Shown piece by piece: positions 1 through 64,000 of a stretch of 64,000 bases of DNA. The position numbers and the translations under genes were made by a program. Under the pieces are notes generated by a model. It saw nothing but the letters and a program-made list of their open reading frames with translations, ran no database searches and was not told where the DNA came from. The stretch is from Selenomonas dianae (GTDB taxonomy: Bacteria > Bacillota > Negativicutes > Selenomonadales > Selenomonadaceae), in contig NZ_CP128650.1 of the NCBI RefSeq assembly GCF_030644225.1, positions 2,315,001-2,379,000 on the forward strand, read 5' to 3'. Each line of letters begins with the position of its first letter. The first letter of the stretch is position 1.

Positions 1-1
1 C

Positions 2-646
2 GAAGGCGTCCAGCAGGCGCTTCTCAAGATGCTTGAGGGCAGCGTGGTGGAGTTCACGGCACGCGGACAGCGCAAGCACCCCGAGGCGCCGACGATCAAG
101 GTGGACACAAAGAACATTCTCTTTATCGTGGGCGGCGCGTTCGTCGGCATCGAAAAGACGATTGCAAAGCGTCTCCGCAAGGGCAACGTCGCGATGGGTT
201 TTGGCGCGGAGGTGCGCGGCAAAGAGGTGGAAAAGGAGTTTGACACGCTGATCCACCAGGTAACGCCCGAGGATCTGATGGAGTACGGCATCATCCCCGA
301 GATCATCGGACGCCTGCCCGTGATCTGCACGCTCGAAACGCTCGACGAGGACGCACTGCTGCGCATCCTCACGGAGCCGATCAACGCACCCGTGCGCCAG
401 TATGAGAAGCTGCTTGCGATGGACGGCGTGGAGCTCGTCTTTACGGAGGACGCGCTGCGTGCGGTCGCAAAGAAGGCAATCGAGCGCAAGACCGGTGCAC
501 GCAGTCTGAAGGGCATCATCGAGGAGGTCATGCTCGACGTGATGTTCGACATCCCGCGCGAGAGTGCGCCGCGCCGCGTCACCGTGACGAAGGAATGCAT
601 CACCGAGGGAGCCGCGCCGATCATCGAGAATGCGGCGGCGGGGTGA
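2..646 (+). CDS. clpX: ATP-dependent Clp protease ATP-binding subunit ClpX (C-terminal part)
   Basis: This is the AAA+ unfoldase that feeds substrates to ClpP. The reading frame is already open at the left edge, so the N-terminal zinc finger and Walker A lie outside the window. Visible parts are the FIVGGAFVG segment, the AMGFGAEV stretch at the position of the ClpP-docking IGF loop, the PEIIGRLPV segment and the sensor-2 region with GARSLKGIIEEVMLDVMFDIP split over the C-terminal small domain. The C-terminus ends normally in a short tail at a TGA. No lon gene follows within the window; a family A repeat starts 4 bases after the stop. Family identity is secure. Confidence 0.95.
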   Translation, partial: EGVQQALLKMLEGSVVEFTARGQRKHPEAPTIKVDTKNILFIVGGAFVGIEKTIAKRLRKGNVAMGFGAEVRGKEVEKEFDTLIHQVTPEDLMEYGIIPEIIGRLPVICTLETLDEDALLRILTEPINAPVRQYEKLLAMDGVELVFTEDALRAVAKKAIERKTGARSLKGIIEEVMLDVMFDIPRESAPRRVTVTKECITEGAAPIIENAAAG

Positions 647-650
647 ATTA

Positions 651-814
651 AGGAAGCACTGATAAATTCAGCCACGCCATCTTAGCGCATCTTTTTTGCC
701 CGCTTTTTGTCGGCAAATCCTCCACATAGCCCTTGCTATGCGTCCGGTTTGCCTCCTCAATCGGACAGAAAATCTACGCCAATCTGACGGACTTTATTTT
801 ATCAGCGATTCCTT
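651..814. repeat. Family A fold-back repeat, copy A1 (164 bp)
   Basis: A 164-bp element with imperfect terminal inverted repeats (AGGAAGCACTGATAAA at the left, TTTATCAGCGATTCCT at the right). Its centre carries CATAGC-cctt-GCTATG, so the whole element can fold into one long hairpin. TA flanks both ends. The same element recurs at 20921, 28725, 31446, 52145 and 58718, and as a deleted form at 63296. It has no coding capacity, which fits a MITE-like or REP/BIME-like element. Confidence 0.85.
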
Positions 815-819
815 AAGAC

Positions 820-848
820 TTGAAAAAGCAAAAAAAAAATGATATAAT
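820..848 (+). promoter_or_regulatory. Strong sigma-A-type promoter for a putative antitoxin RNA
   Basis: TTGAAA at 820-825 and a perfect TATAAT at 843-848 are separated by 17 bases, most of them A. No open reading frame with a ribosome site follows. The next element is the bidirectional terminator at 884-930, so the likely product is a short RNA convergent with the small toxin gene at 978-1067. Confidence 0.7.
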
Positions 849-854
849 AACCAT

Positions 855-930
855 AGAAAGTCTGAATGTGTCATTTTAGGCCAAAAGAAAGAAAATCCCC
901 TGCGCTTGGTAACCGCAGGGGTCTTTCTTT
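855..930 (+). ncRNA. Candidate type I antitoxin RNA (about 75 nt)
   Basis: The start is inferred from the promoter at 820-848 and the end from the hairpin at 884-930. It is transcribed toward the toxin gene on the other strand, and the two transcripts would overlap through the shared terminator stem. This is the arrangement of the Fst/par family of type I toxin-antitoxin loci. It is inferred from layout alone. Confidence 0.5.
884..930. terminator. Bidirectional intrinsic terminator shared by toxin mRNA and antitoxin RNA
   Basis: An 8-bp stem CCCCTGCG/CGCAGGGG (897-904 and 914-921) has a 9-base loop. It is extended by AAAGAAAGA (884-892) pairing with TCTTTCTTT (922-930), so a U-rich tail follows the stem on each strand. 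Confidence 0.75.
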
Positions 931-977
931 GCGACCGGTAATGTCGCGTCAGGCTGATGCCACAATGGCGGTTGCTT

Positions 978-1067
978 CTACCGCCTCAGCCTCTGCAAAA
1001 TCAGTGCCCCGAGAATACTCCCGAGTACGCTGTTCAGCAGGAAAAGCAAAAAGTCTGTTAGTGTCAT
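978..1067 (-). CDS. Small hydrophobic peptide, candidate type I toxin
   Basis: A 29-residue peptide that begins MTLTDFLLFLLNSVLGSILG and ends ILQRLRR: a short polar start, one hydrophobic helix of about 20 residues, and a basic tail. This is the usual shape of Fst/TxpA/holin-like membrane toxins. A near-perfect ribosome site (GGAGGAGG) lies 7-8 bases upstream of the ATG. An extended -10 (TGC-TATACT, 1122-1127 on the - strand) would give an mRNA of about 230 nt that ends at the hairpin 884-930. The opposing promoter at 820-848 supports a regulated toxin. Homology was not tested, so the toxin role is inferred. Confidence 0.6.
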   Translation of the reverse strand: MTLTDFLLFLLNSVLGSILGALILQRLRR

Positions 1068-1121
1068 CTGATAGCCTCCTCCCCTAACCATATTGGCTTC
1101 GGTAAAGGCCGTGGCAGCTTC

Positions 1122-1130
1122 AGTATAGCA
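1122..1130 (-). promoter_or_regulatory. Extended -10 promoter of the small toxin gene
   Basis: On the - strand this reads TGC directly followed by TATACT, an extended -10. No good -35 is seen. It lies 55 bases upstream of the toxin ATG. Confidence 0.5.
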
Positions 1131-1141
1131 CAAAACACACG

Positions 1142-1182
1142 AAAAAATCCCACTGCGCCCGATGAACGCAGTGGGATTTTTC
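1142..1182. terminator. Intrinsic terminator downstream of the P-loop kinase
   Basis: The stem AATCCCACTGCG/CGCAGTGGGATT is flanked by A and T runs on both sides. It ends the kinase transcript (stop at 1193) and insulates the toxin gene. Confidence 0.8.
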
Positions 1183-1192
1183 GTATGCAGCT

Positions 1193-1945
1193 TTATCCGC
1201 GCACGAAGTCACCGTCCTCCTCCATGCGCCAGATCTCATCCGCCGAGCCTACGTGCGCGGCGAAGAGCAGGACGTTCGGGGCATCGCTTTTCTCGTAGAA
1301 CGCGCTCGCCTCCGCCTCGGAGAGTCCGCCCTGCACCTTGCGGGCGATCAGGCGGTCACGCAGGAGTGCGGGCGGCACGTCGATGCGGAGGGTATAGTCG
1401 GCGAGGGGACGGAGATCGTGCCACGGCTCCTCATCAAGCAGCAACCAGTTTCCCTCGACGAGGAGGATGGGCGCGTCTGCGATGAGCGCATCTGGGACGA
1501 CGTCGTGTATGCGGCGGTCATAAACGGGAAACGGGGTTGCCCCCTCCTTTGCCGCCGCGAGTTTCGCCGCAAGATGCGCCACGTCGAAGGTCTCGGGCGC
1601 ACCCTTGATGGATTTCAGCGGCATCTCCAGACCGTCGCGCAGGATGCTATGCGACTCCAGATAACGGTTCGGATGGTGAAACCCGTCCATACCGAGTGCC
1701 TGAACGCGCATGAATTCCTCGTGTTCCTGCGCCAGCTGTGTGAGGAAGAGGAGGAGTGTGGATTTCCCCGTGGCGGGCGGTGCGGCGAGTAAGACGAGAA
1801 TGCGCCGCGCCGCCGCACGCTGCATCTCCGTGAGACGGCGCAGCAGCGGCAGAAACAGGCCCTCCACCGTATCCGCGTTGTAGCGGATCCTCTGCGGCAG
1901 ACCGTTCACCGTCATATCATAGGTTTGCCATCGCTTTTCATTCAC
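1193..1945 (-). CDS. P-loop nucleoside/sugar kinase-like protein (uridine kinase family fold)
   Basis: A 250-residue protein with a Walker A-like loop, APPATGKST, at residues 55-63. The downstream GMDGFHHPN segment and the LVEGNWLLLDEEPW segment are typical of the uridine kinase/phosphoribulokinase-like group, including YggC/PRK09270-type enzymes. It would phosphorylate a small hydroxyl substrate with ATP in the cytosol; the substrate cannot be named. The first glycine of the Walker loop is replaced by alanine (A-x4-GKS). I chose GTG at 1945 because AAAGGAGGG lies just upstream; an ATG-containing longer frame has no ribosome site. It has its own promoter (1968-1996). Confidence 0.75.
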   Translation of the reverse strand: MNEKRWQTYDMTVNGLPQRIRYNADTVEGLFLPLLRRLTEMQRAAARRILVLLAAPPATGKSTLLLFLTQLAQEHEEFMRVQALGMDGFHHPNRYLESHSILRDGLEMPLKSIKGAPETFDVAHLAAKLAAAKEGATPFPVYDRRIHDVVPDALIADAPILLVEGNWLLLDEEPWHDLRPLADYTLRIDVPPALLRDRLIARKVQGGLSEAEASAFYEKSDAPNVLLFAAHVGSADEIWRMEEDGDFVRG

Positions 1946-1967
1946 TGCAATCCCTCCTTTATTTGTT

Positions 1968-1996
1968 ATTGTAGCAGAAAAAAGAGTGCACCTCAA
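1968..1996 (-). promoter_or_regulatory. Promoter of the P-loop kinase gene
   Basis: On the - strand TTGAGG (1991-1996) and TACAAT (1968-1973) are separated by 17 bases. The promoter overlaps the nrdD terminator at 1977-2019, so the two genes are transcriptionally separate but tightly packed. Confidence 0.55.
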
Positions 1997-2019
1997 ACGC
2001 GATGTTTGTGGTACACTCT
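1977..2019 (-). terminator. Intrinsic terminator after nrdD
   Basis: The stem AGAGTGTACC/GGTGCACTCT (one G-U pair) is followed by TTTTTT on the - strand. It begins 15 bases after the nrdD stop. Confidence 0.75.
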
Positions 2020-2033
2020 CTGTCTGTTGCTCT

Positions 2034-4298
2034 TTAGTCCCTCATACGCGGCACGGTCATTGTCCCGAACGAGGTTTCCTTGCGGTGGCAGTGCGGGCAC
2101 TCGTTCTCGATGAGCCCCGTGTAGCCGCAGACGGGGTCGCGGTCGACGGGGTGGTTGATGGAGAAGTAGCCCATGTTCGCATCGTGCATGGCGCGGACGA
2201 CCTTCTCGAATGCCTTGACGTTCTTCGAGGGGTCGCCGTCCATCTCGATGTAGGCGATGTGCCCCGCATTCTCAAGCGCGTGGTACGGCGCCTCGATGCA
2301 GATCTTGTCATAGGCGCTGATGTCGTAGTAGACGGGGACATGACTGGAGTTCGTCATGTAGGAGCGATCGGTGACACCCGGAACGATGCCGTACGCCTTC
2401 TTGTTCGCACGCTGGAACTGCCCCGCCGTGCTCTCCGCCGGCGTGCCGAACGTTGACCAGTTGCGGTGCTCCGCCTCGGTGTACGCATCGGTGCGCTCCC
2501 TCATGTGTCCGACGATCTTCAGCCCGAGCTCCTGCGCCGCCGCACTCTCACCGTGGTGCTTGCCCGTGAGTGCGACAAGGCACTCGGCAAGGCCGCAGAA
2601 ACCGATGGAGTACGAAGCGTGTTTGAGAAGATCCCGAATCGAGTCGACGGGGCTCATCTTTTCGCTGTCCAGCCAGACGCCCTGTCCCATGAGGAACGGA
2701 TAGTTGTAGACGTGTTTTTCCTCGATGATCTTCGAGCGGTCGAGCAGGTAGTCGTGGCAGAGGTCGATGTAGTGATCGTACAGCTCCCAGAACTTATCGA
2801 GGTCGCCCTTTGCCTCCAGTGCGAGCTTCGGCAGGTTGATCGTGGTAAAGGAGAAGTTGCCGCGACTGCCCGACTGCTCGGGGCCGTTGACGTTGCTCAT
2901 GACGCGCGTGCGGCAGCCCATTGTGGCGACATAGCTGTTGTAGTCCCCCGGCTTGTAGTACTGAAGGTTGTACGGCGCGTCGAGGTTGACGAAGTTCGGG
3001 AACAGGCGGCGTGCGCTGACGCGGCAGGCTTCGATAAAGAGGTCGTAGTTCGGATCCTCTGGGTTGTAGTTGACACCCGCCTTGAGCTGAAAGACGGAGA
3101 TCGGGAAGATCGCCGTCTCACCGTTGCCAAGCCCGCTCCAAATGGCATTTAAGACCTCGCGGACGACAAGCCGCCCCTCGGGCGATGTGTCCATGCCGTA
3201 GTTGATGGAGCTGAACGGCACCTGTGCGCCCGCGCGGGAGTGCAGCGTGTTAAAGTTGTGGATGAGCGCCTCCATCGCCTGATGGGTCTCCTCCTCGACG
3301 CTCTCACACGCGAGCTGATAGACGGTGCGTGCATCCGCCTCCATTTCCTGCGCCACGGGGGTCTCGAACGCCGCGCTGTAGACGGCGTGCAGGGCACGCA
3401 GGAGCTCGGCACGCGCCTTCTCCGCGCGTTCGTCGTCCTGCTTTTCCGCGTAAATGCAAACGGCAAAGTCGAGCTCCTCACGCAGTGCCTTTTTGAATGC
3501 GTCGTGTGTGAAATGCCCGCGTCCGAGACGGTAGAGCAGTGCCTTCCACGCCTCCTCCACAACCGCCTTGCGGAACGACTTTTTCACGCCGTCCGCCATC
3601 GCATAGTCAAATGCGTTGATGCTCTGCCCGCCGAACATATCGTTCTGGTTCGACTGGATGGCGATGCACGCGAGGCTCGCGTACGCGCGGATGGAGTTTG
3701 GCTCACGCAGGAAGCCGTGTCCCGTGGAGAAACCGCCGCGGAACAGTTTGAGCAGGTCGATCTGGCAACAGTTGAACGTGATGAGTGAGAAGTCCTTGTC
3801 GTGAATGTGGATGAAGTTCTCGCGGTCGGCAGCAGCGTAACGCTCGTCGAGGACGTAGTTGTCGACAAAGTGCTTCGCGCCCTCCGCGCCGAGTTTGAGC
3901 ATGATGCCCATGGACGCGTCGGTGTTGATGTTCGCATTGTCCCGCTTGAGGTCGGAGTCGACGGCATCCGCGAAGAAGATGTCGCGGTAGCTCGCCATGA
4001 GGTGTTTCTGTGCAAGGCGGCGCTGCGCGTGCCGCTGGCGGTAGGTGATGTAGCGGCGGGCGATGTCGTGGAAGCCGTGCACAAGCAGCTGCTTTTCGAC
4101 GAGATCTTGGATCTCCTCGACGCTGATCTCCGTGCGGTCGCCGAACGCCTCCTCTACGGCGTTTGTCACCGCGTCGATCTCGATGCCCGTCATCGGGTGA
4201 ACGTACTCCTTGCTCGCCGCCGCGATCGCATTGCGAATCTTCGCACGGTCATAGGGGACGGCGTGTCCTGCACGCTTCGTTACGGTCGTCACTGTCAT
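2034..4298 (-). CDS. nrdD: Anaerobic ribonucleoside-triphosphate reductase (class III) lacking the glycyl-radical tail
   Basis: This 754-residue protein matches NrdD throughout: an N-terminal ATP-cone (residues 1 to about 95), then the catalytic barrel with FNCCQIDLLKLFRGG and NDMFGGQSINAFDYAMADG. The enzyme makes dNTPs from NTPs using formate. The C-terminal metal-binding region is present as DPVCGYTG and CPHCHRKE. The frame then ends at TMTVPRMRD. In homologues I know, this region continues into an RRITGYL-type segment whose glycine carries the radical; that segment is absent, and no other frame supplies it before the terminator. No nrdG activase gene is adjacent. It could be a damaged gene, a sequencing error, or an enzyme complemented in trans. 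Confidence 0.9.
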   Translation of the reverse strand: MTVTTVTKRAGHAVPYDRAKIRNAIAAASKEYVHPMTGIEIDAVTNAVEEAFGDRTEISVEEIQDLVEKQLLVHGFHDIARRYITYRQRHAQRRLAQKHLMASYRDIFFADAVDSDLKRDNANINTDASMGIMLKLGAEGAKHFVDNYVLDERYAAADRENFIHIHDKDFSLITFNCCQIDLLKLFRGGFSTGHGFLREPNSIRAYASLACIAIQSNQNDMFGGQSINAFDYAMADGVKKSFRKAVVEEAWKALLYRLGRGHFTHDAFKKALREELDFAVCIYAEKQDDERAEKARAELLRALHAVYSAAFETPVAQEMEADARTVYQLACESVEEETHQAMEALIHNFNTLHSRAGAQVPFSSINYGMDTSPEGRLVVREVLNAIWSGLGNGETAIFPISVFQLKAGVNYNPEDPNYDLFIEACRVSARRLFPNFVNLDAPYNLQYYKPGDYNSYVATMGCRTRVMSNVNGPEQSGSRGNFSFTTINLPKLALEAKGDLDKFWELYDHYIDLCHDYLLDRSKIIEEKHVYNYPFLMGQGVWLDSEKMSPVDSIRDLLKHASYSIGFCGLAECLVALTGKHHGESAAAQELGLKIVGHMRERTDAYTEAEHRNWSTFGTPAESTAGQFQRANKKAYGIVPGVTDRSYMTNSSHVPVYYDISAYDKICIEAPYHALENAGHIAYIEMDGDPSKNVKAFEKVVRAMHDANMGYFSINHPVDRDPVCGYTGLIENECPHCHRKETSFGTMTVPRMRD

Positions 4299-4352
4299 AT
4301 TTTGAGCTCCTTATACTATATCTTGTGGTTCGTGTTTGATGGTACGGAAGAT

Positions 4353-4381
4353 ATTGTAACAGAGGAGAGAGATGTTGGCAA
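4353..4381 (-). promoter_or_regulatory. Promoter of nrdD
   Basis: On the - strand TTGCCA (4376-4381) and TACAAT (4353-4358) have a 17-base spacer. The ATG follows 55 bases on, with AAGGAG as ribosome site. No NrdR-type box was recognised. Confidence 0.6.
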
Positions 4382-4440
4382 GGAGATTTTTAGGGTTTTG
4401 TTGTAGAATGCGTATTGATGAAACATAACGCTGCCATGCA

Positions 4441-4595
4441 GTGCTCCGTAGCAAACCCTAGTGGAGCAAACGGAGAAAAGTGTGCGACCCGCCCCCTGCG
4501 GATTTTGACCGTCCAAGCGAAGCGCGTTTGAAATCCGCAGGTATTTCGGCGGACGAGCACACGACCGCTTGCGCAACGAGGGTTCTGCGAGGAGT
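4441..4595. repeat. Family B fold-back repeat, copy B1
   Basis: An element of about 150 bp with imperfect terminal inverted repeats (AGCAAACCCTAGTGGAGCAA at the left against the complement of TTGCGCAACGAGGGTTCT at the right). Inner arms GTGTGC...TGCGGATTT and AAATCCGCA...GCACAC also pair. Further copies lie near 6641, 21097, 23469, 31348, 46828, 49709, 52050 and 61429, with remnants near 9285 and 44274. It has no coding capacity. Confidence 0.85.
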
Positions 4596-4685
4596 ACGCA
4601 TGGCAAACACACCATTCTCCCTTTGCTTATCTTTCTCTCATGGTATATAATGGAGAAATATTCTACAGACAAAGGAAGGAACGTC

Positions 4686-5699
4686 ATGAACGACAATACA
4701 ACAGCAGTCAGCTCCCGCCGCAAGATCATCCTGAGCGGCATTCAGCCCACCGGCACATTCACCCTCGGCAACTATCTCGGGGCGGTGAAGAACTGGCGGC
4801 ACCTGCAGGAGGAGTATGACTGCTATTATTTTGTCGCCGATCTGCACGCGCTGACGGTCTACCACGATCCCGCCGAGCGCCGCAGGGCGAGCCGTGCGGC
4901 GTTTGCACTGCTGCTCGCGTGCGGGCTCGCCCCCGACCAAAGTCTCGTCTTTATCCAGAGCCATGTCCCCGCGCACGCGCAGATGGGATGGATGCTCTCG
5001 TGTCTCAGCCCGTTCGGCGATCTCTCGCGCATGACGCAGTTCAAGGACAAGTCCGCGAAGCATCCCGAGGACATCAACGCGGGGCTATTCACATATCCGG
5101 CGCTGATGGCGGGTGACATCCTGCTCTATCAGGCGGACTATGTGCCCGTCGGCGCGGATCAGACGCAGCACCTTGAGTTCACGCGCAATGTCGCGGCACG
5201 GTTCAACCATGTGTACGGCGAGACGTTCCGTCTGCCCGAGGGGTACTACCCGAAGGCGGGCGCACGCGTCATGAGCCTCCAAGACCCCACGGCAAAGATG
5301 AGCAAGTCGGACGAGAATGCAAAGGCGACGATCTACATCCTCGACGATGAGAAGACGATCCTCAAAAAGTTCAAGTCCGCCGTGACGGACAGCGCGGCAG
5401 AGGTCGCGTTCCGCGAGGGCAAAGACGGCATCAACAACCTAATGACAATCTACGCCGCCGTCACGGGCAAAACGATGGAGGAAATCACGGCGGAGTTCGC
5501 AGGAAAAGGCTACGGCGACTTCAAGACCGCCGTCGGCACGGTGGTCGCGGACGAGCTGCGCCCGGTGCGTGAGAACTACGCGCGCCTGATGGAAGACAAG
5601 GCGTATCTCGATGCGGAGATTGCAAAGGGCGCGGAGCGTGCCGCGCACATCGCGGAGAAGACGCTGCGGAAAACGATGCGGAAGATGGGTCTGTGCTGA
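4686..5699 (+). CDS. trpS: Tryptophan--tRNA ligase
   Basis: A 337-residue class I aminoacyl-tRNA synthetase that charges tRNA-Trp. The HIGH-equivalent PTGTFTLGNYLGA lies near residues 20-33 and the KMSKS loop (AKMSKSDEN) near residue 205. GDLSRMTQFKDKS and GADQTQHLEFTR are the conserved Trp/ATP-site segments. Length matches bacterial TrpS. A longer frame opens upstream at 4569 inside the family B repeat, but ATG 4686 has AAGGAAGG at the right distance and gives the usual N-terminus. Its TGA overlaps the ATG of the cytidylyltransferase gene (TGATG), so the two are translationally coupled. Confidence 0.95.
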   Translation: MNDNTTAVSSRRKIILSGIQPTGTFTLGNYLGAVKNWRHLQEEYDCYYFVADLHALTVYHDPAERRRASRAAFALLLACGLAPDQSLVFIQSHVPAHAQMGWMLSCLSPFGDLSRMTQFKDKSAKHPEDINAGLFTYPALMAGDILLYQADYVPVGADQTQHLEFTRNVAARFNHVYGETFRLPEGYYPKAGARVMSLQDPTAKMSKSDENAKATIYILDDEKTILKKFKSAVTDSAAEVAFREGKDGINNLMTIYAAVTGKTMEEITAEFAGKGYGDFKTAVGTVVADELRPVRENYARLMEDKAYLDAEIAKGAERAAHIAEKTLRKTMRKMGLC

Positions 5700-6463
5700 T
5701 GAACGCGCGAGGAGGAACTGCACCGCGCACGGCAGGAAGTGACGGCGCACATCGCGTGACCCGCGCCGTTATTCTCGCGGCGGGACGCGGCTCGCGGCTC
5801 GCACCGCTGACGGATACGCTGCCGAAGCCGCTCGTCCCCGTCAGCGGCGTGCCAATCATCGCGACCATTCTCGATGCGCTTCATGCAGCGGGGATTTCGT
5901 CGATAACACTGGTACGTGGCTATCGCGGCGAGGCGTTCAACGCGCTCCGCGAAACGTACCCACAGATCGCATTTCTCGACAATCCCGACTGGGAAACGAG
6001 CAACAACATCTCGTCCATCACCCTCGCGGGGCGTGCGGGACTTCTGGAGGACAGCTATGTGATCGAGGGCGATCTCTACCTCGCCAATCCCGCCATCATC
6101 ACACCCACGCAGACGCGCACGAACTACATCGCGTTTCCTGTCGAATCGACGGACGACTGGTGTTTTGACACGGATGCGAGCGGGAAAATCACGCACATTG
6201 ATACGGCGAGCGACCATCCGTGCCATCAGATGCTCGGGCTGTCCTACTGGACGGCGGCGGACGGAGCGCGGCTGGCAGACTGTGCGAATGCGCTCTACGC
6301 CGAGGAGCAGTATCGTCAGCTCTACTGGGACGAGATTGCGTTGAAATACTATCTGCCAGAGTTCTCCATCCACATACGGGAGTGTACGCGGGAGGACGTG
6401 TGGGAGATTGATACGGTGGAGGAGCTGCGGGCATTGGAGGAGCAGATGAAGTATATGGGTTGA
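5699..6463 (+). CDS. LicC/PntC-like nucleotidyltransferase, probable AEP cytidylyltransferase
   Basis: A 254-residue protein with the sugar/choline nucleotidyltransferase signature LAAGRGSRLAPLT (residues 26-38) and the following LPKPLVPV with Lys43. EGDLYLANP provides the metal-binding Asp region. This fold transfers CMP or a similar NMP to a phosphate. With PEP mutase, AEP transaminase and phosphonopyruvate decarboxylase in the same island, the likely substrate is 2-aminoethylphosphonate, giving CMP-AEP as in the PntC family; phosphocholine (LicC) is the main alternative. ATG 5699 is taken because it overlaps the trpS stop; GTG 5693 is possible. It is separated from the rest of the island by 366 bases of repeats. 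Confidence 0.8.
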   Translation: MNARGGTAPRTAGSDGAHRVTRAVILAAGRGSRLAPLTDTLPKPLVPVSGVPIIATILDALHAAGISSITLVRGYRGEAFNALRETYPQIAFLDNPDWETSNNISSITLAGRAGLLEDSYVIEGDLYLANPAIITPTQTRTNYIAFPVESTDDWCFDTDASGKITHIDTASDHPCHQMLGLSYWTAADGARLADCANALYAEEQYRQLYWDEIALKYYLPEFSIHIRECTREDVWEIDTVEELRALEEQMKYMG

Positions 6464-6471
6464 ATGTTATG

Positions 6472-6568
6472 GGGCTTCGTCAAACGTTACGGACGTGCGA
6501 GCTCCTCGCAGAGCCCTCGTTACGCACCGTAAAACGAAAGGGCTTCGTCAAATGTTACGGACGTGCGA
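6472..6568 (+). repeat. Pair of 29-bp direct repeats
   Basis: A 29-bp unit starting GGGCTTCGTCAAA and ending GGACGTGCGA occurs at 6472-6500 and 6540-6568 with one mismatch. Between the units lies a fragment of a family B end (GCTCCTCGCAGAGCCCTCGT). It looks like debris of repeat insertion; no gene is seen from 6464 to 6640. Confidence 0.7.
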
Positions 6569-6640
6569 TGCCCGACGCAAATGGGGAGGATAACGGTGAA
6601 GCGTCAGGAGGGTCTCTGCCGGGAAGGCGGTGCGTTCCCC

Positions 6641-6790
6641 TGTAGCAAACCTAGTGAAGCAAGCGGAGAAAAGGGTACGTTCTGCCCCCTGCGGATTTCT
6701 ACCGTTCAAGCGAAGCGCGTTTGAAATCCGCAGGTATTTCGGCAGATAAGTGCCCGACCGCTTGCGTAACGAGGTTCTGCGAAGGGGATG
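6641..6790. repeat. Family B fold-back repeat, copy B2
   Basis: A complete family B copy with somewhat diverged ends (TAGCAAACCTAGTGAAGCAAG at the left, TTGCGTAACGAGGTTCTGCG at the right). It lies between the cytidylyltransferase and PEP mutase genes, so any operon transcript would carry its hairpin. Confidence 0.8.
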
Positions 6791-6829
6791 CACCGCAGGA
6801 ATCAACGAAATGGACGAGAGGGAAAATCT

Positions 6830-8125
6830 ATGAAACGTGTATACACCTGCTTCTGCACCGACATCATCCACGCAGGGCATCGCAACCTCCTGCGTGCGGC
6901 GGCGGAGCTGGGCGAGGTGACGGTCGGCGTGCTCTCCGATGCGGAGATGGTGCGCTACAACCGCTTTCCGACCAAGACGCTCGCGGAGCGCATAGAGATG
7001 ATTCGCGCCCTGCCCGATGTCGCGGAGGTTGTCGTGCAGGAGCACATCATGTACGACGAGATCCTTGACCGTCTGCGCCCCGACTACGTCGTGCACGGGA
7101 GCAACTGGGCGCAGGGGCCCGAGTCCTCCATCCGCAAGAACGTCCTCGCCTGCCTCGCACGCTATGGCGGCGAGCTGATCGAGCCGCCGTACACAGAGAA
7201 CGCCGAGGTGCGCAACATCGACTGGCGGATGCGCGAACAGCTCGCCATGCCCGAGGCGCGGCGCGGACGGCTGCGCCGCCTCCTCTCCATCGTCCCCATC
7301 GTTAAGACCATCGAAGTACACAACGGGCTGACGGGGCTGATTGCCGAAAAGACGGTTGTGGAGAACGACGGCGGCCTCGACCAGTTCGACGCGATGTGGG
7401 TCTCAAGCCTCTGTGATTCGACCTCACGCGGCAAGCCCGACATCGAGCTGGTCGATCTCTCCGACCGCATCCAGACCATCAACGAGGTCATGGAGGTGAC
7501 AACGAAGCCCATCATCCTCGACATGGACACGGGCGGCACAGCGGAGCATTTCGCCTACAACGTCCGCACACTGGAGCGCATCGGCGTGTCCGCCGTCATC
7601 ATCGAGGACAAGACGGGCGCAAAGCGCAACTCCCTCTTCGGCACGGAGGTCGCGCAGACGCAGGATAGCATCGAGAACTTCTCCGAGAAGATCGCTGCGG
7701 GCAAGGCGGCACAGCGGACAGAGGAGTTCATGATCATCGCACGCATCGAGAGCCTGATTCTGGAAAAAGGATTGGCGGACGCACGCGAACGCGCGGAGGC
7801 CTACGTTGCGGCGGGCGCGGACGGCATCATGATCCACTCGCGTGCGAAGTCCCCCGACGAGGTCATTGCGTTCTGCGATGCGTTCCACACACAGCATCCG
7901 AACGTCCCCATCGTCGCCGTTCCCTCCTCCTACAACACAATCACGGAGGCACAGCTCGCAGCGCACGGCGTACGCATCGTCATCTACGCGAACCAACTCA
8001 CGCGGGCGGCATTCCCCGCCATGGAGGGCGCGGCACGCTCCATCCTCACACACCACCGCGCACACGAGATCGACAGCACGCTGCTGCCGATCAAGGACAT
8101 CATCCGACTGATTGATGTCATGTAA
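6830..8125 (+). CDS. pepM: Phosphoenolpyruvate mutase with N-terminal cytidylyltransferase-like domain
   Basis: This enzyme converts phosphoenolpyruvate to phosphonopyruvate, the C-P bond-forming entry step of phosphonate biosynthesis. The 431-residue protein has two parts. The N-terminal cytidylyltransferase-like domain (about 1-135) has IIHAGH at 12-17 and HGSNWAQ near 89-95. The isocitrate-lyase-fold mutase domain (about 150-431) contains the diagnostic EDK-x5-NS motif, with EDK at 259-261 and NS at 267-268, and DMDTGG at 241-246. I chose ATG 6830 (GAGAGGG upstream); a GTG/ATG 14 codons earlier lies in repeat sequence. The transaminase gene follows after 46 bases. Whether the N-terminal domain is active is unknown. 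Confidence 0.95.
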   Translation: MKRVYTCFCTDIIHAGHRNLLRAAAELGEVTVGVLSDAEMVRYNRFPTKTLAERIEMIRALPDVAEVVVQEHIMYDEILDRLRPDYVVHGSNWAQGPESSIRKNVLACLARYGGELIEPPYTENAEVRNIDWRMREQLAMPEARRGRLRRLLSIVPIVKTIEVHNGLTGLIAEKTVVENDGGLDQFDAMWVSSLCDSTSRGKPDIELVDLSDRIQTINEVMEVTTKPIILDMDTGGTAEHFAYNVRTLERIGVSAVIIEDKTGAKRNSLFGTEVAQTQDSIENFSEKIAAGKAAQRTEEFMIIARIESLILEKGLADARERAEAYVAAGADGIMIHSRAKSPDEVIAFCDAFHTQHPNVPIVAVPSSYNTITEAQLAAHGVRIVIYANQLTRAAFPAMEGAARSILTHHRAHEIDSTLLPIKDIIRLIDVM

Positions 8126-8171
8126 TTGGGGGGCTTTGTTTCTATTGTATGTTATGTATCGGAGATGAACC

Positions 8172-9263
8172 ATGAACATCAAACGCAACATTCTCCTCAA
8201 TCCCGGTCCTGCGACCACCACGGACACCGTCAAGGCGGCGCAGCTCGTCCCCGACATCTGCCCGCGCGAGCGGGAGTTCGGGCAGCTGATGCGCGATCTC
8301 GGCAGCAATCTGTTAAAGGTCGTCCACGCGAATGAAGCGGAGTGGACGACCGTCCTTTTCTGCGGCTCGGGCACGATCTGCATGGACGCGTGCGTCAGCT
8401 CGCTCATCCCTGCGGACGGAAAACTCCTCATCGTCAACAACGGGGCGTATTCCGCGCGGGCGGCAGAGATGGCGCGCGCCTACGCCGTTCCGCATATCGA
8501 CCTACAGTTTCCGATTGACGGGCTGCCCGACCTCGAACTGGTGGAGCGCACGCTCATCGAGCACCCCGACATCACCGCCGTCTACACAACGCATCAGGAG
8601 ACGGGTACAGGCATCCTGAACCCCGTGCGGGAGATCGGCGCATGCGCCCACGCACACGGGGCACTCATGATCGCAGACACGATCTCGACCTACGCGATGA
8701 TTCCGTTCACCGTGAACGAAATGAACATCGACGTGTGTATGTCCTCGGCGCAGAAGGGCATCCAAGGTATGACGGGACTTTCATACGTCCTTGCCAAAAA
8801 ATCCGTGCTGACTGCCGCAAAGTCCTATCCCGTGCGCTCGTACTACACGAATCTCGTCATGCAGTATGAGGGATTCGAGCAGACGGGCGAGATGCGCTTT
8901 ACCCCGCCCGTGCAGACCGTCTATGCAGCAAAGCGTGCGCTCGCCGAATACTTCGCCGAGGGCGCGGCGAAAAAATGGGCACGCCATACGCGCACAATCA
9001 ACGCCATCCACGAGGGTCTTGCGGCGCTCGGGCTAACGGAAGCGATTCCCCGCGAAATCCAGTCGGGGCTCGTCGTTGCGGTGGAATACCCTGCGAACTT
9101 TGACTTTATGCGCGTCCATGACTACTGCTACGAGCGCGGCTATACGATCTACCCCGGCAAGATGCAGACCGCATCGACATTCCGCCTCTGTGCGCTTGGT
9201 GCGATTGACGAAGCGGACATCCGAGGCTTCTTCCGCGTGTTTGAGGAAGCGCTGAAGGCTTAG
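8172..9263 (+). CDS. 2-aminoethylphosphonate--pyruvate transaminase
   Basis: A 363-residue class V PLP-dependent aminotransferase. In the AEP pathway it interconverts phosphonoacetaldehyde and AEP; beside pepM and a decarboxylase the biosynthetic direction is expected. The start LLNPGPATTTDTV is the family hallmark. CGSGT (64-68) is the cofactor-phosphate region, Asp169 in IADT and Lys195 in SSAQKGIQG are the PLP-binding residues. ATG 8172 has GGAG 7 bases upstream. Closest relatives also include serine-glyoxylate type enzymes, but context settles the call. Confidence 0.93.
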   Translation: MNIKRNILLNPGPATTTDTVKAAQLVPDICPREREFGQLMRDLGSNLLKVVHANEAEWTTVLFCGSGTICMDACVSSLIPADGKLLIVNNGAYSARAAEMARAYAVPHIDLQFPIDGLPDLELVERTLIEHPDITAVYTTHQETGTGILNPVREIGACAHAHGALMIADTISTYAMIPFTVNEMNIDVCMSSAQKGIQGMTGLSYVLAKKSVLTAAKSYPVRSYYTNLVMQYEGFEQTGEMRFTPPVQTVYAAKRALAEYFAEGAAKKWARHTRTINAIHEGLAALGLTEAIPREIQSGLVVAVEYPANFDFMRVHDYCYERGYTIYPGKMQTASTFRLCALGAIDEADIRGFFRVFEEALKA

Positions 9264-9284
9264 GGGGATCCCCCCGTACGGTAC

Positions 9285-9340
9285 GGGGGAGGAATCGCTT
9301 GCGTAACGAGGGGTCTGCGAGGCGTATCGCCTCGCAAAAA
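9285..9340. repeat. Remnant of a family B end
   Basis: GCTTGCGTAACGAGGGGTCTGCGAGGCG matches, in parts, the right end of family B; the rest of the element is missing. It lies between the transaminase and the first paralogue. Confidence 0.6.
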
Positions 9341-9352
9341 CGAAAGGACATC

Positions 9353-11476
9353 ATGACGGACGATTTCACCGTATTTTGGCAGAACAATGCGCGGGCGCAG
9401 GAGCTTTTTGACGACCTCCTCGCACGCGCGGAGCGAAATGCCTATGACGACGACTTCCTCGCCGCACTCGCCGCCTATCGGGAGGCGGAGTGTCTTTTGA
9501 GGGGGGGCACAGATGCGCCAAACGCGGACATCTTCGCGGCGGAGTATCTGCTCGCGCAGGGGGAGGCGGAGGACGCCGCGCTCTGCGGGGAACGCGCCTT
9601 TCGCAGCCGCCCCGTCGAGCCGCGTGTCTGGCGCGTGCTCGCACGTGCCTATGCTGCGCTCGGACGCTATGCGGATGCCCTCATCATGCAGGGCTATCCG
9701 CTGAACTTCTTCAAAGTCCCGATCTCCCTTGATATGCCTGCCTCTGTGCTGACCCCCGCGACCCTCGACCGGCTCTCGCGTGCAACGGGCAAGGCGGCCT
9801 ATGCGCCCTATGCACTCAGCCGCATGACCTACACCGCCGAGACGGGGCTGACTGCCCGTTCGACGGTGTTCTTCGAGGAGTTTCTGCCCGTCTCGGAGCA
9901 TATCGCACCGCATTACTACGTCGGCGCATACACGGATCAGGAGATACATGGCAACAAACGATGGCTGATGAACGCGATCCGAAACGTGCCGGGGCTTGCC
10001 GAGAATGTCGGTGGAGACTTCACGTTCGACATCATGCGCGGCACACGCGCATCGGGAGAGGTGTGCATTGACATCGCAGAGGGTGCGCAGGCAATTATTC
10101 CGATCTACGGCACGGCGGACGGACAGTCTCTCACGGCACAGTCGGAGACGGTATGCGACGACATCCGTCTGAATCCTGCAACGCCGAATTTTTTCCGTCT
10201 GGATGAGACGACACACTTCCGCTCCGACGCAGACGTCATTATCGGTACGCCAATTCACCTCGGACACAGCCCCGCACGCCGAAAACTCGTCCTCAACATT
10301 CTTGTGGATGCCCTTCCGTGGACGCTGCTGCGCACGGACTTCGCGTCGCACATGCCCGCTACAGCGCATTTCTTTGCACGTGGCACGATCTTTGATCGGC
10401 ACTTTTCGGTATGCGAGTACACCTATCCCTCGCTCCCGACCATCGAGACGGGGATGTACCCGCACCATACGGGCATCTTCAACGAATGGGCGGCGATTGA
10501 ACTGGATCCGACCTTCGTCACCATTGCCGAGCGGGCGCGTGCATCGGGCTATGCCACAGCGAATCTCATGAGCGAGGGCATCGGCATATGGAACGGTACG
10601 TCGCGCGGCTATGACCGTCTGCTGGTCACCCCCTACCGCACGCTCGCCTATGAGGGCGTGGAGCGCACGATCCGCTATCTCGACGGCTGCGGCGCGGCGG
10701 ATCACTTCATCTTTCTGCATTTCAACGACGTGCACCCTTGGAGCAGCGAGCTGTTCCAGATCTCTACCGCCGCGCAAATGGAGCTGTCGCTCGCGGGTCG
10801 GCTCGCGGGTGAAAAGAAAAAAATACCCAGCCCCTACTTGCGCCCGAGTGCATTTTACCAAACCGCATTTTGGCAGGCGGTACACGATACGGATCGCGCA
10901 CTCGGCGCACTGTTCTCCTATATCGAGCAGCACTATGCAGAGGGAGAATATCTCGTGAATCTGTACTCCGATCACGGCGTACCGATCTTCAGTGCGGAAC
11001 ACTATATCGTGGATACCCATATGACAGGTGCGGCATGGATGATGCGTGGGGCGGGCGTACCGGCGGGGATCGTCGCGGACGAACTGACGAGTGCAGTCGA
11101 TATTTACCCGACGCTTGCCCACCTCTGCGGCTTTCCCGTGGGGGAGAATGTGGACGGCGTGCTCCCGCGTCTTTTTGGTGGCACGGGACGCGACATCGCC
11201 TACAGCAACTCGCTCTATCCGCTCAAACCCTACTTCCTCGCGGCGCGATCGCGTACCCATACGTTCTGTTTGGAAACCGAGAATGTTGCCGCCATCAACG
11301 GAACAGTCGATCTCGCGCGTGCTACGGCCGCTATCTATCCGAACGCACACGAACGCGAGGAGGGCAGTGCGGTAGACAGCCCCGCACTGCGGGCGTTCTT
11401 CTATCCGCGTGTCCGCGCATTTTTGCAGGGGATTGGGAGCAATGGCGAGCAGTTCCCCCCACCGAAGGAGATATAG
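9353..11476 (+). CDS. TPR-like/alkaline phosphatase-superfamily protein, paralogue 1 of 4
   Basis: A 707-residue protein with no signal peptide or membrane segment, so probably cytosolic. Residues 1-120 are helical repeats (AAYREAECLL, AAEYLLAQGEAEDAALCGERAF, VLARAYAALGRYADAL). After a middle region the alkaline phosphatase/phosphodiesterase domain starts near 305. Asp319 (LVDALPW), Thr357 (EYTYPSLPTIETG), Asp459/His461 (FNDVHPW), Asp540-His541 (YSDHG) and His556 fit the two-metal site and threonine nucleophile of that superfamily. The Cys/Ser-x-Pro-x-Arg motif of true sulfatases is absent. In a phosphonate island it may transfer or hydrolyse a phosphonate or phosphate ester; this is inference. 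The next paralogue starts 1 base after the stop. Confidence 0.85.
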   Translation: MTDDFTVFWQNNARAQELFDDLLARAERNAYDDDFLAALAAYREAECLLRGGTDAPNADIFAAEYLLAQGEAEDAALCGERAFRSRPVEPRVWRVLARAYAALGRYADALIMQGYPLNFFKVPISLDMPASVLTPATLDRLSRATGKAAYAPYALSRMTYTAETGLTARSTVFFEEFLPVSEHIAPHYYVGAYTDQEIHGNKRWLMNAIRNVPGLAENVGGDFTFDIMRGTRASGEVCIDIAEGAQAIIPIYGTADGQSLTAQSETVCDDIRLNPATPNFFRLDETTHFRSDADVIIGTPIHLGHSPARRKLVLNILVDALPWTLLRTDFASHMPATAHFFARGTIFDRHFSVCEYTYPSLPTIETGMYPHHTGIFNEWAAIELDPTFVTIAERARASGYATANLMSEGIGIWNGTSRGYDRLLVTPYRTLAYEGVERTIRYLDGCGAADHFIFLHFNDVHPWSSELFQISTAAQMELSLAGRLAGEKKKIPSPYLRPSAFYQTAFWQAVHDTDRALGALFSYIEQHYAEGEYLVNLYSDHGVPIFSAEHYIVDTHMTGAAWMMRGAGVPAGIVADELTSAVDIYPTLAHLCGFPVGENVDGVLPRLFGGTGRDIAYSNSLYPLKPYFLAARSRTHTFCLETENVAAINGTVDLARATAAIYPNAHEREEGSAVDSPALRAFFYPRVRAFLQGIGSNGEQFPPPKEI

Positions 11477-11477
11477 C

Positions 11478-13583
11478 ATGACGGACGATTTCAGCGTATT
11501 TTGGCGAAACAACGAACGCGCCCGCATACTTTTTTACGCACTTCTCACCCATGCGGCGAGCGTAGGCTATGACGACGACTTCCTCGCCGCACTTGCCGCC
11601 TATCGGGAGGCGGGCGGCACGGCGGCGCACGCGGACATCTTCGCGGCGGAGTATCTGCTCGCGCAAGGGGAGGCGGAGAATGCCGCGCTCTGCGGGGAGC
11701 GAGCCTTTCGCAGCCGCCCCGTCGAGCCGCGCCTCTTAGACGTGCTCGCACGTGCCTATGCCGCGCTCGGACGCTATGCGGATGCCCTCGTCATGCAGGG
11801 ACGTGCGGCAAAGCTCACGGGACGCCCGCTCACGACGGACTGTCCGCCCGCGCTGCTGACAGGAGAGGTGCTCGACCGCCTGTCCGTTGCGATGGGCAAG
11901 CCGAGCTATGCGCCGATGGCACTGTCCCGCATGAGCTACGATGCCGCAGCGGGCTTCACGGCACGCGAGGGAGTATTTGCTGGCGAATTCCTCCCGCAGG
12001 AGACGGACATCCACCCCCCCTACTATGTGGCGACGTATACGGAGCAGGAGCAGCAGGGCAACAAGGCATGGCTGCTCCATACCATCGAGGATGCCAAGGG
12101 CTTTGCCGAGAACGTCGGCGGCGAGTTCGTCTACGATCTCATCCGTGCCCGACGTGCGCCGGGACGCGCCGAGATCACGCTCGCGGCGGGACAGGAGATC
12201 GTGCTCCCCGTGCTCGGGGTACAGGGATTTCAGCGGCTCCACGTAAAGACGGACAGCCTCGAAAAGGATACGCCGCTCAGCCCCGCCACGCCGAATTTCT
12301 TCCGTCTCACGGAGCGCACGACGCTCTCCTCCGATCACGCCTTCCTCGTCGGTACGCCGATCTCCGTCGGCCACAGCCCGCAGCGCCGCCCACTCGTGCT
12401 GAATCTCCTCGCCGACGCGCTCCCGTGGGAAATCCTCGGCGCGCATTTCGCGGAGTGGATGCCGAACACGGCGCGGTTCTTTGCACGCGGCGTGATCTTC
12501 GATCAGCATTTCTCCGTGTCCGAGTACACCTATCCCTCGCTCCCGACCATCGAGACGGGGATGTACCCGCACCACAGCCACATCTTCAACGACAAGATCG
12601 CCATCTCCCTGCCGCCGGAGTATGTAACGCTCTCCGAGCGGATGCGGACGCTCGGCTATGCGACGGCGAGCCTCATGGGGGACGGCATCGGTGTCTACAA
12701 CGGCACGACGCGCGGCTACGACCGCCTCATCGTCTCAGGTTACCGCACGCTCGCCTACGAGGGCGTGGAGCGCACGATCCGCCATCTCGACGGGATGCGC
12801 GATGTGGATCACTTCATCTTTCTGCATACGGCGGACGTCCATCCGTGGCCGTACCCGCTCTTTCAAGTCACGGCAAGCGTACAGGCACGCCTGCCGCTCG
12901 CGGAGCGTCTCTCGGGTGCGGAGGACGGTGTGCCGAGCCCCTATCTGCGGACGACACCGCTCGCCGACGCAACGTGTCGGCAGGGCATCCGCGATCTCGA
13001 CCGTGCGCTCGGGACGCTCTTTTCCTATCTCGAAGAAAACTATGCGGAGGGGGAGTATCTCGTCAATCTCTACTCCGATCACGGCGTACCCGTATTCAGC
13101 AAAGATCACTACATTGTCAGCCCGGATATGACGCACGCCGTATGGATGATGCGCGGGGCGGGCGTGCCTGCGGGGATCGTCGCGGACGAACTGACGAGTG
13201 CGGTCGATATGTACCCGACGCTCGCACACCTGTGCGGCTTTCCCGTGGGGGACAGCGTGGACGGCGTGCGTCCGCGTCTTTTTGGCGGCACGGGACGCGA
13301 CATCGCCTACAGCAACTCGCTCTATCCGGGACGCACCTACTGTCTGCGGGCACGCACGCGGACGCATACCTTCCATCTGGAGACCGAGGACGGTGTCGCA
13401 CCGAACGGGACGGTCGATCTCGCGCGTGCCGTGACCGCCATCTATCCGCGCACACATGAGGGCATCGCAGGATATGAGGTGGACAGCCCCGCGCTGCGTG
13501 CGTTCTTCTATCCGCGTGTCCGCGCATTTTTGCAGGGGATCGGGAGCAACGGCGAGCAGTTCCCCCCACCGAAGGAGATATAG
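11478..13583 (+). CDS. TPR-like/alkaline phosphatase-superfamily protein, paralogue 2 of 4
   Basis: A 701-residue paralogue with the same plan: an MTDDFSVFW start, helical repeats to about residue 110, and the catalytic domain with LLADALPW, EYTYPSLPTIETGMYPHH, LHTADVHPW and YSDHG all conserved. It differs from paralogue 1 mainly in the middle (about 110-290) and in surface loops after the nucleophile. The C-terminal 15 residues (GIGSNGEQFPPPKEI) equal those of paralogues 1 and 3, and the same bases (GAAGGAGATATAG) form the ribosome site for the next gene, so the junction is under double constraint. One base separates it from paralogue 3. Confidence 0.85.
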   Translation: MTDDFSVFWRNNERARILFYALLTHAASVGYDDDFLAALAAYREAGGTAAHADIFAAEYLLAQGEAENAALCGERAFRSRPVEPRLLDVLARAYAALGRYADALVMQGRAAKLTGRPLTTDCPPALLTGEVLDRLSVAMGKPSYAPMALSRMSYDAAAGFTAREGVFAGEFLPQETDIHPPYYVATYTEQEQQGNKAWLLHTIEDAKGFAENVGGEFVYDLIRARRAPGRAEITLAAGQEIVLPVLGVQGFQRLHVKTDSLEKDTPLSPATPNFFRLTERTTLSSDHAFLVGTPISVGHSPQRRPLVLNLLADALPWEILGAHFAEWMPNTARFFARGVIFDQHFSVSEYTYPSLPTIETGMYPHHSHIFNDKIAISLPPEYVTLSERMRTLGYATASLMGDGIGVYNGTTRGYDRLIVSGYRTLAYEGVERTIRHLDGMRDVDHFIFLHTADVHPWPYPLFQVTASVQARLPLAERLSGAEDGVPSPYLRTTPLADATCRQGIRDLDRALGTLFSYLEENYAEGEYLVNLYSDHGVPVFSKDHYIVSPDMTHAVWMMRGAGVPAGIVADELTSAVDMYPTLAHLCGFPVGDSVDGVRPRLFGGTGRDIAYSNSLYPGRTYCLRARTRTHTFHLETEDGVAPNGTVDLARAVTAIYPRTHEGIAGYEVDSPALRAFFYPRVRAFLQGIGSNGEQFPPPKEI

Positions 13584-13584
13584 C

Positions 13585-15726
13585 ATGACGGACGATTTCA
13601 GCGTGTTTTGGCAAAACAACGAACGCGCCCGCACGCTCTTTTACGAACTTTTGGAACGGTCAGAGCGTGCCGCCTATGACGACGACTTCCTCGCACGCCT
13701 TGCGGCATATCGGGAGGCGGAGTGTCTTTTGAGGGGGGGCATGGATGCACCAAATGCGGACATATTCGCCGCACGCTATCTCCTCCATCACGGAGACGCA
13801 GAGGCGGCGATCGTCTGCGGCAGGCGTTCCTTGCTCCGACACGCCGTGAACCATGCCGCATGGGATGTGCTCATCCGTTCCTATGAGGCGCTCGGCCGTT
13901 ATGGGGAAGCGCTCGTGATGCAGGGATATGCGGCGAGCCTCCATCCGATGCCGTTCTCCATCGAGGGCTATCCGGCGGAGGCAATGACGGGCGATGTGCT
14001 CGATCGCCTGTCCGTCGTTATGTCCCGCCCCGCATCTGCCCCGACGGCGGTGCGGATGTCCTATGATCCGGAAAAGGGCATCACCGCCGCAGGCGGGGTC
14101 TTTGTCGGCGAACATCTCCCCGCAGATACACATACCCCTCCCTACTATGTCGGCGTATACGCAGAACAGGGGATGCAGGGGGACAGGGCATGGATGATGA
14201 GCGTCCTCCAAAATGCGCCGGGGGTCTTGCCCTTTGGTGCGGGAGATTTCGTATTTGACATCATGCGCGGTACGCGTGCCCCCGGTACGGCGCACATCGA
14301 TCTCGCACCGGGGCAGAAGGTAGTCCTCCCCGTCATCGGGACGGTGGTGCCCGTTCCCGGTGTGCACACGCCGCAGCACCTCCGCATCACCACGCCTTCC
14401 TTCCACGCATTCGGATGGCTCAACGGTGCGACGCCGAATTTCTTCCGTCTCAACGAGACGACGGATTTCGCGTCCAAGGAATCCTTTATCGTCGGCACCC
14501 CCATCCACATCGGTCACAGCCCGCAGCGGCGGCGTCTTGTCCTGAACATTCTCGCCGACGCGCTGCCGTGGCAGGTGCTGCGCAATTCGTTTGCCGCCGC
14601 GATGCCGCAGACGGCACGCTTTTTCGCACGCGGGACGATCTTCGACCGGCATTTTTCTGTGGCGGAGTACACCTATCCGTCGTTTGCCACGATCGAAACG
14701 GGGATGTATCCCCAGCACAGTCAGATCTTTCACAGCAACGTCCACGTCTCCCTCCGCACGGAGTATGTGACGCTCGCGGAGCGGATGCGGGAGCTCGGCT
14801 ATGCGACGGCAAATCTCATGGGGCTTGGCGACGGCATATACAACGGTGTCACGCGCGGCTATGACCGTCTGCTGATCGCGTCCTACCGCCAGCAGAACTA
14901 CGAAGCGGTCGCGCGGGTCATCCGCCATCTTGAGGGGCTTGGCGATGCCGATCATTTCATCCTCATCCACTCAGGCGATGTGCATCCGTTCCCCTCTCCG
15001 CTGTTCCAGTATGGCACGGCGGCACAGGCGCATCTGCCGCTGCGGCCGCGCCTGACGGAGCTCGTCAATGCGCCGCCCAGTCCCTATCTGATCGGGAGTC
15101 CCTTGAACCAGGAGGCATTCCGTCTCGGCGTACGTGAGCTCGACCGCACGCTCGGGATGCTCTTTGCCTATCTGGAGGAGAACTACGCCCCCGAGGACTA
15201 CCTCGTGAATCTCTACTCCGATCACGGGGTCTCTATTTTCAGCGAACATCCTCACATCGTCGATCCGCTCCTCACGGGTGCAACGTGGATGATGCGTGGC
15301 GCAGGGGTGCCCGAAGGGGTGGTCACGGACGAGCTGACAAGCCCCGTTGACATCTATCCTGCGCTCGCCCACCTCTGCGGCTTTCCCGTGGGAGAGAATG
15401 TGGACGGTGTTCTGCCGCAGGTCTTTGGGGGGACGGGACGCGACATCACGTTCAGCAACTCGCTGTACCCCGGCAAGCCTTACTTCCTCACGGCACGCAC
15501 GCAGACGCATAGTTTCTGTCTGGAGACCGAGGACGGTGTCGCACCGAACGGGACGGTCGATCTCGCGCGTGCCGTGACCGCCATCTATCCGCGCGCACAT
15601 GAGCGGGAGGCGGGCTGCGAGGTGGACAGCCCCGCGCTGCGGGCGTTCTTCTATCCGCGCGTCCGCGCATTTTTGCAGGGGATCGGGAGCAACGGTGAGC
15701 AGTTCCCCCCACCGAAGGAGATATAG
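13585..15726 (+). CDS. TPR-like/alkaline phosphatase-superfamily protein, paralogue 3 of 4
   Basis: A 713-residue paralogue. The N-terminal repeats (AAYREAECLLRGGMDAPNADIFAARYLLHHG split across helices) match paralogue 4 more closely than paralogue 2, while the C-terminus matches paralogue 2: a mosaic consistent with gene conversion. Catalytic segments are ILADALPW, EYTYPSFATIETGMYPQH, IHSGDVHPF and YSDHG; the nucleophile Thr and metal ligands are retained although LPT becomes FAT. A short insertion (VVPVPGVHTPQHLRITT) lies before the catalytic domain. It probably does the same chemistry on a different acceptor, though nothing in the sequence identifies the substrate. Confidence 0.85.
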   Translation: MTDDFSVFWQNNERARTLFYELLERSERAAYDDDFLARLAAYREAECLLRGGMDAPNADIFAARYLLHHGDAEAAIVCGRRSLLRHAVNHAAWDVLIRSYEALGRYGEALVMQGYAASLHPMPFSIEGYPAEAMTGDVLDRLSVVMSRPASAPTAVRMSYDPEKGITAAGGVFVGEHLPADTHTPPYYVGVYAEQGMQGDRAWMMSVLQNAPGVLPFGAGDFVFDIMRGTRAPGTAHIDLAPGQKVVLPVIGTVVPVPGVHTPQHLRITTPSFHAFGWLNGATPNFFRLNETTDFASKESFIVGTPIHIGHSPQRRRLVLNILADALPWQVLRNSFAAAMPQTARFFARGTIFDRHFSVAEYTYPSFATIETGMYPQHSQIFHSNVHVSLRTEYVTLAERMRELGYATANLMGLGDGIYNGVTRGYDRLLIASYRQQNYEAVARVIRHLEGLGDADHFILIHSGDVHPFPSPLFQYGTAAQAHLPLRPRLTELVNAPPSPYLIGSPLNQEAFRLGVRELDRTLGMLFAYLEENYAPEDYLVNLYSDHGVSIFSEHPHIVDPLLTGATWMMRGAGVPEGVVTDELTSPVDIYPALAHLCGFPVGENVDGVLPQVFGGTGRDITFSNSLYPGKPYFLTARTQTHSFCLETEDGVAPNGTVDLARAVTAIYPRAHEREAGCEVDSPALRAFFYPRVRAFLQGIGSNGEQFPPPKEI

Positions 15727-15727
15727 C

Positions 15728-17935
15728 ATGACGGACGATCTCAGCGTGTTTTGGCAAAATGATACACGTCTCCATGATCTCTTTTCCGCGCTGTGCGCAC
15801 GCTGTGAAAGAGACGCATACGACGACGACTTCCTCGCACGCCTTGCGGCATATCGGGAGGCGGAGTGTCTTTTGAGGGGGGGCACGGATGCACCAAATGC
15901 GGACATCTTCGCCGCACGCTATCTCCTCCATCACGGAGATGCACAGGCGGCGCTCATCTGCGCCGAGCGCGCCTATGCACTGCGTCCCGTGAACTATGAG
16001 GTGTGGAAGCTCCTCGCCGCGATCTACGTGCGGCTCGGGCGTACGGCGGACGCACTCACGATGTACGGGAACGCCTACAGCATTTACTTCGCGCCCGAAA
16101 TTCCTGCGGAGCTCATACGGCAGGGCGGCACGGAAGGCCGCGCCCGTCTCACGGTTGCACTGGGCTGCGGCAATTTCGCCCCTCTCGCAAAGGCTCGCGT
16201 CTCCATGAACGGCGACGACCCTGCTTTTCAGACCGACATCTTTCTGGGCGAGCCGCTGCCGCTCACCCCGCCGCCGCAGGCACAACGCTTCTGGGTGGCG
16301 TGCTATACGGACAACTCCTTTCTCTCCGACCACACGTTTTTGGCAGAGGAACTTCGGCACACGGATGTATTTTATCGGTGCGGGCATCGTGATTTCTGGT
16401 TTCAGCTCCAACAGGCGGTGGAGGTGCGCGGTACGGTGGAGGTCAACGTCCCGGAGGGGAGCGAGGTCGTCCTCCCCGTCGCCGGTACGGAGCACCTGCA
16501 GGAGCTGACCGTGGAAACGCAGCATATGCCTGCACGAACGGCATATCTCGGAACGTGCGCATTCAGCCATTTCCGCCTGTCCGAGACGACGCGTCTCACG
16601 GCTGCGACGGATGCGCCGTATGCGGTCGGCACGCCGATCCGCCTCGGGCACAGCCCTGCGCGAAAAAAACTCGTGCTGAACATCCTCGTGGACGGGCTGT
16701 CGTGGAACATCGCGCAATCCTACTTTCCGGAGATGATGCCGAACATCGCGCGGTTCTTTGCACACGGCGTGATCTTCGATCAACATTTCTCTGTCTCCGA
16801 GTACACCCATCCCTCGCTGCCCACCATCGAGACGGGGCGTTATCCGCATCATACGATGGTCTTCAACGATAATGACAGTCACGAACTGCCGCTCGCGTTC
16901 AAGACCCTCTCGGAATGTATGGCGGATCTCGGCTACTATACCACCGCGCCGTCGGCGTCGAGTGACAACGTCTACTGCGGAGCGATGCGCGGGTATCGGC
17001 AGCTCAACATCTCCTCATGGAAACAGCCCGCGCTCGATGCGGCGGATCGTGCGATCATGCAGCTGGAAGCCTTTGACGAGGCGGATCAGTTTCTCTTTTT
17101 GCACATCAGCGACGTACATCCGTGGAATGCGGCGGGGTTCAAGTTCCACCCGTCACTGGAAGCCCATCTGCCCCTCGCACAGCGGCTTTTCGAGGCGGAT
17201 GCGCACGTGCCGAGCGTCCGTCTGCCGAAGCTGTTCGTCTATCAGGAGCAGTTTCGGCAGGGTCTGCGCAAAGCAGATCGGAACATCGCCCCCCTCCTCC
17301 GCTATATCGAGGAGCACTACGCCGAGGAGGAGTACATCGTAAACCTCTACGCCGACCACGGGAACTCCGTATTCGCCGCACCAACCGCAGGTGTCGCGGA
17401 CAGCCTCGGCACAGATGCCCCACACACAGAGCCGGTGGATATAATTTCCGCAAATGCGACCCGCGCCGTCTGGATGGTGCGGGGGGCGGGCGTGCCGCAC
17501 GGCATTGTCGCGAAGGAACTCACGAGCAGTGCGGACATCTACCCGACCCTCGGCGCACTCTGCGGCTTCCCCGTCGCAGAGGACATCGACGGGAACCTCC
17601 CCGCCGTCTTTGGCGGTACGGCACGGGATGCCGCCGTCAGTATGTCCATGTTTCCGGGGCAGACATTCAAGCTCGCCATACGCACGCAGCAACACGCGCT
17701 GCGCCTTGAGACGCGGGGTGTCGTCGATGAGGACGGGACGGTGGATTTTGCGGGAGCAAAGACCGCCATCTACCCGCGCGCCCACGAATGCGAGGAGGGC
17801 TGCGAAATCGACAGCCCCACTCTGCGTGCGTTCTTCTACCCGCGCGCACGCGAAATCGCACGGGAGATTGCAAACAACGGCGACCGATGGCCGGCGATGC
17901 GCGCGGCACGTCCGCAGTGGTTCGGGGAGGAGTAG
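15728..17935 (+). CDS. TPR-like/alkaline phosphatase-superfamily protein, paralogue 4 of 4 (most diverged)
   Basis: A 735-residue paralogue and the most diverged of the four. The N-terminal 80 residues stay close to paralogue 3 but the middle (about 100-300) is largely different. Catalytic elements remain: ILVDGLSW, EYTHPSLPTIETGRYPHH, LHISDVHPW and YADHG. An insertion of about 25 residues follows YADHG (around GVADSLGTDAPHTEPVD). The C-terminus departs from the others (PRAREIAREIANNGDRWP, then WFGEE) and lacks the PPPKEI tail, which fits its place as the last of the array with no downstream partner needing the embedded ribosome site. Confidence 0.85.
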   Translation: MTDDLSVFWQNDTRLHDLFSALCARCERDAYDDDFLARLAAYREAECLLRGGTDAPNADIFAARYLLHHGDAQAALICAERAYALRPVNYEVWKLLAAIYVRLGRTADALTMYGNAYSIYFAPEIPAELIRQGGTEGRARLTVALGCGNFAPLAKARVSMNGDDPAFQTDIFLGEPLPLTPPPQAQRFWVACYTDNSFLSDHTFLAEELRHTDVFYRCGHRDFWFQLQQAVEVRGTVEVNVPEGSEVVLPVAGTEHLQELTVETQHMPARTAYLGTCAFSHFRLSETTRLTAATDAPYAVGTPIRLGHSPARKKLVLNILVDGLSWNIAQSYFPEMMPNIARFFAHGVIFDQHFSVSEYTHPSLPTIETGRYPHHTMVFNDNDSHELPLAFKTLSECMADLGYYTTAPSASSDNVYCGAMRGYRQLNISSWKQPALDAADRAIMQLEAFDEADQFLFLHISDVHPWNAAGFKFHPSLEAHLPLAQRLFEADAHVPSVRLPKLFVYQEQFRQGLRKADRNIAPLLRYIEEHYAEEEYIVNLYADHGNSVFAAPTAGVADSLGTDAPHTEPVDIISANATRAVWMVRGAGVPHGIVAKELTSSADIYPTLGALCGFPVAEDIDGNLPAVFGGTARDAAVSMSMFPGQTFKLAIRTQQHALRLETRGVVDEDGTVDFAGAKTAIYPRAHECEEGCEIDSPTLRAFFYPRAREIAREIANNGDRWPAMRAARPQWFGEE

Positions 17936-17953
17936 GGTTCTGCGCGGAGTTCT

Positions 17954-18054
17954 GTGTTCACGCGGGGGATGCGGCGCAAGGATCGTGCTATGGGTGGTAT
18001 GTTTGGCATGGGTGGTACGTTCCGTGTTCACGCGAGGGATGCGGCGCAAGGATC
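17954..18054 (+). repeat. 31-bp direct repeat between paralogue 4 and the decarboxylase gene
   Basis: A 31-bp unit beginning GTGTTCACGCG and ending GGCGCAAGGATC occurs at 17954-17984 and 18024-18054 with one mismatch. It fills most of the 184-base gap; no other signal is seen there. Confidence 0.75.
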
Positions 18055-18119
18055 CACAACATATCGTGACATGGGACAAAGGAACCGAACTGCGATGGAA
18101 AGGTAAAAAGGGAGAGCGT

Positions 18120-19235
18120 ATGAACGTCAATGATTTTCTCTCTGCGCTCGGCGCAGAGTTCTTTACGGGTGTCCCCGATTCGAAGCTGCGTCCGCTCGTC
18201 GATCATCTCATGGACACCTACGGCGCGCACAGTCCTGCGCACGTCATTGCCGTGAATGAGGGCAGTGCGGCGGCGCTCGCGGCGGGCTATCACCTCGCGA
18301 CGGGCAAGACGCCGCTCGTCTACCTCCAGAACAGCGGGCTCGGCAACCTCGTGAATCCGCTGCTCTCGCTGCTGCACGAGGAGGTCTACGGCATCCCGTG
18401 CATCTTCGTCGTCGGCTGGCGCGGCGAACCGGATCGGCACGACGAGCCGCAACACCTCGTGCAGGGACGTTTATCCGTGCCACTTCTTGCGACAATGGGT
18501 GTGCAGACATTCGTCCTAACGAGGGAGACGGCGGCGGCAGAGGTCGCGGCTTGGAGGGAGGAGATGCGCCCCCGGCTTGCGGCGGGCGGACAGTGCGCCA
18601 TCCTCGTGCGGGACGGTGCGCTCACGTATCCGAAGCGCACGTATGGAAATGCGTATGCGCTGCGCCGTGAAGAGGCGATCGCACACATCCTCGATGCGGC
18701 GGGCGACGCTGCCATCGTCGCCACCACGGGCAAGACGGGACGCGAACTCTTTGAACTGCGCGAGGCACGCGGCGCGGATCACGCGCACGACTTCCTCACC
18801 GTCGGCTCGATGGGACACGCCTCCGCCCTCGCGCTCGGCATCGCCCTCCATCAGCCGCAGCGGCGCGTCGTCGTACTTGACGGTGACGGTGCGGCGCTGA
18901 TGCACATGGGCGCACTCGCGACCATCGGCGCAGCGGCTCCAAAAAATCTCGTACACATCCTCCTCAACAACGAGGCGCACGAGAGTGTCGGCGGCGCACC
19001 GACGGCGGCGGGCAGCGTCAGCTTCCCCGCCATCGCCGCCAATGTCGGCTACCATGTCCTCCCCACCGCGCAGACGGCGCAGGAACTCACGAATTCCCTC
19101 GCGCAACTCTCCGGCACCCGTACGCTCACCTTCCTTGAGGTAAAGACCGCCATCGGATCACGCGCAGATCTCGGACGGCCGACCACCACGCCGCACGCGA
19201 ACAAGGAGGCTCTGATGCGGACGCTGCGCGGATAA
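18120..19235 (+). CDS. Phosphonopyruvate decarboxylase
   Basis: A 371-residue ThDP-dependent enzyme that converts phosphonopyruvate to phosphonoacetaldehyde, pulling the unfavourable PEP mutase reaction forward. Glu47 in VNEGSA is the expected ThDP-activating glutamate. VVGWRGEPDRHDEPQH and QGRLSVPLLATMG are characteristic of Ppd rather than of acetolactate synthases. The ThDP/Mg motif runs from GDGAALMHMGAL to ILLNNEAHES. The long frame upstream overlaps paralogue 4; ATG 18120, with GGGAGAG just before it, gives the normal N-terminus. With pepM and the transaminase it completes the route to AEP. Confidence 0.93.
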   Translation: MNVNDFLSALGAEFFTGVPDSKLRPLVDHLMDTYGAHSPAHVIAVNEGSAAALAAGYHLATGKTPLVYLQNSGLGNLVNPLLSLLHEEVYGIPCIFVVGWRGEPDRHDEPQHLVQGRLSVPLLATMGVQTFVLTRETAAAEVAAWREEMRPRLAAGGQCAILVRDGALTYPKRTYGNAYALRREEAIAHILDAAGDAAIVATTGKTGRELFELREARGADHAHDFLTVGSMGHASALALGIALHQPQRRVVVLDGDGAALMHMGALATIGAAAPKNLVHILLNNEAHESVGGAPTAAGSVSFPAIAANVGYHVLPTAQTAQELTNSLAQLSGTRTLTFLEVKTAIGSRADLGRPTTTPHANKEALMRTLRG

Positions 19236-19255
19236 CGCAACCACTGACACGTACA

Positions 19256-19297
19256 CGAAAAGCCGCATTCGCTCTTATGAACGAATGCGGCTTTTCG
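19256..19297 (+). terminator. Intrinsic terminator of the phosphonate island
   Basis: The stem AAAAGCCGCATTCG/CGAATGCGGCTTTT begins 20 bases after the decarboxylase stop, with T-rich flanks on both strands. Confidence 0.85.
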
Positions 19298-19299
19298 TA

Positions 19300-19421
19300 T
19301 GTAACCGCCCATTCCCACAAATGAGCAGTTGAGATAAAAATTGACCAATCATCATGGAAAGATGCCGTCATAGGACGTTTCTTTCTGTTTTTATTATAGC
19401 AATTCACGTGGCGTTTGACAA
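19300..19421 (-). ncRNA. Duplicate antitoxin-like RNA unit without a toxin gene
   Basis: On the - strand TTGTCA (19416-19421) and TATAAT (19393-19398) have a 17-base spacer. The next bases are nearly identical to the antitoxin unit at 19637-19759, ending in a decayed copy of the same hairpin (GTAACCGCCC...GAGCAGTTG, 19301-19331). No toxin frame lies to its left. It is best read as a tandem duplicate of the antitoxin half of the neighbouring locus. Confidence 0.5.
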
Positions 19422-19473
19422 GTCATAATACATAGAAGCGGATGCGGCTTTTTTTGTATTTCGGAAAATGCGT

Positions 19474-19502
19474 TTGCACTTTGATCTGCTTGCGTTTATA
19501 AT
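19474..19502 (+). promoter_or_regulatory. Promoter of the 23-residue toxin gene
   Basis: TTGCAC (19474-19479) and a perfect TATAAT (19497-19502) are 17 bases apart. The leader of about 65 bases contains GCGGGAGCAATCTCGC and CCCCCGAAAGGGGGG hairpins; the second overlaps the ribosome site and could hold it closed. Confidence 0.7.
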
Positions 19503-19572
19503 AGAATTGAAACGTCCTTAGGCGGGAGCAATCTCGCGGCGGTGTCTTTCCCCCGAAAGGGGGGTGAGTGAG

Positions 19573-19644
19573 ATGTCTGAAATCGGTGCGATTTTGTTGT
19601 TAATCGTTGCCACCGGCTACATTCTCGCGATAACCAAAAAGTAA
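19573..19644 (+). CDS. Small hydrophobic peptide, candidate type I toxin
   Basis: A 23-residue peptide starting MSEIGAILLLIVATGYILAI and ending TKK: one membrane helix and a basic tail, the form of short Fst/Ldr-like toxins. The Shine-Dalgarno sequence AAAGGGGGGTGAG lies upstream but is partly buried in a C/G hairpin, which suggests translational control. Strong promoters face each other across the gene, and the stem AACCGCCCAC/GTGAGCGGTT just after the stop would end both transcripts. It resembles the locus at 820-1130 in layout but not in peptide sequence. Toxicity is inferred. Confidence 0.6.
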   Translation: MSEIGAILLLIVATGYILAITKK

Positions 19645-19724
19645 CCGCCCACTCTGCCAAGTGAGCGGTTGTTCAAAAACAATTCGCAACTTCGGAAAGA
19701 TGCCGTCATAGGACGTTTCTTTCT
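19637..19724 (-). ncRNA. Candidate type I antitoxin RNA (about 85 nt)
   Basis: The start is inferred from the promoter at 19731-19759. The - strand stem AACCGCTCAC/GTGGGCGGTT is followed by a T run (19643-19672, then TTTTT), giving the 3' end. It overlaps the 3' hairpin and last codons of the toxin mRNA only, as in Fst-type loci. Confidence 0.5.
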
Positions 19725-19730
19725 GTTTTT

Positions 19731-19759
19731 ATTATAGCAATTCACGCGACGTTTGACAA
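19731..19759 (-). promoter_or_regulatory. Promoter of the candidate antitoxin RNA
   Basis: On the - strand TTGTCA (19754-19759), a 17-base spacer and a perfect TATAAT (19731-19736). A near-identical promoter recurs at 19393-19421. Confidence 0.7.
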
Positions 19760-19766
19760 GTCATCA

Positions 19767-20864
19767 TCAAGATTTCTCCCGCACAAGCCCCATCGCCAGC
19801 TCTGCGTTGTGTGCGGCGAGAGTGCGCATCCGTGCGAGGAGGTCGGCATTCGCCGCCGTGAATGTACTGCGTGCCGCCCACTTGCGGCGCACCTCCTTGA
19901 GGACGCTCGCGGTGGTGATGTCCTGCAGATCATTGACGGGTTTCTCGCCGATGGAGCGGAGGAAGCGATCGACCTTCGGGTCATACGAGATGCCGATCAT
20001 GGGCACGCCCATGACCCCCGCGAAGATGAGCGCGTGCAGGCGCACGCCGATCATGAGATCCATGTTCGCGACGAGGGAAAGAAGCTCGCTCGTACTGTAC
20101 TCCGCATCGAGGATGGTGCAGTCCTCCTTCGTCCACGCGGCGACGGTCTTTGCCGTGCGCACGTCCTCGGGGTACTGCATGGGGAGAAAGACGACGCGCG
20201 CGCCGAGCTCGCGCACGATGGCGTCGCTGATCTCGGCGAGGATTTCCTTGTAGTGCTGCCACCCCTGCCAATCGCGCACGGAGATGCCGACGACGGGCTT
20301 TGCCCCGTCCGCGCCATAACGGCTGAGAATGGTGCGCCCCGCCTCCCGTCCGACGGGATGAATGCCGAGCACGGGATCTGCCGTACACTCCATCGGCGGG
20401 CGTGTGATGCCGAGACGGCGCAGCTCCGCCATCGAGCCCTCGTCCCGCACGGTGATGAGGGAGACGCGGTTGCCGAGCCAGCGCATACAGCGGCAGGCAA
20501 AACGCCCCGTGACAGGTCCGATGCCCTGCGCATAGAGCATGACCTTTTTGCCGAGCATGAGCGCAAGCAGGATGATACCCATGTAGTAGTAGAGGCTGCG
20601 GCGGCTCGTGACGTTCTGAAGGAGACTGCCGCCCCCGCTGATCAGGAGATCCGCCCGGCGCACCGCGCCGAGGATTCCGCCCACATCAAACGAGCCGACT
20701 GCGTGTACGCCATGACGGCGCTCGGTATCCGCAGGATCGGCGGTAATGACGGTGATATGAAGTTCCGGGTCCAAATCCGCGAGTACCTCCAGCATCGCCG
20801 CGAGCATCGCCTCATCGCCCGCATTCTTCGCGCCGTAGTACCCCGATACAACGATCCGCTTCAT
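19767..20864 (-). CDS. csaB: Polysaccharide pyruvyl transferase CsaB
   Basis: A 365-residue CsaB-type enzyme that adds a ketal-linked pyruvate, from PEP, to cell-wall polysaccharide; in relatives this anchors SLH-domain surface proteins. Family features are the start VSGYYGAKNAGDEAML (residues 5-20), the glycine-rich LLISGGGSLLQN, YAQGIGP, and the C-terminal GVRLHALIFAGVMGVPMIGISYDPKVD region. The length is typical. It is normally cotranscribed with the DUF5693 gene; here a family A and a family B repeat separate the two (20921-21250). It competes for the same precursor, PEP, as the phosphonate island. Confidence 0.92.
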   Translation of the reverse strand: MKRIVVSGYYGAKNAGDEAMLAAMLEVLADLDPELHITVITADPADTERRHGVHAVGSFDVGGILGAVRRADLLISGGGSLLQNVTSRRSLYYYMGIILLALMLGKKVMLYAQGIGPVTGRFACRCMRWLGNRVSLITVRDEGSMAELRRLGITRPPMECTADPVLGIHPVGREAGRTILSRYGADGAKPVVGISVRDWQGWQHYKEILAEISDAIVRELGARVVFLPMQYPEDVRTAKTVAAWTKEDCTILDAEYSTSELLSLVANMDLMIGVRLHALIFAGVMGVPMIGISYDPKVDRFLRSIGEKPVNDLQDITTASVLKEVRRKWAARSTFTAANADLLARMRTLAAHNAELAMGLVREKS

Positions 20865-20920
20865 CGGGTGAAATGCCCTCCGTTCCGTTTTCCCATTCCT
20901 GTATAAATGTAAAAAGTTTT

Positions 20921-21084
20921 ATGGAATCGCTGATAAAATGAAGTCTGTCAGATTGGTGCAGATTTTTCGTTCGGTCAAGGAGACAAACCGGACGCATAGC
21001 AAAGGCTATGTGGAGGATTTGTCGACAAAGACAGGGCGAAAAAGATGTGCCAAGATGGCACGGCTGAATTTATCAGTGCTTCCT
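20921..21084. repeat. Family A fold-back repeat, copy A2 (164 bp)
   Basis: A full-length copy in the orientation opposite to A1, starting GGAATCGCTGATAAA and ending TTTATCAGTGCTTCC. It lies between csaB and the DUF5693 gene. Confidence 0.85.
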
Positions 21085-21096
21085 TATGTAAGGGCG

Positions 21097-21250
21097 ACCC
21101 CAACGCGAACGCTTAGTTGCGCAAGTGATCGTATGCTTATCTGCCTAAATACCGGCGCACTTCTTAAACGCGCTTCGCTTGGACGAAAGAAGTACGCCGG
21201 GGGCAAAACGCATACTTTACTCACTTGCTCCACTAGGGTTCGCTTTTGGG
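21097..21250. repeat. Family B fold-back repeat, copy B4 (reverse orientation)
   Basis: A reverse-strand family B copy starting GCGAACGCTTAGTTGCGCAA and ending GCTCCACTAGGGTTCGCT. Both arms have diverged together (CCGGCGCACTTCTT against AAGAAGTACGCCGG), so the hairpin is kept while the sequence is not. Confidence 0.8.
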
Positions 21251-21335
21251 CTTCGCCCTTCCTCATTCACAGCAACACCTTGACAAAGCATCGTCAGTTT
21301 TTCACACAGAACGACGTTCTCAAAGAATACGCACA

Positions 21336-23387
21336 TCAGACCACTCTTTTCACCCGCTCCAAGAGACGATTCCACGCCGCGACAAGTGCGACGAGCACCG
21401 CGCCGATTGCGCCGCCGAAGCAGATGCCGCCGATGCCGCGCACAAGCGACATCTCAATCGGTGTCCGCATATGTGCGAAGGTCTCCACCATCGACCCCTG
21501 TCCGATGGTCGCCGCGAGCACGAGGCCGAAGATGATCCACGTCCGCCACCGCCGCGCCGCACCGTAGAGGGCGAGGAGGAAGGCGGGGTGTCCGATCAGG
21601 AACTCCTTCGTGCGCGGACGGGCGTAAAAGAGCTGTTCCAGTGCCGCACGCATCTTCAGCTCGATGCCGGGTACGGGCATCCCCGAGGTGTGCCCGCTGC
21701 GCAGGACGAGAACGACGAGTGCGCCGATGAGAACAAGTCCGCCGAGGAGCGAGCCGACGCGCACGGGGGTCGCCAGGATCTCGCGCAGCTGTCCGAGCAC
21801 GCCCGCCGATGCGTCAAACTGCCCATCGAAGATGTCGAACCGCTGCATGAATGCGACGGCGACGAGGATCATCGGCAGGACAAACGTGAGCTTGATCCCG
21901 CGGAAGATGTCGAACTCAAGGAGATAGCGCGTATCCGTGAGCGATCCCGAGAGATAGGATGCGCCGACGAGGGAGAGGGCGCTTGTGATGCCGAGGAGCA
22001 CCAGACCCGCGACGAGGATGCGCCACGTGGGCGCGTTCTTTTGAAACCGCCGCCCGCGCAGGAGGTCGAGGAGCGCGACGATGGCGAGCGTCGGGAACAG
22101 ATTCGCGCTCGCGAGTGCCGCGAGGACGCGCACCTTGCCGCCCGCACCGATGAGGATGGGCATGACGCAGATGAGCGCCGCCACAGCGAAGAAAAGTACG
22201 ACCGCTTTTCTCCGACGGTTCAGTGCGGGGATAACGAGCGAGAGATAGAGTACGCCCGCCGCCGCCACGCCCATGGCAACGAGGGCACGCAGGACGCGGG
22301 ACGGATCATAGGAGGCGAACACACCCGCCCGCCCGATCTTGAACCCGTTCGATTCGAGTGCCGCACGCGTGTCCGCAAAATACTTCATGTTCGTATCGAG
22401 GAGGGTCATGCCGGGTGCGGGCTCGTCGTAGATGCGCAGGAGGTCGATGCGGATGTTGCGCTCCTCGTCCGTCGTCCCCCACCGCTCGACGGCGGCGTCG
22501 ATCTTGAGTTTTTTCAGCTCGTCCTTCGGGATGGAGTAGAGGCGTGCGACATGGTCGTAGCCGAGACCCTTCGCGATCTCGTCCATGCCCTGCTGACGGT
22601 AAAACTGGAGCTGGGTCACGCCCTCGATCAGCCCGAGGGGCAGACGGCGCGCATTCATCTCGTCAATGGTCGTCTGAAGCGCCTTCGGTGCGCCGAGACA
22701 CTCCTGTCCCGAGAATACGATCCCCGACACCGCGATGCCGTCCATGCGGGCAAAGACTGCGTGTACGTCCTCCGGCGTGCAGGAGGCATAGTTCGAGGGG
22801 CGTGCGAGCACGTCGAAGCCCGCCGCATTTACGGCACGCATCTCGTCGGACGGCAAGCCGATGTTGCGCTTTTCAAACGCCTCATAGTAATCCTTGACCG
22901 CAAGCACCTCATCCGTGCCGACCGTGTACACAGTGACGCGTGCGGAGCCAAAACGACGGAAGAGATCCTCTTTCAGCTCGGCGTAGGTTACGGGATCATG
23001 TGAGACGACGTAGATCTCCGTGCCGACGATTTTGCCCTCCTCAACGAGGGTGCGCCAGCGCGGGTCGGTCAGCGTTCCCGTGTGGTAGGCGGCGAGGATG
23101 TCCGCGCCCGTGACGGCGTTTGCCTTGCCGTTCTTGTTGAATTTCTCAAAGGTCGTTTCGTAGACGGCGAGCGAGGTGATCCCCGCCTCCTTGGCGCGGG
23201 CGAGCACCGTTTCTGCGGGCAGTCCCTCGCGTGCGGCGAGCTCCAACAGTCCCTCGTAGTCGACGACGAGCTCCACCGTGCGCGAATTCTCCTCGACGGC
23301 GTGACGCTCCATGCCAATGATGAGGCTCGCGATGAATCCGATGAGGATCGCCGCGAGCAGAATCGGATGATAGTGAAATTTCTTCAT
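21336..23387 (-). CDS. DUF5693 family membrane protein
   Basis: A 683-residue polytopic membrane protein of the DUF5693 family, usually the neighbour of csaB. One N-terminal membrane segment (about residues 6-26) is followed by a large extracytoplasmic domain (about 30-365) and then roughly eight to ten hydrophobic helices to the C-terminus. The family role is not established; linkage to csaB suggests a part in making or exporting the pyruvylated wall polymer. I chose ATG 23387 (AAGGAA upstream) over a TTG six codons earlier. No catalytic motif was recognised. Confidence 0.85.
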   Translation of the reverse strand: MKKFHYHPILLAAILIGFIASLIIGMERHAVEENSRTVELVVDYEGLLELAAREGLPAETVLARAKEAGITSLAVYETTFEKFNKNGKANAVTGADILAAYHTGTLTDPRWRTLVEEGKIVGTEIYVVSHDPVTYAELKEDLFRRFGSARVTVYTVGTDEVLAVKDYYEAFEKRNIGLPSDEMRAVNAAGFDVLARPSNYASCTPEDVHAVFARMDGIAVSGIVFSGQECLGAPKALQTTIDEMNARRLPLGLIEGVTQLQFYRQQGMDEIAKGLGYDHVARLYSIPKDELKKLKIDAAVERWGTTDEERNIRIDLLRIYDEPAPGMTLLDTNMKYFADTRAALESNGFKIGRAGVFASYDPSRVLRALVAMGVAAAGVLYLSLVIPALNRRRKAVVLFFAVAALICVMPILIGAGGKVRVLAALASANLFPTLAIVALLDLLRGRRFQKNAPTWRILVAGLVLLGITSALSLVGASYLSGSLTDTRYLLEFDIFRGIKLTFVLPMILVAVAFMQRFDIFDGQFDASAGVLGQLREILATPVRVGSLLGGLVLIGALVVLVLRSGHTSGMPVPGIELKMRAALEQLFYARPRTKEFLIGHPAFLLALYGAARRWRTWIIFGLVLAATIGQGSMVETFAHMRTPIEMSLVRGIGGICFGGAIGAVLVALVAAWNRLLERVKRVV

Positions 23388-23468
23388 GTATGATTCCTTG
23401 TCCAACCGCTATCCTTATATTCAAATCGGTCGGGGTAATACCGTGGATGAAAGGATGATGTGCCGCGC

Positions 23469-23623
23469 GATGCTCCGCAGCAAACCCTAGTGGAGCAAGC
23501 GGAGTATAGTGTGCGACCCGCCCCCTGCGGATTTCTTTCGTTCAAGCGAAGCGCGTTTGAAATCCGCAGGTATTTCGGCGGACGAGCACACGACCGCTTG
23601 TGTAACGAGGGTTCTGCGAGGAG
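23469..23623. repeat. Family B fold-back repeat, copy B5
   Basis: A near-consensus family B copy with intact ends and arms, occupying most of the gap between the DUF2993 and DUF5693 genes. Confidence 0.85.
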
Positions 23624-23655
23624 CACGCAAGGCATAAGCTATTTCTGCGTACAGG

Positions 23656-24330
23656 TTATTTCCCCGCCGTGAGGATCACCACGCCGTCCTTCTCCTCGAC
23701 GGCCTCGAACGCGAGCCCGAACGGCAGCGCATCAGCACGCGCGACGAGCACATCGGGGAAGAGCCCGTCGATGCTGAGCGCGTTCAGCCCCATGCCGCGT
23801 GCGGCGATGTGCCGCGCCTTGTAGTAGAGATCGCCGCTCTCGACGACAAAGCCCCCCTCAAGCGTCACATCGAACACCTGTCCGAAGGCACGCGTCTTTG
23901 CCGTGGCGAGGACGCTGCCGGGACGGACGGTAACGGCGACATTGGTGAATTTCTCCGCCGCATTCGTGATGAGCTCGCGAATCGCATCCGCATCCACCAC
24001 GCCGCGCATCTCCACGCTCTCCGCCGCGGTGAGGATCAGCTGCTGCTCGATGAAAAGCCGCTTCATATCAAAGCGCAGGTTCGTCCCCGTGACGGTCAGT
24101 TCGCGCACGAACACCTTGCCGATGCGCCCCTCTCGGATCACGCAGTCGAGAGCCCCGATCTCGCCAAAGACGATGCGCGGGCTGTCCGTAATCGACAGCT
24201 GCACATCCTCCGCGCCCGTGCGCTCACGCAGCCCGTCCATCACCATCGTTGTGATCGTGTGCGGCAGCATGAAGATGATGCAGACGAAAAAGAAAATAAC
24301 GAGCAGGATGCCGGCCGATATTTTTTGCAT
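23656..24330 (-). CDS. DUF2993 (LmeA-like) lipid-binding family protein
   Basis: A 224-residue protein with one N-terminal membrane anchor or signal (ILLVIFFFVCIIFML, residues 8-22) and a soluble beta-rich domain. SITDSPRIVFGEIGALDC and MKRLFIEQQLILTAAESVEM fit the DUF2993 pattern of repeated beta strands. LmeA, the characterised mycobacterial member, binds phospholipid outside the membrane; a similar envelope role here is inference. prfB ends 58 bases upstream, so cotranscription is possible. Confidence 0.75.
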   Translation of the reverse strand: MQKISAGILLVIFFFVCIIFMLPHTITTMVMDGLRERTGAEDVQLSITDSPRIVFGEIGALDCVIREGRIGKVFVRELTVTGTNLRFDMKRLFIEQQLILTAAESVEMRGVVDADAIRELITNAAEKFTNVAVTVRPGSVLATAKTRAFGQVFDVTLEGGFVVESGDLYYKARHIAARGMGLNALSIDGLFPDVLVARADALPFGLAFEAVEEKDGVVILTAGK

Positions 24331-24388
24331 AAAAACTCCTTCGATATGCCACCCTGATCCGCCTCCGCCGCCGGGAGGCAGCTCTCTG

Positions 24389-25495
24389 TCAGATCTCGTG
24401 ATTTGCCTTTGCGTTCAGATACGCGCGGATGAAGGGATCCAACTCCCCGTCCATGACCGCCTGCACGTTGCCCGTCTCGGCGTTCGTCCGCACGTCCTTC
24501 ACCATCGTGTACGGCTGGAACACATAGGAGCGGATCTGGCTGCCCCACTCAATTTTCTGCTGCACGCCTTCGAGTTTTGCGATCTCCTCTTCCTTCTTCT
24601 CCTGTTCGAGTTCAAAGAGTTTTGCGCGGAGCATCTTGAGGCACTGCTCCTTGTTCTGCAGCTGCGAGCGCTCGTTCTGGCACTGCACGACAATGCCCGT
24701 CGGCTCGTGTGTCATGCGCACGGCGGATGAGGTCTTGTTGATGTGCTGCCCGCCCGCGCCGCTCGCGCGGAAGTAGTCGACGCGCACATCGTCCATATTG
24801 ATGGGGACTTCCACGGCATCGTCAATTTCCGGCATAACATCGCACGCGGAGAACGAGGTGTGCCGCCGCGCCTGCGCGTCAAACGGGGAGATGCGGACGA
24901 GGCGGTGAACGCCCTTCTCCGACTTTAAGAAGCCGTAGGCATTGTGTCCCTTGATAAAGAGCGTTGCGGACTTCACGCCCGCCTCCTCGCCCGGCTGCAG
25001 GTCGGCGGTATCGACCGTGAAGCCGTGCCGCTCCGCCCAGCGTCCGTACATCCGCAGCAGCATCTGCGTCCAGTCCTGCGCCTCCGTCCCGCCTGCGCCC
25101 GCGTGGAGGGTAAGGATCGCGTTGTTCGCGTCGTACGCGCCCGAGAGCAGCACCTCAAGCTGAAGCGTCTCCAGCCCCTCCGCGATGAGGGTCAGCTCCG
25201 CGCGGATGTCGCCCTCCATCGAGGCATCGCCCTCCTCAATCCCCATCTCGTAGAGCGTCTCGGCATCCTCGTACTTCGCCTTGAGGTCACGGTAGGTGTC
25301 CACGCCGCCCTTCAGCGCGGCGAGCTCCTGATTCAACTGCTGCGCCGCCGCCGCATCGTCCCAAAAGGATGGCTCGCCCATCTTGTACTCAAGCTCGGCG
25401 ATCTTCTCCTCCTTCGCGGGGATCTCCAGAGAAATGCGCATCTGATCGAGCTTTTCACCCAGATCGTTCAGTATCGGTTTCAGATCTTCCAGCAT
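24389..25495 (-). CDS. prfB: Peptide chain release factor 2 (no programmed frameshift)
   Basis: A 368-residue RF2 that releases peptides at UGA and UAA. It has the SPF anticodon tripeptide (RISPFDAQARRHTSF) and the GGQ motif in GAGGQHINKTSS. In most bacteria prfB has an in-frame UGA near codon 25 that needs a +1 frameshift. Here the reading frame runs straight through that place (DQMRISLEIPAKEEKIAELE), so autoregulation by frameshifting is missing. ATG 25495 has GAGGAAG upstream. The preceding 190-codon frame overlaps its start by 41 bases. Confidence 0.95.
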   Translation of the reverse strand: MLEDLKPILNDLGEKLDQMRISLEIPAKEEKIAELEYKMGEPSFWDDAAAAQQLNQELAALKGGVDTYRDLKAKYEDAETLYEMGIEEGDASMEGDIRAELTLIAEGLETLQLEVLLSGAYDANNAILTLHAGAGGTEAQDWTQMLLRMYGRWAERHGFTVDTADLQPGEEAGVKSATLFIKGHNAYGFLKSEKGVHRLVRISPFDAQARRHTSFSACDVMPEIDDAVEVPINMDDVRVDYFRASGAGGQHINKTSSAVRMTHEPTGIVVQCQNERSQLQNKEQCLKMLRAKLFELEQEKKEEEIAKLEGVQQKIEWGSQIRSYVFQPYTMVKDVRTNAETGNVQAVMDGELDPFIRAYLNAKANHEI

Positions 25496-26027
25496 GGTTC
25501 TGTTCTTCCTCTATATAGTAGTAGCATAGGGGCTCCCCCACATCGTCGCAGAGCAGACGGCACCGCTCGCGCAGGGGGAAGTGCCATGTGCCGTCTCCCG
25601 CATCAACTACCTGCATCGGCGGCACATAATACGTACTCCGTTCCCACAGAATACGTGCAAACAGGATGCCCCCGATATAGGCGTAATGTTGAAACGGATT
25701 CCCGTATTTCGCAGGATAAGCCCTCTGAAATGAATTGCGCCGTCCGTCATAATCCCGGAGCGCCTGTGCGCCAATCAATCGCTCAGTATAACAGGTGTTG
25801 CCGCTCTGCCCGATCTCGTTTGCGTACTTCCTGTAAAATGATGCCCGATCCGATGCATAGAGCGCACGATCATCCTCCCCCATCCGGTAGTAACGCTCGT
25901 ACCCGGCGACCCATGCGACAGAAACGACCATCAGATGTGTATGCAGGTCGGCAGAATAGCCCAGTTTGAACCAATGTGCATCATCCACGACGGCGCAATC
26001 CAGTGTCACCTGTTTGACAATCTTCAT
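25455..26027 (-). CDS. Hypothetical protein between secA and prfB
   Basis: A 190-residue protein that I do not recognise. It is rich in Tyr, Arg and Cys, with no membrane segment; segments such as VAWVAGYERYYRMGEDDRAL and YANEIGQSGNTCYTERLIG look like a folded globular protein. It starts 15 bases after the secA stop with only a weak ribosome site (GGGAAG) and runs 41 bases into prfB. Base composition is visibly poorer in GC than in its neighbours, which hints at acquisition. It could be an immunity- or phage-type accessory protein, but nothing specific supports that. Confidence 0.55.
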   Translation of the reverse strand: MKIVKQVTLDCAVVDDAHWFKLGYSADLHTHLMVVSVAWVAGYERYYRMGEDDRALYASDRASFYRKYANEIGQSGNTCYTERLIGAQALRDYDGRRNSFQRAYPAKYGNPFQHYAYIGGILFARILWERSTYYVPPMQVVDAGDGTWHFPLRERCRLLCDDVGEPLCYYYIEEEQNHAGRSETDTERSG

Positions 26028-26042
26028 CAGCGGGACGCTTCC

Positions 26043-28688
26043 CTACTTATTCTTCCCGTGGCAGTTCTTATACTTCTTGCCGCTGCCGCAGGGACACGGA
26101 TCGTTGCGCCCGACCTTTTTGCCGCTCTCGTCCTTCTTCGCACTCTTTGCCTCGGCGGGCGCGGACTCGTCGCCGTGCGAGGCACGTGCGGTCGAGAGGT
26201 GATCCTCAAGCTTTGACCGCTCGCGTGCGAGCAGCTGCTCCGCGCGCCGCTGTGCGCCCTCGTCCATGACGGGTGCGGGGCGCGGCGTGCCGTCCTCCGC
26301 CACGGGGGCGGCGGGTGGTGCGGCCTGCGGCGTGACGATGCTCACATGGTACATGAGGGAGGCAATCTGATCCATGATGGATGCCTCCATCTCCTCGAAC
26401 ATCGTCAGCGCCTCGATCTTATACTCAACGAGAGGGTTGCGCTGTCCATACGCACGCAAGTTGATGCCCTCACGCAGCATATCCATGTGGTCGAGGTGAT
26501 CCATCCACTTCTGATCCACGACGCGGAGCATGACGACCTTTTCCAGCTCGCGCATATTCTCCTCGCCGAACATCAGCTCACGGTTCTTGTAGCCCTCCTC
26601 GGCGATCTTTTCCAATTCCTCTTGGATCTCGTCGCGTGCCAGTGCCTCCAGCTCCGCCTTTTTGAGCCGCCCCTTCGGCGCATAGACCTTCTCTGCGTCC
26701 TCGATGAGCGCATCGAGCTGCCACTCCTCGGGGTAGAGTTTTTCGTTCGCGTACTGCGTCATCTCGTCCTTGATGATGTGTTTCACCATCGCGAGGATGT
26801 TCTCGCGCAGGTTCTCACCCTTGAGGATCTTCCTGCGCTCACCGTAGATGACTTCGCGCTGCTGATTCATGACATCGTCGTACTCAAGGACGTGCTTGCG
26901 GATGTCGAAGTTGCGTGCCTCGACCTTCTTCTGTGCGTGCTCGATGGAGCGCGTGATGATCGCGTGCTCGATCGGCTCATCCTCCTCCATGCCGAGGCGG
27001 TCCATGATGCCCGCGATGCGGTCAGAGGCAAAGAGACGCATCAGATCGTCCTCCAGCGAGAGGAAGAACTTCGACGCGCCGGGATCGCCCTGACGACCCG
27101 AACGTCCGCGCAGCTGATTGTCAATGCGCCGCGATTCGTGGCGCTCTGTACCAACAATGTATAGTCCGCCAAGTGCCTCGACACCCTCGCCGAGCTTGAT
27201 GTCCGTGCCGCGTCCCGCCATATTCGTGGCGATGGTAACCGCGCCCTTTTGCCCCGCATTTGCGACGATCTCGGCTTCCTTTTCGTGGAACTTCGCATTC
27301 AGAACGACGTGCGGGATGCCATTCCTTTTGAGGACGTGCGACATCTCCTCGGACTGCGTGATGGAGGTCGTGCCGATGAGGACGGGCTGCCCCGTTTCGT
27401 GGATCTCCTTGACCGCATTTCCGACGGCGCGGTACTTCGCCGCCTTCGTCTTGTAGATCACGTCCGGCTCGTCGATGCGCTGTACGGGCTTGTTCGTCGG
27501 GATAACGATAACGGGCAGGTTGTAGATCTTTAGGAACTCGTTTTCCTCGGTCTTTGCCGTACCCGTCATGCCCGCGAGTTTCTCGTACATACGGAAGTAG
27601 TTCTGGAAGGTGATGCTCGCGAGGGTCTGCGACTCACGCTGGATCTTCACGCCCTCCTTCGCCTCAATCGCCTGATGAAGCCCGTCGGAGTAGCGCCGTC
27701 CCTCCATCAGACGACCCGTGAACTCGTCCACAATCACAATCTCGTCGCCCTTGACAACGTAGTCGCGGTCGCGGTGCATCAGCGCCTTCGCGCGCAATGC
27801 CGCCGTAAAGCAGTGCGAAAGCTCGATGTTCTCGGGTGCGTAGAGGTTTGTGATGCCGACGATTTTTTCAATTTTGGGTACGGCGGAGTCGGCGGGCGCG
27901 ACGGTCTTCTGCTTCTCGTCGACCGTGTAGTCCTCGCCCTCCTTCAGGTGGCGCACCGCCTCCGCCATGACGCGGTAGTTGTCCGTGGACTTTGTGCCGG
28001 GTCCTGAGATGATGAGCGGGGTACGCGCCTCGTCGATGAGGATGGAGTCCACCTCGTCCACAATGGCGTAGTGCAGCGGACGCTGCACCATCTGCGCCTC
28101 GGAGAGCACCATGTTGTCGCGCAGGTAGTCAAAGCCGAACTCGTTGTTCGTGCCGAACGTCACGTCCGCCGCATACGCCGCCTTGCGCTCGGGGAAGTCC
28201 ATGTTGTGCGCGATGAGACCGACCGAAAGCCCGAGGTAGCGGTAGAGCTTGCCCATCCACTCGCTGTCGCGCCGTGCGAGGTAGTCGTTGACCGTGACGA
28301 CGTGGACGCCCTTGCCCTCCAGCGCGTTGAGGTAGACCGCCGTCGTCGCGACGAGGGTCTTGCCCTCGCCTGTGCGCATCTCCGCGATCCGCCCCTCGTG
28401 GAGGCAGATGCCACCGATCATCTGCACGTCGAAATGACGCATCCCGAGCACGCGTCGCGAGGTCTCGCGTACAACGGCGAACGCCTCGGGCAGGATCTCC
28501 TCCATCGTCACGCCCTCTGCGAGCTGCTCGCGGAATTTGCGCGTGTAGCCCGTGAGCTTGTCGTCCGTGAGGTTCGTCATCTGAGGTTCGAGCGCGTTAA
28601 TCTGCTCAACAATGCCACGGTAGCGCGCGATCTCCTTGTCATTGTTGTCGCCGAGAAAGCGTTTGAGAATCGAAGATATTCCGAACAA
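26043..28688 (-). CDS. secA: Protein translocase subunit SecA
   Basis: An 881-residue motor ATPase that drives preproteins through SecYEG. Walker A is in [11 protein letters not shown] (near residue 105) and the DEAD-type box in [21 protein letters not shown]. The helicase domain 2 motifs [12 protein letters not shown] and [13 protein letters not shown] are intact. The C-terminal zinc finger ([14 protein letters not shown]) for SecB/lipid contact is present. Full length is normal. A family A repeat begins 37 bases upstream of the start. Confidence 0.97.
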
Positions 28689-28724
28689 GTAGTTTCACAC
28701 TCCTATGTCTGTGCTGTGGATCTA

Positions 28725-28888
28725 TAGGAATCGCTGATAAAATGAAGTCCGTCAGATTGGCGTAGATTTTTCGTCCGAACAAGGAGGCAAACCGGACGCA
28801 TAGCCAAAGCTATGTGGAGGATCGCGGGCACAGTGCGGGCGAAAAAGATGCGTCAAGATGGCGTGGCTGAATTTATCAGTGCTTCCTA
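28725..28888. repeat. Family A fold-back repeat, copy A3 (164 bp)
   Basis: A full-length copy flanked by TATA on both sides, in the same orientation as A2. It lies between secA and the terminator of the Rpn-type gene. Confidence 0.85.
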
Positions 28889-28946
28889 TAATAATAGCGT
28901 ATGCAAAAAAGCCTGCGCCAAGACAGTATTCGTTTCATTATAACAC

Positions 28947-28989
28947 AAAGCCCCCGCCTTTGCATACTAAATGTTGCAAAGACGGGGGT
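28947..28989 (-). terminator. Intrinsic terminator of the Rpn-type gene
   Basis: The stem CCCCCG(T)CTTTGC/GCAAAG(G)CGGGGG lies 23 bases downstream of the Rpn-type gene stop on the - strand. Only a short U tract follows. Confidence 0.7.
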
Positions 28990-29011
28990 GCTGCATGGCG
29001 CGTACGTCATT

Positions 29012-29887
29012 TCAACTGCGTACCAGTGCCGCATACTTCGCGCGTTCTGCCACGGGGATTTGCAGCACGTCCATCGCCTTTTCCACGGAAAAGTTCATGC
29101 TCTTCATCAGATTGTCAATGGAGGAGGCAAGCGCCTGCTGCATCCCCTGCTGCATTCCGCGCTCCATGCCATCTTCCCACGCTTCCTCAGCACGCACCTG
29201 ACGCGCGAGTTCTTCGTCCCACTCGAAATTCACCATGTCAAAGACCTCCTTTTCCAATTTCTCCGTAAAATAGTCCGGCAAGTAATTGTTTTCGATGCAA
29301 TAGCGAATTGCCTCAGGAACTGCTTCCGCAAGGAGTTTTCCCGCCCGTGCCAAGGCGCGTACCTGTGCAACAAAGGCACTGTACGCACGGAGCGGAGCAC
29401 AGTGTTCAAGGAGTTCGTGTCCTGCCCCCGCATTGATATTGAAGACATCGACAACCAGCTCCAACACATCCGCTGCTCCACCAAAGGCATCGGACAACCG
29501 CAGCCGCCACTCCTGCGGCATCGCCGCCTTCCCGTTGTAGAGAACGTAGAATTTCGGGGCGGGAAGAGGGATACGTTTTGCCCGATAGGGGGCTTTGGGA
29601 TCGACGTATTGACGATAGAGTTCGGCGATGTACCAGAGCAGACGCAGCGGCATATTCTCATTCACCGTACTCTGATGCTCAAGCAGAACAATGTGGCGAT
29701 CCCGCACGAGAAAGCTCACGTCATTTTTCTCACTGCTGAAAAACGTCTCATCCATCGTGGTGATCCGAATCTCGGAGGGCTCTGTCGGCTCGCCTGCAAG
29801 TGATGTATAGACCTCGGACAGACGCTTTTCGTTGTTGAAAATATCCCGGAAGAGCGAATCTTTGTAGGTACGTTTTGTCTGTCTCAT
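29012..29887 (-). CDS. Rpn-family recombination-promoting nuclease / putative transposase
   Basis: A 291-residue protein of the Rpn/PDDEXK group. The N-terminus KDSLFRDIFNNEKRL, the nuclease core (Asp in NDVSFLVRDRHIVLLEHQST, with E-x-Q) and the KFYVLYNGK segment are typical. The C-terminal tail has the usual variable repeats (GMERGMQQGMQQALA) thought to matter in subunit assembly. E. coli RpnA-type proteins promote RecA-independent recombination and can act in phage defence. It is a single gene with its own terminator, next to a family A repeat. Confidence 0.85.
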   Translation of the reverse strand: MRQTKRTYKDSLFRDIFNNEKRLSEVYTSLAGEPTEPSEIRITTMDETFFSSEKNDVSFLVRDRHIVLLEHQSTVNENMPLRLLWYIAELYRQYVDPKAPYRAKRIPLPAPKFYVLYNGKAAMPQEWRLRLSDAFGGAADVLELVVDVFNINAGAGHELLEHCAPLRAYSAFVAQVRALARAGKLLAEAVPEAIRYCIENNYLPDYFTEKLEKEVFDMVNFEWDEELARQVRAEEAWEDGMERGMQQGMQQALASSIDNLMKSMNFSVEKAMDVLQIPVAERAKYAALVRS

Positions 29888-29934
29888 ATGCTCTTTCCTC
29901 CATCATAGCCCCTCGCCGCCAAAATGTAAAGGCA

Positions 29935-30834
29935 TCATCCCTTCTTCCCGTCGCCGAGGAGTTCCTTTGCGAGGCCGCGCAGATAGGTCATGACGAGGCG
30001 CACGTCGTCAAAGGTCTGGCGGCCTTTTTTCGTAACAAGACCGCTGTTGATAAAGATGGGATCAATCAGCGGGATCTGGACGAAGTTGTCCGACGGCAGC
30101 ACGGACGGCCGCGCGAGGAATGTCGATCCGATGCCCGCGTGCACGAGGTTCTTGACGGTGTGGAGGTAGGGCGAGTAGTGGACGACGTTCGGCTTTTCGC
30201 CCGCACGCCCGTAGGCATCCTGTACGAGGCGGTCAACGAAGAAGTTGCTGTCGAGCATGATGAGCGGTTCGTCCCGGAGATCTGTGATGCTGAGCGAATG
30301 CCGCCGCGCAAAGGAGTGATCCTTTCGCGTGACAAAGGTACACTCGCAGTCAAAGAGTTTCGCATACGTCAGGCGTGCGCTGAAATCGACGGTGTAGTTT
30401 GTCAGCGCAAAGTCCAGTTTTTCCTCCTCGACCATCTGGAGCGCGCTCACGCCGCCCGTCTCGATGATCTCAAGGTCGATCTCGGGGTGCTCGCGGCGGA
30501 AGTTCCCGAGGATGTGCGGCAGGAACACCACGCCGAGCTGCAGCGGCATCGCAATCCGCACCTTCGCATGACGGTGCGCCATATCGCGGATCTCATCGTC
30601 CAGACGCGCAACCTCCGTGAGGATGTAGGAGACCTTACCGAGGAGTTTCGCCCCGTCCGTCGTCACCGTGATCTTGCGTCCCTCGCGGTGGAACAGGTTC
30701 AGCCCCGTCTCCGCCTCAAGCGCCTGCATGGCGACGGTGACGGTCGGCTGCGAGACGTGCAGGTGCTCCGCCGCCTTCGTAATGTTCTGCCACTGGCAGA
30801 CCTCGTAGAAATACCGCATCTGTACCAATGTCAT
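29935..30834 (-). CDS. LysR-type transcriptional regulator
   Basis: A 299-residue LysR regulator. The winged helix-turn-helix occupies residues 1-60 (QMRYFYEVCQWQNITKAAEH, then VSQPTVTVAMQALE), followed by a substrate-binding fold with the pattern of CynR/CysB-type sensors. ATG 30834 gives the standard N-terminus and has AAGGGAG upstream; a start 12 codons earlier also has a G-rich site. It is divergent from the 54-residue gene at 31060 across an AT-rich region, which makes that gene its most likely target. The effector is unknown. Confidence 0.88.
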   Translation of the reverse strand: MTLVQMRYFYEVCQWQNITKAAEHLHVSQPTVTVAMQALEAETGLNLFHREGRKITVTTDGAKLLGKVSYILTEVARLDDEIRDMAHRHAKVRIAMPLQLGVVFLPHILGNFRREHPEIDLEIIETGGVSALQMVEEEKLDFALTNYTVDFSARLTYAKLFDCECTFVTRKDHSFARRHSLSITDLRDEPLIMLDSNFFVDRLVQDAYGRAGEKPNVVHYSPYLHTVKNLVHAGIGSTFLARPSVLPSDNFVQIPLIDPIFINSGLVTKKGRQTFDDVRLVMTYLRGLAKELLGDGKKG

Positions 30835-30884
30835 CCGGCTCATCTCCCTTAGTATGATTCCTAGTGCCATTTGTTCCCCCTATA

Positions 30885-31020
30885 TTAGTCTACTATATGC
30901 CGAAATAGTGGAATAGTATAAAAGTCACACATGAAATAAATTTTTTTCATAGGTTGACACTATCATTTTATCAGAAAGAAATATTTTATACAATATGGAA
31001 AAAGTGCTAAGTTAAAGACC
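30885..31020. promoter_or_regulatory. AT-rich divergent control region between the LysR gene and the 54-residue gene
   Basis: About 135 very AT-rich bases. They hold TTGACA (30956-30961) without a well-spaced -10, a TATACAAT toward the + strand gene (about 30988-30995), and near-palindromic ATTAGTCTACTATAT and ATAGTGGAATAGTAT segments. These are possible LysR (T-N11-A) boxes; none is certain. Confidence 0.4.
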
Positions 31021-31059
31021 ATGCAGATACATTCAGCACGGACAGAAAGGGGAACTGAA

Positions 31060-31224
31060 ATGACCATCTATTATGCAGATGCGGTGGAGGAGTTCGTCAA
31101 GGATATGCTGGAGGCAAACGCGGACAATCTCAAGGCGTTCGAAACGAAGCCGGGCGTATACTCCAACGTCGACCCCGACACGCACCACGATGTCGAGATC
31201 CCCGACGTGCATCTCACGAAGTGA
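31060..31224 (+). CDS. Small acidic hypothetical protein (54 residues)
   Basis: A 54-residue soluble, acidic protein starting MTIYYADAVEEFVKDMLEAN and ending HDVEIPDVHLTK. It has no membrane segment and no recognised motif. AAAGGGGAAC precedes ATG 31060, and an intrinsic terminator follows at 31254-31286, so it is a self-contained transcription unit. It is divergent from a LysR regulator and probably controlled by it. Function unknown. Confidence 0.65.
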   Translation: MTIYYADAVEEFVKDMLEANADNLKAFETKPGVYSNVDPDTHHDVEIPDVHLTK

Positions 31225-31253
31225 TCTATCATCCTACTACAGATAGATAAGGG

Positions 31254-31286
31254 AAAAAGCGGGCGGCTGACCACTGCCCGCTTTTT
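31254..31286 (+). terminator. Intrinsic terminator of the 54-residue gene
   Basis: AAAAAGCGGGC pairs with GCCCGCTTTTT around a 10-base loop; the T run follows on the + strand. Confidence 0.85.
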
Positions 31287-31347
31287 CGTGTGCGGAAAAT
31301 TGCGAACCAAAATTTCTGCGTATGCAATCCATGGAGATATGTGCCCC

Positions 31348-31657
31348 AAAGCGAACCCTAGTGGAGCAAACAGAGAAAAGCGTGCGACCCGCCCCCTGCG
31401 GATTTTGACCGTCCAAGCGAAGCGCGTTTGAAATCCGCAGGTATTGGGGAATCACGAACGCAATGATGCTGTTCAGATTGGTGCGGATTTTCCGTCCTAT
31501 CAAGGAGATAAACCGGAAGCATAGCGGTGGCTATGCTGAGGATTTATCGACGCAGAGAGGGCGAAAAAGATGTGCCAAGATGGACAACTGAATGCGTCCG
31601 TGATTCCCTCGCGGACGAGCACGCGGCTGTTTGCGCAACTAAGCGTTCGCGCGGGGA
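31348..31657. repeat. Family B repeat (copy B6) interrupted by a family A element
   Basis: The left half of family B (from GCGAACCCTAGTGGAGCAAA to GGTATT at 31445) and its right half (from 31610, CGCGGACGAGCACGCG, to about 31657) are split by a complete family A element at 31446-31609. The host copy otherwise follows the consensus. Confidence 0.85.
31446..31609. repeat. Family A repeat, copy A6, nested in family B
   Basis: A 164-bp element with the family A core (CAGATTGG, CATAGC...GCTATG, GGGCGAAAAAGATG) but different ends: GGGAATCACGAACGCA at the left pairs with TGCGTCCGTGATTCCC at the right at 15 of 16 positions. Orientation as A2. Confidence 0.85.
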
Positions 31658-31671
31658 ACGCCTGTAGATAT

Positions 31672-32679
31672 TCAGCAAATCCGAGGCACAAGCTCCCCGA
31701 GCGGCATCTCCACCACGCGGATGCCGCCGAGCGCGGTGCGCAACCCGACCGTTCCCGCCGCCTCCGCCGTCGTACGTCCGATCACGCAGGCACTGCGTCC
31801 GTGCGGATCGGCGTGCATCACCGCAAGAACACGCGCCGTGTCCTCGGGCGGGACAAAGGCGAGGAGTTTCCCCTCGTTCGCAAGCGTCAGCGGGTCGAAC
31901 CCGAGGATGTCACAGACCCCCTGCACGGCGGGATGCACGGGGATCGCCGCCTCGTCCAGCAGGATGCCGACGCCCGCCGCGCCCGCCAGTTCGTTCAGCG
32001 ATGCCGCCACGCCGCCGCGCGTCGGGTCGCGCAGGACGGCGATGGACGGTGCCGCCGCGAGCATCGCCGCCGTCAGATGGCAGAGCGGCGCACTGTCGCT
32101 CTGTATTTCGGGCGGGAGCGTCAGATTGTGCCGCGCCGCCATGACCGTCGCCGCATGGTCGCCGAGCGTCCCCGAGACGATGATGTCCATGCCCGCCTTG
32201 ATGTTCGTCGGAGCGATGTCCGCGCCCGCGATCAGCTCCCCGACGCCCGCCGTGTTGATGTAGATGCCGTCGCCGCAGCCGCGCGGCACGACCTTCGTAT
32301 CCCCCGTGACGATGAGAACGCCCGCCTCCTCCGCCGCCGTGCGGATGTCGCGCACGATGCGGCGCAGCGTGGCGATGGGAAAGCCCTCCTCAAGGATCAC
32401 GGCGAGCGAGAGCCAGCGTGGGACTGCCCCCGTCATCGCGAGATCGTTGACCGTCCCGCAGACCGCGAGCCGCCCGATGCTCCCACCGGGGAAGAAATGC
32501 GGCTGCACAACATAGGAGTCCGTGGTAAACGCCGCGCGTCCCGTGAGCGGCAGGACAGCGCCGTCATGCAGCGTATTGAGAATCGTATTGCCGAGCTCCG
32601 GCAACACGACCTCCTCCATCAGCGCGTGACCTGCCTGTCCGCCCGCACCGTGCGCAAGTGTGATGACCTCATGCTCCAT
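31672..32679 (-). CDS. hypE: Hydrogenase maturation factor HypE
   Basis: A 335-residue ATP-dependent dehydratase that turns the C-terminal Cys thiocarbamate, supplied by HypF, into thiocyanate as the source of the cyanide ligands of [NiFe] hydrogenase. The C-terminus is the required PRIC. The PurM-like core shows LAHGAGGQAGHALM, FTTDSYVVQPHFFPGGSIG and DPTRGGVAASLNELA. ATG 32679 lies inside the last codons of hypD (11-base overlap) after GGAGGAAAA; a longer upstream frame is only overlap. It is the last gene of the hydrogenase operon. Confidence 0.95.
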   Translation of the reverse strand: MEHEVITLAHGAGGQAGHALMEEVVLPELGNTILNTLHDGAVLPLTGRAAFTTDSYVVQPHFFPGGSIGRLAVCGTVNDLAMTGAVPRWLSLAVILEEGFPIATLRRIVRDIRTAAEEAGVLIVTGDTKVVPRGCGDGIYINTAGVGELIAGADIAPTNIKAGMDIIVSGTLGDHAATVMAARHNLTLPPEIQSDSAPLCHLTAAMLAAAPSIAVLRDPTRGGVAASLNELAGAAGVGILLDEAAIPVHPAVQGVCDILGFDPLTLANEGKLLAFVPPEDTARVLAVMHADPHGRSACVIGRTTAEAAGTVGLRTALGGIRVVEMPLGELVPRIC

Positions 32680-33778
32680 AGCGGAATTTTCCTCCCCCGT
32701 ATTTGTACCATGCGGCACACGTCCCCTCGACCGACACCATGCAGGGGCCAATCGCGTGTTCCGGTACACAAGCCCTGCCAAAGAGAGCGCAGTCGCGCGG
32801 CACGATGGCACCGCGCAGCACCTCGCCGCAACGGCAGCCGTGCCGCCCGTCGCCGCCCACGTCGATCACGAGCGGGCGCACGCGGGCAAAGTCGAACGCT
32901 GCATATTCCTCCCGCATCGAAAGCCCCGAGGCAGGGATCATCCCCAGCCCGCGCCAGCGCACCGCCGCAGGTTCATAGACGCGCTCCATCGCCGCACGCG
33001 CGACCGGATTGCCCGCCCGCCGCACAACACTCTCGTAGGCGTTCTCAATGCGCGCCTCCCCTGCGCCAATCTGACGCACGATCTGATGCAGGGCACGCAG
33101 AATTTCAAGCGGGGCAAAGCCGCCCACAACGCCGGGGATATGGTAGTCCTGCGCGAGGAACGCAAAGGCATCCGTCCCCGTCACCACCGCAACGTGTCCC
33201 GGCAGGAGGAATCCGTCAACGTGCGTCTCACCACCATCGAGGAGCGCACGCATCACGGGCGGGACAAGCTTTTGCGCAGACAGCAAAAAGAAGTTCCCGC
33301 GCCCCTGTGCCTTCGCTGCGAGCACCGCCGCCGCCTCGGTCGGGGCGGTCGTTTCAAATCCGACGGCAAGGAATACAACCTGCTTGCTCGGGTTTTCCGC
33401 CGCAATCGTGAGCGCATCAAGCGGCGTGTAGACGATGCGGACATCCGCGCCCTGCGCCTGCGCCGCGGCAAGGCTTGAGCGCGTCCCCGGCACCTTCAGC
33501 ATATCGCCGAACGTCGTGATGATGACATCCGCCATCCCCGCATACGCAATCGCCGCATCGATGTAGTCGTCCGCTGTCACGCAGACGGGGCAGCCGGGAC
33601 CCGAGACCAGCTCGATGCCCTCGGGCAAAATCTGCCGCAGTCCCGCACGGAAAATCGCAACCGTATGCGTGCCGCAGACCTCCATAATGCGGATGGCTTT
33701 GCCGTGCGATGCGAGCACCGCCCGCATCTCTTTGATCATTGCCGCCGCAAGCTGCTGCGTCTCCTGCACAGCCGTCAT
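32669..33778 (-). CDS. hypD: Hydrogenase maturation factor HypD
   Basis: A 369-residue iron-sulfur scaffold on which Fe(CN)2CO is assembled with HypC. Conserved elements are MEVCGTHTVAIFRAG (residues 32-46), SGPGCPVCVT, the central GFETTAPTEAA, and a Cys-rich C-terminus with GRHGCRCGEVLRG, where the 4Fe-4S cluster binds. Its start overlaps the hypC stop by 4 bases (ATGA) and its end overlaps hypE, so hypC-D-E are translated as a coupled set. Confidence 0.95.
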   Translation of the reverse strand: MTAVQETQQLAAAMIKEMRAVLASHGKAIRIMEVCGTHTVAIFRAGLRQILPEGIELVSGPGCPVCVTADDYIDAAIAYAGMADVIITTFGDMLKVPGTRSSLAAAQAQGADVRIVYTPLDALTIAAENPSKQVVFLAVGFETTAPTEAAAVLAAKAQGRGNFFLLSAQKLVPPVMRALLDGGETHVDGFLLPGHVAVVTGTDAFAFLAQDYHIPGVVGGFAPLEILRALHQIVRQIGAGEARIENAYESVVRRAGNPVARAAMERVYEPAAVRWRGLGMIPASGLSMREEYAAFDFARVRPLVIDVGGDGRHGCRCGEVLRGAIVPRDCALFGRACVPEHAIGPCMVSVEGTCAAWYKYGGGKFRYGA

Positions 33779-34014
33779 GAAAGTGCCTCCACCGTACGCG
33801 GCGCACCGTGCATCTCCGCCCGCAGCGCCTCGATGCGCTCCGCCTCATCCGCCTCTACAACCTGCATTGCAAAGCCTGCATGAACGAGCACATAGTCCCC
33901 CACCGCCGCCTCGGGCAGCAACATGAGGCTTGCCGCGCGGCGCACCCCGCTCACCTCCACCGAGGCAAGCTGATCCTGTATGTCAACGATTTTTGCAGGA
34001 ACTGCTAAACACAT
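33775..34014 (-). CDS. hypC: Hydrogenase assembly chaperone HypC
   Basis: A 79-residue chaperone that shuttles the Fe(CN)2CO unit from HypD to the large-subunit precursor. The N-terminal MCLAVPAKIV carries the essential Cys2. ASVEVSGVRRAASLMLLPEA and VGDYVLVHAGFAMQVVEADEA follow the family. I chose ATG 34014, which gives Met-Cys; a longer frame upstream is spurious. hypF ends 94 bases upstream of it. Confidence 0.95.
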   Translation of the reverse strand: MCLAVPAKIVDIQDQLASVEVSGVRRAASLMLLPEAAVGDYVLVHAGFAMQVVEADEAERIEALRAEMHGAPRTVEALS

Positions 34015-34108
34015 ACCGTATCCTTCCCTATGATTATATCTATGGCATGTTTCATCGTCATGCCGTAAAGTAACGCAAGCAGTGCGATGCTCCCATAATA
34101 ATATTCTA

Positions 34109-36436
34109 TCATCCCATCCGTGCGCGCGCCACCGCCGCCTGTCCGTACGCGATCCCGCCATCGTTCGGCGGGACGAGATGCGGCAGGAGCACACGGAAAT
34201 CGTCGAGACGCGCGAGCAGATTCTCAAGCAGCAGTGCATTCTGAAACACGCCGCCCGAAAGCGCCGCCGTGCGAATCCCCGTCCGCGCCGCCAGAATGCC
34301 GAGCATCTCCGTCACCGCCGCCGCCATCGTCACATGGAAATCGAGCGCACGTCCCGCACGCTCCTCCTCCGTCAGCCGCTCCGCCCCGTCCGCCAGTGCG
34401 TGCAGCACAGGCAGGAAGTCCACCGTCATCGGCACAGACACGCAGTTCATACGATACGGCAGCACGACACCCGTCCGCCGCGCCCGCCGCGCACAGAGCT
34501 CCAGCTCGATTGCCGCCTGTCCCTCGTACGCATTCACGCGGCATACGCCAAGGAGCGCCGCCGCCGCATCAAAGAGCCGCCCCGCACTCGAAGTCGGCGG
34601 CGCATTCACCCCCGCCGCCGTCGCCTGCATCAGCAGTTCCCATCCTGTCGGAAGCTCCGCCGCGAACTGCGGCGCATATTTTTCCAAATCCCCGCCATAC
34701 ATCCCATGGAGCACCCAGAGCGCGAGCCGCCACGGCTCTTTCGCCGCGCGGTCGCCGCCCGGCAGAGGCAGATATGCAAAATGTGCCAACCGCTCATAGT
34801 CCGCGAGATTGGCGGCCATGAACTCCCCGCCCCACGCCGTGCCGTCGTCCCCGTATCCCGTCCCGTCGAGTGCAACGCCGAGCACGCGCTCATGACAGGC
34901 GTGTTCTGCGAGCACCGCCGCGATGTGGGCATGATGGTGCTGCACGCGGACGAGTGAAAGTCCCCCCCGCGCGGCACGCACCGCCATGTACTGCCCCGAG
35001 AGGTACGCAGGATGGAGATCGGCGGCAAGCATCTCCGGCTGCACGGCAAAGAACCGCTCGTAATGCGCAATCGTCGCCTCGTACGAGGCGAGCACACTGC
35101 ACTCCGTCAAATCCCCGATGTGCTCGCTCAGAAACGCCTCCATGCCGCGCGTGAGGCAAAATGTATTTTTCAGCTCCGCCCCGCCCGCAAGAACGGCATT
35201 CCCGTGCGCAGCGGACAATGCGAGCGGCATCGGGGCAAAGCCGCGGCTGCGGCGGATCATCTGCCGCCCGCCCGCCGTCATGCGCATCACCGAATCGTCA
35301 ACGCGGTGTACAATCGCGCGGTTATGCACGAGCACCGCATCCGCAATCCCCGCCAGCCCCCGCACGGCAACATCATCCTCGTACATCATCGGCGCGCCGC
35401 TGAGATTCGCACTCGTCATCACCCAGAGATCGTTTGTCCCAAGCAAAAGCAGATGCACGGGCGCATACGGCAGCAGCACGCCGAGATATGCATTCCCCGG
35501 CGCAACGCTCTGTGCAACAGCATCCGCCGCATCCGCACGCCGACGGAGCAGTACAATCGGTGCGGCGGACGAGGTGAGCCACCGCTCCTCCTCCTCGGAG
35601 ACGACGCACAGCGACCGCACCAGTTCCATCGACCCCGCCATCACGGCGAGCGCCTTCGCCTCACGGTGCTTCCTCGCCCGCAGGCAACGCACCGCCGCGT
35701 CACTGCGCGCATCGCACGCGAGATGATAGCCCCCGATGCCCTTGACCGCGAGGGTGCCGCCCGCCGCGACAATCGCCCGCGCCCGCACGAGCGGCTCGCC
35801 CTCCTCCGCCGCCCCATCGACGAGGAGACGGTAGGAGGGGCCGCACACCGCGCACGCATTCGGCTGCGCGTGAAAGCGGCGGTCAGCGGGATCGTCGTAC
35901 TCCCGCTGACACGCGGGACACATCTGAAATGCCGCCATCGAGGTCAGCGGGCGGTCATACGGCACGCCGCGAATGATCGAGTAGCGCGGGCCGCAGTTCG
36001 TACAGTTTGTAAAGGCGTAGCCGTACCGCCTGTTTTCCGCAGACAAAATCTCACGGCGGCAGTCGGCGCAGACGGCGAGATCGGGTGAAACGAGCGTCCG
36101 TGCCGCCGCGCCCTGCGGACTGGCAAGGATGTGAAAATCCTCCGCGCCCGTTGGGGGAATCTCCGCGAACGTCACCGCAGTCACAGATGCCGCGCACGGA
36201 GCTTTGTCACGCAGCCCCGTCGCAAACGCGTCGAGCGCCGCCGCCGTCCCCTCCGCCTCGATGCCGACGCCCGCGCTGTCGTTCCACACGCATCCCGCAA
36301 GACCGTGTTCCCGTGCGAGACGGTAGACAAAGGGGCGGTAGCCCACCCCCTGCACAATCCCCGAAACACGAAAAGCGCGCCTTGTACGCGCGCCTCCCGC
36401 AGGATGTATCAGATTTCCGCCCGAATGCACGCTCAC
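34109..36436 (-). CDS. hypF: Carbamoyltransferase HypF
   Basis: A 775-residue enzyme that activates carbamoyl phosphate and transfers the carbamoyl group to HypE. Domains in order are the acylphosphatase-like (FRVSGIVQGVGYRPFVYRLA, about 20-105), the two zinc fingers (CADCRREI, CTNCGPRYS, CPACQREYDD, CAVCGPSY), the YrdC-like domain (IKGIGGYHLACDA region), and the Kae1-like carbamoyltransferase (VQHHHAHIAAVLAEH, LDGTGYGDDGTAWGGEF, LSGGVFQNALLLE). GTG 36436 is chosen because it overlaps the hyaD stop (GTGA); TTG 36484 would add 16 residues lacking family features. Confidence 0.95.
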   Translation of the reverse strand: MSVHSGGNLIHPAGGARTRRAFRVSGIVQGVGYRPFVYRLAREHGLAGCVWNDSAGVGIEAEGTAAALDAFATGLRDKAPCAASVTAVTFAEIPPTGAEDFHILASPQGAAARTLVSPDLAVCADCRREILSAENRRYGYAFTNCTNCGPRYSIIRGVPYDRPLTSMAAFQMCPACQREYDDPADRRFHAQPNACAVCGPSYRLLVDGAAEEGEPLVRARAIVAAGGTLAVKGIGGYHLACDARSDAAVRCLRARKHREAKALAVMAGSMELVRSLCVVSEEEERWLTSSAAPIVLLRRRADAADAVAQSVAPGNAYLGVLLPYAPVHLLLLGTNDLWVMTSANLSGAPMMYEDDVAVRGLAGIADAVLVHNRAIVHRVDDSVMRMTAGGRQMIRRSRGFAPMPLALSAAHGNAVLAGGAELKNTFCLTRGMEAFLSEHIGDLTECSVLASYEATIAHYERFFAVQPEMLAADLHPAYLSGQYMAVRAARGGLSLVRVQHHHAHIAAVLAEHACHERVLGVALDGTGYGDDGTAWGGEFMAANLADYERLAHFAYLPLPGGDRAAKEPWRLALWVLHGMYGGDLEKYAPQFAAELPTGWELLMQATAAGVNAPPTSSAGRLFDAAAALLGVCRVNAYEGQAAIELELCARRARRTGVVLPYRMNCVSVPMTVDFLPVLHALADGAERLTEEERAGRALDFHVTMAAAVTEMLGILAARTGIRTAALSGGVFQNALLLENLLARLDDFRVLLPHLVPPNDGGIAYGQAAVARARMG

Positions 36437-36966
36437 GCGCTCCGACGACGCTGTGCCGGCCGCTCTGCGGGAACAATGCCCCAACGCACCAGCTCCTCCA
36501 CCGCCCGATGCGCAAAGCGCGGCAGTGCCGCCGCCATCTCCGGACTGAGCGTCAGCCCCGCCGTCACCTCATACGGCTGCATCCCGAGCACAACGACGTT
36601 CGGGATCGCCCGATCCGTGACCGTCAGCCACGCGAGCACATCCTGAATCCCGATCTCGTGCGAGGACATCTTCTCCTGAAAATGCGCCATCACCGCATCG
36701 TTTTCAAAGCGGTAGACCGTACCCGCAGGCGCATCGCCCGCGACGGCATCGAGGATGAGCAGCTTCTGTGTCCCCGTGACGAAATGCAGCAGCTCGGGAC
36801 CGAGCGTCCCCCCGTCGAGCAAACGGACATCGTGCGGAAAGCGGAAGTGCTCCTCCAGATACTCCACGGCACGCACGCCAAAGCCCTCGTCCCGTAAAAT
36901 GATATTGCCGATCCCGAGCACCGTCACGGGTGCCACCGCAACCAACTGGTCATGGATCACTCTCAT
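36433..36966 (-). CDS. hyaD: Hydrogenase maturation endopeptidase (HyaD/HybD family)
   Basis: A 177-residue protease that removes the C-terminal extension of the large subunit after nickel insertion. The pattern is VLGIGNIILRDEGFGVRAVE (Glu and nickel-sensing region near residue 27), LLDGGTLGPELL, and the His region SSHEIGIQDVLAW. ATG 36966 has GGAGGAAGG upstream. It lies between hypB and hypF with a 4-base overlap into hypF, so maturation protease and carbamoyltransferase are coupled. Confidence 0.93.
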   Translation of the reverse strand: MRVIHDQLVAVAPVTVLGIGNIILRDEGFGVRAVEYLEEHFRFPHDVRLLDGGTLGPELLHFVTGTQKLLILDAVAGDAPAGTVYRFENDAVMAHFQEKMSSHEIGIQDVLAWLTVTDRAIPNVVVLGMQPYEVTAGLTLSPEMAAALPRFAHRAVEELVRWGIVPAERPAQRRRSA

Positions 36967-36982
36967 CGCCTTCCTCCTATTG

Positions 36983-37645
36983 TCACGCCTGTTTCTTCTT
37001 CGCCCGCACCTGCCCGCGCAGCCAGTCCTGCCACGCCGGGAGACCCTCGCCCGTGCGGCACGAGATGGGCAGCACCGCGATCCCCGGATGGAGTGCCGTG
37101 ATGTCCTGCTCCGCCGCTGCCCTGTCGAAATTCGTATAGGGCAAGAGGTCAATTTTATTGAGGAGCGCCACGGCAGACTCCTTGAAAATGAGCGGGTATT
37201 TCAGCGGCTTGTCGTCGCCCTCCGTGATGCTGAGCGCGACCGCCTTCGCATCCTCGCCGAGCGCGAACTCGGCGGGGCAGACGAGGTTGCCAACATTCTC
37301 GATCACAACGAGGTCGAGCGCGGTGAGATCGAGTTTGTCCAGAGCAGCCGCGACCATCGCCGCATCCAGATGACAGCCGCCGCTCGTGTTGATCTGCACG
37401 ACGGGTGCGCCGCACCGCTCGATGCGCGCCGCGTCCTTCGTCGTGAACAGATCGCCCTCGATCACCGCCATGCGCAGCTCCCCGCCGAGCGCCGCAAGCG
37501 TCCGCTCCAGCAGCGAGGTCTTGCCGCAGCCCGGCGAGCCGAGGAGGTTCAGCGCATAGATCCCGTGCCGCGCAAAGAGCGCCGCATTCTCCGCCGCCGC
37601 CGCCTCGTTCCTGCCGAGGATGTCCGCCTTTACAACTACCTTCAT
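36983..37645 (-). CDS. hypB: Hydrogenase nickel incorporation GTPase HypB
   Basis: A 220-residue GTPase that works with HypA to insert nickel. P-loop GSPGCGKTSLLE (near 36-47), switch EGDLFTTKDA, INTSGGCHLDA with Cys-His metal ligands at the dimer interface, ENVGNLVCPAEF, and NKIDLLPY for guanine. It has no His-rich or N-terminal CCxxC extension, so nickel storage must lie elsewhere, perhaps in the small Cys-rich protein two genes upstream. Confidence 0.95.
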   Translation of the reverse strand: MKVVVKADILGRNEAAAAENAALFARHGIYALNLLGSPGCGKTSLLERTLAALGGELRMAVIEGDLFTTKDAARIERCGAPVVQINTSGGCHLDAAMVAAALDKLDLTALDLVVIENVGNLVCPAEFALGEDAKAVALSITEGDDKPLKYPLIFKESAVALLNKIDLLPYTNFDRAAAEQDITALHPGIAVLPISCRTGEGLPAWQDWLRGQVRAKKKQA

Positions 37646-37648
37646 ATC

Positions 37649-37987
37649 CTATTCCATCTCTATATAGTCCACACGCATCTCGCGCCCGTGCGTCATCTCC
37701 ATCCCGCCGCCGCAGACGGGGCAGAGAACGTCTGCGGGGCGCAGCCGCCGCTCTCTGCCGCAATCATGGCAGCGTCCCGCAAGGGGAATGCACTCCCACG
37801 TCAGTGCCGCCGTCTCCGCCATGGTCCCGCGTACGAGCACCCGAAAGGCAAGCGTCAGCGCCTCCGTTTCCACCCCCGAGAGCTCACCGAGCAGGAGATG
37901 GATACGGTCAATGCGCTGTGCCTTATTTTCATGGGCATAGTCAAGAGCGATGTCCAAGATTCCCTCGGCAATCGCCATCTCGTGCAT
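37649..37987 (-). CDS. hypA: Hydrogenase nickel chaperone HypA
   Basis: A 112-residue nickel metallochaperone. The N-terminal MHEMAIAEGIL provides His2 for nickel, and the two pairs CHDC and CPVC (near residues 73-76 and 88-91) form the structural zinc site. ATG 37987 is chosen so that the protein starts Met-His; the longer frame is spurious. One base separates it from the upstream 80-residue gene and three from hypB. Confidence 0.95.
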   Translation of the reverse strand: MHEMAIAEGILDIALDYAHENKAQRIDRIHLLLGELSGVETEALTLAFRVLVRGTMAETAALTWECIPLAGRCHDCGRERRLRPADVLCPVCGGGMEMTHGREMRVDYIEME

Positions 37988-37988
37988 C

Positions 37989-38231
37989 CTAGAGCTCCGC
38001 CGAGAGATTGTGCGCGGCAAACGTGGAGATCAGCTCCATCATCTTCGTTTTTGCCGGATCATAGTCCACTGTCGTTTCACCGTCATGCGTATGTATATGC
38101 ACATAGAGAACGCCGGGCAGCCCGAGGAGTGCCTTCTCCACAGCGGCGGCATTCTCCTCCGTATAGCCCTTGACAAAAAACTGTAAATGCGTGGTGCTCT
38201 CCGCGAGTCCACAACCGCATTCTTTACACAT
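37989..38231 (-). CDS. Small Cys-rich HMA-like protein in the hydrogenase operon
   Basis: An 80-residue protein. It opens with MCKECGCG, a C-x2-C-x-C cluster, and continues with LQFFVKGYTEENAAAVEKAL and VHIHTHDGETTVDYDPAK, a beta-alpha-beta pattern like heavy-metal-associated (ferredoxin-fold) domains but without their usual internal C-x2-C. GTGs are not needed: ATG 38231 has AAAGGAG upstream. Its stop is 1 base before hypA. A role as nickel carrier or as donor to HypA is a reasonable guess, based on Cys content and position only. Confidence 0.7.
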   Translation of the reverse strand: MCKECGCGLAESTTHLQFFVKGYTEENAAAVEKALLGLPGVLYVHIHTHDGETTVDYDPAKTKMMELISTFAAHNLSAEL

Positions 38232-38304
38232 AAAAATCTCCTTTGTATTCTACGCTTGCGCAATGAAGCGTTCGCGTTGGACACGCAGAAACGCTCCCAA
38301 AGGT

Positions 38305-38988
38305 TTACTCCACATCCTTCGCATCGGCGGGCGTATGCCGCAGCAGCTTCGACCCTGCGAACATACTCGACACCTCCGCCTCGCCCTCCATGAACTCCGC
38401 ACGGATGACCATGTAGAAATGTCCGATGGCAAAGAGAATGATCGCCCACGCTGCATAGTGATGCACGAAATGCGACATGAACTCGTTGCCGAGGACACGG
38501 TTCACCCAGCCGAACAGGATGCCGCCGATCGCCGACGGCTCCGTCATATAGTACATGGCAAAGCCCGTCAGCACCTCGATGGCGACGAGCACATACAGCC
38601 CTGCATACGAAGCGCGCGCCAGAGGGTTGCGCAGGAACGGCGCGTGCGACGGCTTGATGAGCGCATAGTGCAGACCGACATCCATCATGTCGCGGTAGTA
38701 CTGCTTTTTCCAGAAATGCGGGAAAAGGCGGTCGCCGCGATTGATGATAAAGCCGTAGACGCGCCCGATGAAGCCCGCACAGAACGCAAACGCCGCAATG
38801 AAGTGGATGTTGCGCACGAGGTTCATCAGGAGCGGCGTATCCGTCGGCTCGGAGGCGAGAATGACGGGCGGCTTCGTGATGAGGAAGCCCGTGATAAAGA
38901 GCACGATGATCGCAATGACCATCAGCCAGTGAAAGATGCGCAGGAAGGGACTGAAGAGGTAATATTCCTTGCGTACTTCTTGTTTCAT
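38305..38988 (-). CDS. hyaC: Ni/Fe-hydrogenase b-type cytochrome subunit
   Basis: A 227-residue integral membrane diheme cytochrome that passes electrons from hydrogen to the quinone pool. Four hydrophobic helices are visible (near residues 20-38, 62-80, 128-148 and 180-200) with candidate heme ligands in RIFHWLM, RNIHFIAAF and FMSHFVHHYAAW. It follows the large subunit after 12 bases. Length and hydrophobic pattern match HyaC/HupC. The operon thus encodes a membrane-bound uptake hydrogenase. Confidence 0.93.
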   Translation of the reverse strand: MKQEVRKEYYLFSPFLRIFHWLMVIAIIVLFITGFLITKPPVILASEPTDTPLLMNLVRNIHFIAAFAFCAGFIGRVYGFIINRGDRLFPHFWKKQYYRDMMDVGLHYALIKPSHAPFLRNPLARASYAGLYVLVAIEVLTGFAMYYMTEPSAIGGILFGWVNRVLGNEFMSHFVHHYAAWAIILFAIGHFYMVIRAEFMEGEAEVSSMFAGSKLLRHTPADAKDVE

Positions 38989-39000
38989 GCGGATCGCCCC

Positions 39001-40914
39001 CTATTCGTCCACGCGCACGCCGGCGTAGGGGTCGGTCGTGACGACGCGGATCTTCTCCCCCTTTGCGTTAAAGAGGTGCGTCGCGCACGCCATGCACGGA
39101 TCGAACGAGCGCACCGCCTTCACGATCTCCAGCGGCTTGTCGGCGATCTTGACGGGCGTATCCATCATCGCCATCTCGTACGCACCGTGTCCCGCTGCAT
39201 CATCGCGCGGACAGGCGTTCCACGTCGTCGGCACAACCGCTTGATAGTTGGCGATCTTGCCGTCCTTGATGACCGCCCAGTGACTGAGCGCACCGCGCGG
39301 CGCTTCGTAGAAGCCGACGCCCTTCGCCTCCTTCGGCCACGAGGAGGGATCCCACTTGTCGTTGTTCACCACGCGCGTGTCGCCGCTCTTAATGTTCGCG
39401 ACGAGCTTGTCAAAGAAGAACTTGCTGATCTCCGCCTGCAGCTGCGCATCGAGCGCACGCGCCGCCGTGCGGCCGACCGTCGAGGGCAGCCACGCCTCGG
39501 CAGGAACGCCGAGCACCTTCGTCACCGCGTCGATCTGATCGACAATCATCTGCTCCGCCCACGTGAGGTCGCCGAGCAGCCCCTGCTTTGCCTTCGTGTA
39601 GAGGACGATGTAGCGCGCCAAGGGGCCGACCTCGCAGAGCTTGCCGCGCCATTTCGGCGTCTTGAGCCACGAGTATTTGCCCTGCTCGTTCAGCGCCTTC
39701 CACTCCGTCTTGGTACCTTCCTTCGGCTCTGTGTAGTGCGGCTTCGTCTCGCCCTCCCACGGGTGCAGCCCCTTGCTGTCGCCGCCGCTGTACTCGTACC
39801 AGCCGTGTTCGACGCTCTCGCTGATGACCTCGGGGTCGGAGACATCCTCCATCTTAAAGTCATAGACCTTCGCCTGCATCACGCCGCCCGCAAAGTTCTC
39901 GACGACGCCGTTGCAGCGTACGAGCAGATCCTTGAAAAAGTCGCCGTTCGTTGCGCCTGAGAACGGCTCCTCGGGGAACATCCCGAATCCGAGCACGCGC
40001 TCCTTGGCGAGCCCGCCGCCCGAGGTGTAGCCCTTCTGCACATACAGATGCCCGATGGCGAGCACATCCGGCAGATAGTAGTTGTTCATCATGTGGCGTG
40101 CGGACTGGATCGAGCGATCCACAATCGCAAGCCGCGCCGTGTTGATCGGTGCGTTGCCGTCCTCCATCGAGATGGAGCAGGGCATACCGCCGAGACAATA
40201 GTGCGGGTGCGGGTTCTTGCCGCCAAAGACGACGTGCGGAACGACGAGATCCTTCTGCTTGTCCAGCATTTCAAGATAGTGGGAAATCGCCATGAGATGC
40301 ACCTCGGGCGGCAGCATCTGATAGTCGGGGTGATCCCACCACTGCGCGGAGAAAATACCGAGCTGGCCGCTCTCCACGATCTTCTGCACCTTCGCCTTGA
40401 TCGCCGCATAGTAGTCCGCGTTCGAGACGGGGAAGTCGTGCGGATACGCCTCCGTCTCAAGTCCCTGTGGGCCGCGGAAGGGCAGACGGTAGGCCCTGAG
40501 CACCGTGTTCTGGAGTGCCGCCGTCGCCGCAGGATCCGCCTTCAGAGCCTCCAACGGGCTGACCCAGTCGAGCGCGTGGAGGTGGTAGAAATGGATGATG
40601 TGATCCTGATGGCCGAGGGATGCCGCGATGATGTTGCGGATGTAGTGTGCGTTCTTCGGGATGGTGATGCCGAGCGCATCCTCGACCGCACGCAGACAGC
40701 CGAGTGCATGGGAGGACGTGCAGACGCCGCAGATGCGCTGGATGTACGCCCACGCATCGCGCGGGTCGCGGTCGTTCATGACGAGCTCAAGCCCGCGCCA
40801 TGCCGTTCCGGAGGAGATGGCATCCGTGACCTTGCCCGTCGCCTCATCCACCTGGATCTCGACGCGCAGATGCCCCTCAATGCGCGTAATCGGGTCAACA
40901 ACAACGTGTTTCAT
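39001..40914 (-). CDS. hyaB: [NiFe] hydrogenase large subunit
   Basis: A 637-residue catalytic subunit. The L1 motif RICGVCTSSH places nickel ligands at Cys62 and Cys65; the L2 motif DPCMACATH gives Cys607 and Cys610 near the C-terminus. After His613 a tail of 24 residues remains, the extension that the HyaD protease would remove after nickel insertion; 24 is somewhat longer than the usual 15 or so. The N-terminal VVVDPITRIEGHLRVE is standard for group 1 enzymes. Its ATG overlaps the small-subunit stop by 4 bases. Confidence 0.97.
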   Translation of the reverse strand: MKHVVVDPITRIEGHLRVEIQVDEATGKVTDAISSGTAWRGLELVMNDRDPRDAWAYIQRICGVCTSSHALGCLRAVEDALGITIPKNAHYIRNIIAASLGHQDHIIHFYHLHALDWVSPLEALKADPAATAALQNTVLRAYRLPFRGPQGLETEAYPHDFPVSNADYYAAIKAKVQKIVESGQLGIFSAQWWDHPDYQMLPPEVHLMAISHYLEMLDKQKDLVVPHVVFGGKNPHPHYCLGGMPCSISMEDGNAPINTARLAIVDRSIQSARHMMNNYYLPDVLAIGHLYVQKGYTSGGGLAKERVLGFGMFPEEPFSGATNGDFFKDLLVRCNGVVENFAGGVMQAKVYDFKMEDVSDPEVISESVEHGWYEYSGGDSKGLHPWEGETKPHYTEPKEGTKTEWKALNEQGKYSWLKTPKWRGKLCEVGPLARYIVLYTKAKQGLLGDLTWAEQMIVDQIDAVTKVLGVPAEAWLPSTVGRTAARALDAQLQAEISKFFFDKLVANIKSGDTRVVNNDKWDPSSWPKEAKGVGFYEAPRGALSHWAVIKDGKIANYQAVVPTTWNACPRDDAAGHGAYEMAMMDTPVKIADKPLEIVKAVRSFDPCMACATHLFNAKGEKIRVVTTDPYAGVRVDE

Positions 40915-41999
40915 TCATGCACCTGCTTTCCCTCGTTTTCAAGCTGCTTCTCGTGACATTTCTTCTGCACAAGGCTCGCGCCCGCGTGTGCCGCGACACC
41001 AACCGCCGTCGCCACGGCAAGCCCCGCACCGACCATATCCACGTCGATGCCGTCATACTCGGGCAGACGTTTCGAGAAGGGCGCATCATCCCAGAAATTC
41101 GCATTGCTGCACCCGATGCAGGGCGCACCCGACTGGATCGGGTACGACATTCCTTGGTACCAGCGCAGATTGCCGCAGGAATTGTATGTCTCAGGTCCTC
41201 GGCACCCGAGGTGATAGAGGCACCAGCCCGCCTTTGCGCCCGCATCGTCAAAGCGATCGGCAAACATCCCCGCATCGAAGAACGGACGGCGATAGCAGGT
41301 GTCGTGGATGCGGTTGCCGTAGAACTGGCGCGGTCTCCCCTCCCCGTCGAGCGGCGGCAGCGTGCCGAAGAGCGCAACGTGCATGACGACCCCCGTCATG
41401 ACCTCGGGGATCGGCGGGCAGCCGGGCACGGCGATGTAGGGCTTCGCCCCGATGAAGGCACGGATGCCGCGCGACTCGGTCGGGTTCGGCGCAGCCGCCT
41501 GGATGCCGCCCGCCGTTGCACACGTGCCGTAGGCAATGACCGCCTTTGCCCCTGCCGCGACGTGCTTCAACGTCTCCATGAAGGGTCTGCCGCCCGACAT
41601 ACAGGTGTAGGCGTGCTCGCCCGCCGCGACCGCACCCTCGACCGCGAGGATGTACTCACCGTGGTACTTCTTGACCGTGGTTTCGAGGTGCTCCTCGAAC
41701 GGCTCGCCGCAGCCGGCACTGAGGACATGACTGTACTCCAGCGCAATGTTGCTGAGCACCAGATCGGACGCGAGCGGCGCACCCGAGCGGATGAACGACT
41801 CATCGCAGCCCGTACACTCGTGCCCGTGCAGCCAGATCACGACCGGCAGCGGCTTCGTCTCCGCCGCCTCGACGACCTTCGTCATCATGTCCGTGCTCAG
41901 CCCCATCAGCGACGTGAGCGTCACGCAGCCCTTCAAAAAGCTGCGCCGACTCATGCCCTTTGCGAGATAGGCCTCCCACAAGCTCTCCCTTTTACTCAC
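40911..41999 (-). CDS. hyaA: [NiFe] hydrogenase small subunit (Tat-exported, membrane-anchored)
   Basis: A 362-residue iron-sulfur subunit. The Tat signal SRRSFLKG lies at residues 17-24 and would carry the folded dimer across the inner membrane. Cluster ligands include GHECTGCDES (proximal), the Cys in CRGPETYN, and CIGCSNANFWD (medial). A C-terminal hydrophobic helix (GAGLAVATAVGVAAHAG) anchors the complex near HyaC, followed by a Cys/Lys-rich tail. The start is GTG 41999 with AGGAGG upstream. It is the first gene of an eleven-gene operon. Confidence 0.96.
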   Translation of the reverse strand: MSKRESLWEAYLAKGMSRRSFLKGCVTLTSLMGLSTDMMTKVVEAAETKPLPVVIWLHGHECTGCDESFIRSGAPLASDLVLSNIALEYSHVLSAGCGEPFEEHLETTVKKYHGEYILAVEGAVAAGEHAYTCMSGGRPFMETLKHVAAGAKAVIAYGTCATAGGIQAAAPNPTESRGIRAFIGAKPYIAVPGCPPIPEVMTGVVMHVALFGTLPPLDGEGRPRQFYGNRIHDTCYRRPFFDAGMFADRFDDAGAKAGWCLYHLGCRGPETYNSCGNLRWYQGMSYPIQSGAPCIGCSNANFWDDAPFSKRLPEYDGIDVDMVGAGLAVATAVGVAAHAGASLVQKKCHEKQLENEGKQVHE

Positions 42000-42030
42000 A
42001 CGAATCCTCCTAATCTATACACCATTTATA

Positions 42031-42075
42031 ATTGATAATGATTACTCATAGTTATAGAAAATTTTTATAATTATA
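42031..42075 (-). promoter_or_regulatory. Candidate promoter and Fur/FNR-like operator of the hydrogenase operon
   Basis: On the - strand a TATAAT (42070-42075) lies 70 bases before the hyaA start; its -35 is poor. Downstream, ATTGATAATGATTACTCATA read on the + strand (42031-42050) contains TGATAATGATTA-TCA, close to a 7-1-7 Fur box with one extra base, and half of an FNR box. The assignment is tentative. Confidence 0.4.
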
Positions 42076-42145
42076 CACCGATTCCTAAAAAAAAGAAATA
42101 CACTTTTGTGCGGCAGAGAAACTAATTTTACGTTCGTTTTTTCAC

Positions 42146-42187
42146 GCAAAAAGGCTGTCCCCCGTACCCAAGGCACGACAAACAGCC
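42146..42187 (-). terminator. Intrinsic terminator of the candidate structured RNA
   Basis: On the - strand GGCTGT...ACAGCC with an inner stem CGTGCC/GGTACG is followed by TTTTT. Confidence 0.8.
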
Positions 42188-42462
42188 CATGACACAGTCG
42201 TATCCACCGCATCTATGCACATCGAAACAGATGCAGACACATCCCGTGATTGGCGATTCTGTCGTTTCCTTTTCAAGGGAGAGACGATGCCTCCCGACGG
42301 GAAGGCACGGGCATTTCTGCCCGAACCCTGTGCGCGTCTTGGCCGAGCCGCAGCGCAGGCGCAATATCATAGGCACATGCCCTTAGATATTTTTGCTCGG
42401 AAACGGAGAGGAGTTTCCCCCTCTGCTATGGAAGGAAGCACGGATTACGCTTTCTTAATCGT
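42146..42462 (-). ncRNA. Candidate structured RNA of about 317 nt, class not recognised
   Basis: It is bounded by a consensus promoter (42469-42497) and an intrinsic terminator (42146-42187) on the - strand. Several strong local hairpins can be read: GATATT/AATATC around AGGGCATGTGCCT, CGGGCA-GAAA-TGCCCG, GCCTTCCCGTCGGGAGGC, and GCATCT...AGATGC. I find none of the signatures of RNase P (GAGGAAAGTCC), tmRNA, SRP (GGAAGG-AGCA), 6S, cobalamin or c-di-GMP riboswitches. The only open frame (82 codons, Cys-rich C-terminus) runs through the terminator and is unlikely to be translated. It lies 146 bases upstream of hyaA, so it is either a stand-alone RNA or a long leader with a terminator-type switch. 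Confidence 0.55.
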
Positions 42463-42468
42463 TTGTTA

Positions 42469-42497
42469 ATTCTAACAGATTTTGTGGAAAATGTCAA
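42469..42497 (-). promoter_or_regulatory. Strong promoter of the candidate structured RNA
   Basis: A perfect TTGACA (42492-42497), a 17-base spacer and TAGAAT (42469-42474) on the - strand, just after the end of the secreted-protein gene. Confidence 0.8.
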
Positions 42498-42513
42498 TAT
42501 ACGACATTTATTC

Positions 42514-43287
42514 TCAGTATGTCCGAGATTTATTTTTCACCTTGTATTTCTTCGCCGCCTTCTTCACGGCGTCACGCTCCTTCTCCGCCATGGTGTTCGG
42601 ACGGATCTCGGCAGCGTGCCCGTCGCGCTCCGCATCCGTGATCACCGTGTTCGCGCCGTCATAGGCGATGATCTCATAGGTGCGGATCGTGTTCTTTTTG
42701 GGGTCGAGCACGCGCCGTTGGAGGGTGTAACGGACGTTTTCGTATGCCTCGTCGTGCATCGCACGCACGAACTGTGCGCTGCCGAGGTCGTTGTAGAGGA
42801 TGAGCTGCCAGTAGGAAAGTGTGCCGTCCTCGTTCCGCTGCATCCGCGTGCGGTCAAAGAACCACCCGCGCCGCTCGTCGCCCTCGATAAAGACCCAGTC
42901 GCCCTCCGCGAGCGTCACGGGTTCGATCGCGGTCGCCGCGCCGTAGGCAGCATTGTCAGATGCCGTGGGAGCAATGCCGATCCCGTGCCCACCGTCCTGC
43001 GGTGCGGGCTCTTTTGCAGCAGACTCCTGCGCTGCTGCGCCCTCATGCGCAGGATGCGATGTGCGTTCTTCCTCGTGCGAACCGACAGACGCATCACCGA
43101 GTTCATCCAGCTCCTCCTCAAGAGTGCTCTCCTCGTCCGCATTTTTTGCATCCGCATCTGCGGGCGCGGCGCTCTCATGCTGCTCCTGTGCCGTCATAAC
43201 CTCGTGGATGTCCTTTGCCTCCGCACGCACGCCCCATGCGGACAGGAGGAAAAGCCCTGCGGCAATCATACAAATGATGGATTTCAT
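42514..43287 (-). CDS. Secreted hypothetical protein with acidic Ala/Glu-rich linker
   Basis: A 257-residue protein. A signal peptide (residues 1 to about 23, cleavage near VRA-EA) is followed by a low-complexity Ala/Glu/Asp segment (about 30-105) and then a C-terminal beta-rich domain (about 120-225) with GDWVFIEGDERRGWFFD and a Lys-rich end (KKAAKKYKVKNKS). The C-terminal domain looks like the small periplasmic domains seen in many Selenomonas secreted proteins, but I cannot name the family. It starts 11 bases after the M23 peptidase stop, so the two are probably cotranscribed and both act in the periplasm. Confidence 0.7.
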   Translation of the reverse strand: MKSIICMIAAGLFLLSAWGVRAEAKDIHEVMTAQEQHESAAPADADAKNADEESTLEEELDELGDASVGSHEEERTSHPAHEGAAAQESAAKEPAPQDGGHGIGIAPTASDNAAYGAATAIEPVTLAEGDWVFIEGDERRGWFFDRTRMQRNEDGTLSYWQLILYNDLGSAQFVRAMHDEAYENVRYTLQRRVLDPKKNTIRTYEIIAYDGANTVITDAERDGHAAEIRPNTMAEKERDAVKKAAKKYKVKNKSRTY

Positions 43288-43298
43288 ACCGTTCTCCC

Positions 43299-44207
43299 TT
43301 ATAAATATCCTGCGGGGTTGACGGGCTGACCGTCAACGCGCACCTCATAGTGAACGTGCGGACCTGTCGAGTGTCCCGTCGAGCCGACGTAGGCGATCAC
43401 CTCGCCGCGCCGTACCTGTTGTCCAACCGTGACGGCAAGCGCGGAGGCGTGTCCGTAGCGCGTCACGATGCCGCCGCCGTGATCCACATCGACCATGTTG
43501 CCGTAGCCGCCGTTCCATCCCGCCGCCGTGACAACGCCGTCGGCGGTCGCAACAATGGGCGTACCCATCTCGGCGGCAATGTCGATCCCCTGATGGAACT
43601 CCGTGCCGTCAAAACGCAGACCGTAGGGCGAGCTGACATAGCCCGCCGCCGGCCAGATGGAGGGTACGGTATGTGTGGCATCGTCCGAGACGAACCCTGC
43701 CGCCCCGGGGAACTCCCTGCGCAGGGTCTCGGCGAGGAGGTCAATGGAGGAGCGGCGCGTACCAAGACGCTGCTCGATCATCGTGAGCGCCTCACCGACA
43801 TCGGCGGTGGTGAGGTCATGCGGTGCGCCGCCCGTCGGGGCATATGTCCCCTCCTGCACAGTCTCGTCCGCAGCGGCGGGCGGTGCGCCGACGATGGCAC
43901 GCAGCCCGTCCTCGGAGCGGCGCAGCTGATCGAGATCCTGTTGGAGGGCGGCAGCCCTTTTCGATACCTGCAGAATCTGCTCCTGTTGGATGCGGTTCGC
44001 CTCGCGCAGCTGTGCCGTCTCCGCATTGTTCGTATCGCCCCGCATGAGGGTATAAATGGAGAGCACCGATGCCGCTGCAAGGACAGCGACCGCCGCCCCA
44101 GCCCCCACGGCGAGCAAGCGTGCAGAACGCAGCGAGAGACGCACCGTGCGCGTCACATCCGCTGCGTTGTCGATGAATTGGATTTGATAGCGTGTTTCTT
44201 CGTTCAA
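43299..44207 (-). CDS. M23 family metallopeptidase (LytM/DUF-type murein hydrolase)
   Basis: A 302-residue envelope protein. A short cytosolic start is followed by a membrane anchor (near residues 30-52), a coiled coil (about 60-105) and a LytM domain. Zinc ligands are in FHQGIDIAAEMG (H-x3-D) and HVHYEV (H-x-H). It would cleave peptidoglycan cross-bridges or act as an EnvC-like activator. The start is TTG 44207 with AGGAGA upstream; no ATG is suitable. A truncated family B repeat lies just upstream. Confidence 0.9.
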   Translation of the reverse strand: MNEETRYQIQFIDNAADVTRTVRLSLRSARLLAVGAGAAVAVLAAASVLSIYTLMRGDTNNAETAQLREANRIQQEQILQVSKRAAALQQDLDQLRRSEDGLRAIVGAPPAAADETVQEGTYAPTGGAPHDLTTADVGEALTMIEQRLGTRRSSIDLLAETLRREFPGAAGFVSDDATHTVPSIWPAAGYVSSPYGLRFDGTEFHQGIDIAAEMGTPIVATADGVVTAAGWNGGYGNMVDVDHGGGIVTRYGHASALAVTVGQQVRRGEVIAYVGSTGHSTGPHVHYEVRVDGQPVNPAGYL

Positions 44208-44273
44208 GCTGTTCTCCTGGATGATATAGAGGTCTTTCCTTGTTCAACGGGGAAGGGCACGGACGGTCTGTGT

Positions 44274-44343
44274 TGCTCCGCAGCAAGCCCTAGTGAAGCA
44301 AGTGTCCGACCGCTTGCGTAACGAGGGTTCTGCGAGGAGCGCA
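44274..44343. repeat. Family B repeat, copy B7, with internal deletion
   Basis: The left end (GCAGCAAGCCCTAGTGAAGCAAG, in parts) is joined directly to the right end (GACCGCTTGCGTAACGAGGG). The central arms are missing. Confidence 0.75.
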
Positions 44344-44381
44344 CAGACAGACGGCACTGTTCCTCCGACCTATCCTAGCCG

Positions 44382-44418
44382 AAAAAAATGAAAACCTGCT
44401 GAGTGCCAGCAGGTTTTC
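44382..44418 (-). terminator. Intrinsic terminator of the parA-parB-DUF4446 unit
   Basis: GAAAACCTGCTG pairs with CAGCAGGTTTTC; on the - strand the stem is followed by ATTTTTTTC. It lies 9 bases after the DUF4446 stop. Confidence 0.85.
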
Positions 44419-44427
44419 TATGCTTCC

Positions 44428-44949
44428 TCAATACTTGATCGGCAGCGGCTGCGCCATCGCCTCGCGCAGCACGCCCTTCTCCTCATCGGTGAGCGGATAC
44501 TCCGAGGAGCCGTTCTTGATCGGTTTGATGTAGCTGCGCGAGTCCGCACGGGCGAAGATGCTCGAAAAGATCACGCCGTCGTTGTTCGCATCGAGCATGG
44601 CGACCGCATAGCTGAGATCGCCGCCCATGTCCTCGAACGCGCGGAACCGGACGGAGGCGACGCGCACGATCGACTTGCGGATGAACTGCCGGATGAGCTC
44701 GTTCTCCTCAAGAATCTGCGCATTCGTCGCAGCGATCGCCTCGACCTCGTGGATGTGTCCGATCAGCATTCCCTCCAGATCGTCCGCCTGCGTGCCGCGC
44801 ATCATCTCGCGGTAGCGTGCACGCATCGAGCTGAGGCGCACCATGGTATAGATGACCAAAATCAGTAAGACCAGAATAAGCAGCATGGAGGTCAGCAGGA
44901 GTGCTGCCTCATGTGCTGTGATATAGTTGACGAGACTGTTCAGAAACAA
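44428..44949 (-). CDS. DUF4446 family membrane protein
   Basis: A 173-residue protein with one N-terminal membrane helix (about 18-38), a short coiled segment, and a conserved C-terminal domain with VRFRAFEDMGGDLSYAVAMLD and GVIFSSIFARADSRSYIKPI typical of DUF4446. The family usually follows spo0J/parB, as here, but its function is unknown. The start is a TTG (44949) with GGAAGAAAA upstream. It ends the parA-parB transcription unit. Confidence 0.88.
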   Translation of the reverse strand: MFLNSLVNYITAHEAALLLTSMLLILVLLILVIYTMVRLSSMRARYREMMRGTQADDLEGMLIGHIHEVEAIAATNAQILEENELIRQFIRKSIVRVASVRFRAFEDMGGDLSYAVAMLDANNDGVIFSSIFARADSRSYIKPIKNGSSEYPLTDEEKGVLREAMAQPLPIKY

Positions 44950-44976
44950 TGTTTTCTTCCTTCCCTATGTCGGCAG

Positions 44977-45999
44977 TCAGACGGTGAAGGACTGCGTGGA
45001 GATCGCACGCAGCGCCGCACGCTTATCCTCCTTGGACGGGCCATCCGTGCCCGTGAGAAGTCCCAACAGGCGTTCGAGATCATCGGCGGAAAAATAGCTG
45101 ATCTCCAACCGTCCCTTTCCCTTCTCACGTCCCTCCTGTATACGGACCTTCGTCCCGAGTTTCTGCGTCAGACGCTCCTCCGCCGCACGGACGAAGATGT
45201 CCGGCGTACGCTCCTGTTTTTCCGTCTGTTCCCGTTTTTTGAGGGCGTTCGCGTCTTTGGCGAGCCGCTTCACGAGTGCCTCCGCGCCGCGTGCCGAGAG
45301 CTCATGCTCCTGTATGTACTCCGCCGCCTCGTATTGGAGCGCGTGGCTGTCAATTGCGAGGAGAGGGCGCACCTGCCCCATCGTGAGGACACCGTTCGCG
45401 ATAAATGCCTGTACGCCCTCGGCGAGGCGCAGGAGGCGCACGCTGTTGGCGATCGCCGAGCGGCTGCGTGCCACGCGCCGCGCCAGTTCCTCCTGCGAGA
45501 GGCGGAACTTCGTCAGCAACTGCTCGTAGGCACGCGCCTCCTCGATCGGGTTCAGATCCTCGCGCTGGATGTTCTCGATGAGCGCCATCTCCGCCATCTC
45601 GGCATCCGTCGCCGTGCGCATGACGACGGGAACGTGCGTGAGCCCTGCAAGGCGTGCCGCACGCAGGCGGCGCTCGCCCGCGATCAGCTCATATCTGCCG
45701 TCGCCGATGGCACGCACGGAGAGCGGCTGCAGAATGCCATGCCGTGCGATGGACTCGCGCAGCTCCTCCAATGCCGCCTCGTCGAACTCACGGCGCGGCT
45801 GAAAACGGTTCGGCTGTATGGCATCCACAGCGATCTGTGCAGGGCTTGCCGGTACGGCGGATGCCGTCTGCTCTGTGGGAGAAGCCGTCCGCCTCTCTGC
45901 GGCAGGTGCATCCGTCGGCTTTTGCCCTGCGATCATGTTTTTCCCCAGTCCGAGTGCGCCGAGGCCGCGCCCGAGACCGCCGGTCTTAGCTTTCTTCAC
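44977..45999 (-). CDS. parB: Chromosome-partitioning protein ParB (Spo0J)
   Basis: A 340-residue CTP-dependent DNA clamp that loads at parS and spreads to recruit SMC. After a basic start and an Ala/Pro-rich linker (about 25-55), the ParB/Srx domain shows [26 protein letters not shown] and [16 protein letters not shown]. The helix-turn-helix [20 protein letters not shown] lies near 168-187. GTG 45999 overlaps the last codons of parA by 14 bases. Three matching parS sites lie 2-5 kb to the right. Confidence 0.95.
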
Positions 46000-46750
46000 G
46001 CTTCATGACCTCCCTCGCAAGCTCGATGTAGCTCTCCGCACCGCGCGATGTGATGTCGTAGGAGGTGATGGGCTGTCCGAAGGACGGTGCCTCCGAGAGC
46101 CGCACATTACGCGGGATCAACGTACGATAGAGCGCCGTACCAAAGACGTTTTTTACCTCCTCGACGACCTGCGTCGCAATGCGTGTGCGCCCATCGTACA
46201 TGGTCATCACAACCCCTTGGACGGTGAGGGCGGGATTCGCACTCTCCTGCACGAGGCCGATCGTGTTCATCAGCTGTGCCACCCCTTCGAGTGCGTAGAA
46301 CTCACACTGGATCGGGATGAGGACGGCGTGCGCCGCCGTGAGTGCGTTCAGTGTGAGAAAGCCGAGCGACGGCGGGCAGTCGATGAAGATGTAGTCGTAG
46401 TCGTGCGCAACGGTCGAGAGCGCATCCCTAAGACGCGTCTCCCGCCGTGCAAGGGACGCCAGTTCCACCTCCGCGCCCGCAAGCTCGACGTTCGCGGGCA
46501 GGACATCCACGCGGTAATCCGAGTGAATTACCGCATCCCGCAGGCTGTCCCCGCCGATGAGGACACGGTAGGTCGTGGTCATGAGCATATTCTTGTCAAT
46601 GCCGAACCCGCTCGTCGCATTCCCCTGCGGGTCAATGTCAACGAGCAGGACACGGCGTTTCATGCGTGCGACAGCGGCGGCGAGATTGACCGCCGTCGTC
46701 GTTTTGCCGACGCCGCCCTTCTGACTGGCAATCGCTATGATCTTTGCCAC
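45986..46750 (-). CDS. parA: Chromosome-partitioning ATPase ParA (Soj)
   Basis: A 254-residue Walker-type ATPase. The deviant Walker [15 protein letters not shown] is near residues 11-24, Walker A' [13 protein letters not shown] near 40-52, and Walker [10 protein letters not shown] near 118-126. The start is GTG 46750 with AAAGGATG before it; the long frame upstream runs through a family B repeat and is not coding. It works with ParB to segregate the origin region. Confidence 0.95.
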
Positions 46751-46827
46751 GGGATCATCCTTTCTGCGGGAGTGGTGTTTAACGATTCTATGATAAGTGT
46801 TACGGAAGAATGCGGACAGCGATGCTC

Positions 46828-47095
46828 CTAAGCAAACCCTAGTGGAGCAAGCGGGAAAATACTGACCTGTCCAAGAAGCAAGTCCGCAGGACGAAGCTGA
46901 TTGGGTAACAGGTCGCATGGGAAAACGTCCCAAGAACACAAGCGTTAGCGAAGTGTGATTGGATGACGTTGACCGCTTGTGCGGTACGCCCCGCCGGACT
47001 TCTTTCGTTCAAGCGTAGCGCGTTTAAGAAGTCTGGCGGTATTTGAGCGTACAAGCACACGAACGCTTGCGCAACTAAGTGTTTGCGTGGAGCAC
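46828..47095. repeat. Family B repeat, copy B8, expanded and rearranged
   Basis: Left end AGCAAACCCTAGTGGAGCAAG at 46831 and right end GCTTGCGCAACTAAGTGTTTGC near 47064, but the left arm contains about 120 extra bases with internal copies of element ends (for example GAACACAAGCGTTAGCGAAG). The diverged arms still pair (GCCGGACTTCTT against AAGAAGTCTGGC). No gene is seen between 46751 and 47167. Confidence 0.7.
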
Positions 47096-47167
47096 GTATA
47101 TCCGTATCATTTGACGTAGGCTCTGTTTAACAACTGATTTTGCAGGGGGAAAGCCCAACCCTGCGTT

Positions 47168-48130
47168 TTAGAACAGTACCTTCGCCAGATGCAGATAGTC
47201 GGGGTCGAGCTTCTTCTTGTTGTTCACGGCATCGTAGAGGTTGACCGAGACGACGTGTCCCTTGCTGTAGCCGAACACCACGCCCGAGAGCCCCGAGATG
47301 AGGGCGAGCGCCGCCTGCTCCCCGAGCTGACTTGCACGGACGCGGTCAATGACGGTCGGCGAGCCGCCGCGCTGGATGTGACCGAGCACGGAGACACGCG
47401 TCTCGATGTCCGTATGCGATGCGATGTAGTCACAGACCTCCTGTCCCGATGCCGCGCCCTCGGCAACCACAATGAGGATGTAGCGTTTGCCGTGCTCATA
47501 GGCGCGGGAAAGATCCTGCGTGAGCTGTTCCAGATCGAACTCCTCCTCGGGCACAATGATGTACTCCGCACCGCCCGAGATCCCCGAGACGAGGGCGAGC
47601 CATCCGCTGCCGCGCCCCATGACCTCAAGGACAATGACGCGGCGGTGTGCCGATGCCGTATCGCGTAGCTTGTTGATCGCGTCGATGATCGTGTTCGCCG
47701 CCGTGTCGCAGCCGATCGTGTAGTCCATGCCCCAGACATCGTTGTCAATCGTCCCCGGCAGTCCTACAATCGGAAAACCGTACTCCTCGGAGAGCAGTTG
47801 TGCGCCGCGCAGCGACCCGTCGCCACCGATCACGCAGAGCCCCTCAATCCCGCGCTTGATGAGATTCTCATGTCCGAGGCGGCGTCCCTCGGGGGTCTGC
47901 CACCGCTTGCAGCGTGCCGTCCCGAGGAACGTCCCGCCGCGCTGGATAATGTCGCCCACATCGCGCGACTGGAGTTCCCGAAGGTTCTCCTCCAAGAGCC
48001 CGTGATACCCGTCAGTGATGCCCCAGACCTTCACGCCCTCATAGAGTGCCGTACGTGCAACCGCGCGCGCCGCCGCATTCATCCCCGGGCTGTCTCCCCC
48101 GCTCGTCATGATCGCAATACTCTTTAACAC
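47168..48130 (-). CDS. pfkA: ATP-dependent 6-phosphofructokinase
   Basis: A 320-residue glycolytic enzyme. MTSGGDSPGMNAAARA (residues 8-23) is the ATP site; the loop GGTFLGTAR, GGDGSLRGA, the substrate segment LPGTIDND (catalytic Asp) and MGRGSGWLAL follow the bacterial PfkA pattern. Gly in the GGDGS loop favours ATP over pyrophosphate. GTG 48130 with GGGAGGAAG upstream gives the family length; the longer frame runs through the parS site and is rejected. Confidence 0.95.
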   Translation of the reverse strand: MLKSIAIMTSGGDSPGMNAAARAVARTALYEGVKVWGITDGYHGLLEENLRELQSRDVGDIIQRGGTFLGTARCKRWQTPEGRRLGHENLIKRGIEGLCVIGGDGSLRGAQLLSEEYGFPIVGLPGTIDNDVWGMDYTIGCDTAANTIIDAINKLRDTASAHRRVIVLEVMGRGSGWLALVSGISGGAEYIIVPEEEFDLEQLTQDLSRAYEHGKRYILIVVAEGAASGQEVCDYIASHTDIETRVSVLGHIQRGGSPTVIDRVRASQLGEQAALALISGLSGVVFGYSKGHVVSVNLYDAVNNKKKLDPDYLHLAKVLF

Positions 48131-48212
48131 GACTCTTCCTCCCCTGCCTATTGATGCGTACAGGACGCACGCAATCCATACATATGAACTCCCTTCATCA
48201 TAGCACAAATGA

Positions 48213-48246
48213 CAAAAAAAATCCCCTCTTTTTTGAAAAGAGGGGT
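48213..48246 (-). terminator. Intrinsic terminator of dnaB
   Basis: On the - strand CCCCTCTTTT-caa-AAAAGAGGGG is followed by ATTTTTTTT, 29 bases after the dnaB stop. Confidence 0.9.
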
Positions 48247-48257
48247 GAGAAAATGAT

Positions 48258-48273
48258 TGTTTCACGTGAAACA
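48258..48273. promoter_or_regulatory. parS: parS centromere site 1
   Basis: TGTTTCACGTGAAACA, identical to the Bacillus-type parS consensus. Three more matched bases on each side (GAT and ATC) extend it to a perfect 22-bp palindrome that runs into the dnaB stop codon. Confidence 0.95.
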
Positions 48274-48274
48274 A

Positions 48275-49597
48275 TCAGGATTCCCGTGTGAGATCGCGGA
48301 AGCGCGTATACTCCTTCTGAAAGAACAGTTTCACCGTATCTGTCGCGCCGTTGCGGTGCTTCGCGATACTCAGTTCGGTGATGTTCGCGTTCTCCGTATC
48401 CTGATTGTAGTAGTCCTCACGATAGAGGAACATGACGATGTCCGCATCCTGCTCGATGGAGCCGGACTCACGCAGGTCGGAGAGCATGGGGCGCTTGTCC
48501 GAGCGTCCCTCCGTTGCACGCGAGAGCTGCGAGAGGACGACAATCGGCACAGAGAGCTCGCGCGCGAGCACCTTCAGCGAACGCGTCATCTCGGCGACGG
48601 CAAGGGTGCGGTTCTCCGCGCGTCCGGGCGCTTGGATCAGCTGCAGATAGTCGATAGCGATCAGATCCAGTCCGTGCTCCGCCTTGAGCCGGCGTGCACG
48701 CGTACGGATGTCAAGAACCGTAGTGCTGCTCGTATCGTCAAAGTACAGGTTCGTCTTCATCATGCGGTCGGCGACCTTGACGAGGCGTTCCCACTCCTCA
48801 TCGTCCAGTTCCCCGCGTGCCAGACGCGTCGCGTCAATCTGCCCTTCGGCGCAGAAGATACGGTGCATGAGCTGTTCGCGCGGCATTTCGAGAGAAAAGA
48901 ATGCGACCGTCCCGCCTTGGAGCGCGACATGGGTCGCAAGGTTGAGGACAAATGCCGTCTTCCCCATCGCAGGGCGTGCCGCAACGATGATGAGATCGGA
49001 TTTTTGCAGGCCGCGCGTCACGGAGTCGAGCGTTACAAGCCCCGTCGAGAGACCCGTGATCCCCCCCTTTGCCTTGGCAAGCTCGCTGACACGATCCACG
49101 GCATCAAAGACCACGTCCTTGATCGGCACAAATGTACCCGTCGTCTGTCCGCCTGCGATGGCGAGGATCTTGCGCTCCGCATCATCGAGCTGCTCGGCGA
49201 TGTCCTCGCTCGCCTCATACGCCGCGCCTGCGATCTCCGTACTCGCGTCGATGAGCGCACGCAGAACCGCCTTCTCCCGCACGATCTTCGCATAGTGGAC
49301 GAGGTTCGCCGTGCTCGGCACACGATTGGTCAGGTTCGCGAGAAATGAGATGCCGCCGACCTGCTCGATGAGATTCTTCTTTTTCAGCAGTTCCGTCACC
49401 GTCACGATGTCAACCGGCTCGCCGTTGCGAACCAGTTCCTCCATCGCCTCAAATACAGCGCGATGTGCCTGCCGATAAAACTCGTCCGCACGCAGCAGTT
49501 CGATCGCCTGTGTGACCGCCGCAGGTTTCAGCATCATCGCTCCGAGGACGGACAGCTCCGCCTCAATGTTCTGCGGTGGGATACGTCCTTCCGCCAT
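48275..49597 (-). CDS. dnaB: Replicative DNA helicase DnaB
   Basis: A 440-residue hexameric helicase. The N-terminal primase-binding domain begins PPQNIEAELSVLGAMML; the RecA-like domain has Walker A ARPAMGKTAFVLN, the SLEMPREQLMHRI segment, Walker B LIAIDYLQLI, and RSDKRPMLSDLRESGSIEQD for loop and arginine-finger functions. No intein is present. Its stop codon touches the parS palindrome. ATG 49597 has GGAG upstream. Confidence 0.97.
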   Translation of the reverse strand: MAEGRIPPQNIEAELSVLGAMMLKPAAVTQAIELLRADEFYRQAHRAVFEAMEELVRNGEPVDIVTVTELLKKKNLIEQVGGISFLANLTNRVPSTANLVHYAKIVREKAVLRALIDASTEIAGAAYEASEDIAEQLDDAERKILAIAGGQTTGTFVPIKDVVFDAVDRVSELAKAKGGITGLSTGLVTLDSVTRGLQKSDLIIVAARPAMGKTAFVLNLATHVALQGGTVAFFSLEMPREQLMHRIFCAEGQIDATRLARGELDDEEWERLVKVADRMMKTNLYFDDTSSTTVLDIRTRARRLKAEHGLDLIAIDYLQLIQAPGRAENRTLAVAEMTRSLKVLARELSVPIVVLSQLSRATEGRSDKRPMLSDLRESGSIEQDADIVMFLYREDYYNQDTENANITELSIAKHRNGATDTVKLFFQKEYTRFRDLTRES

Positions 49598-49708
49598 CGG
49601 ATTCTCCTTTCGAGATAAACATTCGTGTTTCCCTTTGCCTCGGTAGAGATAGAGATTCTTCTTGATGATTTATCATTCTGTATCTATGCGCAGAATAATA
49701 TCCTCCCC

Positions 49709-49857
49709 GCAGCGAATCCTAGTGAAGTAAACGGAAAAAGCGTGCGACCCGCCCCCTGCGGATTTTATTCGTTCAAGCGGAGCGCGTTTGAAATCCGCAG
49801 GTATTTCGGCGGACGAGCACGCGACCGTTTACGCAACTAAGCGTTCGCAAGGGGAGG
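49709..49857. repeat. Family B fold-back repeat, copy B9
   Basis: A full copy with ends GCGAATCCTAGTGAAGTAAA and TTTACGCAACTAAGCGTTCGC; both ends have changed together, keeping the pairing. It fills the gap between the Lon-family gene and dnaB. Confidence 0.85.
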
Positions 49858-49874
49858 ATAACGCCCAACTCATA

Positions 49875-51929
49875 TTACACTTCTTCGGTTTTCTTCTTCC
49901 ACGCATCGTCCGCAAAGAGAATCGCAAACGCCTCCTCCGCTTTCCTCAGACGGTGTATCTCAAGTCCCAGATGTTCCTCGGGGATGTCCTTCTCGTTCTC
50001 CCACGGGATGATGAGGGTGGAGATGCCCGCCTGTCGCGCTCCGTATGCCTTCTCAAACACGCCGCCGACGGGTCTCATCTCCCCTTGCAGCGAGATTTCA
50101 CCCGTCACAGCGACATTCTGACGAACGGCAGCCCCCGTCACTGCGCTCACGATTGCCGCGAGGATCGCCGTACCCGCGCTTGGGCCGTCGATGTTGCCGC
50201 CGCCGATCACATTGACATGGATTTCGTAGTCGTGGATGTCACGCCCGGTGAGCTGGCGCATGACCGATGCCGCGTTGAACACGGAGTCCTTTGCCATACT
50301 GCCCGCCGTTTCGTTGAAGCGCACCGTCCCTTTCCCCTTCTCTGCGGCAGGAAACGCCACCGCCTCAATCTCGATGAGCGAGCCGAGAAACCCGGAGACC
50401 CCGAGGCCGAACACCCTGCCGACCGCAGGGGTATCGGATGCTTTTTTGCGACCGAACGGATAGAGGCGGCTGACCTGTGCGACTTCGTAAACATCCTCCT
50501 TTGTTACATGGAGGGGGACGTTGATTGTTTCACGTGAAACATTTTCCATCGCAGGCTGCCCCGTTTCCCTTGCGGAAGCATCCTGTCCCTCGTGGATTGT
50601 TTCACGTGAAACAATGCGCTCAATCTCCGTATCCGACAATCGGTTCAGTGCGAGGCTGTAGGCATCCGCGAGAATGTTGATCGCCTTGCGTCCCTCGATG
50701 GTGTACTCACTGATGAGCTGGGCCGCGCCATCATCAAGGGAGACATGAAGTCGCTGCGCTGCATTCTCCACAATCGTAAGGATGTGTGCGGGAGTCAGCG
50801 GCTCAAAGTAGATCTCCGCGCAGCGTGAACGGAGCGCGGGGTTGATGTGATCCGCATCGCGCGTCGTCGCCCCGATGAGAACAAAGTCCGCCGGCGCCCC
50901 TTCCTCAAAGAGCTTGCGGATGTAGGGCGGCACGCGCTTGTCGTCGGGGTCATAGTACGCCGATTCAAAGTAGGCACGCTTGTCCTCAAGAACTTTGAGC
51001 AGCTTGTTTTGCAGCATCTCGTCCATCTCGCCGATTTCGTCGATGAAGAGAATGCCGCCGTGCGCGTCCGTCACAAGCCCGGGCTTTGGTTCGGGTACGC
51101 CGCTGTCCGCGAGGCTCTTTTGCGCTCCCTGATAGATGGGGTCATGCACCGAGCCAAGCAGAGGGTTCGTCATGTCGCGCGGATCCCAACGCAGTGTCGT
51201 CCCGTCCGTCTCCACGAACGGTGCGGATGCCGCGAACGGGGAAACGGTGCGTTTCTTTGCCGCCTCCAACACGAGCCGCGCCGCCGTCGTCTTGCCCACG
51301 CCCGGCGGACCGTAGAGGAGGAGGTGCTGCGGGTAGGGCGAGGACAGTTTCGCCATGAGCGACCGCACGGCACGCTCCTGTCCGACGACCTCGTCAAAGC
51401 TGCGCGGGCGCAGCAGCTCCATGACGGACTGTGTGAGGTGAATCTCCTCCAGTGCCTCCAGATCCTCGCGCTTCTTCTTGTCGTGCGGCGACTCTGCGCC
51501 GGGGCTCTCCTCTGAGATCACCTGCCGACGGATATCGTCTACATACTCCTCGTGATCCTTTTCGAGCTTTTCCGTCACCTTGCGCTCGATCCGATCCTCA
51601 AGGTCGCGGCGGGCGAGCATCCCCGCCATCTGCTCCGTCATGCGGGCGAGGATCTCGGGGATCTCCGCCTCGGACGGCGGCGGGGCAAGCAGCGGATCCT
51701 CCTCAAGGATCCGCATGAGGGCGAGCACGCGCTCACGGCGATTCTCCGAGCGCATGAGCGCCATTGCATTCATCTTGCCCGCCTGGATGACAAGCCGCTC
51801 CGTCCCCATCGTATCCGCGAGCATCCGAAAGAGTGCGGCGATCTCCGCGTCGATGCGTGCCTCAGGGGTGAGCGCGGGCGTGTTTTCGCCTTTCCCGTCC
51901 CCGCCGAACAAATCCTTTAAAAATGACAT
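49875..51929 (-). CDS. Lon-family ATP-dependent protease (LonB/LonC type)
   Basis: A 684-residue AAA+ serine protease. It has no classical Lon N-domain; residues 1-150 are a helical, charged region. The AAA+ module follows with Walker A YGPPGVGKTT (near 207-216) and Walker B GILFIDEIGEMDE. The proteolytic domain has the catalytic Ser in DGPSAGTA and the Lys in PVGGVFEKAYGAR. No membrane segment is seen, so it is closer to LonC or soluble LonB-like proteins. The linker between AAA+ and protease domains contains VSRET twice, encoded by two perfect parS sites. The role, probably protein quality control, is inferred. Confidence 0.9.
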   Translation of the reverse strand: MSFLKDLFGGDGKGENTPALTPEARIDAEIAALFRMLADTMGTERLVIQAGKMNAMALMRSENRRERVLALMRILEEDPLLAPPPSEAEIPEILARMTEQMAGMLARRDLEDRIERKVTEKLEKDHEEYVDDIRRQVISEESPGAESPHDKKKREDLEALEEIHLTQSVMELLRPRSFDEVVGQERAVRSLMAKLSSPYPQHLLLYGPPGVGKTTAARLVLEAAKKRTVSPFAASAPFVETDGTTLRWDPRDMTNPLLGSVHDPIYQGAQKSLADSGVPEPKPGLVTDAHGGILFIDEIGEMDEMLQNKLLKVLEDKRAYFESAYYDPDDKRVPPYIRKLFEEGAPADFVLIGATTRDADHINPALRSRCAEIYFEPLTPAHILTIVENAAQRLHVSLDDGAAQLISEYTIEGRKAINILADAYSLALNRLSDTEIERIVSRETIHEGQDASARETGQPAMENVSRETINVPLHVTKEDVYEVAQVSRLYPFGRKKASDTPAVGRVFGLGVSGFLGSLIEIEAVAFPAAEKGKGTVRFNETAGSMAKDSVFNAASVMRQLTGRDIHDYEIHVNVIGGGNIDGPSAGTAILAAIVSAVTGAAVRQNVAVTGEISLQGEMRPVGGVFEKAYGARQAGISTLIIPWENEKDIPEEHLGLEIHRLRKAEEAFAILFADDAWKKKTEEV
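50526..50541. promoter_or_regulatory. parS: parS centromere site 2, inside the Lon-family gene
   Basis: A perfect 16-bp TGTTTCACGTGAAACA. It encodes part of the peptide NVSRETI in the interdomain linker. Confidence 0.95.
50598..50613. promoter_or_regulatory. parS: parS centromere site 3, inside the Lon-family gene
   Basis: A perfect 16-bp TGTTTCACGTGAAACA, 72 bases from site 2 centre to centre. It encodes part of IVSRETI in the same linker. Confidence 0.95.
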
Positions 51930-52049
51930 AGAAATTGTTTCCTTTTGAGAGAAAAGCTGATGAAGAAGCCTTCATCAGCCTGCGTTTATAGTGTTTGATA
52001 GTTCTTTGTAAAATACTGGAAATATGATGTATAGGTGGAAGAGATGCCC

Positions 52050-52355
52050 TGAGAAACCCTAGTGAAGCAAGCGAGAAAAGTCCACGTTCTACCCCCTGAG
52101 GATTTCATTCGTTCAAGCAAGCGCGTTTGAAATCCGCAGGTATTAGGGAAGAACTAACTCACTCAGCCATTCATCTTGTCGCATCTTTTCCGCCCTCTCT
52201 GCGTCGACAAACTCTCAGCATAGTCATCGCTATGCTTTCGGTTTATCTTCTTGACAGGACGAAAAATCTACACCAATCTGAATCGCTTCATTGAGTCAGT
52301 TCTTCCCTCAGCGATAAGTGTACGTTCGCTTGCGTAACGAGGTGTTTGCGAAGGG
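52050..52355. repeat. Family B repeat (copy B10) interrupted by a family A element
   Basis: The left half (GAGAAACCCTAGTGAAGCAAG to GGTATT at 52144) and the right half (from 52309 to about 52355, ending TTGCGTAACGAGGTGTTTGCG) are split by a complete family A element at 52145-52308, at the same place as in B6. Confidence 0.85.
52145..52308. repeat. Family A repeat, copy A7, nested in family B in the opposite orientation to A6
   Basis: A 164-bp element with the family A core but its own ends: AGGGAAGAACTAACTCA at the left pairs with TGAGTCAGTTCTTCCCT at the right at 16 of 17 positions. Orientation as A1. Confidence 0.85.
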
Positions 52356-52370
52356 CACTCGACACCGTGT

Positions 52371-52814
52371 CTACTCTTTTCTCACATGAATCTTGATCGT
52401 GGTGGAGATGTTCGGATGCACCTTGACGATTGCCTCATACAGCCCCTCGCCCACGACCTCGCCGCGAATCGTGATCTTGCGGCGGTCGATGTCGATGTTC
52501 TTCTTCTTCAGCGCCTCCGCGACATCCTTGCCCGTCACCGCGCCGAACAGCCGCCCGTTCTCGCCGATGCGCACGGGGATCTCCACCTCGACCTTTTCGA
52601 GCTGTGCCGCCATCAGCTTTGCCTCATCAACCGCCATCGCATCCTTGCGTGCCTTTGCACCCGCCTGTGCCTTTGCCACATTCACATTCGCGCTGTTTGC
52701 GGGCAGCGCGAACTTTCGCGGCAGGAGGAAGTTGCGCCCGTACCCGTCCGCAACCTCCACAATCTCGCCCTTTTTCCCGATATTTTTAACGTCCGCCTGC
52801 AATATGACCTTCAT
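52371..52814 (-). CDS. rplI: 50S ribosomal protein L9
   Basis: A 147-residue ribosomal protein. The start MKVILQADVKNIGKKGEIVEV and GYGRNFLLPRKFA are the L9 N-domain, followed by the long connecting helix (Ala/Lys-rich, about 45-75) and the C-domain with RLFGAVTGKDVAEAL. ATG 52814 is chosen; a GTG three codons earlier is the alternative. Its start lies inside the end of gdpP (29-base overlap), the usual gdpP-rplI order. Confidence 0.96.
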   Translation of the reverse strand: MKVILQADVKNIGKKGEIVEVADGYGRNFLLPRKFALPANSANVNVAKAQAGAKARKDAMAVDEAKLMAAQLEKVEVEIPVRIGENGRLFGAVTGKDVAEALKKKNIDIDRRKITIRGEVVGEGLYEAIVKVHPNISTTIKIHVRKE

Positions 52815-54792
52815 GTGTGTCACTCTCCTCTATGTATTTTCTCGCCTGTTCAACAACATTTCCGCGCACCACCGAGAGGGGTACGCCCCTGACCTGTGCA
52901 CCTGCGACATTTGCGTGACCGCCGCCGCCGAATGCCTCCATAATCACCTGCACATTCAGCTCACCCGTCGAGCGCGCACTGATGCCGACCATATCGCCCG
53001 GCATCTGGAACACGTAGATGCTCATGCGTACCCCGTCCACGCGGAGCATCCCATCCGCCGCCTGAGCCGCGATGATCTGTCCGTTCGCCAGACGCTCCGG
53101 AATGCTCCCGACGATGAGCCCGCCCGCGAAGAACTCTGCATTCGCCTTTGCCCGTGCGAGTGCCACCGTCGTTTCGTAGTCGCTCTGAAAGAGTGCCCGC
53201 ACGAGCACAGGATCTGCACCCGCACGCCGGAGATACGCCGCAGCGTCAAACGTACGGACACCCGCACTGACGTTGAAATTCTTCGTATCCACCACGATGC
53301 CGGAATACAGCGCCGTCGCATCGAGACGCGTCAGACGCGCGGTATCGCCGAAATACATGAGAAGCTCCGTCACCAGCTCACTCGCCGAGCTGGATGCGGT
53401 CTCAAGGTAGACCAGCAGCGGATTTTTGACAAAGTTCTCGCTGCGGCGGTGGTGATCGATCACGACGACCTTCGGAATGCGGTCGAGCAGCGACTTGTCC
53501 GCGAGAATGTGTGGAACGTGTGCATCCACCACAACGAGCAGCGCCGTTGCGGAGGCGACCCCCGCAATATCGCCGGCACGGACAAAGATCTCGTCATACG
53601 ACTCATCCTTCCGTACCATATCGAGCACGCGGTCAATGCCCTCATTCGTATCACTGAGCACGATGTGCACGGGCTTGCCGAGCGCACGCGCCATACACGC
53701 CACACCCATGGCAGCGCCGAAACAGTCATAGTCCTCATTTTGATGTCCCATGACGTAGACCTCGTCCGCGCTCTCCATAATATCACGCAGCGCGTGCGCC
53801 ACAACGCGTGCCTTGACGCGTGTGTGCTTCTCCACTGCCTTCGCCTTCCCGCCAAAGAACTGCGTCTTGCCGCTGATGCCCGCCGCCACCTGATCACCGC
53901 CGCGTCCGAGCGCGAGGTCGAGCTTTGCCGCCGCCTCCTCACCGAGCTCCTTGAACGTCTGATCCGCCGCGAGCGACAGACCGATGGAGAGCGTCACGGG
54001 CATCCCCTTCGTATTCACGATCTTGCGCACCTGATCGAGGATGTCAAACTTCTCCGCGATCACATGATCGAGGGCGGCGCGGTCGAGCAGCGCCAAGAAC
54101 ACCCCGTCCGAGACACTCCGCATAAAGCCGCCAAGCCCATTGATCCACGCATCAAGACGCTCGCGCACCGCGAGCAGCAGCATGGACTTCTCCGCCTCCG
54201 TCTGTCCCTGCATGATCTCGTCATAGTTGTCAACCTGGATGTAGAGGAGAGCGGTGCGGCTCTCGCGAAACCGCTTTTGCAGATCGCAAAGCTCCGTTTC
54301 ATCCTCGACATAGAACGCCATCAGCGCATCCATCTGCGTCGGCACAACGCGATGGTAGACATGGTAGGTACGCCCCTCATGGCTAAAGCGGTAACCGCCC
54401 TCCGTCCCCCAGATCTCATCCACCTTGAAATCCGGCCAGATGTCCGCCATGCGCGTCCCCTGCTCCGGCTTCGTGCCGCCGAGATATTCCGCAAGCTGAC
54501 GGTTGCACCACTCCAGGTGTCCGTCCTGCGCCACAACGAGAATCGCCTGCGGGAGCCGATCGACCGCATAGTTCATCACATTGTTGACATTACGGATGAT
54601 GCCCATACAGTAGCGTTCAAAACGCCGTTCCCTGTCATGACACCGTTCCCACGCAAATGCGGCGAGCAGCGCCCACAGGAGAAGCGCGGCAGCGCCCACA
54701 TAGGAATTGTAGCAATACGTCATGAGCGCGAGCGCGAGCATGACGATCAGATGGATCGTCAGATCAATCCACGCGGATAGATTTCGCGGCAT
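52786..54792 (-). CDS. gdpP: Cyclic-di-AMP phosphodiesterase GdpP (YybT)
   Basis: A 668-residue membrane phosphodiesterase that degrades c-di-AMP. Two N-terminal membrane helices (about 10-50) lead to a PAS domain (about 75-165), a degenerate GGDEF domain (about 170-300) and the DHH-DHHA1 module (about 335-660). DHH motifs are MGHQNEDYDCFGAAMG, VVVDAHVP, IDHHRR, and GGGGHANVAGAQ for DHHA1. The usual Pro after HxN is Glu here (HQNED), a mild variation. It lies in the conserved yybS-gdpP-rplI order. Confidence 0.95.
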   Translation of the reverse strand: MPRNLSAWIDLTIHLIVMLALALMTYCYNSYVGAAALLLWALLAAFAWERCHDRERRFERYCMGIIRNVNNVMNYAVDRLPQAILVVAQDGHLEWCNRQLAEYLGGTKPEQGTRMADIWPDFKVDEIWGTEGGYRFSHEGRTYHVYHRVVPTQMDALMAFYVEDETELCDLQKRFRESRTALLYIQVDNYDEIMQGQTEAEKSMLLLAVRERLDAWINGLGGFMRSVSDGVFLALLDRAALDHVIAEKFDILDQVRKIVNTKGMPVTLSIGLSLAADQTFKELGEEAAAKLDLALGRGGDQVAAGISGKTQFFGGKAKAVEKHTRVKARVVAHALRDIMESADEVYVMGHQNEDYDCFGAAMGVACMARALGKPVHIVLSDTNEGIDRVLDMVRKDESYDEIFVRAGDIAGVASATALLVVVDAHVPHILADKSLLDRIPKVVVIDHHRRSENFVKNPLLVYLETASSSASELVTELLMYFGDTARLTRLDATALYSGIVVDTKNFNVSAGVRTFDAAAYLRRAGADPVLVRALFQSDYETTVALARAKANAEFFAGGLIVGSIPERLANGQIIAAQAADGMLRVDGVRMSIYVFQMPGDMVGISARSTGELNVQVIMEAFGGGGHANVAGAQVRGVPLSVVRGNVVEQARKYIEESDTHEGHIAGGR

Positions 54793-54839
54793 AGAATCAC
54801 CTACTTTGCATTTCTTTTGTATATATTATGTTATGTATC

Positions 54840-55796
54840 TTACTTGTATTTCCTAAATTTTTTCCGATAGTCAAAGGCGATGTCAAACAGCCCCGTCCAC
54901 GAGATGATCTGTGTCAGAAAGCCGTTGAGTGCAATGAACGCATAGATCAGAATACGCACAAACAGAGAGAGCCCGAAGCGCTGCATCAGGAACTGCACGA
55001 GGGAAATCCCCTGCACCAGACCCGCAACGAATGCGATCAGATAGCCGTTCAGCGCCACCTGATAGAGCCACGCGATGTCCCGCGTCGCCCCCCAGTAGAT
55101 CCCGATCAGGGAGAAGGCAAAGAGATACGGGAAAAAGACCGGCAGGTGCCACGTCGTAAACGGCGGCAGCGGTGCGGCGGGTATCCCGAGGCGTGCGAGC
55201 ACCTTGCGCAGAAGCACGAACGATGCCATCACCTCGATCACAGAACTCCCGAGAAAGAGCGCGGGCAGCATCAGGACGAACAGATCCAGTACCTGCGCCG
55301 ACGCAGCGCGTGTCTCCTCCAGCTGTGCCTCATCCATGCCGAAACTGCGGTACATGGCGAGCGTTTCATCCATCGTCGCATCCGCCGCCGACAGATCCAT
55401 CGCGAATGGATTCAGCCCGAAGAGCAGCAGCATCATCCCCGCCGCCGCCGCCTTTCCGACGAGCGAGGCGAGTGCGCCGCCCATGAGGGCGCGCACGGTC
55501 TTTTCCCGCCGCCGAAAGAGCGCGCCGAGAACAATCCCCGTCGGCGCGAACGAGAGCACGAAGAACGCCCCCGTCGCCGGCGTCGCAAACAGCATTGTCA
55601 GCAGGAGGGATGCCGCAGCAGCAAGCACGCCCCAACGCAGCCCCTCGCGCACCGTCACGAGCGCGATAAAGACCGGCCACAGCATCCCCATCATCATCGT
55701 CAGCATGGGCAGATAGATCGCTGCGAGCGCGTAGACCACCGCTGCGGCAGTCATGACCCCCGCCGTTGCGGCGGGTCTTGCACCTTGCTCACTCAT
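54840..55796 (-). CDS. yybS: DUF2232 (YybS) family membrane protein
   Basis: A 318-residue membrane protein with about eight hydrophobic helices (for example MTAAAVVYALAAIYLPMLTM and the C-terminal ILIYAFIALNGFLTQIISW). YybS proteins precede gdpP in many Firmicutes; their role is not established, though the fold resembles ECF-transporter S components. ATG 55796 with AAAGGATATG upstream is chosen; a longer upstream frame has no ribosome site. It ends 47 bases before gdpP. Confidence 0.88.
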   Translation of the reverse strand: MSEQGARPAATAGVMTAAAVVYALAAIYLPMLTMMMGMLWPVFIALVTVREGLRWGVLAAAASLLLTMLFATPATGAFFVLSFAPTGIVLGALFRRREKTVRALMGGALASLVGKAAAAGMMLLLFGLNPFAMDLSAADATMDETLAMYRSFGMDEAQLEETRAASAQVLDLFVLMLPALFLGSSVIEVMASFVLLRKVLARLGIPAAPLPPFTTWHLPVFFPYLFAFSLIGIYWGATRDIAWLYQVALNGYLIAFVAGLVQGISLVQFLMQRFGLSLFVRILIYAFIALNGFLTQIISWTGLFDIAFDYRKKFRKYK

Positions 55797-55999
55797 TTCA
55801 TATCCTTTCAACAGAGTTGATCTACATTCCCTTCCTTCTATAGAAATCTTTTCCATTATAACAGATTTTTGAGGGTCTGTCACGATGTCGCCATACAGCG
55901 CAGTCAGCCCCATATCGCCTCAGATGATAGATCCAAACAATATAAACAAGAGGAATTAAATTCATAATTAAATTGAATGTGATTTTTTTCACAGAAATG

Positions 56000-56028
56000 T
56001 TGACAGGAATAAGAACTGATTATATTAT
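56000..56028 (+). promoter_or_regulatory. Promoter of the autotransporter gene
   Basis: A perfect TTGACA (56000-56005) and TATTAT (56023-56028) with a 17-base spacer. The sequence just upstream (55940-55990) is very AT-rich and may act as an UP element. The rest of the gap from 55797 holds nothing else recognised. Confidence 0.75.
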
Positions 56029-56069
56029 GATAAGCAGTAATTTACACGCAGTTTAATGGAGGGCAATTG

Positions 56070-58718
56070 ATGCGGAATTTCTTAGGTGTCCGAATGACAC
56101 ACAAAAAGTATGGTGCTTTGACACTCAGCGTGCTGCTGGGACTGAGTGTCTGTTCCTCTGCCTTTGCGGCGGAGCAGACGGGGACGACGTTCAACAATGG
56201 GCGTATCGACGGGAAACCTGCGCTCTTTGCCTCATCCAGTGACTTTAAGAAATATAATGTATGGGACAGCGCAACAAAGACCTACACGTTCACCAAGGAC
56301 AGCACCCTCAATGTGAGATCCATCACGGGGGAAGCGAATCCGATCAAGGTCAGCGCCCCGGGGGTCACGCTCACGCTGAACTCCAAGGATCAGTACGGCA
56401 TCCAGAGCTACTGCGAACGTGGATTTAAAGCGGATCACAACTATAAAAAGACCAAGGACATCACCATCACAGCGAAAAAGGTCGTCATCAACGTCGACCA
56501 GATTGCAAAAAGCGGCAGCGGCAAGGAGACGTTCGGCATCGTATGCGGCTCGGATAATACAAAGTACAATGTACCTCACAGCACGGTGACCGTGAACGGC
56601 GATGTGGATATTACGGTAAAGAACAAATACTACAAAGCGCCGAACGGATCAGGCGAGCAGGATCCCACCTTTACGAACGGCATTGCGACCGTGCATCATG
56701 GCAATATCGTCGTAAACGGCAACGCCAAGGTCCATGTGCGCGTGCCCGAGCAGGAGCAGGACTCTCCCAACCGTCCACCCAAGTTCCTGAGCCACTACTA
56801 TGTCAACGGCATCTTTGCAGGGCTGAACTATGACGAGGACAAGCCGGGCAGCACGGTGACCATCGGCGGCGATGTGGATGTCGATGTCGATGGCACCGGT
56901 GTCCATGCGGGCGCACGCTCCCTCATCACGATCGGCGGCGGCGGCACGATCCGCACGAAGCAGGATACCCCACTGCCCCACTTCGCACTGAACGCGGAGG
57001 AGGGCACCATCCACATGAACGTCGTGCGTGACAGCGCGGGCAACGTGACGGGTGCCGGCACCCGCACGACCAAGGTCTACGGGAACATTGCGCTCATCAG
57101 CCGCGAGGATGGCAAGACCACGCCCGGGAATGCGCCGACCACCATCAACCTCGGACTGACGACAGCGGACTCCGTACTGCATGGCGTTGTGCTCGACGAC
57201 TTCAAAGAGAAGGATACAACCTACAAGCCTGAAAAACAAGCCGTTCGCGAGAAAACGGGACTGAACCTGTACCTCCAGAACGGCGCGACATGGCACAACA
57301 GCAAATGGGGCACACTCCTCACAGGAAAATGGGGCGGTCGGACGCATGACTTTACGGGCAGCAAACTGCGCGCACTGATCGGCGGGGAGACCCCCGAGAA
57401 GGCGGGCACCATCCATCAGGAGGACGATCGCCCCATCTCGATTGAGAACTACAGTGGCTATACAAATCTCATGTATAAGCATGACGCTGCAAATCCGTCC
57501 TCCATCATCGGCGGCGATATTGTCATCAAAAAGGCAGCACCGAACAGCGGCATCACCCTCCGCACCGACAACGCAGGACTGAACCCCGGCTCCAAGAATC
57601 CCGAAGAACGCGGCAAGGTTGAAGCGACGCTCGGCGCACTCGCACAGAAACTCTACTACACCGCCTATCAGAACGGCGAACGGAACCTCAAGGGACAGGT
57701 CGGGATCGCCGAGGGACTGACGACCTCCGCTGCCACCCTGCGTCTGGAGGACGTCAACTATGATGCGGCGACGGGACAGGGCAAGTTCACACCGTCCGCA
57801 GTCACCTACGGGGCGAACGAGACCGCCATCATGCGCGGCACCAAGACAGGCCTACTCGCCGGCGTACTCCTGTGGAGCGGCAACAACAACGATCTGCAGC
57901 GCCGCATGGGCGAGCTGCGTCTCGGGAGCACGGAGCGCGGCGCATGGGTGAAGTATTTCGGCGGAAAAAGCTCCATCGATCAGCCGAACATCGACATGGA
58001 TCTCACCCGGCACACGGTACAGGTCGGCTATGACCGCGACGTTCGGGACTGGACCGTCGGTGCGGCATTCGACTACGGCAGGATGAGCGCAAACTACAGC
58101 GGCGGGCACGCGGACGGGCGCATGGGCAGCCTCGCGCTCTACGGCGCACAGCAGCGAAAGGACGGCTCCTATCTCGACCTCATCGCCCACATCGGACGTA
58201 TGCATGGCAACTATACGGCGAGCAATGCCGCTGTAACCCTCAGCGGCAGCCAGAAGGCATGGGGAACATCGCTCAGTGCAGAGTACGGCAAACGGATTCC
58301 GCAGCACGGCGGCTTCTACATCGAGCCGAGCGCAGAGCTGACCTTTGGCAGACTGCAAGGCTTTGACACGGTCGCACGCGGCGGCGGCAATACGCTGAAC
58401 ATTCATCAGGACGCATTTAACAGCGTCGTCGGACGGCTGAACATCGGCATCGGTCAGGAAACGAAAAAGAGCAATCTTTTCGCACGGCTCGGCCTTTCCC
58501 ATGAGTTCGCCGGCGGCTTCGACACGCAGTACCATGAGGAAGGCTATGCGCCAAAGGCGACCCATGTATCGCTGAAGGAAACATGGCTGAACATGGAGCT
58601 TGGCGGCAGCGTCCGGCTCAGCGACAGCTCCTATGTCTATGCGAACTACACGCGCACCCTCAACAGCGATCTCAACAAGCAGTGGCGCATGGACGCCGGT
58701 GTCCGCTTCAGCTTCTAA
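56070..58718 (+). CDS. Autotransporter outer-membrane beta-barrel protein
   Basis: An 882-residue type V secretion protein. A signal peptide (about residues 1-34, cleavage near AFA-AEQ) is followed by a passenger of about 550 residues rich in short beta-helix-like strands (repeated VTVNGDVDITVKN, IVVNGNAKVHVRV, VTIGGDVDVDVDG). The autotransporter barrel (about 610-882) includes GAWVKYFGGKSS and VGYDRDVRDWTVGAAFDYGR and ends in aromatic GVRFSF, the BAM recognition end. GGAGGGC precedes ATG 56070. It proves that the host has an outer membrane. The ligand of the passenger is unknown. Confidence 0.92.
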   Translation: MRNFLGVRMTHKKYGALTLSVLLGLSVCSSAFAAEQTGTTFNNGRIDGKPALFASSSDFKKYNVWDSATKTYTFTKDSTLNVRSITGEANPIKVSAPGVTLTLNSKDQYGIQSYCERGFKADHNYKKTKDITITAKKVVINVDQIAKSGSGKETFGIVCGSDNTKYNVPHSTVTVNGDVDITVKNKYYKAPNGSGEQDPTFTNGIATVHHGNIVVNGNAKVHVRVPEQEQDSPNRPPKFLSHYYVNGIFAGLNYDEDKPGSTVTIGGDVDVDVDGTGVHAGARSLITIGGGGTIRTKQDTPLPHFALNAEEGTIHMNVVRDSAGNVTGAGTRTTKVYGNIALISREDGKTTPGNAPTTINLGLTTADSVLHGVVLDDFKEKDTTYKPEKQAVREKTGLNLYLQNGATWHNSKWGTLLTGKWGGRTHDFTGSKLRALIGGETPEKAGTIHQEDDRPISIENYSGYTNLMYKHDAANPSSIIGGDIVIKKAAPNSGITLRTDNAGLNPGSKNPEERGKVEATLGALAQKLYYTAYQNGERNLKGQVGIAEGLTTSAATLRLEDVNYDAATGQGKFTPSAVTYGANETAIMRGTKTGLLAGVLLWSGNNNDLQRRMGELRLGSTERGAWVKYFGGKSSIDQPNIDMDLTRHTVQVGYDRDVRDWTVGAAFDYGRMSANYSGGHADGRMGSLALYGAQQRKDGSYLDLIAHIGRMHGNYTASNAAVTLSGSQKAWGTSLSAEYGKRIPQHGGFYIEPSAELTFGRLQGFDTVARGGGNTLNIHQDAFNSVVGRLNIGIGQETKKSNLFARLGLSHEFAGGFDTQYHEEGYAPKATHVSLKETWLNMELGGSVRLSDSSYVYANYTRTLNSDLNKQWRMDAGVRFSF

Positions 58719-58881
58719 GGAATCGCTGATAAAATGAAGTCCGTCAGATTGGCGCAGATTTTTCGTCTGAACAAGGAGGCAAACCGGACGCATAGCAAGG
58801 GCTATGTGGAGGATTCTAGGGCACAGTGCGGGCGGAAAAGATGCGTTAAGATGGCGGTGCTGAATTTATCAGTGCTTCCCT
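58718..58881. repeat. Family A fold-back repeat, copy A4 (164 bp)
   Basis: It starts at the last base of the autotransporter stop codon (TAAGGAATCG) and ends CTTCCCTA; orientation as A2 and A3. It separates the gene from its terminator. Confidence 0.85.
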
Positions 58882-58902
58882 AAGTCACGGACAGCAGACA
58901 TC

Positions 58903-58950
58903 AAAACAGGCTGGTACACGAAGTTTTCTGACTTCGTGTACCAGCCTTTT
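58903..58950. terminator. Long intrinsic terminator between autotransporter and MutS-like genes
   Basis: A perfect 16-bp stem AGGCTGGTACACGAAG/CTTCGTGTACCAGCCT with an 8-base loop and T runs on both strands; it probably serves both convergent genes. Confidence 0.88.
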
Positions 58951-58980
58951 CGTGTACCTAACGTGCAGGTGTCCGCGCCC

Positions 58981-60762
58981 TCACTCCCCCATGATGCCCG
59001 CCATCCGCAAGAGGTACTGCGCGTTCGTCGTGCGGCAGCGACCCGCGCGGATCTTGAAGTCAAAGAGAATCCGATCGCCCTCGTAGTGCTCCTCAAAATG
59101 CGCGTTCTCCACAGGCACACCCGCGCACGCGAGATCGCACAGCTCGAAATCGTGCGTCGTTACAATCGTAATCGCGTGCGGCAGCGTCAGCCGTCGGATC
59201 GCCTCACGCGCCCCGACAATGCGGTCGGCAGAGTTCGTCCCGCGAAAGATCTCATCAATCAGAATGAGCATCGGCGTACCGCGCCTACTGCATTCCATCA
59301 TCTTCTTAATGCGCAGGAGCTCGGCGTAGAACGTGGAGATCCCGCCCGCCAGATCGTCGCTGATCTGGATCGACGTATAGACCGCCATCGGGGTCAGCGC
59401 GAACGACGTCGCACACACAGGCGCGCCCGCGTAGGCAAGAACAGCATTCGAGCCCAGCGTCCGCATATACGTCGTCTTGCCGGACATATTCGATCCTGTG
59501 ATGACAAGCGTCCCCGCTGCGCGGTGTGCATCGTTCGGCGTCGCCGTCTCCTCGGGGATCACGAGCGGCATCGCCCCCTCCGCATCAAGACGCGGCGATC
59601 CCCCCGCAAGGAACTGCGGGAACGTGTGAACCGCACGCGTATGCCCCACCCGCGCAAGAGAGAGAAGCACCTCCACCTCCGCCCAGACCTTCAGCCAGCC
59701 CGCCGCCGCCGCACCCGCCTGCGTGCGCCAGTGCGAGAAATACGCCATACAGTGCAGATCCCAGAGAAGCCCCCCGTTCGCAAGGATGTAAAAGACAAAA
59801 TTGCGCCGCATCGCCGCGCACTCCGCCAGCGTCGTGAGACGCGTCTGCGCCTGCCGCGCACGCACGGGCGCAAAGAGCGGCGCGAGAATTGCCGCGAACG
59901 CCTCCCCCCGCAGCGGCGCACGCTCCAGCGCGTGAAAGATCCGCCCGTAGAGCCGCAGCTCCCGCGCCATGTGTCCCAGTGGGGCAAGCTCACGCTGCGT
60001 ACGCGGATAGAACGCCATCGCCACCGTCAGATTGAACATGAAGAGCACGAGCGGCACCGACCACGGACCGTCCGCAAACAGCATCCACAGAAACGAGAAA
60101 ACAAAAGCATTTGCAAATACAATACCAATACATGAGATGAGTTTCAGCGATCCATTGAGCGGCTGTGCCAGTTCCTTTGCCAGCTCGCGCGTATCGTGTC
60201 CGTCCGGCAGACGCGCCCCGCGCGCCTCCAGTTCGAGGCACAGAATCGGATGCGCCAACAGCTCCGCCACCGCCGCCTGACGGCGGCGCGTCCGTGCGAG
60301 ATTCTTCGGTGTCGCCGTGAGCGCGGCGGCGAGACGCTGCCGCCCCGTCTGCGTCCGCGCGGCACAGAGATACTGATAGAGCGACGCCGCGCCGAAGATG
60401 TGCAGATCGCGGTCGGGCGGACGCGTCTCCTTCGCATATCCCGCGCCATCCTCGGGCAGCTTCTTCCACTCCCCCGTAAACCGTGCGAGATACCCCGCCG
60501 TCACCGCCAGATACGCCTGTGTCAGCAGGCGCATCCGCTCCAGTTTGCGATGCCGCGCCACGAGCACCGCAAACAGCAGCAGCAGGAAACCGCCCAACAG
60601 GAGTTCTGCCGCCGAACCCGCATCATAGCCGTGCAGCAGGACAATCAGCATCACGGGAAAGACCAGCGTACGCGCCAAAATAAAGCGCGTACGCTGCGTG
60701 TCCTGCGTCCGCTGCAGCGCAAGCGTATTCTCCCGAACCGTTTCATAGAATAGCTTCTTCAA
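58981..60762 (-). CDS. MutS-family ATPase with membrane segments (not a mismatch-repair MutS)
   Basis: A 593-residue protein. Two pairs of hydrophobic helices lie in the first half (about 30-70 and 210-245); the MutS domain III-like helical region and the domain V ATPase follow. Walker A GSNMSGKTTYMRTLG (near 425), Walker B LILIDEIFRGTNSADR (near 503) and VTTHDFELCDL are intact. It lacks the MutS mismatch-recognition N-domain. Such membrane MutS-like proteins are widespread in Firmicutes and Bacteroidetes, with unknown role. The start is TTG 60762 with AAGGAG upstream, behind an extended -10 promoter (TGG-TATAAT, 60797-60805). Confidence 0.85.
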   Translation of the reverse strand: MKKLFYETVRENTLALQRTQDTQRTRFILARTLVFPVMLIVLLHGYDAGSAAELLLGGFLLLLFAVLVARHRKLERMRLLTQAYLAVTAGYLARFTGEWKKLPEDGAGYAKETRPPDRDLHIFGAASLYQYLCAARTQTGRQRLAAALTATPKNLARTRRRQAAVAELLAHPILCLELEARGARLPDGHDTRELAKELAQPLNGSLKLISCIGIVFANAFVFSFLWMLFADGPWSVPLVLFMFNLTVAMAFYPRTQRELAPLGHMARELRLYGRIFHALERAPLRGEAFAAILAPLFAPVRARQAQTRLTTLAECAAMRRNFVFYILANGGLLWDLHCMAYFSHWRTQAGAAAAGWLKVWAEVEVLLSLARVGHTRAVHTFPQFLAGGSPRLDAEGAMPLVIPEETATPNDAHRAAGTLVITGSNMSGKTTYMRTLGSNAVLAYAGAPVCATSFALTPMAVYTSIQISDDLAGGISTFYAELLRIKKMMECSRRGTPMLILIDEIFRGTNSADRIVGAREAIRRLTLPHAITIVTTHDFELCDLACAGVPVENAHFEEHYEGDRILFDFKIRAGRCRTTNAQYLLRMAGIMGE

Positions 60763-60796
60763 GACAAGACTCCTTATTATTGTTCAAACAATTCCC

Positions 60797-60852
60797 ATTA
60801 TACCACAGCTTTTCATGCGCATATAGACAATTTTTCTCAATCCTGTTACAAT
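60797..60852. promoter_or_regulatory. Divergent promoters of the MutS-like gene and a small hypothetical operon
   Basis: The - strand has TGG-TATAAT (60797-60805). The + strand has TAGACA (60824-60829), a 17-base spacer and TACAAT (60847-60852). Confidence 0.6.
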
Positions 60853-60876
60853 ACACAGGAGATGGGAGGGAATGCC

Positions 60877-61116
60877 ATGCAGGATCCGGATGCCGCCATC
60901 CGCCGCATGGAGGCGGCCATACACACACTTACGATACGGATGCAGAGCGCGGCGGGCGATCTCGACTATGAGAGCTTCCTCCATGAGAAACGCACCCTCA
61001 CCGCCGCCCTCCGCGCCCTGCACAGGCGACGGCAGGAGGGACAAAAGGATGCCGCAGAGTCGAATTTCAGCCAAAATTCAGCATCATCGGATAGGATAAA
61101 GACAAATAGTCAATGA
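60877..61116 (+). CDS. Small hypothetical protein (79 residues)
   Basis: A 79-residue charged helical protein (MQDPDAAIRRMEAAIHTLTI, then HEKRTLTAALRALHRRRQEG). It has no membrane segment or known motif; a coiled coil is likely. ATG 60877 has GGGAGGG upstream at 7 bases; an ATG five codons earlier has no spacing for a ribosome site. It shares the promoter at 60824-60852 with the following gene. Confidence 0.65.
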   Translation: MQDPDAAIRRMEAAIHTLTIRMQSAAGDLDYESFLHEKRTLTAALRALHRRRQEGQKDAAESNFSQNSASSDRIKTNSQ

Positions 61117-61142
61117 TTGCATATAAAGGAAAGGAACATACT

Positions 61143-61418
61143 ATGTCACAGCGCATGACAATGGATGAAGTGCTCAAGGAATACGGTGTACCGCAGCTGC
61201 GTCTTGACGTACACGCGACGCGCACCGATCTTCTGAAGCTCCGCGAAAAGCTCATGGCGATCCGCGACCTCTCGGACGGGCGCGAGCAGGGCTATCTTGA
61301 GATCGACTGCAAACTCTACATCGACGTGGACGACATCGACCGCTACCTCTCGGGCGAACTCGACACCGTCGGTGAGATCTACGCCTTCCCCGAGGACGTG
61401 AAGTCCTATCGGGAGTAA
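61143..61418 (+). CDS. Small hypothetical protein (91 residues)
   Basis: A 91-residue acidic protein (MTMDEVLKEYGVPQLRLDVH, LREKLMAIRDLSDGREQGYL, then YIDVDDIDRYLSGELDT). It is probably a soluble alpha/beta fold; no family is recognised. ATG 61143 has AAGGAAAGG upstream; a start at 61113 overlapping the previous gene would add 10 residues. It is followed by a family B repeat. Confidence 0.65.
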   Translation: MSQRMTMDEVLKEYGVPQLRLDVHATRTDLLKLREKLMAIRDLSDGREQGYLEIDCKLYIDVDDIDRYLSGELDTVGEIYAFPEDVKSYRE

Positions 61419-61428
61419 GGCATCCTCG

Positions 61429-61587
61429 CGTGCTCCTCGCAGAACGCCTCGTTACGCAAGCGGTCGTGTGCTCGTCCGCCTAAATACCTGCGGATTTCAA
61501 ACGCGCTTCGCTTGAACGGTCAAAATCCGCAGGGGGCGGGTCGCACACTTTTTCCCGCTTGCTCCACTAGGGTTTGCTACGGAGCAC
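61429..61587. repeat. Family B fold-back repeat, copy B11 (reverse orientation)
   Basis: A near-consensus reverse copy from GTGCTCCTCGCAGAACGCCT to GGTTTGCTACGGAGCACC; the outermost GTGCTCC/GGAGCAC also pair. Confidence 0.85.
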
Positions 61588-61679
61588 CGCTCGTCAAGGT
61601 ATTAATTTGCGTTTTTCAATTCGGTTACGAATACCGGGACTATCCCCGTTTCGAATGATATATTAAAGGAGAACATCGA

Positions 61680-62369
61680 ATGAACCTGAAGAAACTCATC
61701 GCAGCGGCAATGGTCGGCTCGCTGACCCTGACCGCCCCCATCCTCGTCCCGAACGCCGTGCAGAGCACGCTCGGCGCACAGGTTGAGGCGGCAAAGGGCG
61801 GCGCACGCCTCGCGCCGAAGGCGGCTCCGTCCGCACCAAAAGCGGCACCGTCCACACAGAGCGGCAGCCAGAGCAAATCCGTCTCGGGCAACGGCGAGGG
61901 CTACGCACCGTCCAAGAGTGCGAACCAGCTCGACAAGAACGCGCCCGCCGCAGGCGCAAAGGCGAACACCGCCGGCGCTGCGAGTGCGGCGCAGAAAAGC
62001 TCGGGCTGGGGCAACACCCTCAGAAACATCGGGCTTCTCGCAGGCGGCATGATGCTCGGCGGACTGCTCGCCTCCATGTTCGGCATGGGCGGCGGGATGC
62101 TCGCCGACATCCTCGGCGTCCTCGCGAATGTCGCCATCGCCGTCGTCGCCTTCATGGCGATCCGCTGGGCGTGGAACCGTTTCCGCTCCCGCAAGGAGGA
62201 GAACGCCTACCAAAGCGCGGCACGCCCGCAGCAGACGGCGGCACCGCAGCCGCCCATCACGGACATCCGCCCGCAGGGCGCACCCGCATCCTACGCCGCC
62301 CCCATGGCACACGGCACGATCGCAGGGGAAGCCCCGCACACGATCGCCGACCACTACCGCAATCGCTGA
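61680..62369 (+). CDS. Secreted or membrane-anchored Ala/Gly-rich hypothetical protein
   Basis: A 229-residue protein. A signal peptide-like start (MNLKKLIAAAMVGSLTLTAP) is followed by a low-complexity Ala/Ser/Lys/Pro segment (about 38-108), a Gly/Met-rich hydrophobic stretch (about 112-140, GLLAGGMMLGGLLASMFGMG) and a second membrane helix (about 142-162). An Arg-rich and Pro/Ala-rich tail ends it. The middle resembles the N-terminal part of Tim44-like membrane proteins, but the Tim44 domain is absent. AAAGGAG precedes ATG 61680; a terminator follows. Confidence 0.7.
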   Translation: MNLKKLIAAAMVGSLTLTAPILVPNAVQSTLGAQVEAAKGGARLAPKAAPSAPKAAPSTQSGSQSKSVSGNGEGYAPSKSANQLDKNAPAAGAKANTAGAASAAQKSSGWGNTLRNIGLLAGGMMLGGLLASMFGMGGGMLADILGVLANVAIAVVAFMAIRWAWNRFRSRKEENAYQSAARPQQTAAPQPPITDIRPQGAPASYAAPMAHGTIAGEAPHTIADHYRNR

Positions 62370-62380
62370 CAACGCAGACA

Positions 62381-62424
62381 AGCATCCCCCGCAGGTTTTG
62401 ATACCTGTGGGGGATGCTTTTTTT
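62381..62424 (+). terminator. Intrinsic terminator after the Ala/Gly-rich protein gene
   Basis: AGCATCCCCCGCAGG pairs with CCTGTGGGGGATGCT (one G-U pair) and is followed by a T run. Confidence 0.9.
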
Positions 62425-62456
62425 GTTAAGTCAGATCAATTTCATGTGCCGCGAAC

Positions 62457-62580
62457 TGATAAATACAAAATAATTATATAAAATAACGATAAATAACTAT
62501 AAATTAGAATAAATAACACACAAAAAAGCATATTTTCCGTGTGATTTTCGCTTGAAAAAGACGTTCTCATCGTCCATAAT
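62457..62580 (+). promoter_or_regulatory. AT-rich repeats and promoter upstream of gmhA
   Basis: 62457-62520 is almost pure A/T with several copies of ATAAATAAC-like units (AAATAACGAT, AAATAACTAT, AAATAACACA). Downstream, TTGAAA (62552-62557), a 17-base spacer and CATAAT (62575-62580) form a promoter. The AT repeats may be an UP element or a binding site for a nucleoid-type regulator. Confidence 0.55.
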
Positions 62581-62624
62581 AGAGGCATAACAGAGGAGAA
62601 ACGTATGTAAAGGAGTATCAAGCC

Positions 62625-63290
62625 ATGAAAGAATCTGCCTACGCCGCCATAGATACACTGATTACACGCTATCCCGCGCTCGCGCCCTGCGCCGCCGACG
62701 TACGCGATGCAGCACAGGCGCTCATCACCTCCTACCGCGCGGGCGGCAAGCTCCTCGTCTGCGGCAACGGCGGCTCTGCGGCGGACGCGGAGCACATCGT
62801 CGGCGAGCTGATGAAGGGGTTTCTCCTGCCGCGCCACCTCGGCGAGGATCTGATGGAGAAGCTGCACGAAGCGTGTGACGCGACCGATCCCAAGACCGTT
62901 GACTACCTCATGCAGAACCTCCAAGGGGCGCTCCCCGCGATCGCGCTGCCCTCGCAGCTCGCGATCAGCACGGCGTTCGCAAACGATCAGGCGCCCGACC
63001 TCACCTTTGCCCAGCAGGTACTGGGGCTCGGCAGACCCGCAGATGTCCTGCTCGGCATCACGACCTCGGGGAACTCGAAAAACGTCCTCTACGCGCTGCG
63101 CGTGGCACGGGCGCTCGGCATGAAAACCATCGCCCTCACGGGGGCATCGGGCGGCAAATGCACCGCAGACGGCTGCGCCGACATCACGATCCAAGCGCCC
63201 GCCGATGAGACCTACAAGATACAGGAGTACCATCTCCCCATCTACCACGCCCTCTGCATCGCTGTGGAGGAGGAGTTTTTCGGCGCATAA
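62625..63290 (+). CDS. gmhA: Phosphoheptose isomerase-like SIS-domain protein (GmhA)
   Basis: A 221-residue sedoheptulose-7-phosphate isomerase, the first step of heptose synthesis for the LPS inner core or S-layer glycans. CGNGGSAADAEHIVGELMKGF (the phosphate loop with metal-binding His-Glu, given here in two overlapping pieces CGNGGSAADAEH and HIVGELMKGF), TTSGNSKNVL, TGASGGKC and QEYHLPIYHALC follow GmhA. An insertion around PRHLGEDLMEKLHEACDATD is longer than in E. coli GmhA. AAAGGAG precedes ATG 62625. Confidence 0.88.
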   Translation: MKESAYAAIDTLITRYPALAPCAADVRDAAQALITSYRAGGKLLVCGNGGSAADAEHIVGELMKGFLLPRHLGEDLMEKLHEACDATDPKTVDYLMQNLQGALPAIALPSQLAISTAFANDQAPDLTFAQQVLGLGRPADVLLGITTSGNSKNVLYALRVARALGMKTIALTGASGGKCTADGCADITIQAPADETYKIQEYHLPIYHALCIAVEEEFFGA

Positions 63291-63295
63291 TTTAT

Positions 63296-63357
63296 AGGAA
63301 GCACTGATAAATTCAGCACCGCCATCTTGACGGACTTCATTTTATCAGCGATTCCTT
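63296..63357. repeat. Family A repeat, internally deleted derivative (62 bp)
   Basis: The left 33 bases (TAGGAAGCACTGATAAATTC...CATCTT) are fused to the right 29 (GACGGACTTCATTTTATCAG...CCT). The core with CATAGC/GCTATG is lost while both ends remain. Confidence 0.85.
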
Positions 63358-63376
63358 TATTAAAGGAGGAACCCCC

Positions 63377-64000
63377 ATGCCACTGACCTACGATGATTTC
63401 AAAAAGCTCGCGAACGGCAGCGACATCCGCGGCGTCGCCGTCGCAGGCGTCGCGGGCGAGCCCGTCACCCTCACCCCCGAGGCGGCGAACCGCATCGCCG
63501 CCGGCTTCGTGCGGCTTCTCTCGGAAAAGACGGGCAAGCAGCCCGCCGAGCTCCGGATCGCCGTCGGACACGACTCGCGCATCTCCGCGCTCGCCATCAA
63601 GGACAGCGTTCTCACTGGCCTCACGCACACGGGCGCACACGGCATCGACTGCGTGCTTGCCTCCACGCCCGCCATGTTCATGGCGACCATCTTCGAGGAC
63701 ACGGCGGCGGACGGTTCGATCATGATCACGGCGAGCCACCTCCCCTACAACCGCAACGGGCTGAAATTCTTTACCGCGGCGGGCGGCGCAGACAAGGCGG
63801 ACATCCAAAAGATCCTCGCCTATGCGGCGGAAACCCCCGAGGCGCACGGCACACTTGAGCACGTACTGAAGTTCGACCTCATCGGCAGATACAGCGCACA
63901 CCTTGCGGATAAAATACGCACAGCGCTCGGCGGCGCGGAAAAACCGCTCGCGGGGATGCACATCGTCGTGGATGCGGGCAACGGTGCGGGCGGCTTCTTC
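63377..64000 (+). CDS. Phosphomannomutase/phosphoglucomutase family protein (N-terminal part)
   Basis: The frame is open to the right edge; 208 codons are visible. It is an alpha-D-phosphohexomutase. The start has NGSDIRGVAVAG, and the phosphoserine loop reads MITASHLPYNRNGLKFF (TASH-x-P-x3-NG) near residues 116-132. The second domain starts with IVVDAGNGAGG. It interconverts hexose 6- and 1-phosphates for sugar-nucleotide synthesis and, next to gmhA, fits surface glycan production. AAAGGAGG precedes ATG 63377. Whether mannose or glucose is preferred cannot be told. Confidence 0.88.
   Translation, partial: MPLTYDDFKKLANGSDIRGVAVAGVAGEPVTLTPEAANRIAAGFVRLLSEKTGKQPAELRIAVGHDSRISALAIKDSVLTGLTHTGAHGIDCVLASTPAMFMATIFEDTAADGSIMITASHLPYNRNGLKFFTAAGGADKADIQKILAYAAETPEAHGTLEHVLKFDLIGRYSAHLADKIRTALGGAEKPLAGMHIVVDAGNGAGGFF

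Follow-up and report, generated by a model that had tools for sequence, protein, structure and literature searches.

Which enzymes carry 2-aminoethylphosphonate (AEP) from its activated form to the molecules of the cell surface? In the Pnt pathway, Ppm, Ppd and AEPT make AEP, which is then activated to CMP-AEP, and LicD-like genes occur in some of the clusters; how AEP then becomes part of phosphonate-modified molecules at the surface is called unknown in the paper that describes this activation (PMC6697681). The question arises in a stretch of 64,000 nucleotides from Selenomonas dianae (contig NZ_CP128650.1, positions 2,315,001 to 2,379,000; hereafter, the window), in which four tandem paralogues with a TPR region and an alkaline-phosphatase-superfamily domain are encoded between an AEP transaminase and a phosphonopyruvate decarboxylase. 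We refer to these paralogues and their family as ALPs. Comparison with their relatives suggests that ALPs decorate protein-bound sugars, for instance those of flagellin, with AEP and related phosphorus groups. The island genes, all on the plus strand, and the gene at their downstream boundary are as follows.

5693..6463, plus strand: LicC/PntC-like cytidylyltransferase (NTP_transf_3, PF12804, 43 bits; cut-off 27)
6788..8125, plus strand: fusion of a CTP_transf_like domain and PEP_mutase (PepM), with EDKTGAKRNS (TIGR02320, 391 bits; cut-off 319.6)
8172..9263, plus strand: 2-aminoethylphosphonate aminotransferase (TIGR03301, 420.8; cut-off 360.8)
9353..11476, plus strand: ALP1, 707 aa, with TPR, beta domain and alkaline-phosphatase-superfamily catalytic domain with a Thr nucleophile
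11478..13583, plus strand: ALP2, 701 aa, the family member modelled with AlphaFold
13585..15726, plus strand: ALP3, 713 aa, family membership by alignment
15728..17935, plus strand: ALP4, 735 aa, the furthest diverged of the four ALPs, with catalytic residues unchanged
18120..19235, plus strand: phosphonopyruvate decarboxylase (TIGR03297, 427.9; cut-off 312.5)
19767..20864, minus strand: CsaB-like gene, listed for context

The preliminary description of this DNA had named the island genes, including four back-to-back paralogues of 701-735 residues, and their positions and strand were confirmed. The first open reading frame overlaps the end of trpS, so that its true start may lie slightly downstream. 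The island is flanked by trpS and by a putative csaB-like gene, which forms the downstream boundary here and in several members of the genus. PepM carries the EDK-x5-NS motif, and PepM, the transaminase and the decarboxylase each score above the cut-off of an NCBIfam equivalog. Together with the PntC-like NTP_transf_3 match, these families support the earlier prediction of an AEP and CMP-AEP island. The product of the first gene is predicted to make CMP-AEP, as established for PntC (PMC6697681), and the synthesis part of our model draws on families of established function.

The ALPs themselves are 46-66% identical (five of six pairs measured). All four pass the Pfam Sulfatase cut-off (PF00884, 59-75 bits; cut-off 25) and leave PF04991 (LicD) unmatched in the Pfam scan, and no NCBIfam family exceeds its cut-off for them. 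The ALP2 model (pLDDT 93) comprises helices (residues 13-114), a beta domain (147-292) and a catalytic domain (306-690) of the sulfatase/phosphonate-monoester-hydrolase (PMH) type, with key residues D313, T351, H455, D534 and H535; the closest solved folds are hydrolases. The core fold and the metal and nucleophile positions place the ALPs in the alkaline phosphatase superfamily. The N-terminal helical repeats proposed earlier are borne out by the modelled helices and by the family profile, which aligns with TPR proteins over residues 35-114, but direct TPR matches fall below the model cut-offs in three ALPs and are lacking in ALP3.

The ALP threonine aligns with the sulfatase/PMH cysteine (the formylglycine position); T351 is kept in 48/48 sequences, and the C/S-x-P-S-R signature is absent. 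The maximum 19-residue hydropathy of the ALPs in the window is 1.00-1.34, so that none of the four is predicted to span a membrane. The original picture of soluble enzymes of this superfamily, with a Thr nucleophile, no signal peptide or membrane segment and no sulfatase Cys/Ser motif, therefore stands. Its two-metal site, however, is not supported: D313, T351, D534 and H535, aligned with the ligands of PMH 4upk, are each invariant (48/48), and by sequence they support a one-metal site; at D453, which might contribute to a second site, 42 of the 48 sequences have Asp. Compared with formylglycine PMHs and choline sulfatase (PDB 4uph, 4upk, 2w8s, 6fny), ALPs carry Thr for Cys/formylglycine, have lost the Arg of CxPSR and have an additional TPR and beta domain in front.

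The family was found in 19 of 60 genomes (that of the window and 59 relatives), so that its occurrence here is not a chance observation; 15 of the 19 encode PepM and four do not. Head-group activation genes were present at an ALP locus in 25 of 33 assemblies, and the ALP lay one or two genes from the activation gene at all 17 non-oral loci measured. The cassettes differ. Some are of the AEP type (PepM/PntC/AEPT/PPD); two combine PepM, Fe-ADH and PPD but show no transaminase gene nearby (L076 and L100, the latter on a short contig), perhaps for hydroxyethylphosphonate; six have genes labelled LicC/LicA, as for phosphocholine (L073, L074, L079, L083, L101, L105); and two place an NTP-transferase/CobD-like fusion and a methyltransferase beside the ALP (L092, L093), resembling the C. 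difficile type A cassette. The choline-type ALP of L105 is nested among AEP-type ALPs (aLRT 99.9), and some ALPs have no activation genes in view (e.g., L067, L085, L095-L098, L104).

The preliminary description had held that a majority of homologues without a pepM neighbour would speak against it. Counted by locus, this is the case, since no phosphonate gene is visible at 30 of 49 ALP loci, whereas phosphonate loci hold 60 of the 90 ALP copies longer than 600 aa, and most ALP-bearing genomes encode PepM. Hence, AEP as the sole group is not supported in the form proposed, and the cassettes suggest that the family tracks CMP/CDP-activated head groups generally. The earlier interpretation is therefore supported in part: the ALPs are soluble Thr-nucleophile proteins in a predicted CMP-AEP island, with AEP as one likely group among several. 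We consider it probable that ALPs are transferases that work in the cytosol and move CMP/CDP-activated head groups onto the glycans of proteins, analogous to C. difficile CD0244 but from another superfamily. This reading draws on the interchangeable activation cassettes near ALPs, and on Thr in place of formylglycine in a sulfatase/PMH fold without a membrane segment.

A link to flagellin glycosylation had not figured in the earlier, sequence-only description. In 7 of 15 checked loci outside the window's genus, the ALP cassette lies at most about 18 kb from FliC with glycosyltransferase genes between, and these loci are glycosylation islands. An Oscillospiraceae MAG contig has the gene order flagellin-GT2-ALP, GT41 occurs at 12 of 49 ALP loci, and in one genome a GT41 glycosyltransferase and an ALP form a single protein of 1205 aa (L036). 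In C. difficile, flagellin is reported to carry AEP on its type A GlcNAc; a pepM survey of that species was negative, and the source of its AEP was left open (PMC8861647). The FliC-proximal cassettes, the MAG gene order, the fusion and the reported modification all speak for transfer to protein-linked glycans. It is unlikely, in our estimate, that ALPs instead move AEP in the cytosol onto a non-protein acceptor (cell-wall polymer, LPS core or capsule), with the flagellar islands as a side branch. Such acceptors would suit the place of the window's island, between trpS and the csaB-like gene and about 290 kb from fliC, as well as the wide spread in paralogue number (2-8 ALP matches per genome of the genus) and the inclusion of capsular polysaccharide among known AEP carriers (PMC6697681), but they sit poorly with the flagellin-near loci, the distant MAG contig, the recurrent GT41 and the TPR domain.

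We then asked which known transferases could perform the last step. In profile searches, the window's genome gave no match to LicD (PF04991) or to CDP-glycerol-type transferases (PF04464), and no homologue of c11, a family related to the latter, was found in it. It does encode one membrane Sulfatase-family protein, EptA-like by our reading. Among 38 genomes surveyed for both LicD and PF04464, 14 carry PepM and ALP; LicD or PF04464 is matched in nine of these, in most cases weakly and by PF04464, and five (G000, the window's genome, and G002, G005, G010, G012) have no LicD, PF04464 or c11 match, which favours ALPs as the transferases. LicD occurs at 8 of 49 ALP loci (Pfam-checked in six of the eight) and c11 at 5 of 49. 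A number of c11 homologues either coincide in part with a PF04464 match or lie in the open frame that contains one (e.g., G014, G011, G015), so c11 is probably a CD0244-like transferase; where LicD or c11 is present, the ALP is not the sole transferase by default. These loci count against the transferase reading, as do the nine genomes with a LicD or PF04464 match, the loci lacking a phosphonate gene, the ALPs with no activation genes nearby, the four ALP genomes lacking PepM, the eight of 15 checked loci that are not among the flagellin-near ones, the hydrolase nature of the nearest solved folds and the position of the island away from flagellin. Still, we regard it as improbable that ALPs are PMH-type hydrolases, with a role in trimming or recycling head groups or in cleaving CMP-AEP, and that the transfer falls to a different enzyme, given the replaced nucleophile and lost Arg, the missing alternatives in the window's genome and the glycosyltransferase-ALP fusion. 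That ALPs are simply sulfatases or phosphatases with some unconnected function, in the island by accident, would agree with their purely Pfam-level Sulfatase annotation but is very improbable in view of their recurrent co-localisation with varied cytidylyl-activation cassettes in many assemblies, the missing sulfatase nucleophile and the retained paralogue lineages described below.

Under the transferase reading, PepM, the decarboxylase and the transaminase would make AEP, and PntC and/or the domain fused to PepM would convert it to CMP-AEP. The ALP threonine (T351 in ALP2) would attack the phosphonyl group, with a single metal bound by D313/T351/D534/H535; CMP would depart, and AEP would be handed to the hydroxyl of a sugar previously O-linked to protein by GT41/GT2 glycosyltransferases. 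The N-terminal TPR domain may pick the protein substrate, as in Caulobacter FlmG, and, in the weakest step, separate paralogues might serve separate acceptors or sites. In the relatives, the acceptor would most likely be cytosolic flagellin that has yet to be exported; for the genus of the window, flagellin is a likely acceptor, and other glycoproteins may be acceptors too.

EptA/MCR, LtaS, EptC (acting on FlgG) and PptA (acting on pilin) are alkaline-phosphatase-superfamily enzymes that transfer small phospho head groups through a Thr nucleophile, and EptA/LtaS-type transferases have membrane domains, use lipid donors and act outside the cytosol. ALPs share the superfamily, the nucleophile and, as proposed, the head-group transfer with EptA/MCR and LtaS, but lack the membrane domain and accompany CMP/CDP activation genes. 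With the Pnt logic they share the AEP and CMP-AEP route, the ALP being proposed for a later step in a genome without a LicD match. With the type A system of C. difficile (CD0240-CD0244) and the PA1088-PA1091 system of P. aeruginosa, the ALP relatives share glycosyltransferases by fliC, a nucleotidyl-activated phospho head group, a methyltransferase and a candidate last-step transferase. ALPs would take the role proposed for CD0244 in the type A pathway, yet CD0244 is glycerophosphotransferase-like, and the type A genes adjoin fliC, whereas the window's island is remote from it and has no methyltransferase. PA1091 joins a glycosyltransferase and CD0244-type parts in one gene (PMC11833859), much as L036 fuses a glycosyltransferase with its candidate transferase. 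Caulobacter FlmG likewise places an N-terminal TPR domain before a catalytic domain acting on cytosolic flagellin, that domain being a glycosyltransferase rather than a sulfatase fold (PMC7591256).

Should ALPs prove to be the missing transferases, named species would be available in which to test the step from AEP to the surface. The finding would also connect bacterial phosphonates with protein glycosylation and motility, beyond capsules and lipids, and one enzyme type could place AEP on flagellin glycans, the modification reported in C. difficile (PMC8861647).

The preliminary description had further suggested one paralogue for each acceptor. In the ALP tree, the nearest tip lies in another genome for 54 of 56 oral tips, indicating old paralogue lineages kept across species. 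This retention fits such a division of labour but falls short of showing acceptor specificity. A fuller reading, to which we give slightly less than even chances, is that soluble, TPR-guided sulfatase-fold transferases with Thr for formylglycine use CMP/CDP donors from swappable cassettes, with up to about eight paralogues writing acceptor-specific phosphonate patterns. The cassettes envisaged would supply AEP, hydroxyethylphosphonate, phosphocholine, amino-alcohol or threonine phosphate and possibly CDP-sugar derived groups, and the targets would be O-glycans of flagellin and other cytosolic glycoproteins.

We examined the island for 2-aminoethylphosphonate (AEP) synthesis in the Selenomonas dianae window, which is bounded by trpS on one side and a convergent csaB-like gene on the other, with all of its genes on the forward strand:

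5693-6463, +, LicC/PntC-like nucleotidyltransferase
6788-8125, +, cytidylyltransferase-phosphoenolpyruvate mutase (PepM) fusion; PepM above the NCBIfam equivalog cut-off
8172-9263, +, AEP transaminase, above the NCBIfam equivalog cut-off
9353-17935, +, four tandem paralogues, ALP1-ALP4; Pfam Sulfatase above cut-off
18120-19235, +, phosphonopyruvate decarboxylase, above the NCBIfam equivalog cut-off

The paralogues share 46-66% pairwise identity (five of six pairs measured), and an ALP2 query matched four places in the 2.39 Mb genome, namely these four genes and no others. An identical ribosome-site-like stretch of 20 nt precedes ALP2, ALP3 and ALP4 at the three junctions, the 3' ends of ALP1-3 are 86-90% alike at the nucleotide level over the last full 50-codon block, and divergence is greatest at residues about 100-300; we read this as local exchange between the genes alongside divergence of the middle domain. 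In a related island (G001, L046 10952-12355), three ALP copies are intact and a further one is broken into three fragments, so members of the array come and go. Each of the 14 genus loci tested (L061, L062, L064-L066, L069-L071, L046-L050, L040; some represent one genome twice) has a methyltransferase gene, in one or two copies, between pepM and the AEP transaminase. Since this gene is missing from the window (8125-8172), the AEP of this S. dianae strain may be unmethylated.

Across 60 genomes (our own and 59 relatives), the ALP family was found in 19: all 14 of the genus, our own included, with two to eight matches each (fragments counted), and five outside the genus but within its bacterial family. 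PepM scored above cut-off in 17 genomes and co-occurred with ALP in 15; four carried ALP without PepM (G011, G015, G026, G029) and two PepM without ALP (G032, G033). Scanning one genome per GTDB species yielded 49 ALP loci in 33 assemblies (grouped by record). Almost all have titles of Selenomonadaceae type: Selenomonas, Centipeda, Mitsuokella, Anaerovibrio, Schwartzia and rumen MAGs. Outside these titles were one weak Poribacteria match and one Oscillospiraceae MAG contig (L107, 5.9 kb), whose divergent ALP is non-Selenomonadaceae unless misbinned. In the tree, each window paralogue clusters with copies from other species (aLRT 100 for the ALP2 group, 99.6 for ALP3, only 32.6 for ALP4; ALP1 without a value). 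The family is real, old and diversified.

More distant ALPs, mostly longer (about 680-870 aa) and with no activation gene in view, occur in oral Selenomonas (L095-L098, L104, L034, L037); at L034, three of them are flanked by genes that we read as formate-tetrahydrofolate-ligase-like and valyl-tRNA-synthetase-like. In Centipeda periodontii (G011; L067, L078), whose genome has no PepM above cut-off, a single ALP still lies beside trpS, a second adjoins a nucleotide-sugar dehydratase-like gene, and LicD and a homologue of c11, a family recurring at ALP loci, are encoded elsewhere.

We searched for flagellin in the 14 genomes behind 15 ALP loci outside the genus and then fetched nine stretches. 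In seven of these loci, no more than about 18 kb separates FliC from an ALP, with continuity given by exact sequence overlap for six and by flagellin inside the locus in L076; proximity was not established in the other eight of the 15. In L075, L076 and L077, FliC is followed by GT2/TPR glycosyltransferases, GT41 and a TPR protein (c6), and ALP and PepM come immediately after; one or two extra genes are interspersed among the glycosyltransferases. The same kinds of glycosyltransferase genes are found in L072, L088, L092 and L105, where they are separated by other glycan genes or by genes that carry no label. The Oscillospiraceae contig reads flagellin-GT2-ALP, an ALP adjoins motA-motB in L090, and in L080 GT41 and ALP are adjacent, next to a csaB-like gene. 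In G031 (L036 14136-17753, -), a GT41 O-glycosyltransferase and the ALP catalytic domain form one 1205-residue protein. Our own genome holds a FliC-GT2-GT2-GT41-TPR block (L113) about 290 kb from the AEP island.

On the observed gene content, fold, conserved residues and co-localisation, the preferred reading of the ALPs is that they are soluble transferases which take CMP/CDP-activated head groups and act in protein glycosylation; in this reading we infer the reaction, donor, acceptor, TPR role and division of labour. They would move a head group from a CMP/CDP donor to a protein glycan, and the donor in the window's strain would be CMP-AEP. Their Thr nucleophile is likened, by analogy, to the transfer-type Thr nucleophile of EptA and LtaS. 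In Clostridioides difficile, one study proposes that CD0242 makes CDP-threonine and that CD0244 passes phosphothreonine to the GlcNAc of FliC (PMC10714395); AEP has been reported on type A GlcNAc (PMC8861647), and in Pseudomonas aeruginosa one gene holds a glycosyltransferase and a CD0244-type part (PMC11833859), an arrangement that the single ALP-glycosyltransferase fusion resembles. The ALPs would fill the same slot, alongside CMP/CDP-activation genes and protein glycosyltransferases, in a variation on the type A / Pnt logic that is built on a different enzyme superfamily. The soluble ALPs also share a TPR domain with FlmG, in which this domain binds cytosolic flagellin (PMC7591256).

The genes beside ALPs were labelled by best blastp matches to reference genes, with Pfam/NCBIfam scans for representatives only. 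Phosphonate genes occur in 19 of the 49 loci (PepM in 17 of these), LicC/LicA-labelled genes in six and NTP_CobD-labelled genes in four. In two of these four (L072, L103), the label rests on a short nucleotidyltransferase-sized gene only (L072 copy scanned), and PepM is also present; L092 and L093 have no phosphonate gene and carry a fusion of a nucleotidyltransferase with a CobD-like aminotransferase (173 bits against a cut-off of 290 in the L042 copy of L093), adjoined by a methyltransferase of the same family as that of the genus pepM-transaminase gap (40-47% identical). The L076 cassette, which L100 resembles (contig of 6.7 kb), combines PepM with an iron alcohol dehydrogenase and the decarboxylase and lacks a transaminase. 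This points to hydroxyethylphosphonate, tentatively because the dehydrogenase reaches only 95 bits against the model of the phosphonate family (cut-off 424). A radical SAM gene just upstream of PepM in L072 (13091-14350), in a cluster of PepM, iron alcohol dehydrogenase and decarboxylase, may modify the phosphonate further. L081 is a further CDP-linked context, with glucose-1-phosphate cytidylyltransferase and CDP-glucose 4,6-dehydratase genes, both above cut-off, directly after ALP (12110-14054).

With labels that we gave according to cassette, the ALP tree of 72 tips requires 9 changes (shuffle mean 13.6, minimum 11), and its 25 non-oral tips also require 9 (shuffle mean 12.5, minimum 9), indicating some inheritance of cassettes and much switching. 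The phosphocholine-type ALP of L105 nests among AEP-type ALPs (aLRT 99.9). Given this nesting, the switching and the cassette variety, the family tracks the kind of activation and not a single head group.

Several points weigh against the transferase reading. The solved enzymes nearest to the ALPs are hydrolases, and the orthologous oral loci represent few independent events. Some ALPs lack activation genes. Such genes accompany an ALP locus in 25 of the 33 assemblies, and of the eight assemblies without them (Centipeda, RGIG3630, RUG102, RUG043, two Mitsuokella, the Oscillospiraceae contig and the Poribacteria match), three have their ALP on a contig under 11 kb. LicD, a known transferase type, also occurs at eight of 49 ALP loci (six Pfam-checked, two by clustering), and c11 at five. 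The c11 member of L077 (18728-21151, about 800 residues) had no Pfam or NCBIfam match; c11 homologues elsewhere overlap matches to PF04464, the CDP-glycerol-type transferase model, so c11 is probably a relative of such transferases and may be CD0244-like. In favour of the transferase reading, our own genome has no LicD, PF04464 or c11 match, which makes the ALPs the best candidates for using CMP-AEP there. Four further genus genomes (G002, G005, G010, G012) likewise lack these matches; the other nine of the 14 PepM-and-ALP genomes surveyed each match LicD or PF04464, and most of these are weak PF04464 matches. The sole other Sulfatase-family protein of our genome, its fifth (L129, 70675-71514 region), has 617 residues and an N-terminal membrane domain, and appears EptA-like by our reading. 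LicD is present as two adjacent ORFs in L074 (6319-7224) and L076 (16464-17362), perhaps a broken or split gene.
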